From assembly GCA_905221615.1 (NCBI GenBank), contig CAJNDT010001269.1, positions 979,565 to 1,043,564 on the forward strand: a stretch of 64,000 bases of DNA. Reading direction: 5' to 3'. The stretch comes from Symbiodinium sp. CCMP2592 (taxonomy: Eukaryota > Sar > Dinophyceae > Suessiales > Symbiodiniaceae). The translations under genes were made by a program, and so were the position numbers. Below, in pieces: positions 1-64,000 of the stretch (positions are counted from its first letter, which is position 1; the number at the start of each line of letters is the position of its first letter). The notes under the pieces were generated by a model. It ran no database searches. It was not told the origin of the DNA and saw nothing but the letters and a program-made list of their open reading frames with translations.

Positions 1-1477
1 ATGTGAAGGATGAACTTGGTCCACGCATTGAGGCTGAGCGAGAGTTCTTTGTATGTTATGCGTTCTGAGTTGTCCTCTAAATTTGGGTCCTGGTTTAGGT
101 CCCCAAAATAGCACAGTGGACGTTCCACTCTGGATGTTCTTGCAGGGACATGGACCAGGAAGATCATGACCAGCTAAAGCTTTAGAAACAGGTTAACCGC
201 GACAGAAAGTAACACAGACTCAGGCAATCCTGAAGGAATCAAGGGATCACATTGTAAAATCCCGAAGCCACTATCTCCGGTACCACTCTTACACTAGAAT
301 CACTGGAAGTTGCTGCTACTACCATCGCTGTCATCGTACAAGTGCTGATGCTGCTGGTTCGCCGGACCAGCAGGAGCATTGGCTGCTGCTACGGCTTGAA
401 CGACGACGACGATGACTACGACGACGACTGCTACTGCTAGCCCTAGTGCCCCAACTTCTGCGGATGCTGCTGACACAAGGAACTCTTAAGCGCGAAGCTG
501 AAGCCGTTCAGGCCTGCTAGCGCCATGGCAGAGCCACTGAAGCTGCTTCGTGAAATTCAGTATGCTAGATGGGTTTGGGCAACCATGGATTTGGTGGAAG
601 CCTTTCCGATGCTTTCTGAAAAAAGCCATTGCATGGTTCTACATCCTTCGCTCATACCCGAGAGCCCTTACAGCGCAACATCCCAGCGTCCCAGACCGAT
701 AACCCCACGTTCCAAGCCCTCAGCCGGGTGTTGCGAAGCAAGTCGTGCCACAGCTGGATGTATGTCGCAGTGTCAGGGTACGGATCAGCAGCCTTAGCAG
801 TCCGTTCTCAATTTAGGGTCAACTCTTTGTTTGTGTAGCAGTGTAGCCTGTTTGGCTGTGACTGCGGCTTATGGTGGGTTTGTATACCAGTGGAGTCCTG
901 CCGCCAAATGCAAGGAGTAGTAGTGTCATTTTGGGCGGGGCTCATAAGCGTGTCACGCGTGCACCCGAATGGTGGCAAAGCAGCAACCGGAGGCACACTA
1001 AAACCCTACACTCTCGAAGCCATCGAAACATCCGACGCTGATGAATCGTTTAGGGCATCGGCTAAAGTTTCGCAGACCCTGTGCCGCAAGCACTCTAGAC
1101 CCAAGACCATGAACAACGCAAACCTCATAGTCCCTGAGCTCCAGGCCTTACACCGAAACTCTCAAACTTTAAAGCCGACTGCGACGAAACCACCCTAGAT
1201 CGCCCCAAACCCTACAGTACCCAGGATAAATAAGGGAAAGTTTGAACCTGAAGCCTAAACCCGAAACCCTAAAAGGCTCTACTACTTCCCGGTGATGGCG
1301 AAAGGCTTGGGCCCTGCGCTGGTCTGCGAGCTTTCGGGCCTTTCTTGGCTTGGGCCGAAGGCCCTTACGGGTTTAGCGTTTAGGGCTTGAAATTTTGGAG
1401 TCCAGGGTTTAGGGCTCAGTGTCTAGGGTTCAGGCTCAGAGATGGGATTTCTAGTTGTTGATAGTACTTTTAGGAAC
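1..1477. other. Non-coding stretch, no gene seen
   Basis: I see no convincing exon here. Positions 300-470 hold an imperfect trinucleotide-like tract (CTG, GAC and GAT units). Scattered TTTAGGG/CCCTAAA-like motifs occur near 1200-1440. The short ORFs have no recognisable domain or splice context. Confidence 0.6.
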
Positions 1478-1573
1478 CTGATTTATGAACTAAGTAACCT
1501 GGGCCTCTAACCAAATAGTAGGATGCATATAAGGAACCCGAATAAAGGCCCAGGGTTTCTTAATCGGGTTCCT
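1478..1573. repeat. Foldback element, family A, copy 1
   Basis: The two ends are inverted copies of each other: AACCTGATTTATGAAC...CTGGGCCT at the left and AAGGCCCAGGGTTTCTTAATCGGGTTCC at the right (shown in part). A second copy of the same layout lies at 29722-29820. It has no coding capacity. This resembles a small non-autonomous inverted-repeat element; the family name is mine. Confidence 0.6.
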
Positions 1574-1712
1574 ACATGAGTATACTTTCAGTTCTGGAGT
1601 TAGGCTTATGGAAAGCTGCGTGGCTTCAGATCCTCTGGATCCGGCAAGACTGAGCCATCCGGGGCCGACTTACCAAAGTAAAGCCCGAACCCGTCGGTCT
1701 GTTCTGAAGTAT

Positions 1713-1886
1713 ATGAACACCTTGGATCTCTATGCCTCTAGGATTACGAGAGCAACTCCTATCATACGAACATATATATATATATATATATATATTTATT
1801 TATTTACTTATTTATTTATTTATATATGTTCGTATGATAGGAGTTGCTCTCGTATTCCTAGAGGCATAGAGATCCAAGGTGTTCAT
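1713..1886. repeat. Long inverted repeat (hairpin) with TA-rich loop
   Basis: The left arm (1713 to about 1775) and right arm (about 1824 to 1886) are reverse complements over about 60 bases, with a single difference (GGATTACG versus GGAATACG in the same sense). The loop is a TA and TTTA simple repeat. It could be a foldback element or a cruciform-prone site. No second copy was noticed in this window. Confidence 0.8.
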
Positions 1887-3003
1887 GAAGTTTGTCGCAT
1901 GAGCCAGCTGATCCTGGACCTGTGGTAAAGACATGCCTGCCCCATGCGGGCGTACTCCTCAAGCCCGCCAACTACAGGTGTCGGAATTCTTAGGGTTCCT
2001 TATCATAACTTGCAGTATCAGACGCCTAGTCATATTAATATTTTTGTTGTTGATTATTTTTTTGGTGATGAAGGCCCCTCTACAGCTCAGGCAGACTTTA
2101 TGATGCTCGGACCTCGCCTTAACTCAATCGCGAACCGGAGGTTTCAGAGCAGAGTCTTGAACGCAGAAACAGGCGTTTGGGGGTTTAGAGTTTGCAGGAC
2201 GATTATAAGAAGGAACAGTTGGTGTGGGGTCGAGAGTTCAGGGTAACTCCAGAACCCAAGCTTACTGTGAGGCAGGCAGCGAGCCTGATTATCAGCTTGG
2301 TGGGATGTTCCTGGCATGTCAAACGTTAAGTTCTTTAGGCAGCGAGTCTTTCCCACCTCCGGGTTAAGGAATCCGGAATCTAGTCCCGCAGCCCTATTTT
2401 TGCTTAGGCCCAGGGTTCGGGGCAAGCCGCAGACCAATCGCAGGACTTGGGCTTTACAAGGGATGACTGGCCAAAGCTGAAGGAGTCCGGCGTCTGGGCC
2501 AGGTGTAGGGTCGCCGCCCCGGGTTGAAGTCTAATGCGAGTGTTTCAGAGTTCCAGAGAATTATGTAGCCGATTGGAGAACTTTAAACTTGTTGGCAATA
2601 TATGTGGTTTATAATAAAATTGTTCAGTCTATCTGGGCCCAGCTATTGAAGAAGAGATGAGAAGGAAGAATCCCAAAGCAGGGGTCCTTGCAACACGGAT
2701 CCTCGAGTGATCAAGTGGAAAGCATGGTGCGTTGGATATCCTCTGCCCTGCCCTGACAAAAAAAGTTTCGGGGACCGGTGCAATACCCACAGACTCGGAG
2801 CTCACACGTGCCGTATTTATGCTAGGTCCACCAGGCTTACTATCGTGTGCTAGCCGACGTGTACCGACACCGTTCAGCCCCGTTACCCGCCAAGACTCAC
2901 AGACTGCATCTCGCTTCCAACATGTCTGCCCGAAGTTCCAGGAACACCTCTGAATAGTTTGGGTGTAGGGTTTTGGGGTTTAGAGTTTTCGGGTCGAATG
3001 CCT

Positions 3004-3005
<2 letters not shown>

Positions 3006-3051
<46 letters not shown>
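3006..3051. repeat. (GA)n microsatellite
   Basis: An uninterrupted GA dinucleotide run of about 45 bases, followed by a T-rich stretch. A similar run lies 250 bases downstream. Confidence 0.95.
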
Positions 3052-3054
<3 letters not shown>

Positions 3055-3298
3055 TTTTTCTATTTTTTTAATAGACTGTTTGCATTAAGTGAGATACTTG
3101 TGGGAAGCGAAGACCCATTTCTCAAAGGATCGTGCATGTGTCAAGCCCATCATCGATGAACCCAGGCATTATATAGTCCAATACATCTCTTTGCACAAAC
3201 TGGGGGGCTCGATGATTTTTCACGCCCGCCGAAAGCCCCATAACACATGGGGGGCCCATGAGGCCGGGGGGCCTGACCCGCCCCTTATGCCCTGCAGA

Positions 3299-3301
<3 letters not shown>

Positions 3302-3347
<46 letters not shown>
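3302..3347. repeat. (GA)n microsatellite
   Basis: A second uninterrupted GA dinucleotide run of about 46 bases. Confidence 0.95.
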
Positions 3348-3351
<4 letters not shown>

Positions 3352-3482
3352 CGGGTTTAGGGCTTTATGTACCGATATCTAGTGTCAGGATCTTGGAGGA
3401 AGAGTTTGTGACAAGGGTTTCGTTTCAAGCTGCGGATCAGAGCCTGGGTTCATAAAGGAACCCCATGGCGGAATATGGGTAC

Positions 3483-3546
3483 TTCTTTCAGCTTCTATAT
3501 TACAATCTTTATGTCATAGAAGGTTCAATATAAAAGTTGAAAGAAT
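3483..3546. repeat. Imperfect hairpin
   Basis: TTCTTTCAGCTTCTATATT at the left is nearly the reverse complement of AATATAAAAGTTGAAAGAA at the right, with a loop of about 24 bases. No coding content. Confidence 0.5.
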
Positions 3547-3804
3547 TACCGATATTCTACGATGGAGCTCCTTACTACAATTTAACAGTCCCCGTACACC
3601 AGAACCTGGTTTTATTTTACTGTAGTACAGTATACCCCCAAACCTTATGCTAATGATGAAGGCCCCTGCATTACGGCGTCGCTCGAGGCAAGTGCGCCTT
3701 CGGACAGCTGCCGTTGCTGGAAGTGGGATCGACGTGCATTTCGCAGTCCATCGCCATTGTGTGTCTCCGCCAGCATCAGTTTAAGGGTCGATGAGGTTCA
3801 AAGA

Positions 3805-3819
3805 GGGTTTAGGGTAATT
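3805..3819 (+). repeat. Left inverted repeat flanking LINE-1
   Basis: GGGTTTAGGGTAATT here is the exact reverse complement of AATTACCCTAAACCC at 5700-5714, right after the RT stop codon. The core is telomere-like, so chance is possible, but the match runs beyond the TTTAGGG unit. Confidence 0.6.
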
Positions 3820-3922
3820 AAGGGCAGATGGCGATCATGAAGCAGTTTGTGAACTCAATCCGAAGATCAAGACTAGTGCCTGAAATGACCGTAGAAATAA
3901 CGTAGCAAACAACTTCAATTAA

Positions 3923-4689
3923 GACCCTCATGATCGCCAACATAAGAAGCTTTGGAAAGTTGTCAGCCACCTCAGAAAAGATTTCAAGCCTAATTACATT
4001 GCAATGCGACACACTGAAGGTAGATTGGTGCCTTTGAGAAACAGGGCGGGGACCATAGCAACCTATGTAGAGTCTAAGCATTGGGTGAATAGTGCCGGGT
4101 TAGAGCCTCTACAACATGCAGACCCTATCGGAGAGCCACTTCTTTGTAACGAAGCACCTTTCTGTATTCAGGAGCTTTTACAGGTACTCAGAGCGGCCAA
4201 GATAGACAAGCAACCTGGACCGGACAGTGCGATTATGGAACTATATAAATGGCTCGACGCCAATAACAAAGAGATTCTGCTGGATATGTTGAATTCCTGG
4301 TGGTCCAGGGGAGCTGCGCCTAGAGATGTTTTCCACGCCAGAGTTGTGCCGATTTACAGGAAAAGTCAAACAGATGATGCGGCAAACTACAGACCCAGAT
4401 CCTTGTTACACAGTATATACAAATTTTATTGTACTTTAATCAGAAACCGGGTGCAAGAAGCAGCAGATCACAAAGTCTCGGCAACTCAGTATGGGTTCAG
4501 ACGGAACAAGTCTACGGCGCATGCTGCTTACATAATCCGCCGAATCCAAGATTGGAGCGAACAGAAGTCATCTGAGTTGCACTTATCATTGTTAGACTGG
4601 GAGAAGGCATTTGATAAAGTACAGCACCATAAATTGTTCCAATCTTTGGAAAGGCTCGGTTTCACCAACAAGTACGTAAACACCATTCG

Positions 4690-4729
<40 letters not shown>

Positions 4730-5700
4730 TTGCCCTACTTTTGCGTTGAAGATGCTTACGGTACTTCTACTACTAAAGTACAAAAGACAGGAATTAGGCA
4801 AGGATGTCCATTGCCAAAATATTTATTTCTGTTAGTTATGACGTGCATAGACAAGGATGTAGGCCGACATTGCATAATGCCAGGCTCCCGGGCCTGGATT
4901 TCAATAGTGTTTATTATGCGGATGATACTATCCTATTTTCCACAACAGCACGCGCACTTAATGAGCTCATCAGTCATGTGGACAGGTTTTCAGAGCAATA
5001 CGGCCTACGACTGAACAGGGCCAAATGTTGTGTCCTGCACATGAACAAAGAGGCGGACATTCATTTTTCAGATCACGCGTTATTGCCTGCAGCACAAGAT
5101 GCAGTCTACTTAGGCAATAACTTGAATCATACAGTAAATATTCGGCACGAAGTCATCCAACGTATTGTTGACGTAAAGAGGACGTGGTTGAAGCTTCATG
5201 TATATTGGAGAGATCAGGCAGCTAACAGAAAGTGGCAACTATTGGTGTATGATGCTGTTATAAGAAGTCGACTGCGTTACGGACTCGAAACAGTTCATCT
5301 GACAAAGTTATTAATACAGAGGATTAACGCGTTTCACCACAAGGGCCTTCGAGAAATATTTAGACTAGCTTCCACATATATTGATCGTAGGAACACCTAT
5401 GCGAAACTATTCGAGAAGGCCTCTGAAATCGCAGGCAGAGAAATCATCCATTTCAGCAAGATGCTAGAACAAAGGCGAATGAAACTTGCCGGGCATGTGC
5501 TACGTTCCAGTTCGACAGACCCAATGAGACAGATAAGCTATCAACCTGATAGTGCAAACCCTTGCATGATCGGAACCCGTAGGGTAGGCCGCCCCAGACG
5601 GCAATGGTTACACAACAGTAATGCTCTTATACACACGGCATTAACAGGTAATGACAACTACACGGGGTCTGAAGCTCAATCCGCTAGGCGTTCAATTTAA
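3923..5700 (+). pseudogene. LINE-1: decayed non-LTR reverse transcriptase fragment
   Basis: The frame is open from 3923 and ATG 4004 is internal. The reading shows LINE RT landmarks: a QPGPDS segment (the usual KAPGPD), VVPIYRK and NYRPRSLL, TQYGFRRNKST, DWEKAFDKV and GIRQGCPL in the first frame. The catalytic YYADDTILF is in another frame near 4910, so a frameshift lies between about 4840 and 4910. A (TA)n run at 4692-4727 interrupts the RT between the palm motifs. The second frame carries the thumb and C-terminal part and stops at 5698-5700. No endonuclease or ORF1 is seen upstream, so this is a 5'-truncated, inactive copy. It is a different lineage from the LINE at 22758-29696. Confidence 0.85.
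4692..4727. repeat. (TA)n microsatellite inside the LINE-1 RT
   Basis: An AT run of about 36 bases that translates as repeated Ile-Tyr and breaks the conserved RT sequence between the DWEKAFDKV region and the GIRQGCPL motif. Confidence 0.95.
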
Positions 5701-5714
5701 ATTACCCTAAACCC
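5700..5714 (+). repeat. Right inverted repeat flanking LINE-1
   Basis: AATTACCCTAAACCC, the reverse complement of 3805-3819, overlaps the last base of the LINE-1 stop codon. Confidence 0.6.
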
Positions 5715-6088
5715 TATAAACCCTGGCTTGAGGATGAATCGCCTTGCGATTTGTGTTCATACATAGGGCTATGGGGGTGAGACAGGGTCCATCTCGGCAT
5801 CATCACTGTCGTCATCAGATTTCCTAAATACCTGAGCTATTCAAGGGCCTGCTGAACACGGCGCTGCAATACCCCAAAGTTCGGAGTAGTCTGCCTTCAA
5901 TCTGGTCTCGTACGGTTTAAGTTTACGATCTTCGTTGAGGAGAATTGGCCTCTCGATGTTAGAAGCTGAAGGAAACGATCAAGGCAGCTCGCTAGCACCA
6001 GCCCTCGTGCCCCATGTATATATCCTCGATCGGAGTGGCTCCGTTTTGCCACTCCCCTGAACCCTAAACCGGAAAGCCCTTGTTCAAG

Positions 6089-6193
6089 TAGTCTGGTCAA
6101 CATGGCCGAGGAATTATGTCGGGAAGCTCGCGGGCACAGAAGGCTGGGCTATCGATTGGGAGTCTTTCTTCAGTGAGGTTGTTCTTGTTCGCG
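6089..6193 (+). CDS. Possible internal exon, unknown protein
   Basis: A stretch with coding-like composition reads WPRNYVGKLAGTEGWAIDWE (from 6103) and continues to SEVVLVR. It is bounded by TTCAAG before 6089 and a GTAAGC donor at 6194. I do not recognise the protein. Its phase does not join directly to the next candidate at 6308, so any gene would have another exon or other borders. Low confidence. Confidence 0.3.
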
Positions 6194-6307
6194 GTAAGCG
6201 GGACGCCTTTGCTACTTGTACTTTTGATGCCACAACCCCAAACCCTGAACCTGCAGGCGTTTCACTAAACAGGGTTTCCTTTTGGACGTTTGGGTTCCTT
6301 GCTTCAG

Positions 6308-6437
6308 TTCCCCTCCTCGTCTACCCCTTCTCCACCACAAAGAATCAGGTGCCACGCCTGAAGACTTTGCGACGTCCCAGACGCTGCTGGCAGAGGGCGA
6401 GGTGCTCCCTCCCGAGAGTTCTTGGTGTTTCATGTAC
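6308..6437 (+). CDS. Possible internal exon, unknown protein
   Basis: Bounded by a pyrimidine-rich acceptor (CTTGCTTCAG) and a GTAGGT donor at 6438. The open frame reads SSPPRLPLLHHKESG and then TPEDFATSQTLLAEGEVLPP, with GC-rich third positions. No domain recognised. It may belong to the same gene as 6089-6193 or 7769-7843. Confidence 0.3.
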
Positions 6438-7015
6438 GTAGGTGTTTAAACAATTAGAAGAGGGTATGAAGATGTTTGAAGGTAATGATCCTGTTTATTT
6501 ATTTTATTTAATGCAGCTGGAACCACTAATTTCTACTTTTCTCACCCTACATTGGCAAAAGAGAGGTCCCCGCTGTCAGGTCAGAGATCTGGGTTCGAAG
6601 GAGTTTTAAGGCTTTGGGCTTGAGGGTGCAGGCCGTCAGAATTTTGGGTGCAGGGGGTTCGAGCTATTCCGGGTTTAGGGTTCCCGCATTCTGTTCAGAA
6701 GGTGAGGTGGCTGGCTTGCGAGTGCGCATAAACCCGCCAGCTGCGCGCCAAAACTTGGCCATAATTGTAGAGCACCGCAAAAACCCGCCGCATAGCAACT
6801 TGATGACGTCGGTAGCGTGCCTCTGCTTCTGACCATGAGGTCACAATCACTCGGAAAAGTATCTCTCTTCAGTCCCGCTGTCGTCACTAAGTACACTCTA
6901 ACCAACAATTACCACCAAAGGACTAGTCTAATATTCAGGCTATTAAGGCCCCTGTATTAGACAAAGTTTTGGCAAATGTGGTTTTGCTGCCCTTTCTTCA
7001 GGACAGTGATAGTAT

Positions 7016-7110
7016 TAATGAGTAGCAGCAGCAGCAGCGGTGGCAGTAGCAGTTATGGTAGCAGCAGCAGTAGTAATAGCAGTAGTCGTCGTGGTAGTGG
7101 TGGTAGTAGT
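7016..7110. repeat. Degenerate AGC/AGT trinucleotide tract
   Basis: An imperfect run of AGC, AGT, GGT and CGT units, giving Ser-, Ala- and Thr-rich translations on both strands. I take the overlapping short ORFs as by-products of the repeat. Confidence 0.8.
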
Positions 7111-7343
7111 TGGTAGGTATTCCTCATGCTCAGGCCCTTCAGGAATACGGTAGGGAGGGGAATCGTCATTTCTGCGTCTACGGCCAACGGTAAGCAGGAC
7201 CTGTATGCGGCCATGCAGAAGTTCCAGCCCACTCGCAGCGTTCCCTGGCCGCACGTTCGAAGCGATACATGGGTTGGATGTATGACCCTCAAGCCTAGAA
7301 GCCCCAATTTCGACGCTAAAGAGCAAAGAACAGGCCAATTTTA

Positions 7344-7450
7344 TAAGGGCCCAAATAATTACCTACACTTTTTTGAGGGGTTCCTTACAATAATTACAGC
7401 ATAATGGGCCCCAAAACCCTAGTCTAACTATTAAGGCCCGACTTGTCATT
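7344..7450. repeat. Foldback element, family C, copy 1
   Basis: It shares the block ATAATGGGCCCC...TCTAACT..TAAGGCCC with copies at 20952-21058 and 30177-30284. The ends carry inverted GGGCC/GGCCC motifs (TATAAGGGCC at the left). It has no coding capacity. Confidence 0.6.
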
Positions 7451-7768
7451 TAACCACCACGAGTCGGCTCCCAGAGGTGCCGAGTTGGCTTATAGGGCCG
7501 ATGTCGGACTCCCTTCCTATCCTTTTTTTGGGGGGGCTGGATGTTATAAGGTTTGAATACCTACCAACATGATTGTTTGGCTCTTTTAAAAAAATGTGTA
7601 TATGTATATATACACCCAAACCCTAGTCTTGTCCTGTTCCCGTCACTCAAGCCCACATATTTCCCATCAGGGCATGGCTGTTTACGTTGCAAGGCTCGGT
7701 GGAATGCTTCGAACTCCAAAGCCCCCCTACATTGCCCTACATCTGCACATGTTTTGGATTGTTGCAAG

Positions 7769-7843
7769 GTCAAGCTTGGGGAGTACGGCCGGGACGGCAT
7801 CACCCTGAAAGGGAATGCCACTGCCCACGGCAAGTTCTGGGAG
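7769..7843 (+). CDS. Possible internal exon, unknown protein
   Basis: A 75-base segment, phase 0 at both ends, with a TTGCAAG acceptor and a GTGCAT donor. It reads VKLGEYGRDGITLKGNATAH and then GKFWE, with codon choice like the real exons in this window. I do not recognise the family. Confidence 0.3.
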
Positions 7844-10366
7844 GTGCATTGCTGGGTGTTCGATCTAAATTCGAGTTGCTACAGGTAATTGAGGTCCCCT
7901 AAATCCTAAGCCCTACAGCGTATTTCCCCCCCCCCCCCCCCCCGACCCAAGCCTCGAATCATCCCCGAACCCTCCACACAAAGCACTCGGCATGAGCGGG
8001 TCTTGGGATGATTTGGGGGCTTCTAGGGCTTAGCATGCTGGGGCCGCCAAAGAATGGGCGGGTATGAAACGAACCCTGACAGTCGGATACCGAATATTAC
8101 CAGTAGTGGAAAAATCGCCGGCCCCTCTTGAAGGGCAGCCATGCATTCTGGAGAACATGAAGTGTTCTCATTCTCAAAGGATCAGCTTTCCGTCTGGTCC
8201 ATCTAGCTATCTAAGCCCATTCTCGTCGACAAGTCTGCAAATCAGATATTCCAGCTCCAGTGTTACAGCCGCAATGATCGGACCCGCGTTCTGGCGCATA
8301 TCACAAGGAGATGTTACAGGGTGACAGGGCCTTGCGGTGCAAGTAGTCAGACCACTGCCTTCAACGACTGCAGAATTCACGATAAGATATTCCTTTGTGC
8401 TCCCTTTACTGTTTATCCGCTACAACTGATTCGAATAAAACGCATCGTCTGTTACTCGACGTTTTGGGCTCGCTAGAAGAGGCTCCGACTGACGACTCAG
8501 CCCTGCCTTTTTCTGAGGGCTGTTGAGAGAGAAGCTCTGGTGTTGAAGGTTAGGGTGTAAGGTCAAGTTTAGAGGTTAGCAGTTTTAGGGTTTAAGGTTC
8601 GGAACCTCTGCCCGTGATTGAAACGAGACAGTTCTGGCTCATCAACGGGGTTTAATGCTGAGGTTTGGGGTTTAATAAACCCATGGCAGTATTGGTAAGT
8701 AGTTTGAGGACAAACCGAACACATCTGAACACAACTCGTGGCGAGGAGTGGGTTCCTGACCAGCTGCAGAAGCTGGAGACACTGCTCAAAGGAAAGAGTC
8801 AATTCACAGCAAAGGGAGAAACAGCGTCCCGGCTGCACAGCGTGCCAGACGTTTCTTTGCAGAGGTTTGAACGCATGGCATGGTTTACTTCGTTTACTTT
8901 CGGCAAGGATGATTATCGTTGTCATGTAGTAGGAGAGGCAGCAGCCGTTGCAGCAGAACCAGTTGCATCATATAGTGGAACAATTATGAAAGGGACCCTA
9001 AACCCCTCAACCCTACACCCTACCTACCCCCTTAATTGAGCGACTCCCTTAAAGTTCTGCTGTGCCGGGACCACATACCCTGCAATGCGGGCTTCGTCCT
9101 TGCTAAGTAGGAGGGAAAAACCGCAAGCTCTAAATCCTACCGTGCCTATCTCTCGTATTCTTCGTGTACCCGGGAGATCATTGGTCTGCGTGCGTCGTTA
9201 AGGCCTTGGATACATTTTCTTTTTGTCGGGCTGCAGATTCTTAAGTCACATGGGGGACTTTGGGACGAAGGTCAGAGATACTGAGATGCCTGACATCCAA
9301 GAAGCAACTCTTCTATGTCTCATACCGCTAGACCAGCAGCTATATAGCAGGACGTCGGGTAGTCGAATCCCCAGGGCCTGAACTGCAAGTCCTGCATGCC
9401 ATATGCTCGGATTTGGGTCTCTAGAGCGAGTGTAGCCCTCAGAGTCTTCGAGTTTAGGGTTGAGGGTTCAGGGTTGAAGTAGGCCCCAGGAGCCCTGCAA
9501 AGCCCCAGCAGCTGCTTTTCTCAAGCTCCCGAAACCTAAAGAAAAAAACCCGAAACCCTAAAACCCTAAACCCTAGGAGGCAAAAAACCCTGAAGCCTAA
9601 AATCCCTAAAACACTACACCCCTTAAGCTCCCAAAACTCCAAGTTGCTCAAAAACCACACCACCCGAAAGCCAAAACTCCACACGTTCAGCCGCAAAGCC
9701 CCAAATCCAAAGCCCCAAACCCTATTGGCCCCATCCATCACGTAGAAGGAGAGGTATGTATGTGTGTGTGTATAATATGTATATATATATATATATATAT
9801 ATATCTGCATATACACATATGTGCAGACATACATACATATAAAAATCCAAACCTTTAACCTTCACCTTCAGGCCCTAGACTGCAAGGCGCTTAGTCCCCA
9901 AGCCCTTGAGAGATGCATCGCGAGGTCGGGGAGCTCTATCTATGGGCGATGCTCCACCAGATGAAGCTTTGCAAGTCGGAGCCTGCGTGGGTTTAGAAGT
10001 TGAGAGGGTTGAGAGTTGCACTGGCAGGCACCCCAGTCCGAAAAAGGGATTTGCGGTCAGGAGGGCAACTTGGAGGCACTTCAGAGAGACCTTGTTCAAA
10101 CATCGGTGTAGGGCTTTGGGTTTGCTTCAGAAAGGGGTTAGGGCTGATACTGGCAGGGCTTCTATGGTTGATAGGGGTCCGGGATTGGTGCATTACTGTG
10201 TCGCCCGGGAACCACAAAGCTGCAAAGCACTATCAGAACCATCGAAAGCCGACAGACCACTGCTCCGTGCTCAAAGCCAGCCCCAGTTTCACCTCCCCGT
10301 CAATAGAAGCTGAACATCTAAAACCAGCGCTCTTCTGAGAGATGTTTAAGTTTGAGAGCCCTACAG
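7844..10366. other. Mostly non-coding stretch
   Basis: Contains a C18 run (7926-7943), CCCTAAA-like motifs (9540-9580), a TA run (9777-9803) and mixed sequence. A 124-codon open frame at 8665-9039 has a reasonable composition (for example GEEWVPDQLQKLETLLKGKS) but no recognised domain or splice evidence, so I do not call it a gene. Confidence 0.45.
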
Positions 10367-10500
10367 AAGGAAGCCTCTGCACCCCCATGGAGGAGCTCTT
10401 CTCCGCCACGCCAAAACTGGGCGAGTTCTATGCGAGGATTGCGGGCCTCGCCGGTGTGAAGAAGGCGGATCTTGAGGGAGTGTTGTCGCGATTGCTCAAT
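10367..10500 (+). CDS. Possible exon with HU-like N-terminal helix pattern
   Basis: After a CCCTACAG acceptor the frame reads GSLCTPMEELFSATPKLGEF, then YARIAGLAGVKKADLEGVLS and RLLN. The pattern K-x-E-F-x-x-x-I-A-x-x-x-G-x-K-K-x-D-x-x-x-V-L-x-x-L-L resembles the first helices of HU/IHF-type DNA-binding proteins, which dinoflagellates are known to have. The exposed-intercalation arm region is not present here, so the match covers one exon at most. The right border is unsure: a GA donor at 10501, or read-through to the stop at 10584. Confidence 0.3.
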
Positions 10501-10584
10501 GATCTCACTTTTAAAGTCGGTCTTGCGCCACCCACACTACGTCTACGCAGTTTAAATGGTCCAATGGTTCAACGTTGCGCATAG

Positions 10585-12027
10585 GGTGTCATTTGAGTTG
10601 CATAGGTCTCGCGATAAGCTTTGGTTTGGCTTTTATTGGGTGTAGGGGGAGGCTGTCTCAGTTTCAGAATCCGGACTGAGCCCATTGTAGCTTTCTTGCT
10701 ATTCTTTGCTGGTGTTCGGGCAGTTCTGTTTTGACATGATGACTCGTGTGACTAGTCTGCAAACCTTAGATGCTGAATCCAAGCACTGCAAGTATTCGGG
10801 CCGATTGGCAATGTGACGTTACGATGTAAAGCTTGGCAACCCGATTCGGAGGACCTTGCGCGCTCGGGATTCAGGCTTCGGGGGTTGAGAGGGAGCGGCG
10901 AGCGTGTGTGGCTAGACCGGGCGGCTGGACAACGCGGCCTATTGCAGAAAGGGTATGTTTTGGGGTTTGAGTCTGATATTTTTGGCTGGACGTTGATTTA
11001 CGATGGGTACTTTCAGGGATCAGGGTGCATATTAAGGTTCCGAGGCCAATGAGTCAAACACTTCCAGTAACAGTCCGTTTAACTAGTAAGTGAACCCGTA
11101 ATATACCTACTCTAGTCTTACGTGGTGCTGGCAATTTACCAAACCTTGCATAGAAATCTTCATCAGCACCACAGGTGGTCAGTGGCGCCTCCACCTACGG
11201 TGAGTGGGAGCAATATTTTGTCAATCCTGAGTGATTAGAAGAGCGTGCATTAGCCATTGATATTAACTTAACCTATGGTGAAGCCTCTAGCAGCGTAGTG
11301 TGGGCGGTGATTTTGATGCTGTCCTAGACGTCCTAATAGTCACGGAATAACACTTGCCTCAGGACTCAGCTGTATTGGAAGCGGTATCATGATCATGATT
11401 CATTCTTAATTACTGCGAGCTGTTCAGACTTGCATGTACGGTTTACATGCTCTGCAGAGTAGAGTGTTTCGAGCCATGGTCTAGGGCTGGCAGAAGGAGC
11501 ATTGAAGACTTGTTCAACTTTGCCTGCGTTTGTACATCATCCGTTTGCATAACGTCTGGAAGTCGTTAACCCTGGACCGGAGATCGTGAACCGTCAACCT
11601 CGGGGTCCCGACCCTCCACTCTGAACACTGAGCCTGAAGTCCAACGTTTTCTTTGAGCCTTGGGTTCAGACTCATGGGCATGCGGAAGAAACCGAAAAGC
11701 CACTCCGCGCACCTGATGCTGTTTTGCATACACGGGGTCGTTCTATGTTGAGGCTCTCTTCCTGGTTCAGGGCAGCAGGGCTTTGGGCTGTCTCTCGTTT
11801 TGTTTGTAGTGTCCGGGAAGAATCCCAACTTCAGATAATTTCTTGGAGCCAGCTTCAACATCCAAGCCATGGGGTCCTCCGCATGTTAATGTGTGCGGAG
11901 CCTGTTAAGGCACGCTACACTCACTAGTGCCAGTCTCTGTGTTTGTTGGTGTCGCTGATTGTTGACTTTGTTAGCGAGTGGTGGTTCAGCTCGTATCGTT
12001 GTGCACTCGCTTCTTCCACCTGCCGCC
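10585..12027. other. Non-coding stretch before the NAA10 gene
   Basis: No recognisable exon. The 5' untranslated region of the NAA10 gene may lie in the last part. No spliced-leader acceptor can be picked with confidence. Confidence 0.4.
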
Positions 12028-17418
<5,391 letters not shown>

Positions 17419-18489
17419 TTCGACGCATGGCTTTTTCAGGGCTTGCACTCTGCTTACACTTTCGCACTATTGGTCGGGCATATCACGATGAGGGGGTCGT
17501 GTGTGACCTGAGCCATACGTTACGGCTCGGCTCTCTTGGCCTTCCGATTTGGGCTGGCTTGCTGCACGACATCACGCCGACTAATTACCAACATTATTCC
17601 CCGGTTCCTTATTATATTATCTTTATATATCTTAAAGGAGCCCAAAACCCTTTTCAGTGCCCTGAGTCACGTAAAGTGTGTTTAGGGTTTAGAGTTCAGC
17701 TTAAACTTCGACCGGTGTGTGATTTGGAATCCCTGTCTAATCCCACACGTAAAATGCCCTTGGACAGCTTAGAGGCAGTAAGACTTCCCAAAGACAGCCA
17801 TCACTTTCCATGTCAGACCGCCCGCGCTCGCCTGAGCCGGAAACTCTACCAACGCCGTAACTTAAGAAAACCCTAAATTTCTAAACACAATGTATGTGCT
17901 CGAGGTCCCTCTAAGCGGCACAAAGAGTCTTTTCATCGAGATTCCCACACCCCCTTCAGTCAGTCTAGGGATCCTTCAAGTTGAAGTGGTTTCCCCTTCG
18001 CAGGGGATCCATCGTTTCTCTGTTTCAGTGTTTTTTCAGGCTTCCGGCAGTTCAGCGATTGCGCTTCAAGCCCCGTAGCATGGTTACGCATGATTGTCCT
18101 GCTGTTTACCTACCTTTGAGACATGAGGGCATGGATGTTCCTACGTTGGAAGTCGGAACCACTCGTCTACTGCACTCCGTCGTGTAGCCATCTGGACAGG
18201 CACGGCCATGGGAGCTAGTCTTTTTACGGCATGACAGACAACACCGCAATTCGCTAAGACATGGCACCTTTCTGCGAAACACGTAAAACATGGGTCGGGA
18301 GAGGAAGAACAGCAACTGTACTAATGATGCTAGCAAGCATTCTCACGATAGTCGCAACAATCAAAGTTGTGGCCCCGTATCGTCCCACATGCATTTGTGC
18401 TCGAATGCCACTGTAAAACAAGGCGCCTGGAGTAGAGGAGTCTTCCTCTTGGCCTGCTTATCTTCTCCGTTCGGCGCTGTATATGGGTA

Positions 18490-18578
18490 GTTGTCAAAAT
18501 TATGGCCCCTTTATTGGGTACCCTGAATATTAGATGCCGTATAATAAGGACCCAAAAAGGGACCATAATTTTGACAAC
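18490..18578. repeat. Inverted repeat (foldback)
   Basis: GTTGTCAAAATTATGGCCCC at the left pairs with GGGACCATAATTTTGACAAC at the right, with about 40 bases between the arms. No coding content and no second copy noticed. Confidence 0.75.
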
Positions 18579-18619
18579 CGCCGCTTTGAACCTCTGAAAG
18601 CCCCAACCCCAGACCCCAG

Positions 18620-18715
18620 GATTGGAATTTCAGGTTTGGGGTTTAGGGTTTTGGTTTAGCGTTTAGGGTTTTGGTTTGGGGTTTAGGGTTTCAGGTTTGG
18701 GGTTTAGGGAACGCG
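18620..18715 (+). repeat. Degenerate TTTAGGG-type array
   Basis: Repeated GGTTTGGGGTTTAGGGTTT units with small variations. TTTAGGG is the plant/dinoflagellate-type telomere unit. This is the densest of many interstitial occurrences in the window. Confidence 0.85.
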
Positions 18716-19033
18716 AGAACAGGTGCGACACATCCAGGCGGGATTCACACAAGCCTGTGCAAACAAAAAGGAACTTCATGTCTAGGAAGGGGTTTTGTAA
18801 CCTCAAAAGATGCAATGAGGTTCCTTGCAGCTCAGAAGTTCACCTAGCCTGGTGGACTAGAGCGCTGAGAATCTCCCCAACATCTATCGCCCTAAGCACT
18901 CACCCGCTTCCCGCTATGCATTATGTATGCGTGTATGTGTGCACCTCTGTATCTATATCTGTACGAGTACATCAGCAGAATCAGAAATAGATACATAAGT
19001 CAATACCTAAATAAATAGATAAATAGCTAATAC

Positions 19034-19034
19034 G

Positions 19035-19065
<31 letters not shown>

Positions 19066-19178
19066 ATGTGTATGCTGTACATGAACGCCTCCACACACAC
19101 ATATGTATATATATATACATACATACTTTTATACATACATACATACATGCATACATACATACATACACATACACATAC

Positions 19179-19217
<39 letters not shown>

Positions 19218-19325
19218 CATACATATACATATACTTATACATGCACACACACACATATAGTATGCATATATGTGTGTATATATATATATACATATGTACA
19301 TATCCAGTACACATTGCTTTGGTTT
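19034..19325. repeat. Compound TA/CATA/TATACA microsatellite
   Basis: TA run, then CATA, then TATACA hexamer units, then TA again. ORFs over it are Tyr/Ile/His/Thr artefacts. Confidence 0.95.
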
Positions 19326-20674
19326 ATGCAGGGCATACACACGAACTGTCTTTGCACGTGTGTGCAGCTTCGTCTTTGACTTTGTCGTTGTTGCTGCTGT
19401 TGTAAACCCTGAACCCTATCTACAACTTCGAAGCACCGCAGACTGTTAGGCTCCGACCTCTCAACCCGAGCTACCGAATTCAAAACAGCCTGAACCGTAA
19501 ACCAAATCTTACAACATTCCCTAATCCTTAAGGCCCTAAACCCCGAGCCCTCGAGTCCCTGAACCCTAAACCCCACGAACCAAAGGCAACACCCCACTGT
19601 AAACGCCACTGGGGCCGAGGCTCCGAGCAGGCCTTGAGAAGCAGGAGGCGAGCCGAGGCTCAGCGAAGTCGCCGTTTTCCGTCATCTCGAATCCCCCCAA
19701 GTTGGAGCATGGGCTTAGGAGGACTAGTTCCCTTATACTTTTGCTTAAGGGCATGAGGATACTACAGTAACGTTCCAACTTTCTGGCTTCTACCGTAGGG
19801 TTTTATAGGGCTGTTGGGGTTCATGGTTTAGGGTTTCAGGTGTTAGATACCTTTAACCCAAATCCAGACTCCAAAGATGCCATAAGCCATAGACCCCTAA
19901 ATCCTACACTTCAGTGAAAGGTTTGGGCTTCAGTTGCAATGGCTTTTTTTTCGAAGGGTGAAGGTCCTGCAAGTAACTTGGGTGTGATGGCGTGTTTTTT
20001 GGCTGGTGTTCATGCCGTCCTGGTTGTCGGACTCGGACGTGTTACTGCGAAGCCTTTGGCCAATTCTTGCGCGGGCGGGGTTTAATTGTTAAACGTTCTA
20101 CTAGGGCTCTGAAAAAGGATTCCTATAAGACAAAAGCTCCACAAAACTTGTCGGAGTATGCGTGGTGGGTTCTTCTTTGAGAGCGGGGGGATCAGGCGTT
20201 CAGGGCATTGGGTTGGTGTGTATGGAAGTTTCATAAGGTTTAAAGTGTGTTGCCGGCGAATCCAAATCCCTAAACTCTAAACCGCACTAAACCCTCAACG
20301 CCCACAGGGCCTCAGGAATCCTGCGTTCTAAAGCTTAGGGTTTTCTTGCTTGAGATGGTTTCAGCGTTCTGGGGTCGCTCACAGCTGCAGACCTGCAAAA
20401 CCTTTCACTTTTTGTTATGCCATGCGGGTGCCAAAGGACTTGTGAGACTCTCCACACAGTTTTGTGTTTATCACTCGCGGTCTCGGCTGTAGCTGAAGAT
20501 GTTGAAATGACGTCTTTTCTGTTTGCTTTTTCAGCGTCTGTACGGGTGTTTCGAAAGCTTTGTTCTCCTACCTGAAAGTACCGTCTTCAGATATATATGC
20601 TAGTAGGACGTCATGAGTGTGATCAAGGGTTCGAGCTGTGGGGAACGGAGACTGGAGTGCTGTCCTGCGCGCAG

Positions 20675-20706
20675 GCAAGAAGAAAAGCAAGGAGAAGGAG
20701 AAGGAG
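20675..20706 (+). CDS. Possible Lys/Glu-rich mini-exon
   Basis: After GCGCGCAG the frame reads KKKSKEKEKE up to a GC donor candidate. Composition alone supports it. It may belong with 21204-21296, 22283-22339 and 30644-30700, which are also Glu/Lys/Ala-rich. Confidence 0.2.
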
Positions 20707-20951
20707 GCACTATGTTCGTATTGGCTGCACTTACGGTGCTACGTACTCAGCAGCATCATCAGCATCACCTTTGCCATCATCATGATCACTTACCGTCGCC
20801 ATTGCAATCTTCAGCTAATTCGTCGGCAATTATTACGATTGGGACTTCGGACGGTTTTGTGACTTGCTTCTGGCCACGAACGCCCTGAGTCTCGGAGCGT
20901 CGGCGTCTTCGCGGGATTCCCTTCAAATTGCCCCTAAAGTTTAAATGCCAG

Positions 20952-21058
20952 TACTATAGGGGCCTAAACAACCGCCACTATTTTGGCGCTCGTTGTTATA
21001 ATAGTTATAATATAATGGGCCCCAACACCCTCTTCTAACTAGTAAGGCCCTTATATTA
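20952..21058. repeat. Foldback element, family C, copy 2
   Basis: Begins CTATAGGGGCC and ends TAAGGCCCTTATATTAC. It shares the block ATAATGGGCCCCAA...CTTCTAACTAGTAAGGCCC with 7344-7450 and 30177-30284. Confidence 0.7.
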
Positions 21059-21203
21059 CAAACCCTAAAGCCGGACGCCGGAATGTTGAGAACGGTGGCC
21101 GCAAGGCTAAGCTGCCACCTTTATTTCGTGGCCCCTATATGTTTCTATATGCTATACCCCCAAAAACCGTGCTATAGTCAGTAAGACCCCGGAAAGCCTG
21201 AAA

Positions 21204-21296
21204 ATGCCAGAGTCTGACACATGGGGCGAGGCAAAGGAGAAGGAGGCCGTCGAAGCCGAAAAGGCGCCAACCGATTGCTCCTTCAAGGGAACCCTG
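21204..21296 (+). CDS. Possible exon, acidic Lys/Glu-rich protein
   Basis: Open from ATG 21204 to a strong GTATGC donor at 21297. It reads MPESDTWGEAKEKEAVEAEK, then APTDCSFKGTL. It could be a first coding exon, or an internal one starting after CCAG. No domain recognised; the low-complexity charged composition resembles the neighbouring candidates. Confidence 0.35.
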
Positions 21297-21302
21297 GTAT
21301 GC

Positions 21303-21332
21303 CTAGAGGCTCCATAGTGGTTCCTTTTGTGG

Positions 21333-21368
<36 letters not shown>

Positions 21369-21411
21369 CCTATAAGGTAACCCCCAAAAGGAACTACTAA
21401 GGAGCCTGTGG
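21303..21411. repeat. Foldback element, family B, copy 2
   Basis: GAGGCTCCATAGTGGTTCCT at the left pairs with AGGAACTACTAAGGAGCCT at the right. The centre has expanded to a TA run of about 26 bases. It matches the reverse complement of 12457-12536. Confidence 0.85.
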
Positions 21412-22282
21412 GTAGAGCCTCCGAGTACCCTTACAAAGGCCCTTATGTGTTATTCCAAGCCGAATGGAACTAACCTGCAAACTTTGGACCGGCATGGGTC
21501 TAAGATGCTGATAGCGGTAGCATGGTTCAGCCGCGGGCCTTCCCGGATTTCCGACTCGGACCGTGGTATTGAAATATGTGGGATTAGGGTCGGGTTTGGA
21601 GTTTAGGAGCTTCATTCGGTTGGGGATGCATGATCATGAAGCCATATTTCATTGCTCATGCTCCGTGGTTAGCAGTCCCAGCGGTCCTGGCAAGGCCGCT
21701 GGTGGGTAGTATGGCTCGATACGGGGCTGATTTTGCAAGCAAACTTCGGTTGGATGAGGTGTGGATAGCGTTGCTATGTTGACTGTAGTTATTCCTAATG
21801 GGAATCACGTTGCTGATGTCATCGGAGATTTGCGGGGACGGCGCCCACTGTTGTTGTCAGCTTCTTCACTTTTTTAAATGATTTGCTGACATGCAGTAGT
21901 CATGATGGTTGCCGGTTCACAGCTGATGCAGGATGCGTTCTTGGGTTCAAAAGAAAGGCTGGATATAGTCGACGTGGAGTTGAAAGGCAGCTTTTTCCTG
22001 GGTGCGTGCAATCATGGCGGGGGTGTTCCACGCTTGCTTTTTTCTGAGGGGAGTGAAAACTGGGGGTGTTTCCAAAATCTGTATGTGTGCCGAGACGAAC
22101 TCAAGTCTCTCCCCGAAGATCCAGACCCTGACCGCCCATAAGCACAGCCTTAAGCATTTTCAAACTTGAGCCTGACGCAGAGGTCTGCATATCTCACCGA
22201 ACCACACCAGAATCCCTAATAGAGATATCGTAGACATCCCAAACCTTGTCTTCAGTATAATGATCTTATCTTAACCTCCGCT

Positions 22283-22339
22283 GGTGCATTTGGGAAGGCG
22301 GAGGAGCCTGCCAAGGAAGAGGAGAAGGCGCCTGAGAGC
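22283..22339 (+). CDS. Possible Glu/Lys-rich exon
   Basis: Reads GAFGKAEEPAKEEEKAPES with an uncertain left border and a GC donor candidate. Placed here because of its composition, which is like 21204-21296. Confidence 0.2.
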
Positions 22340-22744
22340 CATTGCCTTCGCTCGCCTTTAAGTTTCTGAAGATGTAAACTGGACGGGTTGTATAGTGATC
22401 TGCCTGACAGCCGTTCCAAAAAAACGTTTTAGGGTCTAGGGTCTCGTGTGAATAAGGCTGTTTAGAGTTTTTAGGTTTGCATAAGAAGGGTTGGACGAAG
22501 GGTTATAAGAAAGGATGTCAATATACCACTCCGTAAGCATCTTATTGGGGGGTCTACAAGGGGGGCTCATAGGTTCGTAGACATGTTCGTATACGGCGGA
22601 CGGATGATCTATTAAAAGCTAGGAGCACCTTAGGTATCTTACTTGCTGGTCCTTATGGAAAGGACCTTCCTATTTCCGGTCTCGCGGAATGTCCTCGACA
22701 CTCCAGGTTTCGAGCCTCGGGTTAAGGCGTTTTGAAGCAATGTA

Positions 22745-22757
22745 GGGTTTAGGATTT
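22745..22757 (+). repeat. Target-site duplication of LINE-2 (3' side)
   Basis: GGGTTTAGGATTT is repeated exactly at 29697-29709 on the far side of LINE-2. The sequence is itself a variant of the telomere-like repeat, so the insertion went into such a motif. Confidence 0.7.
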
Positions 22758-22758
22758 T

Positions 22759-24522
22759 TTAAGGCTGCCATGCGCTCCCGACTGTACATTGCAGAAAGCG
22801 GAGTAATTCTGGCTGGCGCGTCGGCGCAGCTACCAGGTGCGATGTAAAGGCGGGGTACGCTTGAAGGAGTTGTTTTAACCCGAGAAAGTCCCTTCTGAAG
22901 TCCCTGTACTGGTTCGGGGCGGTGTGGTCCAGGTAGTGGTGGTATACTGGTAGGGCTCTCTCTACTGTTAACTCAAACCAATAGCGGCATGGGTGGCCTC
23001 TATGCTTTGATTTAGTAAATTTAACTCTATCCTTGTAGCCTGGTGAAAAGACGACGTGGTGTAGTGGGTTATTAGGCGGTTTAGCCAAGATGTCCACGAG
23101 CTGTTGAAGTTGTCGGGCAATCAAGGTCTGGGACGGAAGGGGCGGTTTACCAGCGACTTTCCATACCCGTTCGTTGGTTACGTGCGAGTAGAACGAAGCT
23201 TTTACTCCGATACATCTTCGTAAGTATCTATGGAACCAAGCATCAATGGTTTTCAGGTGTCTGTTTTCCAGAGAGAGGACCTCGAGTCCATAAAGTAGAA
23301 CTGGTACTATGCTGGCCATAAATATCGTTACTTTGGTTCTGATATTGATTCTACTGCGCCACAAGTTCTGTAGTTTGAGATACGCTACATGGCTTTTATT
23401 TTTGCGCGCTTCTATGGCGGTTTTGGTGGGATGGCTCCAGGATACTTGCGTGCCGAGATATTTAGCTTCTTCAACGTTAACTACTGGATCTCCGTTAACA
23501 TAGTGTATGTGTCCTGGGAGTGATTGGGGGTGTGTGAGCAATTCAGTTTTGGTTAATTTAAGCGATAAGCCGTACAGGGAGGACTCTACCTGAATAGCTC
23601 GAAGAAATTCTTCAGCTTGCGGTTTAGTCACAGCGATCAGTAGTGTATCGTCAGCATACTCGAGATCGTAAACTGGTTTACCAACCGACCAAGTATTTGT
23701 AGGTACACCGTGTGTGCGCAATCTAGCGTCCACATCGTGCATCAATACGGTCATAACCATTATAAATAGATATGGACTCAGAGGGCATCCTTGGCGGATG
23801 CCCGTGTGCGGTTTAGCCGTTTCTTGTGAACCCTGCATGCCAAGTGTATTGAAAGATTGTCCTGAATATAGGTCTCGAATAATATCGACGTAGTGGCGGT
23901 GTACTCCAAGGCGTTCAATGGCTATACACATCGATTCATGGTCGACCTTATCGAAAGCCATCTTCCAATCTAGTAAGACTACATGCATAGGTTGTCCTGT
24001 TTTTAGGGAGTAGTCTTGTAGTCTCCGGAGGATAAATAGAGGTTGTAGTGTGCTTCGATTTGCACGAAAGCCGTATTGTGTTTCCCGAAGTATGTGATCA
24101 TGTGCGGCTGCTAGTCGGCGTTGTAGCAGCGCTGCGTAGACTTTATATACTACATTGAGAAGGGATATCGGCCTGTATGAGGCGGGATCTGAGTCGTCCC
24201 CCTTTCCCTTAAAGATGCTAACTATATTAGCTTCTTTCCACGTGTCAGGAACTGTGCGCGTTACAAAGCAGTGATTGATAACCTTAAGGAGTTCCGCTTC
24301 TACTACGTAATCTAATAGCTTTAGAGTTTCTGCGGGCAGGCGGTCTGGTCCTGGGGCTTTGTTGCGCTTGAGGTCCTTTATCACATCCGTTAATTCCTGG
24401 GTTGTGAAAGGTAAAGGAGGGCGCGTTGGCGGTGTAGCCAGTGGCGGGGATTCTTTAAGGAGTTGTCTTTCTTCGGCGGTGACCGTGGTGGGGCCCCGAA
24501 CACCTTGTGGTTTTCCGACCAT
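22759..24522 (-). CDS. LINE-2 reverse transcriptase part of ORF2
   Basis: 587 codons from ATG 24522, but this ATG is probably internal, because the upstream frame carries the RNase H end. RT landmarks: KRNKAPGPDRLPAE, SIFKGKGDDSDPASYRPISL, TQYGFRANRST, LLDWKMAFDKVDH, TGIRQGCPLSPYLF and the catalytic YADDTLLIA at about 23646-23660. A thumb and C-terminal domain of about 250 residues follow, with no zinc knuckle that I can see. It would reverse-transcribe element RNA at a nicked target. All catalytic motifs look intact. The stop TAA abuts the 3' A tract. Confidence 0.9.
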   Translation of the reverse strand: MVGKPQGVRGPTTVTAEERQLLKESPPLATPPTRPPLPFTTQELTDVIKDLKRNKAPGPDRLPAETLKLLDYVVEAELLKVINHCFVTRTVPDTWKEANIVSIFKGKGDDSDPASYRPISLLNVVYKVYAALLQRRLAAAHDHILRETQYGFRANRSTLQPLFILRRLQDYSLKTGQPMHVVLLDWKMAFDKVDHESMCIAIERLGVHRHYVDIIRDLYSGQSFNTLGMQGSQETAKPHTGIRQGCPLSPYLFIMVMTVLMHDVDARLRTHGVPTNTWSVGKPVYDLEYADDTLLIAVTKPQAEEFLRAIQVESSLYGLSLKLTKTELLTHPQSLPGHIHYVNGDPVVNVEEAKYLGTQVSWSHPTKTAIEARKNKSHVAYLKLQNLWRSRINIRTKVTIFMASIVPVLLYGLEVLSLENRHLKTIDAWFHRYLRRCIGVKASFYSHVTNERVWKVAGKPPLPSQTLIARQLQQLVDILAKPPNNPLHHVVFSPGYKDRVKFTKSKHRGHPCRYWFELTVERALPVYHHYLDHTAPNQYRDFRRDFLGLKQLLQAYPAFTSHLVAAPTRQPELLRFLQCTVGSAWQP

Positions 24523-25124
24523 GGTACAGGGGTGCCGTTGCGTTTTAGCCTGGATTTGCGCTCTCTAAAGCCGCGTTTGAAGGTCTTAACCACCCTCCAA
24601 AGGGATGTGTGGGATTCTGCGTTGGCCTGCGAGACCTTATCCCGCAGCCATTGCCTTTTGTGTTTTCGCGCCTTTGTCTTTAGACGTTTGTATGTGTCCA
24701 CCGCCGTATTGTCGTGCGGTGCCCTTAGCCTTTTCGCCGCGTGAAGCTCCTGCGCCAGCTCGGGAGTAATCCATGGGTTGCGTGGACGTCGTGTGAGCAT
24801 TGGGATGGTCTGTTTTTCGGCCTCTAGGAGAGCGTTAACAAAGTCCTGTGGTTTTATGATAGGATCTGGTGGACGTTCGGCGGCCATTATTTCTATCTGC
24901 GCTGGTGTGTACAACGGTGTGATGGTGTGTCTGCCCCCTTGCGGTGTACTCTGATTCTTGCCTTGTTCAGCTAGCTTATCTGCGTGTTCATTACCCGCGT
25001 TTCCTGTGTGGCCCTTTACCCATTGCCAGTGAACTGATGTTTGGCGGTGTACTGCCTGGTAGATTTGTTTAGCCGTTCGGACCAGCGCTTTATGTCGTTT
25101 GGCTTTGAATTTACCTGTGACCAT
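24390..25124 (-). CDS. LINE-2 RNase H C-terminal half and linker to RT
   Basis: This frame reads TGKFKAKRHKALVRTAKQIY, then HWQWVKGHTGNAGNEHADKL, the C-terminal half of a type I RNase H with the last catalytic Asp in NEHAD. A basic linker follows (RRPRNPWITPELAQEL and onward), of the type that precedes LINE RT domains. It overlaps the endonuclease/RNase H frame near 25111-25124 and the RT frame near 24390-24522. The domain would degrade the RNA of RNA-DNA hybrids. Its position before RT is unusual. Confidence 0.8.
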   Translation of the reverse strand: MVTGKFKAKRHKALVRTAKQIYQAVHRQTSVHWQWVKGHTGNAGNEHADKLAEQGKNQSTPQGGRHTITPLYTPAQIEIMAAERPPDPIIKPQDFVNALLEAEKQTIPMLTRRPRNPWITPELAQELHAAKRLRAPHDNTAVDTYKRLKTKARKHKRQWLRDKVSQANAESHTSLWRVVKTFKRGFRERKSRLKRNGTPVPWSENHKVFGAPPRSPPKKDNSLKNPRHWLHRQRALLYLSQPRN

Positions 25125-27822
25125 GTGCGCTGCCCAGTGACTGTCGTAGTGAAATGTGACACGTTCCGGCGGTGTACTCAGAGCTAATATATAACGCTGC
25201 CTCCATCCAGGCGGTAAGTTCTCCCGTGTTGTTGCTTCCCACTGCTGCTCCTAGGTAGTTGGCGGAGTACTCATCAGTTTCGACTGGCCCACAGGCTTCT
25301 GTGGACCAGCCATCCTGATCTTCGATATAAATGCCCCACCCTGCCGGAGTAACACTAGTGCATTTGCCTCGGGATCCTGAGCCGTCTGTATACACGTCCC
25401 AGTGCGCGTTAGAATTGGAGTTGGAGGGCTCCTCCTCTTTGAGTTTTAGCTGTTGTTGTACTACGCGGTTAAAGTCCCGACGCATAATGTCGGTTACGGC
25501 GGAGTAATCATGTTTAGGGGCAGGGACATGCCTGGGCATTTTACCCGAAAGCTTAACCCTGAGTTTAAGCGTGAGAAGGTAATGATCACTGGGGAAGCCC
25601 GTATAATGATGTGCTCCGCATTTGCGCACTGATGGCAGCCATTTTCGGGAGGTGACGCATCTATCCTGACCCTGAAATCGGTAGGGGTCTACTTGCGGTT
25701 TAGCCAACGCTGCCGGTGGCAGCGTGTCTGCGCCCAGAAATTGTCTGATGTCAGCAACTATCTGAAGCTGGTCGTCTTGGAGGAGCGGTGTAGCCTGGAA
25801 TTTATCCCACACGTGTAACCATCCTAGAGGGTCCAAAATAAATTGATCCCATGAGTCTGGTGGGGGATGCTTGTCCCTGTATGTAACATGCTTAAGTATG
25901 TTAGACTGTTTAAAGCTGAGTACATCCACTGCGGCGTTACCTTGCAACAGCTGAGTGTAATAATGTCGGTTAGTTCCAGGCAACTGCTTAATAGCTTTAG
26001 CCCCTTTTCCGTAGATGTGGGGACCAAGGAAACCGTATTCCGAGATAAATCGTCCCTGCAATCGTACATTGAAATCCCCTACGATATAGTATGGCTCGGG
26101 CTGAGGGATTTTAGCAATGGCATCTTCGAGTTTTTGCCAAAATGGTGCTTTTCTTACTTCGTCATCAGATTTATCGTGTGGTGCGTAAACCCCGAAAAGG
26201 TGAACGTCGCCTGATCTACAAGCTAAGATGATTTCAAGGATTCTAGAGGAATGTTGTATGACTGTTTTGAGGTGCGGTATAATCTTGGGGGAGAGCACTG
26301 CCGTAACTCCGGACCACTTGTCCTTAGGGTTACCATTGACTATGAAGAGGTGAGCTTCAGATTGGAAGGTGTAGTAGGATTTGGAGTGTGTTTCGGTGAG
26401 GAAAAGCACTTCTAAGTGCTTTTCCTTCATAAGTTGAAGGACTTCCTGATGTTTGAAAAGTTCTGCCATACCCTGCACGTCCTGCGTACCGACTGAAAGA
26501 GTCTCACCATACGCTATGGGCGGATTAGCCAGCTTTAATTTATGGTGTAGGTCTCTTTTCCTCGGGTGGGACTGTTCTAAAACTAGTCTTCTGAAGAGTT
26601 TGGCTCTTGTTATTTTATCGCACCTTTGAGCTGCTTTCAAGGGAATCCCCTGGTTCACCGAAGGTTTACCCAAGACCTTAGGCGTTATAATTCCTCCCGA
26701 GAGCCTGCGCCATTGCCTATAAAGGCGTCTACGTTGGCACCTGGCTCTGGAACCTCGACCTTTGGGAGGATTGTTCAGGGGAAGTTGAGGTTTGCACTCT
26801 TCGTTTGTCACCGAAGTGACACCCGGCGTGCCTCGTTGAGGCGGTGCTGGACTGTTAGCGGAGGAATGTTGAATTAGTCGAATTCTGTTATGTTTGGGTT
26901 TTACTCTGCGCTTAGAGCGGAAGAGCTTTGAACCCGACGCGGTGAGAATATCAACCCTATCTCCTGTGCGCTTGGCGCGTTTAATGGATTGTAGGGCGGG
27001 GGGGGTGAAATTGGCGGAGTAGCCCGGCGTTCTCATGCCTAGCAGCGCGCTCCTAGATATCTTGATATGGCTAGCAAACAATTCTTCAATGTCCCTAGTG
27101 TTGTCTTCTTCTGAGTAGTTACCCATTTTGGTGTGCATGATTCTATTGCGTGCGCGCGCCAACAATGAAACAAAGGCGTGGCTGTACCCTCTAGCTGTTC
27201 CTATACGTAACCCTCTGAAGTTGAAACTGTTAGGCACGGTGAAACTGAAGAGGCGGTGTACTCCTTGGAGCAATGTAGTGGTGATAATACCATCCATCAA
27301 GATTATTGGGGGTGAAAGCCTATTTTCCGAGGTGTAATAAAAAACTATCAGGCAGCTAGTAGCTATATGCATGAGTGCACCGTACAGACTGCATCCCTTC
27401 TGAGGTTTATGATTACTTTTAGAACGTCGATGGTGTCTTCTCCTTATAGGTGTTCTATCCCAACCTATATCATCCTGTTTTAAAGGCGGGGTAGCCTTGT
27501 GGTATCGCACCTGGCAGTCTGAAAAAGACTTGGGAGCTTTGCACCCCGAAGCTGCTTCCCTGGCGCGGTGTAACCCCCCGAAAAGTCGAAAACTGGCTTT
27601 TCCTCGCCGGCTCAAGCTCCTTGCCCCATAGAAGAAAGTTTCAAAGGGCGGGCCATGGAGCGAGCCAGGCGGTTTAGCCAAATTACCCTGTAAAATCCGC
27701 GGCCGACTGCTAGCGAGCTGAGGTCTCGAAAAAGGCAACGTCGAGAGACCATGTTGAGAAATTTCAAAGGCAGCTCCAGCCAGCAGCCAGGGCGGTGTAG
27801 CCAGAAAAGAAGGTGGGGACAC
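25111..27822 (-). CDS. LINE-2 ORF2 start: APE-type endonuclease and RNase H N-half
   Basis: An open frame of 903 codons without a clear ATG at its left end (27822 is GTG). It begins about 45 bases after the ORF1 stop, which suggests reinitiation or recoding. The first 400 residues or so are basic and of unknown role. Endonuclease motifs follow: GTQDVQGM (family usually has Asn where Asp is), LTETH, GVYAPHD, GDFNVRL (about 26054-26080) and PSDHYLL (about 25578-25592). Then comes the RNase H start: VYTDGSGSRG (about 25383-25395) and NNTGELTAW. The YDS Asp of RNase H lies just across the frame break near 25140. The enzyme would nick target DNA for target-primed reverse transcription. Confidence 0.85.
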   Translation of the reverse strand: MSPPSFLATPPWLLAGAAFEISQHGLSTLPFSRPQLASSRPRILQGNLAKPPGSLHGPPFETFFYGARSLSRRGKASFRLFGGLHRAREAASGCKAPKSFSDCQVRYHKATPPLKQDDIGWDRTPIRRRHHRRSKSNHKPQKGCSLYGALMHIATSCLIVFYYTSENRLSPPIILMDGIITTTLLQGVHRLFSFTVPNSFNFRGLRIGTARGYSHAFVSLLARARNRIMHTKMGNYSEEDNTRDIEELFASHIKISRSALLGMRTPGYSANFTPPALQSIKRAKRTGDRVDILTASGSKLFRSKRRVKPKHNRIRLIQHSSANSPAPPQRGTPGVTSVTNEECKPQLPLNNPPKGRGSRARCQRRRLYRQWRRLSGGIITPKVLGKPSVNQGIPLKAAQRCDKITRAKLFRRLVLEQSHPRKRDLHHKLKLANPPIAYGETLSVGTQDVQGMAELFKHQEVLQLMKEKHLEVLFLTETHSKSYYTFQSEAHLFIVNGNPKDKWSGVTAVLSPKIIPHLKTVIQHSSRILEIILACRSGDVHLFGVYAPHDKSDDEVRKAPFWQKLEDAIAKIPQPEPYYIVGDFNVRLQGRFISEYGFLGPHIYGKGAKAIKQLPGTNRHYYTQLLQGNAAVDVLSFKQSNILKHVTYRDKHPPPDSWDQFILDPLGWLHVWDKFQATPLLQDDQLQIVADIRQFLGADTLPPAALAKPQVDPYRFQGQDRCVTSRKWLPSVRKCGAHHYTGFPSDHYLLTLKLRVKLSGKMPRHVPAPKHDYSAVTDIMRRDFNRVVQQQLKLKEEEPSNSNSNAHWDVYTDGSGSRGKCTSVTPAGWGIYIEDQDGWSTEACGPVETDEYSANYLGAAVGSNNTGELTAWMEAALYISSEYTAGTCHISLRQSLGSAHGHR

Positions 27823-27867
27823 CGCAGCCTCTAAAGAGGGAAGCGAGAAAACTGTGGAGGTAAACCC

Positions 27868-29652
27868 TCAAAACTCATCCTCCTGCTCGGCTCCTGCTGA
27901 GCCCTTCTTGCCCTTGCCTCTGCCTTTGGCCGAAGCTGGCATCATGGAGGGAGGTGGCATGCTGCTAGCAGCTGCAGCTGACACCGGCGGTTTACCCCCA
28001 AAGGTGGAAACCTTGTAGTCTCGCACTTTCTGGTCCGGCTGATTCTGCTTGTCACACAGCTCGTCCCAGGAAAAGGCAATGTCATCCACAGGCATGACAT
28101 ACATAGGAATTGGGAACGGGTTGGAGTCACTGCTGTGAATGAGCGGTGTACTCCAATGCCTGGAGCTTTTGCCAAGCTGCACGCCCTTTCCGGAACCTTT
28201 GGACTCCTTAAGGGCCCTTTCAAAAATCTCCTTGTCGGCTTTGTCCATCTCCAGCTGGATGCCGTAGGCCACTTCGCTCCAACATTGTTCCCAGAGTGTG
28301 TCTTCCAGGGCCGGGGCCGGCGGTTTACTCTGGATGATTGTGTGCACATCCCGAGTAATCTCCAGCCGCCCCTGAAACACACCATCCTTCTCAAAGTAGA
28401 TCATCCTGGCTGCTGCACGGATCTGGTCGTTCCACTCACGGTTCTCGCTGGGCTCCATCACCGTGAGTGTTCGCCAGAGGATGATCATTTGAGTGGGCGG
28501 ATTAGTCTGGGTTTCCGCCCACTTGTTCATGGCCTTGAGGAGGACTCGCACCGGGAGCTCCAACTTGCGCTGGAACTGAGGCGAAGCCGGCGTGGCACGG
28601 ATGTGAAATCCTTTGGCCACCGTCTGCCCGTCTTTCCAGAGCGGTGTACCCCCTGAGCCTCCAAACGCGGCCATGAACTCCTTGCGTAGGTCCCAGGATT
28701 TGAAATACAGTGTGGTAACTGTACTCCACTTGCCAGTGCCGGCTGGCGGTGTATTCGGGTCAGTTTGCAAGGCCCCGAGATAGTAATACTCGGCAGAGTC
28801 AGAGGCGTTGTAGCTGCGCTGCTGCAGGAAGTGACGCACATAGGTGACCTGTCCCAAAAGCCAGTTGATCATGTACAGGCGCTCTCCAGGCGCCATGCTT
28901 TGATCCCAGCCGCTGAGAATAACCATCAGGCCGCACTCGCGCTTCTGCTGCGCCCTGTTCTCAGAAGCAAGCCAGCGTAGGCCTTCCTGGTTCTGCGCGA
29001 TGCGGTCGTCGAGCGTTTTAACCACGTTTTCCACTTGGCTGATATAGTGGAAAAGCTCCGGGCGGATTACCCCATGGTGGTAGGCCCGCACCGTCTGTAA
29101 AACGTCCGCGCGCGTGGAAACCGTTCCGGAGAGCCACGATTGCACTGCCGCTGGGTCGTTGATATCCACCCCCAGCTGTGCTGCTGCCAGTGAGTATGCC
29201 GTGGACTCCTGCATGGGCATGGGCTGGAAAAGGTTAGCGCCCTGCCCTGCATCTGGCGGGGTAGCAAAAGGATCCGGTCCCATATCCTCCATTGTAGCAT
29301 CCGACTCTGGCACCTGCGGTGTACCCAGCATAGAGCCCGAGGCTGACGGGGCTTTGCGCTTGTCCTGCCTGTGCTGAAACCAAAGCTGCTGGTTGGCGGT
29401 GTACACCGGTTGGCTCGTAATATTCTGCTGCAAACCCAGTTGCTGATGGGCTTGCGTGAGCTCTCTGGCCAGATTGGAAGGCGGGTTAGCCGGAGCTTCT
29501 CCGCCCTTTCCTGCCATTGCCGATCGAGGCAGGCCTTCCTGTGAAACCCGTGGCGGGGTACTCCCTTGAGGAGCCGCCAACAAAACTTTCAGAAACAACA
29601 AACTCTGCAAAAACCTTCCGAAGTGAAACCTGTAAGCTGCCATGAAAGCCAT
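27868..29652 (-). CDS. LINE-2 ORF1 protein
   Basis: The frame is open from 29670 (GTG). The first ATG is 29652 and another plausible start is MAGKGGEAP near 29518, just before a Gln-rich segment. It is likely the RNA-binding ORF1 protein: a Pro/Gln-rich N-terminus, a central TLYFKSWDLRKEFMAAFGG segment with an RRM-like look, and a Gly/Lys-rich tail ending KGRGKGKKGSAGAEQEDEF. I see no zinc knuckle. The nucleotide motif TA[ACT][ACT]CCGCC occurs at least 12 times, giving TPP, NPP or KPP in one phase but YTAN and VIRP in the others. Confidence 0.7.
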   Translation of the reverse strand: MAFMAAYRFHFGRFLQSLLFLKVLLAAPQGSTPPRVSQEGLPRSAMAGKGGEAPANPPSNLARELTQAHQQLGLQQNITSQPVYTANQQLWFQHRQDKRKAPSASGSMLGTPQVPESDATMEDMGPDPFATPPDAGQGANLFQPMPMQESTAYSLAAAQLGVDINDPAAVQSWLSGTVSTRADVLQTVRAYHHGVIRPELFHYISQVENVVKTLDDRIAQNQEGLRWLASENRAQQKRECGLMVILSGWDQSMAPGERLYMINWLLGQVTYVRHFLQQRSYNASDSAEYYYLGALQTDPNTPPAGTGKWSTVTTLYFKSWDLRKEFMAAFGGSGGTPLWKDGQTVAKGFHIRATPASPQFQRKLELPVRVLLKAMNKWAETQTNPPTQMIILWRTLTVMEPSENREWNDQIRAAARMIYFEKDGVFQGRLEITRDVHTIIQSKPPAPALEDTLWEQCWSEVAYGIQLEMDKADKEIFERALKESKGSGKGVQLGKSSRHWSTPLIHSSDSNPFPIPMYVMPVDDIAFSWDELCDKQNQPDQKVRDYKVSTFGGKPPVSAAAASSMPPPSMMPASAKGRGKGKKGSAGAEQEDEF

Positions 29653-29696
29653 AACAACCAAACCATGCACATGCGCCGCTGAAAGCCGATACGCCT

Positions 29697-29709
29697 GGGT
29701 TTAGGATTT
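29697..29709 (+). repeat. Target-site duplication of LINE-2 (5' side)
   Basis: GGGTTTAGGATTT, identical to 22745-22757, followed by more TTTAGGG-like units. Confidence 0.7.
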
Positions 29710-29721
29710 AGGGTTTAGGGT

Positions 29722-29820
29722 AAACCTGATTAAGAAACCCTGGGCCTACAACCCCAAAATAGCAGGATTCTGTTGAGGATCCCTTATAAAGGCCCAACGT
29801 TTCTTAATCAGGTTCCTACA
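29722..29820. repeat. Foldback element, family A, copy 2
   Basis: AAACCTGATTAAGAAACC at the left is the reverse complement of the GTTTCTTAATCAGGTTCC end at the right, apart from small differences. Same family as 1478-1573. It sits 13 bases outside the LINE-2 duplication. Confidence 0.7.
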
Positions 29821-30176
29821 CTATGGGAGCTCCTGGGCTTAGATTCCGTAGTACAGGGGGCTTATCTCAGGACTGATATATATATATATATATATATACC
29901 TGGAGCCCGAATATGATTGGTTTAGGGTCTATTCCGCAATGAAGGGGTGCTTTAGGAAATCATATGAGCGGTGTAGGGGTTTGCAGGAGGATGTTTTTGA
30001 AGATGTTTGCGAAAGTCTGCGGGTGCCATAGTGCCATGGAGGGAGGGTGAAGGTGCCTTCTATTCCGTGTATTGCTTGCAAAGTTGTTCCGTCATTGTGG
30101 TCTCCACATCAGCCAGAGTTATCTCTGCCACGGTATTCGTTCGCCAGCTCTTGTTGCTGGAGCTAACCCTAATACT

Positions 30177-30284
30177 AATATAGGGGCCTTAATAAATCCT
30201 AGACTATTTTGGGGCGCCCTGGTTATAACTATAGTATAATGGGCCCCAGAAGCCTATTCTAATTGCTAAGGCCCCTGTATTATT
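30177..30284. repeat. Foldback element, family C, copy 3
   Basis: Starts AATATAGGGGCCTTAATA and ends GCTAAGGCCCCTGTATTATT, so the ends are inverted repeats. It shares the inner ATAATGGGCCCC block with copies 1 and 2. Confidence 0.75.
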
Positions 30285-30643
30285 AACAAAAGCACCGATG
30301 TATGCCGAAAGGGCTCGGGATGCCTTTGAGGCGGACTGCCGTTGTTTACCAGGGTGCCGAACAACAAGGGTGAGTCGTTTCGAGTCCACTCCATGTTCCC
30401 GTATCTTCTGTGGGGTGCGGCTGCCGACAATCCAGTTTCTTGGTCGTTCTTGCGTGCTGAAGGGCACCCGGCATGTGACTGCACTTCCCTATACGGCTGG
30501 CAGCGACTCTAAATGAACCCGAAACCCCAGGCCCCGAACCCCCAAAAGGCCCCAACATAAGCCCTTAAACTGCAAGGAAACTAAGTCCGAAGCCCACGAA
30601 GTGAAATCTGGTCTTTGCATCCCGGCTACTGCCACCCTGCCAG

Positions 30644-30700
30644 GCAGAAGAGAAGACCGGGGAAAAGGCCGATGCAGAGACGGAGGACTCGTCAACCCTG
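30644..30700 (+). CDS. Possible Glu-rich exon
   Basis: Good acceptor (GCCACCCTGCCAG) and a GC donor at 30701, phase 0 at both ends. Reads AEEKTGEKADAETEDSSTL. It resembles the charged exon candidates at 20675, 21204 and 22283, so LINE-2 may lie in an intron of one gene. This is inference from composition only. Confidence 0.3.
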
Positions 30701-30705
30701 GCTAG

Positions 30706-30792
30706 ACTTACCTTTAGGGAATGGAGGCATGGGGTACAATTATAACTACTTTTACTACCATGCTTCCATTCCCTACTAACCGAAGGTAAGTA
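30706..30792. repeat. Imperfect hairpin
   Basis: ACTTACCTTTAGGGAATGG... at the left pairs with ...CCATTCCCTACTAACCGAAGGTAAGT at the right (17 of 18 in the inner arm). The loop is AT-rich. The possible exon at 30644-30700 ends next to it. Confidence 0.65.
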
Positions 30793-31019
30793 GATTGTCC
30801 GTCGGTGTCCCCGTCTGTCTGTTTGTTTGCTTGCTTGCCTGTTGGTATATGAAATTAGGGGCCCGTTTAATAAGGATCCTACCATTTACGCTACCCTATT
30901 TGTCGGAAACTCCCATTTTCGTATTTTCCCTCAAGATCTGAACCTCCCGCTTCGCGACACCGGAGATAAGGCGTTAGATTTCCTCATAGCACTGGCACTT
31001 GCATTGCTCCCGAGCGGCC

Positions 31020-32753
31020 ATGGCTTGGTCTGGGGCGGAGCTTGCAGATGGAAAGCATGCGGCACTGCTAGTGTGGGTTCTCTTTGGGCTGCACTTGCTG
31101 GCATTCGGTCGCGATGCTTCCGTGAAGTTCCGGCGGTGGATGCAAGAGAAATATGCCTCCAAGAGCACCCAGAAGCCACAGCCACGCGTCGATGAGGCGA
31201 TGAAGCTCCAAACAGAGAAGAACTTCTATTTGCAAAGCTGCTTGATGCACCACGGGGCGGCGGTGTCGGTGCCCTTGCTGTGGCACGCCCCCGGCACGCG
31301 GACACTTTGCTTTATGGCTGGCATCGCATACATCGTGCATGGATGCGTCAGCTGTGGAAGGATAACCATGACTGCCAGCAGATCGCGCATGATTTTCGCC
31401 CTCGTTTACGTCGCGCTCGGGGTAAGCACATGGGAGACGCGGGTCCTGCGGGGCCCCGAGGGCACGGTCGTACAAAATATACACACCCTTACAAGGCTGA
31501 TCATGACCATCGTGCAGATCGATGCTAGCCTGCACGTGCCCGCACAGTTGGGTCTGTCCGTCGTGGAGGTGCTTGGTGCATTGCAGCTCAACGGCCTATC
31601 ATCTCATGCGCTCTTGGTGGTCTACAGCCAGAGTTTGGTGGCCCTTAGCTGCATGGTCGTAGGCTCACTGCAGGAGGCTTCTCTTCGAGAAAACTTTGTG
31701 GCACAGTTTCGATCGGAGGATGCTGAGGCTATGGTCCAGGGCTTCCGGCGCATGCTGCAGGGACTTTGCGATGGCTCTGTGCTCTTGGATGGCAGCTTGA
31801 ATATCAAAAGCCAAAGCCAATGTTTGAGCCGGATGCTTTCGACAAAGGCAGAAAGCTTTGAATCCATGCATTTCCCGCACCTTCTCGCGGAAACAGAAAA
31901 GCGAACCTTTCGTGACTTCATCAAGGCATCCGCCCAGAATGCGGTAGAACAGGAAGGAACTCCACCTTGCATGCGGGTGTCTTTGAAGGGCCGCGAGGAG
32001 ATCCCGCCAGTGTCCGTAGACCTATTCCATGTGTCGCTCTCCCATCTCTATGGCTCGGATGACAGCTATCACCTCTTGGCCGTGCGACAGGATGCCGAGC
32101 GAGACTAGGTATGACTAGGTGTCACTTTGGGAAACATAAGTGAAACATAATAACTTCCTGAATGGTGTTACGGAGGTACTCCTCATAGATACTCCCGAAG
32201 CTACAACCAAGGAGAGTATTTCCCCGACGCCACGAGCTTTCGGCATGAGCTGGTGAGGTCGAGCCTTGCACTTCGCCGAAAGGGCCGACCTGCAACTTCG
32301 ATCACGTCGGACGGCTCCGCAGCATCGATCCTGCAGACCTTGCCCCAGCTAAAAGAGATGATGCTCTTGGTGGAAGCTGCAAAGGAACATCAGGATGTTT
32401 GCCAAGTGCATCTGAACTACAAGCCTTCTTCCTCAGAGGATCGTGGGATGCCAAGCCTCCGGAAATTCATCCGCCCCACGGACTGGGAGTCCGTGCGTGC
32501 TCGAGTGCGGGGCTTCGGTGAGAAGGCCACAAAGGATCCGAACTTGAAGCCCAAGCATTTCAGCAAGACGGTTTGGCTCCGAGTGATGGACCAGCCGGGG
32601 AGGTATATGCAGGCGAACAAGGCCAATCTCAAAGTGCACGGCGGTGCGTCGGCAAGCAGTCGTGAGGACGTAAAGGTCTGGCTCCATTTGTCTGACTTCG
32701 TCTTGACGGAGCGGCAGCATGTTGAACCTGAGCTGGAGGACATCGACGAGTGA
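31020..32753 (+). CDS. Multi-pass membrane protein with PAS-like region, two exons
   Basis: Exon 1 runs from ATG 31020 (context GCGGCCATGG) to about 32100; exon 2 runs from about 32177 to stop TGA 32751-32753. Both are in the same frame but separated by in-frame TAG, TGA and TAA stops at 32106-32153, so a short intron of about 75-85 bases is likely. Its borders are ambiguous (GA or GC donor, AG acceptor). The N-terminal half has about five hydrophobic segments (for example LLVWVLFGLHLLAF and MIFALVYVALGVS). A soluble part follows with a PAS-like pattern (DGSVLLDGSLNIKSQSQCLS) and a C-terminal region with IRPTDWESVRARV. Dinoflagellates carry many proteins of this layout, probably sensory; the ligand is unknown. 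This is a host gene, unlike its retroelement neighbours. Confidence 0.65.
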
Positions 32754-33023
32754 GCCGAGACATCACAACTAGGGCTTGGGAAGTTTAGGATCTGGAACCC
32801 ACATCGCACATGATGTCACGTGCGCACTACCCTAAACGCTAAACCTTAAAGTTACGTATAGTGAACCAGAATTTGCGGCATCCTTGTGGCCCCAAGCCAA
32901 AGTGTAGGAAGCTTGGGCACCCATCCTCCTCAATCCAGGTTCCAGCTTTCTGGAGCTGACTGCAAGTGAAGCAATTAAGTACTGGTATATGATGTAAGAT
33001 ATGTTATATACTTTACATGTGCA

Positions 33024-33054
<31 letters not shown>

Positions 33055-33276
33055 GTGGAGGCGGGTGAGCGTCTAATGCATCTATCTGTGTTTCATGCAT
33101 ATGGTACGGTATTCGTCGACAAAGTGAAAACGCACATTGTTCGCATGGCCAAAGTGTGGCCAGTTTCACAATGTTTGCCTGGCATTTGTTGCGTCGGATT
33201 CTTGCGAATTAAGACACACATGTCAGGCATGTCATGGAGGCATCGCCCCTCTTGTCGGCAGCCGAAGGGGTTGCAG
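32754..33276. other. Non-coding stretch with TATATG repeat
   Basis: Contains a TATATG hexamer microsatellite near 33021-33054. No gene seen. Confidence 0.6.
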
Positions 33277-34636
33277 GACAGAGGCTTCAGCCAAGTGGTC
33301 CGAGATCTTTTTGCGGCCGATCAGGTTTGGGGCTTCAGGTTCCGCAAACCTTGAGTCCTAATCGCACATCTAGAACCGCCGCCTTCAGCTAAGCTAGCAG
33401 CAACAATAATGGAGCACCTTATGTTGCACCAAAATAGGTACACTATGCTTGACGACCAGCAAAGACTGCGGCCAAGTGGCGCATCCGGAAAATGCCCTCT
33501 CTTTGGGGCCTCTTACAGTAGGGTAGGATGAAGGTGCGGTACAGCAAGTGAAGGATCCCCGGTCTAGGTTGCAGAAATTTAGAGGTTTGGTGTAATTAGG
33601 ATTTGGGGTTTCAGGGTAATAAGAAGAATGGCTTTTTGCAGCTATTCCGCCCACCTTCGCCATACCCTGGGCCCCTTCTACTCTGCGCCGGTCCTCTGCC
33701 GCTTCGAGACGGCGACAGAGGGCTGCTTTCCTGGTCTCTCTACTGCTAATATATACTGCTAATATATAGAGATCTTGGTTGCGCATGGTATATCCTAACA
33801 AGTCATAAACATACACTCTGAGGGATGCTACTTCTAATCGAAATGGCAGAAAAGCCGCTGCCATAGTGAGACCCGCTCGAACCTGCTCGTTGCTTCGGCA
33901 CCCCTTGTTTTCGAATTGGTGCCCGCGGCTTGAAAAGACCTATGCGAACCTCACCTCGAGAGATTCGTCGAGCATCACATGCCGAGTACTGGGCTCTTCT
34001 CATGGTTTTGGGTTGATGGTATTTTGGTTCTAGGGTTCATAAAACGTTATTTCCGAAGGCAGTCAATTTCCGCGAGCATGCTGCGAATCCGTGCAAGCTA
34101 CCGGCTAAGTTCAAGGTAGCATCCAGCAGCATTGCAGCTCCCATGACATAGTACTGTCCCCGACAAGTAATATCTTCTCAAGAAGATTGGCTGTCGCACG
34201 TACCATGAGCACGGCCATCGAATTGCCAGGAGGTGGGATCTGAGAACATAAACATAGCTGCTACGACATTTTCTCGCTAGGCTGACGGGTGGAAAGGCGA
34301 GATTCCCTATAGGATCCAGGATATGTTTTCAAGACGTGGCTGTTAGAGCTGTCCAGGGCCCCGGTATCCTTGTTAACGGCTGATTGCGATCTATCTTGGA
34401 CAAATCCTACATCCTCAACACTGAATTTCACAAAACCCTAGCATTTCCAAAGCCCGGGACCGGTATCTACAAGAAGCTAAGCCTCAAGCTCGCAGCTTTT
34501 GCGTTGGCAACGGCCTCGAAACCAAGCCCACTAATTCTCCTCGACCCTGGGCTTGACCCTTTGGTATTTCAGAGGGGGTCAGACAGTTCTGTTTCAGGAC
34601 GCCAAAAAGAAGCGAAAGAAGAAGAACAAGAAGTGA
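33277..34636 (+). CDS. Pieces of a possible split gene ending in KKKRKKKNKK
   Basis: Three well-bordered exon candidates. 33277-33324 has acceptor TTGCAG and donor GTTTGG and reads DRGFSQVVRDLFAADQ. 33642-33733 has acceptor GCTTTTTGCAG and donor GTCTCT and reads YSAHLRHTLGPFYSAPVLCR followed by FETATEGC. 34598-34636 has acceptor CTGTTTCAG and reads DAKKKRKKKNKK then TGA, a basic C-terminus. The phases do not join directly, so further exons are missing (one may lie near 33910-33990), or these belong to more than one gene. I do not recognise the family. Confidence 0.3.
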
Positions 34637-37600
34637 GCTGCTTGCTCAAGCATGCCCATCAACGTCGAGCATAACATGTCGGCCGGAGACGGCTTCGGAA
34701 AGACCCACATCTCTTCAACAGCAATCCCTTCACTGACCAGCCTCATAAGCATACTCGCAGAACCAGGACAATCACAGTAGCAATGAACTGTGATACTAGT
34801 GGTACTAGTGGTGACCAAAGATGAGCACCATGGCTTTATCATAGTATTCCTCACCATAGAGCCACAAAGCCTGATCATATGGCACTTTAGCCCTAAGGTC
34901 GACTTCAGGTCAAACCCAGACAAGCGGCCCGGCACCTGGAATACAATACGAAAGAATGGTATATGAATACGAAGATGTATGATATGCCCCAATCCGTGCA
35001 GACAGACCTACACACACACAATTCCTAATCACGGTCATGCTGCATAAATAGGCGCAGTGCCCCAGCTCCAATTCCTGTGTAAGCGATTACTTCAAGCCGT
35101 TTAAACCAAAGCCCAATCACCCGCAACTCTGAGACCTTGACGGCCAAACCCCGAAGTTCCCACCAGTCACGAGACCGGTGAACTGCCCCAAACCTTAAAT
35201 CCTTATAACCCAAACCGAATGTACACCCGAACTCCTCATAAGCCCCAAACCCTAAGCCCTGAGCCCTGAGCCTGATACGAAGGGGAAGGAGCCATCTCCC
35301 CCGAGCGTCGCTCTGTGGGCTCGGATGTGGCTGTAAAAGCTGGAAATCGTGGTTTTTCAGGGGTTTAGGATGTTGTAGGGGCAGGGGTTTAGGGTTCCAG
35401 GACGTGGGGATGGGCGGGGTTAAGGGATTTAGGTTTGAGGTTTTCCGAGATGGCAGGGAAGACTGTGTAAGACTAGGTTTACCCTTGGCTTCCTTTTGTA
35501 GGAAGATGAGTTTACTGTTCGAGCTTTCGCAAGCTTTAGGGTCTTTTGTTGCAGGATTCGCGGTTGGTGTAAGTAACATAATTGCGCATCGGATTCAGGG
35601 AATGACCGAGCATGCTCTGACGGAAGTTCTGAACACGAACGTTGCTGTCAGGACCGTATACCCTAACCCTCCCGTCTGCTGTAGGACTTGCACCGTAGGG
35701 TTCTGGTGCGTCCCCTGCAGTACGACCTGGTAAAGCCTTCTACCAGGTAGGCTTGCTAACGAATGAACCGGTATCGCACCAGACCTTGCCAGGCTTGTTC
35801 GAGTGCGAGTGTCAAACCGTAAACACTTAAGTGACCCTAAGCCCTTATCCCAACAAGCCTGTAAGCCGCAAACCCGGGTCATTAGTTCTCCACAGCAGAG
35901 CCTCGTTTCCTTTGGAAGCGCTCATTCCTTCGGGTGCAGGCTTCTGTTTGGGATCTACAACCCGCCGGTGCCGGTTTACGGGGTTTAGGGTTTAGGAGTT
36001 ATTCGAAAGCTACAGATAACCTGTTCTTTTGAGGGTCGGTTCAGGGCTTACCTTGCGAGGAGCAGCTTCAGTTCAAGGGGTTTTGGGTTTAGGATTCAGC
36101 CCAAAGCTACAGAAACAACTGTTGTTTTGAGGGTCCCGATGATGAGGCCCTGGCTGCTTAGCAGATCAGTATGGATATAGTGGTAGCAGTTCTCGCATGA
36201 GTTGGTCCAGAGTTCGTCTTGTTTCCCTTTGAGCTGTTGTCAAAGGCGCAGTTCTCGAACTGCAGGCAAATCTCCGATGCCACAATCCCCCACATTCAGC
36301 CCTGAAACGTTATCCTTTGATTCCCGTACGACGTAGGATATTGGACAACTAAGTCGGAGAACCCGCCTATTCCAGGAATCCCAGGGTTGGTGAGGCAAGG
36401 TCGCTCGATATGGGAATACCTCCCTTGATATGACGGATTTGATGTATTCTTGGTATGGGATTTGCTAGTCTATACTCCCTTTGGGCAGTAAGTACCCGTA
36501 AATGCAACAGTGTCACAGTGTCTGGTTTTCTGAATTCAGATATTGTGAGCTCGGCGTCGGGAGACTCCACACGGTTTTTTGAGATAGATCGCTTGAAGTG
36601 TGAGTTGGGGCTTCGTCTCGGCATGCAGGGGACCTGTATGTCGTGTTTGTTCGTGCGCTGAACAAGACTTGCGATGTCCACAACCTATTAAAGCTTCTGC
36701 AGCAACCCCAGATACCTGCCGACATCGCACGGGCTCACAGTCAGGGGGGAGGGGCGACAAATTTCGAAGCCGTTTGCAGAAGGCGCAGCTCTCTTTTGTG
36801 ACTTCAGGTACGGGCAGTCGAGCTTAGGTCTTACGAGCTAGAGGGTCAACCTCCCGCAAAACAGATGAGAGCATAGTGTACCTACAGTGAGGATCAATCC
36901 TGAAACCTGGAGCCGCTGGCCCCCCCAGGCAAAAATGAGCCTTGTTAGACATCCCTATACCCGTATGTACGTAGGACCTTTATGTACTACTTGAGTAACC
37001 CAGTAGAAGAAGGAGACTAGGGTAGGGAGAATACGAATCAAAGCAAAGGAACAGAAGAGTCGCAGCAGGAGGTACAAGCAAGAAGCCAGGAATAAGAGAG
37101 TAGTAGGAGAGTGGGAGTAGAAGAGGAGGAGTAGGGGCGTAACAGAATGAGGAGTGGAGGAGAAGAAATTAACAACGAAAGATCACTGAAACGGGAGAAG
37201 TGGAGCATGAGCATGGGAGTAAGTGAGTAGGACTGAGCAGGACTAGGGAAATAGGAACAGGAATCCGAGGAGAGTGAGAGTGGTAGAAAGCAGGAGTAGG
37301 GTAGTAGGAATAGGAGGATTAGTAGTAGACCTTGAGCTGCACAATCCTAAACCCGATGAGGAGCCTGCAGCCACGACATCTCAACCCTGAGCCATAGCTG
37401 AATAACTTAGATTGAATACTATACAAAGAGAGACCGATGAAATAATACATAAAGGTCCCTGCCACATACCCCTATACCGCTGGTGCTCGGGCCCAAAAGA
37501 CATCAATTCTAGACCCCATGTAGATACTTGGGGCCCTCTTTTGGTAAATATTCGTTTCGAGTTTGTGTACTCCAGAATACATCCTCGATGTGGAGACGGT

Positions 37601-37780
37601 TGCGGCTTGAAGTTTAGGGTTTAGGGTGTGGGGTTTAAGGTTTACTGTTGTAGTCAGAGTCCAAAACTAAAGGTTTTCGACCCAACTTCTCACCCTCTAG
37701 TAGATACATAGATTCGCATAGGGTGTTGCATGACGTGGTGTGATGGTGTTCATATTATGGCTGTACATGTCAAACAATGC
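34637..37780. other. Non-coding stretch, no gene seen
   Basis: Scattered TTTAGGG-like motifs (35390, 35985, 36085, 37615) and a purine-rich tract (37003-37330). The short ORFs have no recognised domains. Confidence 0.5.
37003..37330 (+). repeat. Purine-rich (GGAG/TAGG) tract
   Basis: About 330 bases with very strong purine bias on the plus strand, made of degenerate AGGAG, GTAGG and GAGTAG units. No open frame of interest. Confidence 0.75.
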
Positions 37781-37789
37781 ATGTAGACG

Positions 37790-37904
37790 GTGACAAACTT
37801 ACATACATACACATGTGGTTTATCTTTACAACTCTATAGGCACACACACACACACGCGCACACACAGATACAGCATACCATACGTACATACGTGCCTATG
37901 CATG

Positions 37905-37939
<35 letters not shown>

Positions 37940-38195
37940 GAATGTTTGTACACGTTTAAGCGTATAACAGGCGTATGATGTTTGATGTATAAAGCTCTGT
38001 ACATGCATACGGGCCTAGATTCAGATGCAGGCAATCAAGCGCACATACATATGCGCCTACATGCGAACATACATACATGCATGCATACATACACACACAC
38101 ATGTGTACATACGCACCAACCAGCAATCGAAGATTACATGCATGTATGCATGGGCGCTTGCATACATACATACACACATGCACTCATTCATTGGC
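37790..38195. repeat. CATA/TA/CACA compound microsatellite
   Basis: Degenerate CATA units with embedded CA and TA runs. ORFs on both strands are His/Thr/Tyr/Val/Cys artefacts. Confidence 0.9.
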
Positions 38196-38689
38196 AGCTA
38201 TCCCTTGAGTTCACGAAAGCTGAGTCGTACCCCGCTATTGGGACCCAATCTTGCTGGTGCCCATCGCTGTCCTTCCAATCTCGGGGGTAACCGACTGCAC
38301 TCATCCAGAATGCAGAAAGAAACCGAGCAAACAGGAGAGCAACAGACCCAAGTCGGTCGCCAGGACGCTTGGATCAAAACTGCATGCTGCAGAAGCTAGC
38401 CTACTTCAGCATATTCGTTAGCTGGTCCAAGAAAGTTTGAAGTTCGTGCTCAAGGCCTCCTTTGGGGGCCTGTCCGCGTTTGACTTCCCCAAACACACTT
38501 TCACTTTGCCCTTCTGGAAGGCTTCCTTGACCCGGCACACATGGATCACAGTAGCTATGGCTTCAGATGGCTTCTACACTTGCGTACTCGTGGCAAAAAT
38601 AGCTGGCGGATACTCGGCGTATTCCCTTCTCCTAAGCCCAAGTCCTCACTGACTATACCCATCCACGCACAACAGTGCGGTGGCCCTTG

Positions 38690-39044
38690 TACATGCTTAC
38701 AGACGAATGCATACATTTACAAACAAATGCTTTTGCATGTATGCATACATGCGTACAAGACATACATACCTACACATGCATGCATTCAATACCACGGACT
38801 AGACGGGTGCGTATTGTGCGTTTGCCTGCATATACATACATACAGACATACATACATACATGCATATGCATATCTACGCCTCTACGCATGCACAGACATA
38901 CAAGAGGCATGCGTACACAAGCACGCACATACGCACATGTTTGCATGCATGGGTACATTCAGCGCGCACACACACACACATACAATGACATGTATGCAGA
39001 TACTGTATGCATGCTCGCATGCATACAACCATGCAGACACACAC
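38690..39044. repeat. CATA/CA microsatellite, left side of the Copia-1 insertion
   Basis: Degenerate CATA units that end in CACACAC at 39044. The same type of repeat resumes at 47327 beyond Copia-1, showing a single repeat tract split by the insertion. Confidence 0.9.
39040..39044. repeat. Copia-1 target-site duplication, left
   Basis: CACAC, repeated at 47327-47331. Because the target is a CA repeat, the 5-base length is what supports it, more than the sequence. Confidence 0.7.
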
Positions 39045-39228
39045 TGCGAAAGTATATTAGTCCAGAATGCGCACCAAACTACCCTAAAGTAATTCCGTGC
39101 ACAAGCTCACACGACTGAGACCAAAGTAGCCCTGAAGTTCAGCGGCGCCTTTTCCGGTAGGGCAAAGTGGTCTTGAGCCAACGAAGGTTGGCAAAGTCTG
39201 GGGGAGAAAGGGAGGTGTTATTTTCACA
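39045..39228 (-). repeat. Copia-1 3' LTR
   Basis: 184 bases, TG...CA ends, differing from the 5' LTR only at 39190 (G here, A at 47288). It holds five AAAGT motifs. The purine-rich GAGGAGGCG just inside it (sense strand) is the likely polypurine tract. Confidence 0.95.
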
Positions 39229-39581
39229 CGCCTCCTCGAGACTAAAGTAAAGTACTTTATTCTCGTAAACTATATAACCCCTATACATGTACAGATGTGA
39301 GCTCACGCAGAAAGTTTTGCACGGCCGTGGAGAAAAGTTGCTGTGCAACAGATGCCTCCTATCTACAGCATCTCAAAAGTTGCGTCTGTGAAAAGTTCGT
39401 TGTGCTCGTTGTGCACGTGTCGTGTCTGCGCACGGCACATCAAAGTGCAGCGTGGCCCAAAAGTGGTTGGCCCATTAAAGTGCAGCAACCAAGGTAGGAC
39501 CAAACGTCAAAAAACCGTCGAAAAGTGTGCTTCAAAGATGGCCAACCATATAGGCGAAAAGTGCCATCGTCACAAAGTGGT

Positions 39582-40559
39582 TTAAAGCCGAGGCCTTGCC
39601 ATGGCCTGCCAAAGCTCCCGAGGGATAAAGTCCCAGGTCTGAGACTGCGTGGTGGCATCCCAAAGTTGCCGGTTGACTGGCAGGTGGAAAAGTCTCCACC
39701 ATGGCGAATCCTGTCGGCCCATAAGTGTGTTCAGAGCATCACACAAAAAGTATCCATCTCTGCCCGGGTGACAAAGTATCACCATTGACTGAAGCATGCA
39801 GCGCTGATCATCATTTGCAGAGTTGAGCAAAAGTTGCGAATCTCTTGGAACTGCTAAAAAGTAATCCAGATAACGGCGGTTCCATACTTGAAAAGTATTC
39901 GTCAGGTATTGGAAATACCTCAAAGTTGGGCGGAAGCCCACGGTGCAAAGTGCACCGACATTGGGATGTCGAATACCAGATCGAAGCTGTATGCTGAGGC
40001 CGAAACTGAAAAGTAAAAGTGCACTCCTGGGGCTCCAGGACCAGTTCCAATGGCCCTCCGACCAAAAGCTGTCGGCACCAGAAAAGTGCAAAGATCCACC
40101 CGAAAGTAGGGTCTGCATTTTCATATTCATCATAGCCACCGGAAAAGTTGTCCACAGCATAAAGTTGCAAAAGACCTGTGGTGAAAGTGTGGCCGGGACA
40201 CCCATCAGCATGGTCTGAAACACCCACTGAAAAGCCGTGGCTGCAAAGAGCACCTGCTCTGGTGGCGTGTAAAGTCCCGGGTGTTCTCTCCCAGGGAACA
40301 ACGTCTGCAAGATGCGTTCCAAAGTGAGTTGCTCACCAGGTGGAAAGTGCATCGGGTGCAGAGTGCCGGGCCTCCAAAGTTGCTCGACCTGTCTACCGTC
40401 AGCCAACATTTGCACAAAGTCGGTCGGATAGAAAGTCGACGCATATGTGCTAAAGTTGGCTTGGGGCCGAAAGTCGCCCGCAACATCTTCCAGCAAAGTG
40501 GTATTGTCCCCACCAGGACGAAAGCCGGGCGGAAAGTAGCCCTGGCTTTTTGGAGCCAT
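39582..40559 (-). CDS. Copia-1 second extra ORF (ORF-Y), unknown
   Basis: 325 residues from ATG 40559 (MAPKSQGYFPPGFRPGG). The frame is open further upstream, but the A of this ATG is also the last base of the previous ORF's TGA stop (TGATG), so coupled reinitiation is a natural reading. It has several aromatic and hydrophobic stretches (for example FCNFMLWTTFPVAMM) and ends in RELWQAMARPRL. No recognised domain. It lies between pol and the 3' LTR, where some LTR elements carry an envelope-like or other accessory gene. I have no sequence evidence that it is an envelope protein. Confidence 0.55.
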   Translation of the reverse strand: MAPKSQGYFPPGFRPGGDNTTLLEDVAGDFRPQANFSTYASTFYPTDFVQMLADGRQVEQLWRPGTLHPMHFPPGEQLTLERILQTLFPGREHPGLYTPPEQVLFAATAFQWVFQTMLMGVPATLSPQVFCNFMLWTTFPVAMMNMKMQTLLSGGSLHFSGADSFWSEGHWNWSWSPRSALLLFSFGLSIQLRSGIRHPNVGALCTVGFRPTLRYFQYLTNTFQVWNRRYLDYFLAVPRDSQLLLNSANDDQRCMLQSMVILCHPGRDGYFLCDALNTLMGRQDSPWWRLFHLPVNRQLWDATTQSQTWDFIPRELWQAMARPRL

Positions 40560-40948
40560 CACGGCTGTGGGTCTCGCCCAAAACCGAAAAGTCTCCGAAG
40601 GATGGCCCTCAAAGTCCTCCTTGCAAAGTTCACAACAGGGGGCCCGTACTCGATAATCCCAATTGCACCTGCGAAAATGCAAAGTGCAACGAAAAGGAAT
40701 AAGAAAAGTCCTTCAACCCACGGGGACAAAGGTCCTCTCTCCGGCTGCGGCGGCAGAGGCTGGCCGCAAACCTGAAAGTCCTGCGGGTTGAGAAGTGGAT
40801 CAATGTCCACCGTTGTATGGCCACCAAAGTGACCTGGCTCACGGCCCAAAGTGCGGCCGAAACCTTGCTGGCGATCCAGCGCTCTCTGGAGCAAAAGTCG
40901 GATCAACCGAATTTCTCCTGGAGAAAGTGGCAGCTCTGGCCCCTCCAT
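40559..40948 (-). CDS. Copia-1 first extra ORF (ORF-X), single-pass membrane protein
   Basis: 129 residues from ATG 40948. The N-terminal half is soluble (MEGPELPLSPGEIRLIRLLL). A clear hydrophobic segment GLFLFLFVALCIFAGAIGII follows at about residues 80-101, then a basic tail (RRTLRAILRRLFGFG). No signal peptide at the start. It ends in TGA overlapping the ATG of ORF-Y as TGATG. Function unknown. The position after pol and the membrane segment resemble accessory genes of some LTR elements, but that is analogy only. Confidence 0.55.
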   Translation of the reverse strand: MEGPELPLSPGEIRLIRLLLQRALDRQQGFGRTLGREPGHFGGHTTVDIDPLLNPQDFQVCGQPLPPQPERGPLSPWVEGLFLFLFVALCIFAGAIGIIEYGPPVVNFARRTLRAILRRLFGFGRDPQP

Positions 40949-41574
40949 CTTGAAAGTCTTGCAGAAAGTTGCAGTTGCAACAGAAAGTCAGAGAGCCATG
41001 GCACGCAAAGCGAGCAAAGGACCGAAGTAAAAGTGAAAACGGTTGCGGCGAAAAGGCGCAAAGTTAAAAACCAAAACCCACGACAAAACCCGAACACCCT
41101 GAACGGGAAAGTCAAGTGAGCTTACATATGTACATTAAAAGTGGTGCCGTTGCACCGAAAAACCATCATCGGAAAAGTCATCCACCATCAAGGTTTCACG
41201 GTAAAAGTTTCTTCCTTTTCGGAACGGAGAAAACGGAAAACAGAAAGATCATCTTCAAAGTTGGTTCCAGAAAATGAAAAGTTCCAGCGACGAGCGAAAG
41301 TCGAAGACATGTCGAGACTGCACAAGCAAGCAAAAGTACATGTCCGCAAAAGTACATGTCCGCAAGAACGTGATTCTCTCAGCTCTCAAAGTCTTCTTCT
41401 CTGATGGCGGTGCAAAGTATCCTTCGCGATGTACTTCGTAAGGACATCTGCTGGGTTCAAAGTCCCAAGAACTTTCTTGATCCTAACCATACCTCTTGCA
41501 CGTAAAGATATCGTAACTCAACGTGCTTCGTTTTACGGCTTGCGCCGAAACGTGAGGCAATGCTTTTGCCAACG
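40949..41574 (-). pseudogene. Copia-1 remnant of RNase H end, and non-coding spacer
   Basis: Just past the pol stop, other frames carry the missing C-terminal pol pieces: FTDSNVGKSIASRFGASRKT with KHVELRYLYVQE, then, after another shift, RIKKVLGTLNPADVLTKYIA. These are the end of a copia RNase H. The segment between DSDWAG and FTDSN, which should hold the SSAEAEY Glu, is absent, so about 60 codons are deleted. About 41100-40949 is spacer without a recognised ORF. Confidence 0.75.
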
Positions 41575-44289
41575 TTACTGTCTGTGAAAATCATGGCATC
41601 CTGCCCAATCGCTGTCAACAAAAATGTTGATATCTATTGCTTTGTGCTGCGGTGAAAGTGAGAGGGTTGGTTGCATTTTCTGCTCAAAGTGCTTTGTCCC
41701 TGCCAGGTACTTCAAAAGATGCTTCACCTTTGCTTCGTGTTCTGTGGTTGGTGCAGAAAGTCCTCGGCTCAACTCCTTGACAGCATACATGATGTCAGGG
41801 CGCACGCTGGAAAGCCACAAAAGTTGGCCCACAGCGCGCCGGTAGCGCTTGTGATCCTCAGGGTCCAAAGGTTCACAGTCGAGCTGCTTCCTCAAAGCAT
41901 CCGTTCCTGGCGCAAGTGCCTGCCGGCACTGTTTCAAACCGTAAAGCTCTAGCATCGTATCAATGTAGGATGGGCTCATTCCTACAGAGATGAAAGTGGA
42001 GGTGCGCTTCAGGTTGCGGCCTAGAAACGACGAACTCTGACCTTCATCCAAAGTACCTGTCACCTTAAGCAACAAGTCCTTCTGAAGATCCCGGATCAAA
42101 GTCGAAACATCAGCCCGCGAACCGAAAAACATCAAGTCATCCACATACGCCAGAACGTAAAGTTGCTTGCTGTCATGAACATAAAGGTTCGGGTCCGACT
42201 TCATGCGTCGAAAGCCGTTCTTCTCCATGACAGAGGCAAAGTGCTGCTGCCAAAGCTTAGGGCTGTGCTTAAGCCCGTAAAGGGCTTTCTTAAGCTTCCA
42301 CAAAGTGCGGCCCTCTGGATAGAATTCCAGAGGGGGAATGACATAAAAGTCACCGTCGACCAGGGCATGAAGAAATGCCGTCGAAATGTCTCCGATCGAG
42401 ATGTGCCATCCCTTCGCCACAGCCAAAGTCAACAACAGTCGAAGTGTGGTTAAGGACGGGGTTGAGGCGAAAGTCTCATCCTTGTCTTCCACAAGTTGAG
42501 TGTAACCTCTCCCCACAATCCTGCAGCGCACAGTCCCGTCAGGCTTGCGCACTTTAACCCACTTCGTGGAAATTGCAGACCGCAAAGTCTCCTCAGAGAC
42601 CGACTCAACTGAGACTTCGTCGAAAACATGAAAGTCACGCACCGACTTCATCTCTTTTGTCATGCCTGCAGCTTCCTCTTCACGTGTGAACTCGGTCTGG
42701 TACCAAATGTGCGGATTCTCAAGTGTCTTCATCAACAAAAGTTCTTTCTCATCTTGATTCACCGACACCGGTACTTCAAGGTCCTGCTTCGTTGTCACAG
42801 CAGAGACACGAAAGTCACACACGCGAAAGCGCTTCTTGGTCTTCGCAAAAGTTACGCTGGCCATTCTCTGCACCTTGCTTGTCCCAACAGGCAAAGTCTC
42901 CGACGTACGCTTTGTCGGAGAAGAAGCAGACGCCTCCTCAAGTCGAGGCCTTGTAGCCGCAGGTTGCGGTAAAGCTGCTTCTGTTGCGGACCGTGGTTGG
43001 CCCTGTGTCTGCTGGTCCAAAGTGACGTGTGGCGGCTCAAAAGTGTCAAGGTCAGGAGGCGTAGCCCAAGACTTCAAGTCCGACAAGTCTTCTCTTGGCG
43101 GCACTGCCTCTGGCTCAACACCGCTCAAGCCGTCACCAAGCAAGTCTTCAACTTCTTGCAAAGCTTCCGGTGCAAGTGGCTCAGTCGACTCGTGCTGCTC
43201 AAAGTTCGAAAGGTCTGCTGCTGTCGCCTCCTCGGACCGCTTGGCTTGAGGAAAGACAAAAGTGTCCGTCTCAGCCTTCGAACCGGTGGGGTCCCAAGGG
43301 CGCGCAGAGATCGACTGCAAAAGGGCAAGGTCGGCTTGCCGGGAGGGCGGGTGGCGCTTGACACTGCGGGTCTTGAAGACTCCAGTGGCGTCAGCAACAA
43401 AGTGCTGATCAGACTCAGTGTCCTTGCCAAGCCAAACACCAGGCACAAAAGCTGCACGACCCTTCTGCGGATGCGGCTTGCGGAAAAGTACTGTCTCTCC
43501 AAAGCGACAGATAAAGCCGGCATATTTCTTACGCCAGCGCCGCTCAAAAGCCGTCGTTCCTTCCGCGTTGCAAAGGTAACGGTTCACAAGCCACTGCGCG
43601 TGACGAGCCAGCCAAGTAAACAAAGCTGAGTGCACCGAAAGGTCAACGTCGTAGCGCTCAAGGATCTCAAGGCGCAAAGCCTTGATCTGTCCGTACAAAG
43701 TGGCTTGCATGTTACCCACGCTGCCTTGCGCTTGCTTCCAACCGACGGGCGTCTTCCGAAAGGAAAGTCCACCAACCTCACCAGTGACAGAAGTTGCAAT
43801 AGCGAGGAGGGCGGGTTCGGGGTCCGCTTGCAACACACCGAAAGTTCTGCCCGTTTCAAGCACAAAGCGACGAAGTTCAGCCTGTGAATAAGGTGTGCGG
43901 GCCTTGGTGGGGATCACAACAGAAAGTGCCATGCCCGAAAGAACATCGACAACATTCAAAATCGTGATCTGTTCCTCACCAGGCTTGTCGCCAAGAAAGC
44001 TAAAGTCCATCTGCAGCACAGGCTGCTTCAGGGAAAGTCTGCGACTCTTAGCCTGCTTGCTCTTGGAACGCACACAAATTTCACACCAGGACTTAAAAGG
44101 CAAGTGCGTCAACTCGTGTTCAAGCCGCTCCGTCAAAGTTGGCTCGCCCGGTTGCTTAAGTCCGCGAGGGCGATGCGCAACGTAGTCCGGAGCTTCCGGC
44201 TCGCACTCAACAAGTTGCAAGTCTGCCTTCTCAAAGCAAGTGGCTCCGACAAAAGGAGAGCTGATCAAGTGGCGCCGCGCTTGCGCCAA
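41575..44289 (-). CDS. Copia-1 pol: integrase and reverse transcriptase, truncated RNase H
   Basis: About 904 codons; there is no ATG at the left end (TTG 44289, with TGA just upstream), so expression needs a frame change inside the 25-base overlap with gag. Integrase zinc-binding HELTHLPFKSWCEIC is followed by the core: QMDFSFLGD and VLQADPEP carry the two Asp. Where the Glu is expected the sequence reads QGSVGNMQATLYGQ, with Gly. RT has WVKVRKPDGTVRCRIVGRGY, DISTAFLHA, KKALYGLKHSP and catalytic YVDDLMFFG (about 42120-42155). RNase H stops right after VDSDWAGCHD at a TAA. Integration and RNase H functions of this copy are therefore doubtful. Confidence 0.9.
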   Translation of the reverse strand: MAQARRHLISSPFVGATCFEKADLQLVECEPEAPDYVAHRPRGLKQPGEPTLTERLEHELTHLPFKSWCEICVRSKSKQAKSRRLSLKQPVLQMDFSFLGDKPGEEQITILNVVDVLSGMALSVVIPTKARTPYSQAELRRFVLETGRTFGVLQADPEPALLAIATSVTGEVGGLSFRKTPVGWKQAQGSVGNMQATLYGQIKALRLEILERYDVDLSVHSALFTWLARHAQWLVNRYLCNAEGTTAFERRWRKKYAGFICRFGETVLFRKPHPQKGRAAFVPGVWLGKDTESDQHFVADATGVFKTRSVKRHPPSRQADLALLQSISARPWDPTGSKAETDTFVFPQAKRSEEATAADLSNFEQHESTEPLAPEALQEVEDLLGDGLSGVEPEAVPPREDLSDLKSWATPPDLDTFEPPHVTLDQQTQGQPRSATEAALPQPAATRPRLEEASASSPTKRTSETLPVGTSKVQRMASVTFAKTKKRFRVCDFRVSAVTTKQDLEVPVSVNQDEKELLLMKTLENPHIWYQTEFTREEEAAGMTKEMKSVRDFHVFDEVSVESVSEETLRSAISTKWVKVRKPDGTVRCRIVGRGYTQLVEDKDETFASTPSLTTLRLLLTLAVAKGWHISIGDISTAFLHALVDGDFYVIPPLEFYPEGRTLWKLKKALYGLKHSPKLWQQHFASVMEKNGFRRMKSDPNLYVHDSKQLYVLAYVDDLMFFGSRADVSTLIRDLQKDLLLKVTGTLDEGQSSSFLGRNLKRTSTFISVGMSPSYIDTMLELYGLKQCRQALAPGTDALRKQLDCEPLDPEDHKRYRRAVGQLLWLSSVRPDIMYAVKELSRGLSAPTTEHEAKVKHLLKYLAGTKHFEQKMQPTLSLSPQHKAIDINIFVDSDWAGCHDFHRQ

Positions 44290-47099
44290 TTGTCAGCGTG
44301 CCAAAAGGGCACCTCTTCCGTGTCTGGCCTCACAACCAAAGTCATGCGACCGTCGCCAAGCTGCTCTTCAAAGTGCGGACCCTCAGGCACAAAAAGTGTG
44401 TTCCGCTGTTCGTAGTGGACACGCACCCAGCAAGACGGAAAGTCAAGCCACAAGTCGTGCGTGTACGGCTGGCCTGTTGCCGGGTCCTTCTCCAAAAGTT
44501 GTTCAAGCAAAGCCTTTCGAAAGTCTTCCAGCGTTCCTGAAGAGGTCTGCTCAAGGCGCAGACGGAAAGTGTCCTCGGTGCTTTGCTCCTTGAGGCCTTT
44601 AGTGGGTTGCTTGAAAAGTGGTTGTGGGGCCTCTGCTAAAGGTTCCTGCTGCTGTTCAAGTGGTTGTGGTTTGCGTGCAGGTGTGGGTTCAGGTAAAGTT
44701 GTCTGTTTTCCAACCAGCTTGCGGCCAGTGGGCTTGGAGGAAAGTTTAAAAACAGTCTTGCCAACAAAACGTTCAGAAGCTGGGCCCTTTGGGTTAGCTA
44801 CCTTACGCCAGTTGTCGGTGAAAGTCTCTTTTCCGCCATCTGCGTACTCAAAGTAGGTTACGCGTTCGTCTGAAAGGTCCTTCAGTTCTACAGGGCGATC
44901 TTTCGTCCCTTCGGGAGAAAAGAAAGTAGCTCTCGCTCTTTTGTGTATGCGGGTCAAAGTATTACCCGAGAGCTCCCATTTATCAATGTGATACTGGACG
45001 ACAGGCTTAAAAACTCGGGCCACAATGGTACCTTGGGCGCTCTGTGTGTGAAAAGTGTTACACACAACCTCAAACTCTTCCCGGTTGAAAGGTGCCAAAG
45101 TGGGCCTCAAGAAAAGAAGTGAACCATGCCTAGGGATGGGCACCTTGTGTCCATCCGGTGTTTCCAAAGTGTTCGCCTTCTTAGAAGAAAGGTTCACGTC
45201 AAAGCCTGACCTCAAAAGTCTGCCAACGGACACCACACAGTAGGGAACGTCGCAAACGTAGAAGTGTAAGAAACAGGGCTGGCCCTCAAAGTCAACCTTC
45301 ACAAGTCTCCTTCCAAAGACCGTCAAAGGCTGACCTGAAATGCTCCTCAAAGGTGGAGCCTTACCTGTAAGTGGCAGAAGTGGCCACTCTGAGGCAAAGT
45401 CCTTCGGGCAACAGTGAGTTGCAGCACCTGAATCAAAGAGGATCCACGGCTCGGTGTCCTCCAAAGTCGAAGCAATCAAATGCTCCTCCAAAGCAACATC
45501 CTTGAAAGTCGTATTCAAATTCTGAAGACCAAGATCCCCAACACTGAAAAGTCGTTGGTTCTCATCCGTGCGACCATTCAAGGAGAAAGTCTCAAGCGGT
45601 GCCATACAGGCCGTAGGCTCAAAGTTCTCACACTCTCCGAAACCACCAAAGCTGAAGTCTACAACTCCGTTCGTCATCCCATCAACTCTGAAAGTGTTCC
45701 CCAAACCAATGTTGCCGAGAACAACAGCCGACATGAGCAAAGTGCTCGGGCTGATGCTTGCTTTAGCCTTAGGCTTGGCTTTGGGGGTTGAAAGTCCAGG
45801 TGATCCTTGCAAAGTCACAGCCGACACGGGCAAAGTTGCCGCGCCGCTTGACGAGGAAGCCTCTTCCTTGGGCTTCGCCAAAGTTTCGGCCTTCGCCGAA
45901 GGAGCAGCCTCTGAAGGCCAAACTTCTGAAGTAAAGTCCGAAGACCAACCCCAAGGGTCAACATCCCAGGACCAAGCATCCCAAGACCAAAGTTGATCAT
46001 CCCAAGTCTGATCCCAACTGTTAGGGTCGTTGTAAAGTTCCGTCACTGCGTTGATCGCCCAATCTGACCAATCGTCCTCACCAAAGTGAGACCAATCTCC
46101 TGTGTCCTCCGACGGGTAAAGTTCTTCACCTTCAACAGCTGAAACACGGTTCAAAGGACAGTTGCTCGAAAAGTGACCTGTCTTACCACACGTCCAGCAA
46201 ACCGAAGTAGAACTTGAAGTGGGCTTTCCTTTTCCTTTTCCTCTTCCTTTTCCTTTCATCATAAAGTTCCAATGCTGTCCTCCTTTTCCAAACGACTTCG
46301 AAAAGTCCTTTCCTTTTCCTTTTCCTTTCTTTCCTTTTCCTTTCCACAAAGCTGCCGCTAAGGCACCAATGTCCATGGGAGCCGAAGCTCCACCAGCAAA
46401 AGTTGCATTCGCCGAAGTTTGTGCAACTGGGTTCATCAAAGGTCGTGATCTGTGATACTCAAGGATAACTTCTCGAACCTGAGCATAAGTCGCCAAAGTT
46501 TGGGCATTCAACCTAAGGTGTTGTTGTAAAGCTCCAGAAGTCTTGTTCAGCAAAGTTGCAACAAGAACACCATCAGGCAAAGGTTGTCCTGCTTGTCGTT
46601 CGTATCTACTCTTGATTGTTTCCCAAACATTAAAGTCCTGCTCAAAGGTTGCTGGGTTGAACTTAAAGTCCAACAGCTGCGTCAAAAGTGACGTGCTCCG
46701 CGTGGCTCCTGGCAGCGAGAACTTCTTGTAAAGTCTCCTCCAGGTCTCGAAACCGTTCGAATCCTCATTCTGCCGAACAACAAGTTTCGCCGAATCTTTC
46801 ACAAGTTGAGAAATCAGGTAATGTAGTTTTCGGGAGAAAAGTACTCGGTTGGCGGTCTGTTCCGGGTCTGCATCACCTGTGTCCAAAGTGACTGTTAGAT
46901 CAGCATCTGTAAAGTCACCTTGCGCTGCCGTTCGCATTTCGGCATTGTCCATCAAAGTCACAGCACCTACCTCGAACATCGAAATGCACGCTTTAAAGTT
47001 CCATGACCATTCTTCCCAGTCTGCTGGGTTCCCAGAGAAAGTCTCTGGCAGAGGAAGCCGAAGCTTTCCTGTAAAGTTGTCTTCACCTCCTAGTGCCAT
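44265..47099 (-). CDS. Copia-1 gag and protease
   Basis: 944 residues from ATG 47099, 43 bases after the 5' LTR. Gag core begins LPETFSGNPADWEEWSWNFK. The Gly/Lys-rich stretch (KGKGKKGKGKGKD) precedes one CCHC zinc knuckle, CWTCGKTGHFSSNCP (46155-46199). After a Trp/Asp/Ser-rich spacer comes the aspartic protease WILFDSGAATHCCP (about 45408-45440). The C-terminal 300 residues are Pro/Gln/Lys-rich. The ORF ends in the other frame, with 25 bases of overlap to pol. Gag would build the particle and package element RNA; the protease would process the polyprotein. Confidence 0.9.
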   Translation of the reverse strand: MALGGEDNFTGKLRLPLPETFSGNPADWEEWSWNFKACISMFEVGAVTLMDNAEMRTAAQGDFTDADLTVTLDTGDADPEQTANRVLFSRKLHYLISQLVKDSAKLVVRQNEDSNGFETWRRLYKKFSLPGATRSTSLLTQLLDFKFNPATFEQDFNVWETIKSRYERQAGQPLPDGVLVATLLNKTSGALQQHLRLNAQTLATYAQVREVILEYHRSRPLMNPVAQTSANATFAGGASAPMDIGALAAALWKGKGKKGKGKGKDFSKSFGKGGQHWNFMMKGKGRGKGKGKPTSSSTSVCWTCGKTGHFSSNCPLNRVSAVEGEELYPSEDTGDWSHFGEDDWSDWAINAVTELYNDPNSWDQTWDDQLWSWDAWSWDVDPWGWSSDFTSEVWPSEAAPSAKAETLAKPKEEASSSSGAATLPVSAVTLQGSPGLSTPKAKPKAKASISPSTLLMSAVVLGNIGLGNTFRVDGMTNGVVDFSFGGFGECENFEPTACMAPLETFSLNGRTDENQRLFSVGDLGLQNLNTTFKDVALEEHLIASTLEDTEPWILFDSGAATHCCPKDFASEWPLLPLTGKAPPLRSISGQPLTVFGRRLVKVDFEGQPCFLHFYVCDVPYCVVSVGRLLRSGFDVNLSSKKANTLETPDGHKVPIPRHGSLLFLRPTLAPFNREEFEVVCNTFHTQSAQGTIVARVFKPVVQYHIDKWELSGNTLTRIHKRARATFFSPEGTKDRPVELKDLSDERVTYFEYADGGKETFTDNWRKVANPKGPASERFVGKTVFKLSSKPTGRKLVGKQTTLPEPTPARKPQPLEQQQEPLAEAPQPLFKQPTKGLKEQSTEDTFRLRLEQTSSGTLEDFRKALLEQLLEKDPATGQPYTHDLWLDFPSCWVRVHYEQRNTLFVPEGPHFEEQLGDGRMTLVVRPDTEEVPFWHADNWRKRGAT

Positions 47100-47124
47100 G
47101 TCGTTCTACCAAAGTTCCGTGGAG

Positions 47125-47142
47125 CTTTCAGCTCCGCTACCA
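47125..47142 (-). promoter_or_regulatory. Copia-1 primer-binding site
   Basis: Directly after the 5' LTR the sense strand reads TGGTAGCGGAGCTGAAAG. TGGTAGCGGAG is one base from TGGTAGCAGAG, the complement of animal initiator tRNA-Met 3' ends, so a tRNA-Met primer is likely. Confidence 0.75.
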
Positions 47143-47326
47143 TGCGAAAGTATATTAGTCCAGAATGCGCACCAAACTACCCTAAAGTAATTCCGTGCAC
47201 AAGCTCACACGACTGAGACCAAAGTAGCCCTGAAGTTCAGCGGCGCCTTTTCCGGTAGGGCAAAGTGGTCTTGAGCCAACGAAGGTTAGCAAAGTCTGGG
47301 GGAGAAAGGGAGGTGTTATTTTCACA
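47143..47326 (-). repeat. Copia-1 5' LTR
   Basis: 184 bases, 183 identical to the 3' LTR. In sense it runs TGTGAAAATAACACC...ATACTTTCGCA. It must hold the promoter and polyadenylation signals, which I cannot pinpoint. Confidence 0.95.
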
Positions 47327-47375
47327 CACACACACACACACACACACCGTACATACATACATACGTACGCAGGCA
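47327..47375. repeat. CA/CATA microsatellite, right side of the Copia-1 insertion
   Basis: CACAC target duplication followed by the rest of the CA run and CATA units. Confidence 0.9.
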
Positions 47376-47659
47376 TTCACTCACACGCACATATGTGTGT
47401 GCAAACATGAATGTACATGTAATTATTGACCAACTTGCACCATCTTATGACGGAAGGGTGCGGAACGAGGAAGCAAATTGTCGACAGTAGCGTCGAAATC
47501 AGTATCGCCATATCTGGAAAGGACATATGTAAATTCACAAAACCAAAGCAGCAAAAAACACAGCAGACGCTACAGTGTAGAAGCATGTGCACAAACTAGA
47601 AGAAACAGGCGAGCCAACAAAAACAAACCAATACCAAGCAAAGCAACGTTTCAGAGCGA

Positions 47660-48080
47660 GTAGCTATTAAGAATATGCGTAGCAGTATCCGTAGGAGTAT
47701 TAACACTATACTAGTACTAGTTTTTGCATTAGCATTCGTACGCTTCTACATATGGGTATTCGTATCAAGATTACTCTTAACATGAGCAACTTCGAGTTCG
47801 CCTGAACATGAGTATTCGTCGTAGCATTAGATTAGCATAACAGCATAACTATGAATGATAGTTTTCGTATTAATATTATCATAATCCGTTTTACTATCGG
47901 TATTGCTATGAGTTTTAGTACCCGTAAGATTATTAGTATTCAATCTAGTATCAATGTTAGTACTAGTATCAGAATATTTTCAATTACTAGCATTAGGAAT
48001 ATTTGTATAGATGTGAGTATGTTCGCATGCATGTTCGTAGGACTAAAAATCTTGATATTCGTATTGGTGCTGATTCTAGT
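47660..48080. repeat. Degenerate triplet-periodic AT-rich tract
   Basis: A loose repeat of ATT, AGT, CGT, GTT and AGC triplets with T favoured at every third base, for example GTATTCGTATTAGTACTAG. It gives Ile/Ser/Arg/Val-rich open frames that I regard as by-products. GC content is clearly lower than in the neighbours. Confidence 0.6.
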
Positions 48081-48295
48081 CATTGATACTCATTTTCTTG
48101 AGTATAAAGTCACGCACGAAGATGAGCAGCCTGTATAGGGGAACACGAACATTTCTAATTTCAGCGTCTACGATTGTAGATGGCTGATGTTGCACAGAAA
48201 CAGCAGCGAGACACATTCAGAGGTTGTGAGAACACACGCAAGCAATGAGCAGCCAGGGCGCAGGGTTCGTCTATAGGGAGCGGGGCTACCATATA

Positions 48296-48310
48296 CATTT
48301 ATATATATGT

Positions 48311-48380
<70 letters not shown>

Positions 48381-48381
48381 G

Positions 48382-48416
<35 letters not shown>

Positions 48417-48440
48417 GTATGTGTGTGTATGTGTATAATG
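48296..48440. repeat. (TATACA)n hexamer microsatellite
   Basis: About 12 units of ATATAC followed by TA and TATG runs. Overlapping ORFs are repeat artefacts. Confidence 0.95.
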
Positions 48441-48623
48441 ATATATACACAAACTGTCGGTCGGTTAGTCGGTCGGTACGAAGGTCGGTTCTTAGATGGG
48501 TACGCCCCGTGCGTCATACATATCTGTGTTTTTCTATGGTTTTTGCGAACGGACTGCGATGCCTTGTCAAGTTCTAAGGTGTCACTATAAGAGCTGTGAG
48601 CAAGACCGTGTAAAGTGCAAGAG

Positions 48624-48677
48624 AAGGGGGCACGCTACGCGTCCCTCGACTCTAAGGGGGCACGCTACGCGTCCCTC
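48624..48677. repeat. Two tandem 24-base direct repeats, period 30
   Basis: The unit with core CACGCTACGCGTCCCTC occurs at 48624-48647 and 48654-48677. The location about 400 bases upstream of Copia-2 gag fits a promoter or LTR region, but this is inference. Confidence 0.7.
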
Positions 48678-48711
48678 ATCTTTACCTTTCTATGTGACCG
48701 CCCACGCAACG

Positions 48712-48722
48712 TTTGGCTCAAG
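48712..48722 (+). other. Possible relic of the dinoflagellate spliced leader
   Basis: TTTGGCTCAAG equals the last 11 bases of the 22-base spliced leader that dinoflagellates add to mRNAs. Upstream bases do not match the full leader. An 11-base match by chance in 64 kb is uncommon but possible. Confidence 0.3.
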
Positions 48723-49033
48723 TCAATGCCCATAGCTAAGTGCTATAAGTGTCTTCTATCCTGAGCAATCAGAGCTATCCCGTTGCACAGACGAACCGCC
48801 GCCGGCAGTGAGTGCAAAAGGAACGGCCGCCGGTTCTGCCTGCATAGGCTTGCACGTGTGGAAGAGAGAGACAGGGTCCAGTCTGTGGAGAGTGCAAGCC
48901 AGCCACACCTACATTCATTACAGCTCTGGTGGGGAGAGCAGCAACCTAGTCGAGATCAATCCCCACGCAGGTTATCAGCCGTACGCGGCTCTGCCTTTCT
49001 ACAGCAACGACTACTTGATCTACTACGACCACA

Positions 49034-52000
49034 ATGAACTCGGGATCAAGCCAAGATACGACAATGACTTTCGGTGCCGATGTGGCAGCGCCAGCCGTTG
49101 GTGAGTCAACAGCTGATGACACAGTGGTGCAATCCGTTGATAGCTCCACGGAAGATGACAAAGGTCAATCTTCTGCGCTTGCCATTGCAAAGGCAGTTCC
49201 CAAGGTGAAAGCAAAGAGTCTACCAAGAGCATCTACGCCTTCGCGTCCGACATCCACAGGTTCGAGGACGGGCAAGGCTCCCGAACGACGAGCCGAAGCG
49301 TCTGGTTTTCAGGCACCTCGGACTACGTCCAGGGCCAAGGACAAAGGAGTGAAGACCTTGGAAAAGAAGTCAAGACCATCATCTTCGAGAAGCTCTTCAG
49401 CACGATCAAGGACTTCGGCTACTCGTGGGCGTGACAAGTCCATGACTTGGAATCGGATGGTTACCAACCAACCACGCGATGCTGACGATCTGGATATGAC
49501 TCTGGACACTATCCCAGCACGTGGTGATGCGTCATCGGTGGCCACGCCAGCCATAGCCGATGGTCCGAATGCTTATCAGGAGCTGACGATTTCGCAACAG
49601 TTCGAAGCATCGAACCTTGCACAGCAGATGTACTATCGCAGTCAGATGCAAGAATACGAAGGAGTCGTCCAGACCCTGATGGACAAGATCAAGGAGATGC
49701 AACAAGAAGATGAAGGATCTGGAATTCGCATTGAAGAATTGGAACGACAACGTGACCATGCATGCTTAGCCATGAGGCACATCAACAATGTCAATCAGGA
49801 GATGAAGCGGGACTATGAAACAGCTTTGTTTCGCATGGATGAACAGAACTCTGCTCAACAACGTCAAGCACATGCCGTTGCCGAGGAGTTAGCGCAACAG
49901 CTACACGTGTTCCGCACGGAAGCAGCCACTAACTTTGTGCAGTTGGAGGCAAGAGCGCAAGGCGATGGTGAGCTTATGGCACGTGAGTATGAGAGTCTGA
50001 CTCATGAACTTCATGAACATGCCAGAGAGAACTTGGTCCTCCGGTCAAACACAGCAAGTTCGGAACAAGCCTTACAAGCAATGCAGGAACGATTCCACTT
50101 GGGCAAGAACCAGGAGTTGCGGGCCGTGAACGAGATCCAAGGGCTAGCTGGAAACAGCGCAGCCATTGATCAAGAACGACTTCGGCTTCGCGAACGTCTT
50201 GGTGAAGAGGAAGAGTACCGCAAAATGGCTGTGAAGAGGATGCAAGATGCAGAGGACCGACTTCATCAGAATGAAGATCATGCAAGGCGAGCATTGCCTA
50301 CCTTGCACGACGAGCTGAGTGAACTCAGGAAAACGCTCAAAGCACAGGAAGATCTTCAAGCGAGGACACGCAGCGAATTGGAGGCAGCGCGAAACTCCAA
50401 TTACGGAGGAGCGACACGGCCTTCAAGCATGCCCATGTCTTCGAGGACTACTGAGTCTGGCTGGGAGCACGTAGGAAAGGAAGTAGTGCCTGCATTTTCC
50501 GTAGGAGGTGAGGTACGATCCCCTGAAATACGGTCCCCAAGTCAAGTTAGTCCAGTCGCCAAAGAGAAGTTCGCATTCTCGGAATCGGACAAGGGCAAGA
50601 ACCTTGTGATGGATGGAATTCCATTCACCGGTGGAAACTTCTTCACTGGCCGCAGTTCAATGCCAATCGTGGCGGATGCAATGCCCGAGCACTACGTGCC
50701 AGGTATTAGCAGCCCAGCACTCGCGCGTTCCACGCCTAGTGCAGCCACTTTGTTCGGCATACCAAGCGGATTTCATGGGAAAAGTGATGCGGCAGCCGTG
50801 CGTGATCGACAGCTACGCGAACTCTTGGAGGATCGCGGGATGTTGGGATCGAAGTCCACAGCATCTGCCAGCTCCTCAAGACCTGTTGGTGTCGACGGCA
50901 TTATCGCATCTACGAAGGGCAACGACCTCATTGGTCCCCCTGTCGCCTATGACGATTCCATCCATGAGGCAAGGAGGCGTCAGATCGAGAAAGAGGTCGC
51001 GGAACGGTACGAAGAGAAGATTGCCGATCTGCGAAGCGAAGTACTCAAGGCCCAGAAAGCCGAACAGCGTCTCAGAGCTGATCGTGATGAGTGGAGATTA
51101 TTCGCTGAAACGATTCAGGAGGATAATGGAGACGATGACGGTGACGAAGCTGGCGACGAGAATGAAGATGGAGAGCATGAGGAAGGAACCGGCACGGGGT
51201 ATGACCCTCCTGACCCGCCTGATGATGATGATGATAAGAAGAGGAGCGGTGGAGGCAAACCTGAATCGGATCCTGGCTCTCATGCGCGTGATCCTGATGG
51301 AGACGCAGATCCTGAAGTCACGGAGGTGAGGATTTCCAGGAGGGAGGCCGACAAAGTGACCGTTCCTCCATGGCCTACTCTCACTCACCTCAACAACTGG
51401 CGATCTGTATGCACGGCGAATGTCTTAGGAGCATCAGCCGATCCAAATCATGAGGATTGGATGTTATGGCTGGCACCTGCATTCAACCCATTCCCAGATG
51501 TCGAAGCACTGAACGATTCAGGACACAAGAAGTTCAAGAGCGTAGACGTCAAACTGGGGATCGCTATGGTCGCAATGCTACGCGCTGGTGGTGACAAATC
51601 TGCTGATCTGTACCTGGAGGTAAACCGGAAGGCCAATGATTACATCAGCAGGCCCGAAGGGAAGATCATCAAAGGACGACAAATCATTGCGATGATGTAT
51701 GAAAGTTTTCGAACGCATGATCGTCTCGACATGATCATCACTCTCGAGTATCTGGTGAAACTCCAGTACCAAGGCGACAACAAGCTTCATACGTTCAAGC
51801 AGACGTGGTTGGAAGTTCTGGGACGGATGAGGCCAGAAGACATACCATCCAAAACTGCTCTCCGTGATTGCTTGTACAGCAAGATCAAGGACTCGCCCGC
51901 AATGAAGATGGAGTTGGGCATGCACTACGAACACTTGCCCTACAATCATGAAGACCGATCGTATGACAATTTGATGAAGATCATTGACCGTACCATCATG

Positions 52001-52600
52001 CGGAGACGAGAACAATCAAATCTCACTCAGACCCAAATTGGCTTGCGCCAGATGCTTGAGGGCAAGGATTTGCTTGCTGCACCGGCCAAGGTACCTGAGA
52101 AACCAACGCCTAACGCAGCTCCATCCGCAAAGGTCAAGGCTTCGCCGACCAAGCGGATAAAGCAACACCTGTACTACCTCAAAGCAAAGCGAAGAGTCAT
52201 GCGAAGACCAAGCCAAAGCCCAAGAAGAAGACGAGGAGTGAGTCAGCGGACAACAGAGGTGACAAGAGCAAGAAGCAAATCCGCTGCAAGTTCCATTTCA
52301 CAGATGCAGGGTGTCGAAATGCTGACAAGTGCCCATTCAGTCACTCGAAGAAGACTCCAGAGCGACCCTTTACGCCGAGGACGAGAACTCCAAGTCCATC
52401 TGGAGGAGGAGGAAACAGGATATGCTACTCGTTCAAGAACACAGGTTCGTGCTCAAGAGAGAATTGTCCTTTCAAGCATGAGGCAGCAGCTACCCCAGCT
52501 CCGGAACCAAAGGCAAAGGCTAAAGCCAAATCCGAAGCGAAGGCAGCTCCAGCAAAGCCGAATGCCAAGGCCAAGGCGCTCCCTGCGGCACCCGCCATAA
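49034..52600 (+). CDS. Copia-2 gag-like protein (first frame)
   Basis: 1188 codons from ATG 49034. In order: a Ser/Arg/Lys-rich region, a long coiled coil of about 250 residues (for example IRIEELERQRDHACLAMRHI and QQRQAHAVAEELAQQLHVF), a second charged coil, an acidic Asp/Pro linker (PPDPPDDDDDKK) and a gag core with VPPWPTLTHLNNWRSV and LLWL-type blocks up to about 52100. After about 52150 this frame becomes Arg/Ser nonsense, while frame 1 carries two zinc fingers and continues into pol. The true product is therefore probably a Gag-Pol fusion by a -1 shift near 52111-52260, or the copy has an indel there. Large coiled coils are unusual in copia gag. Confidence 0.75.
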   Translation: MNSGSSQDTTMTFGADVAAPAVGESTADDTVVQSVDSSTEDDKGQSSALAIAKAVPKVKAKSLPRASTPSRPTSTGSRTGKAPERRAEASGFQAPRTTSRAKDKGVKTLEKKSRPSSSRSSSARSRTSATRGRDKSMTWNRMVTNQPRDADDLDMTLDTIPARGDASSVATPAIADGPNAYQELTISQQFEASNLAQQMYYRSQMQEYEGVVQTLMDKIKEMQQEDEGSGIRIEELERQRDHACLAMRHINNVNQEMKRDYETALFRMDEQNSAQQRQAHAVAEELAQQLHVFRTEAATNFVQLEARAQGDGELMAREYESLTHELHEHARENLVLRSNTASSEQALQAMQERFHLGKNQELRAVNEIQGLAGNSAAIDQERLRLRERLGEEEEYRKMAVKRMQDAEDRLHQNEDHARRALPTLHDELSELRKTLKAQEDLQARTRSELEAARNSNYGGATRPSSMPMSSRTTESGWEHVGKEVVPAFSVGGEVRSPEIRSPSQVSPVAKEKFAFSESDKGKNLVMDGIPFTGGNFFTGRSSMPIVADAMPEHYVPGISSPALARSTPSAATLFGIPSGFHGKSDAAAVRDRQLRELLEDRGMLGSKSTASASSSRPVGVDGIIASTKGNDLIGPPVAYDDSIHEARRRQIEKEVAERYEEKIADLRSEVLKAQKAEQRLRADRDEWRLFAETIQEDNGDDDGDEAGDENEDGEHEEGTGTGYDPPDPPDDDDDKKRSGGGKPESDPGSHARDPDGDADPEVTEVRISRREADKVTVPPWPTLTHLNNWRSVCTANVLGASADPNHEDWMLWLAPAFNPFPDVEALNDSGHKKFKSVDVKLGIAMVAMLRAGGDKSADLYLEVNRKANDYISRPEGKIIKGRQIIAMMYESFRTHDRLDMIITLEYLVKLQYQGDNKLHTFKQTWLEVLGRMRPEDIPSKTALRDCLYSKIKDSPAMKMELGMHYEHLPYNHEDRSYDNLMKIIDRTIMRRREQSNLTQTQIGLRQMLEGKDLLAAPAKVPEKPTPNAAPSAKVKASPTKRIKQHLYYLKAKRRVMRRPSQSPRRRRGVSQRTTEVTRARSKSAASSISQMQGVEMLTSAHSVTRRRLQSDPLRRGRELQVHLEEEETGYATRSRTQVRAQERIVLSSMRQQLPQLRNQRQRLKPNPKRRQLQQSRMPRPRRSLRHPP

Positions 52601-55600
52601 GATTGTGCCGAAGGTGGAATCCATCAGCCCCGGCGATATGGAAGCGATCTTCAAGACAAGATGAGGAGGAGTCAGATTGTCCATCCGTTGACAGCGACGC
52701 TGATTCGGATTGTTCAACAGACGACGAATCCTCGGGACCGACTACGTCGACCCGAAAAGAGATCAAGCGTAATGTGACATTCGCCGATGACGTGAAGTTC
52801 ATTTCTTCGTGTCCTAGAAGATCGAAGAAGGACAAAGAGCGGAAGGTGAAGTACGTCGACATGGAAGCGCTTGTCAACGATGAGGATCGCGCCGTGAATT
52901 TGGAATTCGCCAAGCACAAAGCGAGATTGAGGGCACAGATTATGAGAGACATGGTTGACGACGATGATGATCAATGCGGAGATCGAGTTTCATTCGTACG
53001 AATCCCAGGAACGTCTCGGGTGGAAGAAGTCTCCTTCTACGACGGTGAGGATTCCATCGTTGAGCGTGAACTCGATGCTGCACACAGCAAGCGGATCATC
53101 AATCAAGGTGTATGCAAATGCATGGTTCAACCAGTCATCCTCAAGAAGAAGATCAAGTTTCTCATGGACACTGGGTGTGGCCATGACCTCATATCTCAGA
53201 AGAAGATCGAGAAGCATAGTCTTGAGACACTCGTGACTCCAGAGCCCATATCATTTCAGACAGCAAATGGAATCACCGATACCGATCTTGTGTCGAATTT
53301 CCAGACTGAGTCGTTCGAGGAACCGATCAACGCTTACGTGTTGGACGACACACCATCGGTGCTTTCCATAGGCAAGAGATGCATGAACTTCAACTACGGG
53401 TTTGTGTGGCCACCCGGAAGGGAACCATTCATGATCAACCCGCAGGGCAAGAGGATATCTCTGTTCGTGAACGGTGACATCCCGTACATTCGCGCCGGGA
53501 GTTCCAAGTCACTTGTTCATGATGATCCGGAGGCCAAAGCGATCACCGAAATCTTCAAGAGTGTGCTAACCGCGGGTGATGTTGACGTCAGTGTCGCAGC
53601 TGCCGCTGAAGCTGCACCGAGCGAGATTGAAGCAGAAGAAGAAGGTGACGATCATGAACGACCTCCTGATCCTGAACCCCAAGAACCTCCTATAGAAGAA
53701 GTGCCAGAGTCCGAGGCCGGACGACCTCCGGACGACGACGAAGGAAAAGGAGTGGGTGAAATTCCATTGGACGGTGACGATGAGGTGATCATTGATGTGG
53801 AAGGCGACGGTGCGCCGAGCCGCAAGGCCAGAGTCGGAACACTGAAAGCCGAAGCCAAGACGTTGGCACATCTGTGTACTCATCGCTACCGCAATCCATA
53901 TTGCGAATCGTGCATACGCGCGAAGATGAAGCACTTGCGGACACAACGAGGTGCGTTTCAACGTGTGATCAAACACTGGGGAGATCTTGTGACGTTCGAC
54001 TTCCTCGATATGCGCAAGGCCGCCGAAGCAGGTATCGGACTCGATGATGGAGCACGTGAAGTTCTAGTCATCAGAGACATCGCCACCAAAATGATCGCAG
54101 CGATTCCCACGGCTTCAAGGAGCACTGACGAGGTCGTCATGGCCATCAGACGCCTAATGGGAAGACGCAAGATTCATATGGCGTATAGTGATGAAGCACC
54201 AGAGTTCGATTCAGCTATGGCGCAGTTGAAGATCGTGATAGATCATTCCCTTCCAGGGAAACCCAGTAACAATTCACTCGCTGAACGATCAAATCAAGAA
54301 GTGATCAACACAGTCGCAGCATCCATGCTACACGCCGGATTACCCGCCCAATACTGGTCTTTTGCGCTGAATTGCGTGATGCAGAACCTCAACATCGAAG
54401 ACGTGGAGGGCGACGGTGATTCAGCATGGAAACGTATGACTGGAAAGGACTTCGAGGGAAAAGCCATACCCTTTGGGGCCAAAGTCTTCTTCAAGCCTAC
54501 GGATACAAGGCCGAAGACATATGGCAACAAGTTCGATCCAAAGGGGATCCCAGGCATTTTCGCCGGATACATCATCACTGCTGGTCAAGGATGGTCCAAG
54601 AAGTATCGCGTGTGGGACATGAAGGAATTTGCCAATGCGAACTTGTCGATGGACGCATCTGTTCCCAGAAAGTTGATGAGACCGTACGAGACAGAAGTTA
54701 TCTACTTCCCAGAGGAGATAACGTTTCCCCTGAAAGCCGAGTACGAGAGGATGAACTCAACCATTGAGGGACTAAGGGACAACGTTGACCTTGCTGGCAA
54801 GGAGATAAAAGACGTCGATGACGGGGATGACGGTCCGCCTGGAGGAAATGGTGGCAACGGGGATGATGATGATCAAGATGGTCTTCTTCCTCCACCGGAT
54901 CCCGGAGAAGATCCCGACTTACAGGACATAGATCCATCTGACATAGAGACGGAGCCGCCTGGCGAAGTCTTCAAGTCAGCAGAACATGAAGCTATTGATG
55001 CTATAGGAGACAAAAGACTCGAAGAACTAGACGAAGAACTAGGTCTACGTGCAGCACCGCCTCCTTCTGAACCAAAGGTCACTGGAAAAGATCGACGATC
55101 GCCCCGCGAAGTCGGTCCAACCGGTAGACTCATCCCCGAAGGAGACATCGAAGAACCTGGAGAGATTATCAAGATCTTGAAAGAAAAGAAGTTGGCTCCC
55201 GAGGAGATTGAACATTGGAGTACGGGGAAGAAAGGGGACGGCATTGTATATCTCACCGATGATGGTGAAGCCTGCAAGATCGACAAAAGGGGAGTTCCGT
55301 ACAAGATCCGAAGTGATGGTCGACGAACTCTTCCTACACGGCGACCTATCCATTCCTATTCTCCGGAAGCATGGAAGAAAATGAGCGAAGCGGAGAAGAA
55401 GGCAGCGTACAAGAAAGAAAAGCGAGACAAAGCTCGAGTTGCCAAGAAAGACCGGAAGAAGGCTGTGATAGGAAAGAAGATAGTCACCAAGATTTTGGAC
55501 AACATGATCTTTCCCAAGATTGTTCCATGTGAAGAAATTGATCTGCAACTCAACGTGTCCATTGACGACGACGATGGATGGTCCTGGGCACAATCCTATG

Positions 55601-58600
55601 TGGATCAATACACACAAGAACAATTCTTGGCAGACGTCGTGCCGGCCGTTCCGGCACACATGGTCATGGATGACAACTGGATTCCGTCTATGCCGTGTAC
55701 GACTTCTCACAGAAACGTACATCGGGAAAAGAATCAGGCAGGAGGATCATGCTTCAATGCCATGGTCACTCGACCCGTCACACGCAAGGAGATGGTCAAC
55801 AACCCCAAGGCCATGGAAGCTTTCATGAAAGAATGGAAGGGATTGTGGGACCAAGAGGTGTTTGATTTCTCAACTACGCGTGAATATGACGACGTCGTCG
55901 CTGAGGCAAAGAAGAAAGGTGAGAAAGTACATATGGCGCGAGTACATGGACTGATATACGAGAAGAACTATCAGCTCAAAGAGGACGATCCTGCCAGGAA
56001 GTTCAAAGGGCGAGGTGTACTACTCGGTGATCAGGTCAAAGACCAGAACATGGAAGCCGCATTGTTTCAGGATTTGGGGAATTCCCCGGCTACGTTTGAC
56101 GCCTCACGGTGGGCAGATTATTACGGATGCCTTCCTGGCAACGATGTCCAGATGGCGGATGCTATCCAAGCATACATTCAGGCGAGACTATCGGGCACTC
56201 CATGTTGGGTTGAACTGCCTGATGAAGCCTGGCATCCATCTGCGAAACGGCATAAATTCCGTAGGCCTGTGTGTCGCCTGATCAAAGCTCTGTATGGACA
56301 TCCTGACGCAGGAACCATGTGGGAACAACATTGCCATACCGCGGTACAGAAAGTAGGATTCAAGCCGATTGGCGACGAGTGGCCATCATTGTATTTCCAC
56401 CCGCAAATGAAGCTCTTACTTGTCATCTACGTGGATGATCTCAAGATGGCAGGACCCAAAGAGAATCTACCCAAGGGTTGGGACATGCTGCGCCAAGAAC
56501 TCCGATTGGAAGAAGAAACGCCACTAGGTTTGTATCTGGGTTGTCGCATCTCCAAGGGCGAGGCAACGTTGCATGACAAAACGAAGGTGCAGACCGTTAC
56601 CTACGACATGGAGACGTACCTGGACATGACAGTCAAGAAGTACTGCGACGTGACTGGGTTCGATCCGACAAAATTCAAGACGGTACCATCGCCGAGTCCG
56701 GCTGAGGAGACTAAGAATCACCCAGCTCGCGCTCCGGCACAGTCAGGTAAAAGCCATCGATGCACGTGGTGTGGACACACCATGCCTGTTGATAAGGACG
56801 GTCGGCTTGTTCCGCCTCCACCTATTCCCAAGGCGCCAGAGGAAGAGGAGATCAACGAGGCTAATCGCGGCGCACTTGCTCCGCAGGCAGCAAGCATTCT
56901 CATGAAATTGCTTTATGCCGCGCGCATTTGCCGCTTTGATCTTCTGCGCAGTATCAACAATCTCGCACGCAAGATCACGAAATGGACCAAGAAGGAGGAT
57001 GCTCTTCTTCATCATCTCATGGCCTATGTGCACCAGTCCAAACATCACATGATGATTGGATGGGTCGGGAACTCCTTGGAGGACTCGTCCATCGGGCTGT
57101 TTGCAGATGCGGACTATGCAGGTTGTGGAGAAAGTTTGAAATCTACCTCCGGTGCTCATTTGCACATTCAAGGTTCTCACACAAGATTTCCCTTGGCGGG
57201 ACTTAGCAAAAGGCAGGGGTGCTTGAGTCATTCCACACCTGAGGCCGAGATTGTCGCGGCCGACTTTGCCATGTCACGTCTTGGATTGCCTGCTATCACG
57301 TTGTGGCAGCAGCTTGGGGGGCAAGACCCCAACTTCGTCTTCTACGACGACAACCAGACCATGATCGGGGTGATTCGCACGGGCAAGAATCCGACTATGC
57401 GTCACTTGGAACGTACCCACGGCATCTGCATTGGCTGGATGCATTCTATCTTTCAGGAAGGTTACGTTTCTCTTGCCTATGAGGTCACTGCCAAGATGTC
57501 CGCGGACATACACACCAAGTCGTTCAAGGATTCTGTGTCCTGGACACACGCGTGTCAGCTCATCAACATTTTTCCGCCGGCTCTCATTGGCTCCCAAGAG
57601 ATTATGGATCTGATGCGCCCTACTCATACCCAAAGCACGGATGAGAAGGGGCAACAGCATTACTCGTTCAAGAGCGAGGTGCCTTGTTTTCCTTACACGC
57701 AGACGCCGATCCTCCCTCAGGTGTTGTATCGCGCTGGATTGTCGAGTAAGGAAGGCTTGCAAGAACATGACAGTGTGGACCCCATCCTGGTTGTCAAGTT
57801 CCCGCGCATGTTGCGGGGGCCGCCTTCCGCGTTGCCGCCTGGTCGTTACCTTCGGTCGACTTGGATTCTTCGTGAAGGGCAGTGGCACCAGATGGAGGAC
57901 CGTGCTGCTATCCTTGATCAACCGGGCAAGTTCGACCGCTATGTGGAGCGTGCTGTGTTTCAGTACCATCCGGTACGGGGGCATTTGCGCCCCGCCGCTA
58001 TTGCGGACGTCCTTGCGCCGCCGTTTTTGCCTCCTCCTGAACCGCCTTTGGGCCAGTCTTATGTGCGCGCCCTGCCCGCCAAATGGCGAGCGGTGGTTGT
58101 CACACTGGCGCGTGCCATCCATGGGGGGTACCAGGGCTTTACATTGCCTCTTTGTTTCAACGGCCAGTCCAAAAGTCAAGCCTCTCAATTCGGTTATGAC
58201 CAATGGTCGTCAGTGTACGAGGATGTATGGCATGATGCGGCTGAACAGAAAAGGGAATATCAAGGATATGATGGAGCAATTGTGCCTCACGTGGTCAATT
58301 TCGCCGAAAACAAACCCAAGGAGGGCCTGGTGATCCAATTCCTCGACCACGATGGAGGGTTGGTCCATACTTACAAGAATCCTTACAGCCGGTGGAAGTA
58401 CCGTATCACTATCAAAGATGCTCCAAAGGCAGTGACGGTGTGGACATTGGTAGGAGTCGATGAGGAGAACTGGTGGAACGAGTATGCTCCAGGCAAGGAT
58501 TGCATTGCACAGCATGCTCCCGATTCTCACTATGACCCTGGGCTGCAAGTAAATGTTCTGAGTATGGGGCGAGAAGTTGACGACGCCATGTGTGCCTACC

Positions 58601-59925
58601 TCTTCGATGTGGTGGAAGCAAGGAAAAACAACCCTAACTCCGTGATCTTCATTGGTGCAGGGGTGTTAGGCAAGAATTCGTGGCTGAGTCGGAAAATCGC
58701 TGACAACCCTGAAAGGGCCAAATTGCGGACAGACTACCCATGGGGGGAGGTCGTCCAAAGAATTGCGCGCAGAGCGGCATCATGGGGGTTCCAAATCATC
58801 ATCGAAGTACCTCCTCGAGTACCAGTCCAGGAAACCAAGCAGTACAAGGGACTTCAGGAAGATGCCATGTGGAAGAGCATCAAGATCCAAGGATGCACTC
58901 ACGGGCAACGTTATACCTTTCGGGATCCTGTATCTCCCGGAACCGCCGTTGAGCTCGGCTACTGCAAGGATGAATGGGAGTACATTGCCGCAAACGTCGC
59001 GTTGCATCCTAAGTCGTCTGACGTGTGCTCGTCCAAACATTTGCACATGACCGATTCGGACGCTAAGGATCGATCTGATAAATGCGAGTTGACTAGCCAA
59101 ATCTCCAGGAGATTGCTTAAAGCCTTGAAATTTCAGGCAACGGGCGATGGGAGATTGGTAGCCATGCCGTCGAAGGCTGGTGGACGAAAGCCTGACCGCG
59201 TGATCGTTGACCTATGTGGCTTGGGCAATGGCTACGCCGTGCCTAAGTCCACTAAGGGATGCGCTCGCATAACTTGCAAGGAGCTGATTGGCTCTAAGGC
59301 CGATGAGGACAGCCTTATCGGTGCAATGAAGGATGCGTGCCGGAATGACCTGCGCACACCTGTGCTATTCGTGGCATCGCTTTTGCGATCAGGTGCTGGT
59401 CCTGGAAGTAGTGAAGGGGCTTGCGTGGGGGGTGAGAAACGTTCCGGTGGGAAGTACAAGGTTTTCAGAAGTGTCTTGAAATCTCTCAAACGCCTGCTGA
59501 AGAAGTGTGCGGAATTTTCCGACGTCTATTTTTCGCTTGACATGCCTTCTTCATGTTCATGTTGGTCTTGGCCAGAGTTGCATGCTCTTGTTTCAAGTGG
59601 CAAGGTGACGAAGGTTAAGGTTGATGATCATGTTGGTGCTGGTGGCGATGGTGGTGGACGCAGGATCATGTTCTCTAACATGCCTGAAGCGGATCGTTTG
59701 ATGGTGAGACTGGATGATTGCTTGGACCATGAATCGAAGAGCAGTTTGTCGCAGCGCATTGATGTTTCATGGCGGTCGATTGCGAGGAATGTTCGCAGCC
59801 TTGTTCGAGCTCATGTCAGTGTCAGTCACGATGCACATGAATCTGAGGACATTGCATGGCAGCAACATCAGTGTGTAGACGCTGATGAAGGGGCTATTAG
59901 ACAGCCCCAACTAAGGAACAACTAA
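52111..59925 (+). CDS. Copia-2 zinc fingers and pol, with long C-terminal extension
   Basis: Frame 1 is open from 52111; a nominal start at 52603 is TTG and not needed. It begins with two CCCH fingers: CKFHFTDAGCRNADKCPFSH and CYSFKNTGSCSRENCPFKH. Then come protease FLMDTGCGHDL (about 53158-53190), integrase HLCTHRYRNPYCESC, core Asp at TFDFLD and YSDEAPEF, Glu at NSLAERSNQ, RT with KALYGHPDAGTMWEQH and catalytic YVDD (56428-56439), and RNase H FADADYAG, STPEAEIVAADF and DDNQT, ending about 57529. All catalytic residues I can check are present. The last 800 residues or so (57530-59925) have no family I can name. Confidence 0.85.
57530..59925 (+). other. C-terminal extension of Copia-2 pol, unknown domains
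   Basis: About 800 residues after RNase H. Segment 1 (about 58060-59060) includes VIFIGAGVLGKNSWLSRKIA and WGFQIIIEVPPRVPV, looking like an alpha/beta fold. Segment 2 (about 59190-59700) includes RVIVDLCGLGNGYAVP, TPVLFVASLL and VYFSLDMPSSCSCWSWPEL. The frame has no stop and codon use matches pol, so it is likely translated. I cannot assign a function. Confidence 0.6.
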
Positions 59926-60037
59926 GGTCTGACCGGACGGATCGGGGAAGGGTGCCTCTTACGGAGAACCCGGAACCGTGAAGTCGAGTAGGGTGTAGGG
60001 ACTTCTCTCCTACGGAGGAAGGACCGAACCCCGAGCC

Positions 60038-63000
60038 ATGGCTGAAAGCTACAATGCCTACGAGCTGGCCTTCGAAGGAGTGGACCACGAAGAAGTTTTC
60101 CCATCTGGTGGGATGCTGCGGACGTTTCTGAAGTTCCACAAGTTCCTGGAGATGTATTCTGGGGATCGTCGCAGAGCGTTTCGCTCCCGCCAAAGATTAC
60201 GAAAGACAAAGTGGTCGACAATGATCTCATTCGCACATGGGCAGCTTTCAAAGCACCTCCGTTGGTCTTGCTGTTCACGTGTGCAAATCTGTCGCCAGGA
60301 GGGGATCTTTCCATTCGAGTCCGAGAAATCCTCAAGGCTTGCATATTTGCTGCCCCGGAGGAGTACATGGACAAGCCCTATGGGGAGATACTCGCCATGG
60401 TCATCAAGTTTGGTGGAGGTCTCAAACACATTGTTGCTGACTACGAAGGGAAGTTCAGTGCCATCACAAGATTTATGGTGGATGAGGAAGTGATCCGCGA
60501 TGATGCAAAGTTGGCTGTGGTTGAACTGGAACAAGAAAGAAAACAAGTTCGGTTCGACTTGAACACTGCGACCAGGAACATCGTCAGCGCGGACGTGTAC
60601 TACAATCTCGCCGTTCTCATCAACTCCGTGGAGACGCCCTACCAGACCGTGACAGACACGAGAATTCAACAATGGTATACGGTGAATCAGGACTACTACC
60701 ACAAGTTGCCTATGTCAGGCAGAGCACCTGACCAATCCGACCTGTTGGGAGAGCCTACGTTATGTAGGGTGTGCAAGCTGATGTACATGTTCGCAAAGCA
60801 CACTGGGTATGGGCTTCGGACCTACAACCAGGAATGTGCAGCGGGCAACGATGGCGCTACGCCAATCAACGTTCACCAGCTGGCTTTGATGATGCGCACA
60901 TTGCCTCAAGGCATGGGACATCCGCTCGCCTTTGCGATGAACTCACTCCAGGCGTTCAGTGTCTGTCTCCACGTGCTTCATTCCTACGTATCATGGGTCG
61001 ATCCACAAACTGGACTCCCGCATTACAGATGGTCTAACGACGTGCTCCCTGATTCCGACTACACCACGTATGCTTTCCTCAAGTACCATGTGGATGCCGT
61101 ATGTGCAGCTCAGGACAAGAACGGTTTCCAATTGCCGGATGCGTTCCGTGGCTACACCTGGAATCAATGCGGAGTTGAATCTGGGTACGTGGTCGACTGC
61201 TCTACCAAACGCGCCACATTGGGCATATGGGAAGCGGAATTCCAACAGATGAGGGCACCAAATCCGCTTATGCAAGATGATGGCCTATTTCCGCCCAACC
61301 TTCAACGGCATCCTAGCTGGGTATACTCAACGGGGAGAGTTGCGATGCCTACGGCAAGCAACCTCGAACCGGAAGGAATCGTGCACCCTGAGCATGGAAG
61401 AACGCCGGAACAATCGCAAGGATCCGCTGCCGGACCTCGAGCCACCCCTAGCCACGGACCAAAGAGGGCAAGGACGGACGAGGCAACGGCATCGGCGTCG
61501 TCATCTTCTGCGGCACCTCCTCCACAACAACCGTCTTCGCAACCGGAAGAGGAACCATCGCAACCGACATGGGAGGAAGCTCCAATCCCCGCTGGCGCTC
61601 AGGAAAGTTGGTACCATTACGTCAACATCGATGAGAAGGGCTGTCGCTCGATCTTGCTGACGACGACCCGTGATCAAGACGAGTACCCACCTACCATTGA
61701 TGAGACGCCAAAGTTTGTGGCCAACCACGACGTGGGGACCACACCGATTCAGCATTACGTCAGAAGACTGGTGACCTATTTGGCAAGGATCCGTTCCGTC
61801 TCTCAAAATGATGACAAGGGTCTCAACCTGAAGGTCTACGTGAAGCTGAGTACAAAGGTGTGGTTACGGATGTATTCACGGCTGTACCATGCATTGGCAT
61901 TGGTATCATGCGTGCATCTTCCTTCTCCTCCGATGCTTACCTCGGCAGTGATGATCGAGGCAGACAGCGATCTTGTCGACAACGATGAAATTCCGGAAGA
62001 AGCAAGGATCAACACCATGAACACGCTGAACGGATTTCGCAATAGTTTGGGTATGGGTGGCAAACCTGATGCCGCGACTATGCGCTCTCAGTGCACAATC
62101 CTCGTCCAGGACTTTGACATGGTTGCAAGGACCAGGGGATCAACGCACACGGTGAGAGAGAACCTCGGCATGCATGGATGGAGCGAGGTCTACATTGTGA
62201 GCCCGTCGATCACCGCAGGTGCCAACTACAACTTCCAAGTCACAAAAGGATCGTTGGAATCTGTGAATGCGACATTGGATGGCTTGACTGAAGAGCAGCT
62301 TGCAACCGTCACATTGCATTACCATCTGTCTCTCCAGGCAATCCTCATCGAGAACATGTCCTTTCCGATGAGTGAGGTCGGAGACGGAGCAGCAATTCGC
62401 ACTGACTTGCAGCGACAGCTCAAGATCACGTACGTTGACCCTATCATTGCGGCAGGGAAGCGTACCACGCGCCCTCCCATTGTCAACATCAATCACGACT
62501 TACGGTTCGTTGGAGCAGCTAGCAATTACCTTCAGCACAAAGCTTCTCTGTTCAACGGTTTCCACGCGCTGGGAATGTATATTGAACTGGAGTTGCGAGC
62601 CCGAGCATGCGTGGTGATTCATGGATCTTCGTTTTTGTCAAGAATGTACAGCCAGATGAAACATGCGTCATCAGGCGTGCATACACTGTCAGCCGAAAAG
62701 GTGCCAGCACCGGACAATCGGGTCAGGTTCAAATTGGGCTTTGCTATCTACGAGAAGCAGCTGTTCTGCGAGAAGATGGTATCCACGTGCTTTGTTGAGG
62801 CATCGAAAGTTCGCTCATGGGACGAAACTGTCCGCGCCGACTCAGTCGCTCACCCGTCGCTTGTCGAGATTTGGGAGGACAAGAGTGAAGTAAAGACGTC
62901 CACCAGGATTTCGCAGACATGGTTTACGGGAGAACAGCAGCAACAGATCAGGTCGGGTGCCCAGGGTGACACGGTCGCTGAATCGTCCACAGTCACCTGG

Positions 63001-63573
63001 CAGGACTTTGACATCGCCATGACCGTCCCCGAAGCCTACTACGACAACAGGCACTACTGGTTCCGGATCGACACCTACGCGACCCCGAACACCGGCTATG
63101 TCCAAGGGAGAACGTTCTATTGCCCTGGATGTGACGCAATGAAGTTGGCTGAGTGCTACGCACAGGCCTTCTTCAAGCCGACTGGAAACGGGTATCCTGG
63201 ACACTGCAGTGGGTGCGCGCATACTTCAGCCTTGAAGATGCAGCATCAAGTCAGCTCCTTCAATGACTTAGTCGCGTCCCAGAAATACACCTTGGCTTGC
63301 GCAAAGCACCTTTATGACCTGAGGCTTCAATTTGTGGACCCTCTCATGGACATCAAGGAGTTCCTCAAAGCTTGTGCGGAAGTGGTCTACGAAGACATTG
63401 GCAAGACGGTTTCTCACTACGGTGGTCTCCGAATCACAGCCAGTCAGGCCATCGAGTACGCGGCATGGGGAAAGGCCAAACAGTTGGCATGGGACAGAGG
63501 GTACGACTCCGAAGGCAAGACATGCTACATCTGCTACTACGATGCCGGGAACTGCGCTTATGCTGTTTCATGA
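60038..63573 (+). CDS. ORF-C downstream of Copia-2 pol, unknown
   Basis: It probably starts at ATG 60038 (AGCCATGG) in frame 2, reading MAESYNAYELAFEGVDHEEV, and moves to frame 1 near 60170-60210, where a 1120-codon frame (open from 60046) runs to TGA 63571-63573. The frame change is a -1 shift or an indel. The protein has a Pro/Gln/Glu-rich linker (PPPQQPSSQPEEEPSQPTWE) about 435 residues in and cysteine pairs near the end (FYCPGCDAMK with HCSGCAHT, and CYICYYDAGNC) that look like a zinc ribbon. No membrane segment. Same strand as and 112 bases after pol, so it may be part of the same mobile unit. Not recognised. Confidence 0.6.
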
Positions 63574-64000
63574 GAATGCTTTTGACTCCGGAGGAGCGCC
63601 AAGAATGCTACAGAGGGTCAGCCTTGCCCAAGGAGGAACTCCTGGGTGACACGGTGGAGCTGGCGCTCGGGCTTCTTACAATTGCAATGAGACACCCAAG
63701 TCATTTTCCGAATTGGGGTTGCCTTGAGGGAGCAAATGCGTGCGCGAGGGGAATCGAAAGATCATTCTTCCGCTACGCGTCGGCCGAAGCTATCGAGCTG
63801 ATCACGGTTGACTCCCCGCGCAAAAGGACCCCGCCCAAGAAGAATGAAGCAGTCGCTGAGATCGTCAACAACATGTCCGCTGACCTCGTGATTGATTTCA
63901 CAGTGATCGTCGATGGTGATATCTACCCCGTAGAGATTGCGAGAACCGACGAGACACATGCCGCTGACAACGTCACGGACGATCCAGGGTTCTCCGTTGC
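63570..64000 (+). CDS. ORF-D, partial, unknown, overlaps ORF-C by ATGA
   Basis: ATG 63570 shares ATGA with the ORF-C stop. The frame stays open to the end of the window (at least 143 codons), so the gene is cut here. It reads MRMLLTPEERQECYRGSALP and later IVNNMSADLVIDFTVIVDGD. Acidic/neutral composition with no recognised domain. A second ATG (MLLTPEER) follows two codons later. The coupling suggests it is co-expressed with ORF-C. Confidence 0.55.
   Translation, partial: MRMLLTPEERQECYRGSALPKEELLGDTVELALGLLTIAMRHPSHFPNWGCLEGANACARGIERSFFRYASAEAIELITVDSPRKRTPPKKNEAVAEIVNNMSADLVIDFTVIVDGDIYPVEIARTDETHAADNVTDDPGFSV

Follow-up and report, generated by a model that had tools for sequence, protein, structure and literature searches.

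A dense sense-strand word along a Symbiodinium Copia retrotransposon, with other words in sister families and the Gag zinc knuckle as its probable reader

In retrotransposons and retroviruses alike it is still an open question by what means Gag distinguishes its own RNA from other RNAs, and the answer is usually sought in a structured leader. Short exact self-tags are known from bacteria: the DNA uptake sequences of Neisseria and Haemophilus are dense in coding DNA, and both the tag and its receptor are lineage-specific. The available part of PMC7599994 describes how retroviral knuckles seat exposed bases in pockets. The MoMuLV nucleocapsid, which has a single CCHC knuckle, recognizes a 4-nt linear site, UCUG, the G of which sits in a cleft of Leu21, Ala27, Trp35 and Ala36 (Trp35 lining the G pocket), and the HIV-1 knuckles use Phe16/Ile24 and Trp37/Gln45 (PMC7599994). 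In MS2, HBV and picornaviruses many genome-wide sites carry a common motif that the coat protein recognizes, and they act cooperatively, according to the accessible sections of PMC6281560. The Gag of an LTR retrotransposon must likewise select its own RNA. In Ty3 the zinc finger is critical for gRNA packaging (accessible text of PMC4974528), while Ty1 Gag is described in the available portions of PMC4974528 and PMC8396678 as being without a recognizable zinc finger, binding diverse RNAs with low specificity and preferring Psi in competition.

The window analysed here is a stretch of 64,000 nucleotides from Symbiodinium sp. CCMP2592. On its minus strand it holds a Copia-type LTR retrotransposon (39045..47327; all features below are on this strand) with 162 copies of the sense word ACTTT, i.e. 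AAAGT on the plus strand. The 5' LTR (47143..47327) and the 3' LTR (39045..39229) have the TG...CA ends of Ty1/copia elements (Pseudoviridae), differ at one position and carry five ACTTT each, as an earlier note on this DNA had counted; the repeat, within which the TG...CA ends are located, is 185 bases long and not 184 as given there. A likely primer binding site (47131..47142), presumably similar to the 3' end of tRNA-iMet, lies immediately 3' of the 5' LTR, and a likely polypurine tract (39230..39237) abuts the 3' LTR on its upstream side. A 944-aa ORF (44265..47099; 53 ACTTT) encodes Gag with a CCHC knuckle, what we take to be a protease-like motif, and the start of a putative integrase region. 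The knuckle (residues 301-314, 46158..46199), our proposed reader of the word, is matched by Pfam as PF00098 (residues 300-315), and in the translation the residue after its zinc His (46170-46172) is Phe. The overlapping 904-aa ORF (41575..44289; 32 ACTTT) encodes a Copia-type reverse transcriptase (RT; Pfam RVT_2, PF07727, E 7e-34). Pfam gave no integrase match in the element proteins; upstream of the RT the translation has an HHCC-like stretch that may be of integrase type. The remaining parts are an RNase H remnant in shifted frames (41404..41591), a 129-aa accessory ORF with a hydrophobic stretch (40559..40948; 10 ACTTT) and a 366-aa accessory ORF (39582..40682; 30 ACTTT), for which 12 relatives were found; the 366-aa protein had no Pfam match, and its best E in a PDB profile search was only 0.15. 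In the window copy pol is broken, with gag-pol split over two overlapping ORFs and RNase H frame-shifted, whereas other copies in the same genome have a single long open frame that includes the RNase H region. The nearest named protein relative is P0002 of Symbiodinium microadriaticum (88%); scans of viral_contigs and genome_contigs gave no relatives.

The plus strand of the element contains 162 AAAGT against 3 ACTTT, i.e. 162 sense and 3 antisense copies of the word, and the other 55.7 kb of the window is at background (56 AAAGT, 48 ACTTT). A second Copia-like element within the window is without the word. The enrichment is therefore limited to one strand and to the element, as previously noted, and the 27 AAAGT reported for positions 39781-40740 (960 bases) were found again, with none of the reverse. 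The number expected in the element is 8.4 from base composition, and 30.1 and 55.8 from di- and trinucleotides, the latter two values being inflated by the word itself. All pentamers with one mismatch have 29 copies or fewer, and the flanking positions show some avoidance of T and otherwise no strong preference, so the word is an exact 5-mer. The motif had been described as evenly dense, about every 36 bases; the enrichment does run throughout the element, but the mean spacing is 51 and the density follows constraint, being lowest in the RT ORF (11.9 per kb), higher in the gag ORF (18.7 per kb) and highest elsewhere (26-32 per kb in the leader, the post-RT part, the extra ORFs and the tail). 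With local density kept, only 4 of the 161 gaps are shorter than 16 nt where ~35 would be expected, and 64 fall between 28 and 48 nt, again against ~35 expected. Spacing of this kind looks like that of a site that occupies a footprint and recurs at a preferred pitch.

All three codon phases are used, as had been claimed (phases 0/1/2: 23/17/13 in the gag ORF, 15/8/9 in the RT ORF). When synonymous codons were permuted 1000 times in each of four ORFs, the gag ORF retained 17.6 ± 3.1 ACTTT (53 observed), the RT ORF 10.8 ± 2.4 (32 observed), the 366-aa ORF 8.5 ± 2.2 (30 observed) and the 129-aa ORF 2.1 ± 1.2 (10 observed), and in all four ORFs the observed count was reached in none of the permutations. 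The protein-preserving shuffle proposed as a check in the earlier note thus does not reproduce the AAAGT counts, and its view that the word reflects base choice, and is explained by neither protein sequence nor codon bias, stands. Where the protein permits the word it is generally used: in the gag ORF at 17 of 19 [NDHY]F, 23 of 26 T-[FL] and 13 of 23 leucine contexts, and in the RT ORF at 8 of 9, 15 of 18 and 9 of 26 respectively. With ACTTT, a nucleic-acid signal prevails over protein sequence to an extreme degree.

Related copies in the same genome, the other check that had been named, keep the enrichment without exception. From 41 LTR matches we obtained 15 full copies, each with 166-177 sense ACTTT (18.9-20.3 per kb) and 3-6 antisense; the 600-nt flanks of 13 are without the word, the other two copies (L009, L022) adjoining each other. 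In the blastn-aligned parts of six pairwise comparisons 93.7-97.1% of motifs were intact, against 78.0-89.1% of other pentamers. Motif positions were also conserved above neighbouring synonymous sites: in codons that keep their amino acid, third positions inside motifs were unchanged at 130/130, 131/131, 131/132, 130/131, 109/110 and 109/110 sites, i.e. 0-1 changes per comparison, whereas 4-8% changed outside motifs (92-96% unchanged; 93-97% for codons with the same ending). A whole-element alignment gave a weaker signal, with 76-100% of motifs intact against 70-96% over 13 comparisons; the motif was ahead in all 13, once by only 0.1 point, and its substitution rate per base exceeded background in five. 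We prefer the blastn version because up to ~1.5 kb is unalignable at the DNA level between copies. Several copies are near-identical (L014-L016 99.3%), so that the copies are not independent. The accessory segment that contains the 366-aa ORF gave no blastn alignment with three other copies compared, yet has ~28 motifs per kb, and unalignable stretches of the accessory region have 28-34 per kb in the copies examined, one shorter stretch of 187 bases having 10.7. As judged from these alignments, ACTTT is kept by purifying selection and not by mutation, because motif sites are more often intact and synonymous positions inside them barely change.

The word also leaves a mark in proteins, in which we ranked all 1024 pentamers by dipeptide pairs, with p values from shuffles. 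Among 73 proteins ACTTT came first in 13 and a different word, ACTTC, in nine (shuffle p ≤ 0.015); the remaining proteins, many of which are short or cover only the RT, gave other or non-significant top words, and in the window's own RT ORF ACTTT ranks eighth. In 95 further proteins ACTTC came first in 18 and ACTTT in 10, although P0214 and P0216 (one of each word) are far from the family and P0143, P0146, P0159 and P0216 do not reach the maximum (4.8) obtained from 500 shuffles of a single protein. Directional scoring of pairs against their reverse gave 9.4 for ACTTT in five ACTTT-clade rows (null maximum 4.2) and 7.5 for ACTTC in five sister-clade rows (null maximum 4.6). Direct conversion of T-[FL] to T-S between the lineages was absent from the commonest outcomes listed. 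In a quick tree of 70 rows ACTTC was the top word in nine members of an 11-row clade (SH-aLRT 98), whose remaining two members are short proteins, and the clade had ACTTT rows on either side. The words are thus readable from proteins alone, ACTTC having been predicted from protein dipeptides before its DNA was examined and then confirmed in the same genome. The DNA of this clade is 87-88% identical to P0141, and all five loci (L024-L028) contain 173-177 ACTTC, with 3-6 antisense and 5-6 sense ACTTT each; being 97.6-99.1% alike, they are recent copies of one family, and a fragment, L029, agrees with them (115 ACTTC).

A deeper lineage, related to P0157, has the word ATTG. Four pieces from three elements (L034-L037, of which L035 and L037 overlap) contain 147-176 ATTG and 11-20 antisense copies, and T before ATTG is avoided in the three pieces tabulated. 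Here the protein method was only partly right: dipeptides had suggested ACTGG or ACTGC, with ATTGG scoring at least as high as ACTGG in one scoring and ACTGG ahead in the directional version, and a guess that all words begin with ACT proved wrong once the DNA was seen. Low-complexity runs confuse the method for P0144, P0168 and an AACAA-like lineage (P0043, P0164, P0166); among the scored candidates in the same genome, the matches to P0144 are 43-61% identical and those to P0164 30-47%. Synonymous permutation reduced ACTTC from 109 to 33.4 and from 109 to 32.5, ATTG from 136 to 80.0 and from 166 to 96.8, and ACTTT in copy L014 from 94 to 30.2. In all nine stretches from the three families gaps below 16 nt were depleted and gaps of 28-48 nt were in excess. 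The depletion was strongest for ACTTT (3-6 against 34-39 expected) and milder for ACTTC (20-22 against 42-45) and ATTG (27-31 against 51-54), so a minimum distance of 16 nt holds only for ACTTT.

From family to family the Gag knuckle changes together with the word, although at least one protein departs from this. We aligned Gag-Pol from 15 proteins (seven of the ACTTT, four of the ACTTC and four of the ATTG family; 1694 columns compared), a set in which L014 stood for the family of the window copy, whose own Gag, outside the set, also has F after the zinc His. Under a strict gap rule 18 fixed differences separate the ACTTT from the ACTTC family. All but one lie after residue 600; the exception is the residue that follows the zinc His. 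This residue is F with ACTTT, T with ACTTC and W with ATTG, the sole fixed three-way difference under that rule. A looser rule gave 19 ACTTT-ACTTC differences, still with one before residue 600, and, with P0160 left out, a second three-way column at pol residue 1660 (V, F, C). P0160, a partial protein of the ACTTC lineage, has A after the zinc His and so breaks the rule; when it is added, no fixed ACTTT-ACTTC difference before residue 600 remains. Among 26 knuckle proteins (rows P0001-P0070 and P0121-P0170, retained only if a basic or Gly-rich segment precedes the knuckle), all seven with F had ACTTT, 12 of the 13 with T had ACTTC and both with W had ATTG. The miss, P0166, has T but no ACTTC signal, and A, I, L and V occur once each (P0160, P0144, P0164 and P0143, the last three without a confirmed word). 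On our own reading of the tree these related rows represent about two changes, so the agreement points to the reader and does not prove it. We take Trp35 of MoMuLV and Ile24 and Gln45 of HIV-1 to be residues after the zinc His as well.

The explanation that we favour, and consider probable, is that these are dispersed, family-specific self-recognition words on the RNA, which the CCHC knuckle of Gag would read for coating and packaging. Each of the three Copia families would use its own exact word (ACTTT, ACTTC or ATTG), on the sense strand and mostly 28-48 nt apart where coding allows, to mark its genomic RNA, and possibly its plus-strand cDNA, as its own. Gag, translated from its own RNA, would encounter RNAs that related families express in the same cell, and its single knuckle would read the word, with the residue after the zinc His (F, T or W) differing by family. 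One weak contact of 4-5 nt could not select, but ~170 contacts, spaced for side-by-side Gags, might give the avidity with which Gag would coat and package its own RNA among those of related families in the same nucleus. Selection would then keep ORFs, LTRs and swapped accessory segments word-dense, even at the cost of protein sequence. Physical binding, RNA as the substrate and packaging as the function are what we infer from these patterns. With rather less confidence, we lean towards the broader reading of a genome-long, switchable self/non-self code, in which a word of 4-5 letters at ~20-30 per kb would be matched to a single residue in the pocket of the Gag knuckle, diverge by joint change of word and reader, isolate families that share a nucleus and dictate amino-acid pairs in the element proteins. 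How Gag finds its RNA may in that case be written openly along the RNA, and the natural sister families would be matched word-reader pairs. Among the titles and abstract beginnings listed by searches aimed at the phenomenon, subscription papers being mostly outside their scope, there was no dense linear family-specific word in a retrotransposon, and the available parts of PMC10309623 and PMC5890265 have no bearing on the word.

The words might instead be read by another protein of the element, i.e. the 366-aa accessory protein, the integrase or the RT, and act in export, stability, cDNA synthesis or integration. Such a reader could be sought in the related accessory ORFs that both the ACTTT and the ACTTC family have downstream of pol (another ORF, of ~350 aa, lies there in the ATTG family), or among the 17 other fixed ACTTT-ACTTC differences after residue 600, with residue 1660 becoming three-way under the looser rule. 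We nevertheless regard this as unlikely, though worth keeping in view: the knuckle residue is the one fixed position that differs three ways when the strict rule is applied, the accessory region is unalignable at the DNA level even between copies with the same word, and a linear site of 4-5 nt would suit a single CCHC knuckle, to judge from the available part of PMC7599994. It is harder still to credit a host factor acting in RNA export, anti-silencing, splicing suppression or chromatin, to alternatives of which the families would have drifted. The strict strand bias and whole-element coverage would suit transcript export or splicing control, but a common host reader would not allow different words for different families in one genome, where ACTTC copies hold just 5-6 ACTTT, and a host factor does not predict the difference in the Gag knuckle.

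A bias in mutation or repair, or a context for DNA modification, would account for a strand-specific word that covers coding and non-coding parts alike, but we consider it very improbable that either creates the word, unless such a bias were encoded by the element and peculiar to each family. Motifs are conserved above their surroundings, the word is missing from the second Copia-like element and from the flanks of most copies, and different words occur in one genome; base-resolution mapping of 5-hmU in Breviolum minutum showed no sequence motif, as reported in the accessible text of PMC11071213. Next to no weight can be given to an amino-acid or codon preference of the proteins. T-F, T-L and [NDHY]-F pairs are indeed enriched in the element proteins, and all 12 relatives of the 366-aa protein bear the same dipeptide mark, but the reversed dipeptides lack such enrichment, word density is highest outside gag and RT, and synonymous permutation leaves just between one fifth and one third of the counts in coding parts. 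It is simpler to regard the pairs as following from the word. The interpretation in the earlier note, which lacked the sister families' other words and the knuckle difference, is therefore partly supported: conservation, sister words and the knuckle residue favour two of its candidates, an RNA packaging code and a binding site for a protein of the element, while purifying selection and the different motifs in one genome contradict a mutational process; for the same reasons a methylation or silencing context acting genome-wide is unlikely.

Recognition by the Gag knuckle, the reading that we prefer, resembles known systems in part. The ATTG family recalls MoMuLV in that its word ends in G and its zinc His is followed by W; MoMuLV, however, has few sites in a structured 5' leader, whereas the Copia families have ~170 copies element-wide, with word and knuckle residue differing between sisters. 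The DNA uptake sequences are double-stranded, spread over whole bacterial genomes and serve uptake, whereas the Copia word is on one strand within one mobile element. As with dispersed packaging signals, many sites share one motif along the genome, and their recognition would be by Gag, but the MS2 sites are stem-loops varying around a motif, while here the word is an exact linear 4-5-mer without sign of structural display and, in the ORFs tested, is dense enough to set amino-acid pairs. In predicted local folds the motif is more accessible than the average pentamer (0.242 against 0.109), but no more so than with shuffled flanks (0.248 ± 0.009), so there is no special structural display, and local folding did not present the sites in stem-loops. 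Counting against an internal word as a packaging code, the essential cis sequences of Ty1 and Ty3 are near the ends, according to the available part of PMC4974528. If Gag is the reader, a change of word would require a change in the knuckle with ~170 sites following, and might pass through mixed states. P0143, which has V in the knuckle, shows both ACTTT and ACTTC signals (4.0 and 3.8, each below the shuffle maximum of 4.8), and it could, speculatively, be such a mixed state between words.

Downstream of pol, on its 3' side, lies the gene for an accessory protein family, which occupies 39582-40682 of the window, 828-1814 of L014 (another copy of the ACTTT family) and about 8058-8768 of L024, a locus of the ACTTC family. 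The window protein is 36-69% identical to 12 relatives and about 29% identical to its counterpart in L014; profile searches with the accessory protein found no Pfam relative and no convincing PDB relative. In the ATTG family (locus pieces L036 and L037), another ORF of ~350 aa is present at the same place, downstream of pol. Two other ACTTT-family copies, L022 and L009, lie nearly end to end in opposite orientation in the searched genome, G000 (contig C2535, 135269-153279).

The plus strand of the window contains a second Copia-like stretch (49034-63573), very different from the main element, with ORFs of 1188, 2440 and 1120 aa and RT/RNase H matches to Copia relatives, most of them at ~22-26% identity. 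It has long additional coding parts beyond RT/RNase H, and k-mer counts within the window found no densely repeated word of the ACTTT-element type in it.

Protein dipeptides, scored as traces of DNA words, hint at candidate additional words in the lineages of four related proteins (P0144, P0168, P0164 and P0166). Examples, both protein-level signals only, are ACTAC/ACTAT as a candidate word for P0168 and [NDHY]-S pairs as a possible word trace in P0144.

Elsewhere in the window, the stretches at about 5000-13000 and 27000-37000 show an excess of AACCCT, AAACCC and GGTTTA-like hexamers, which resemble the TTTAGGG telomere repeat. A dense TAC trinucleotide repeat occupies about 15001-18000, where TACTA occurs 114 times in 3 kb.
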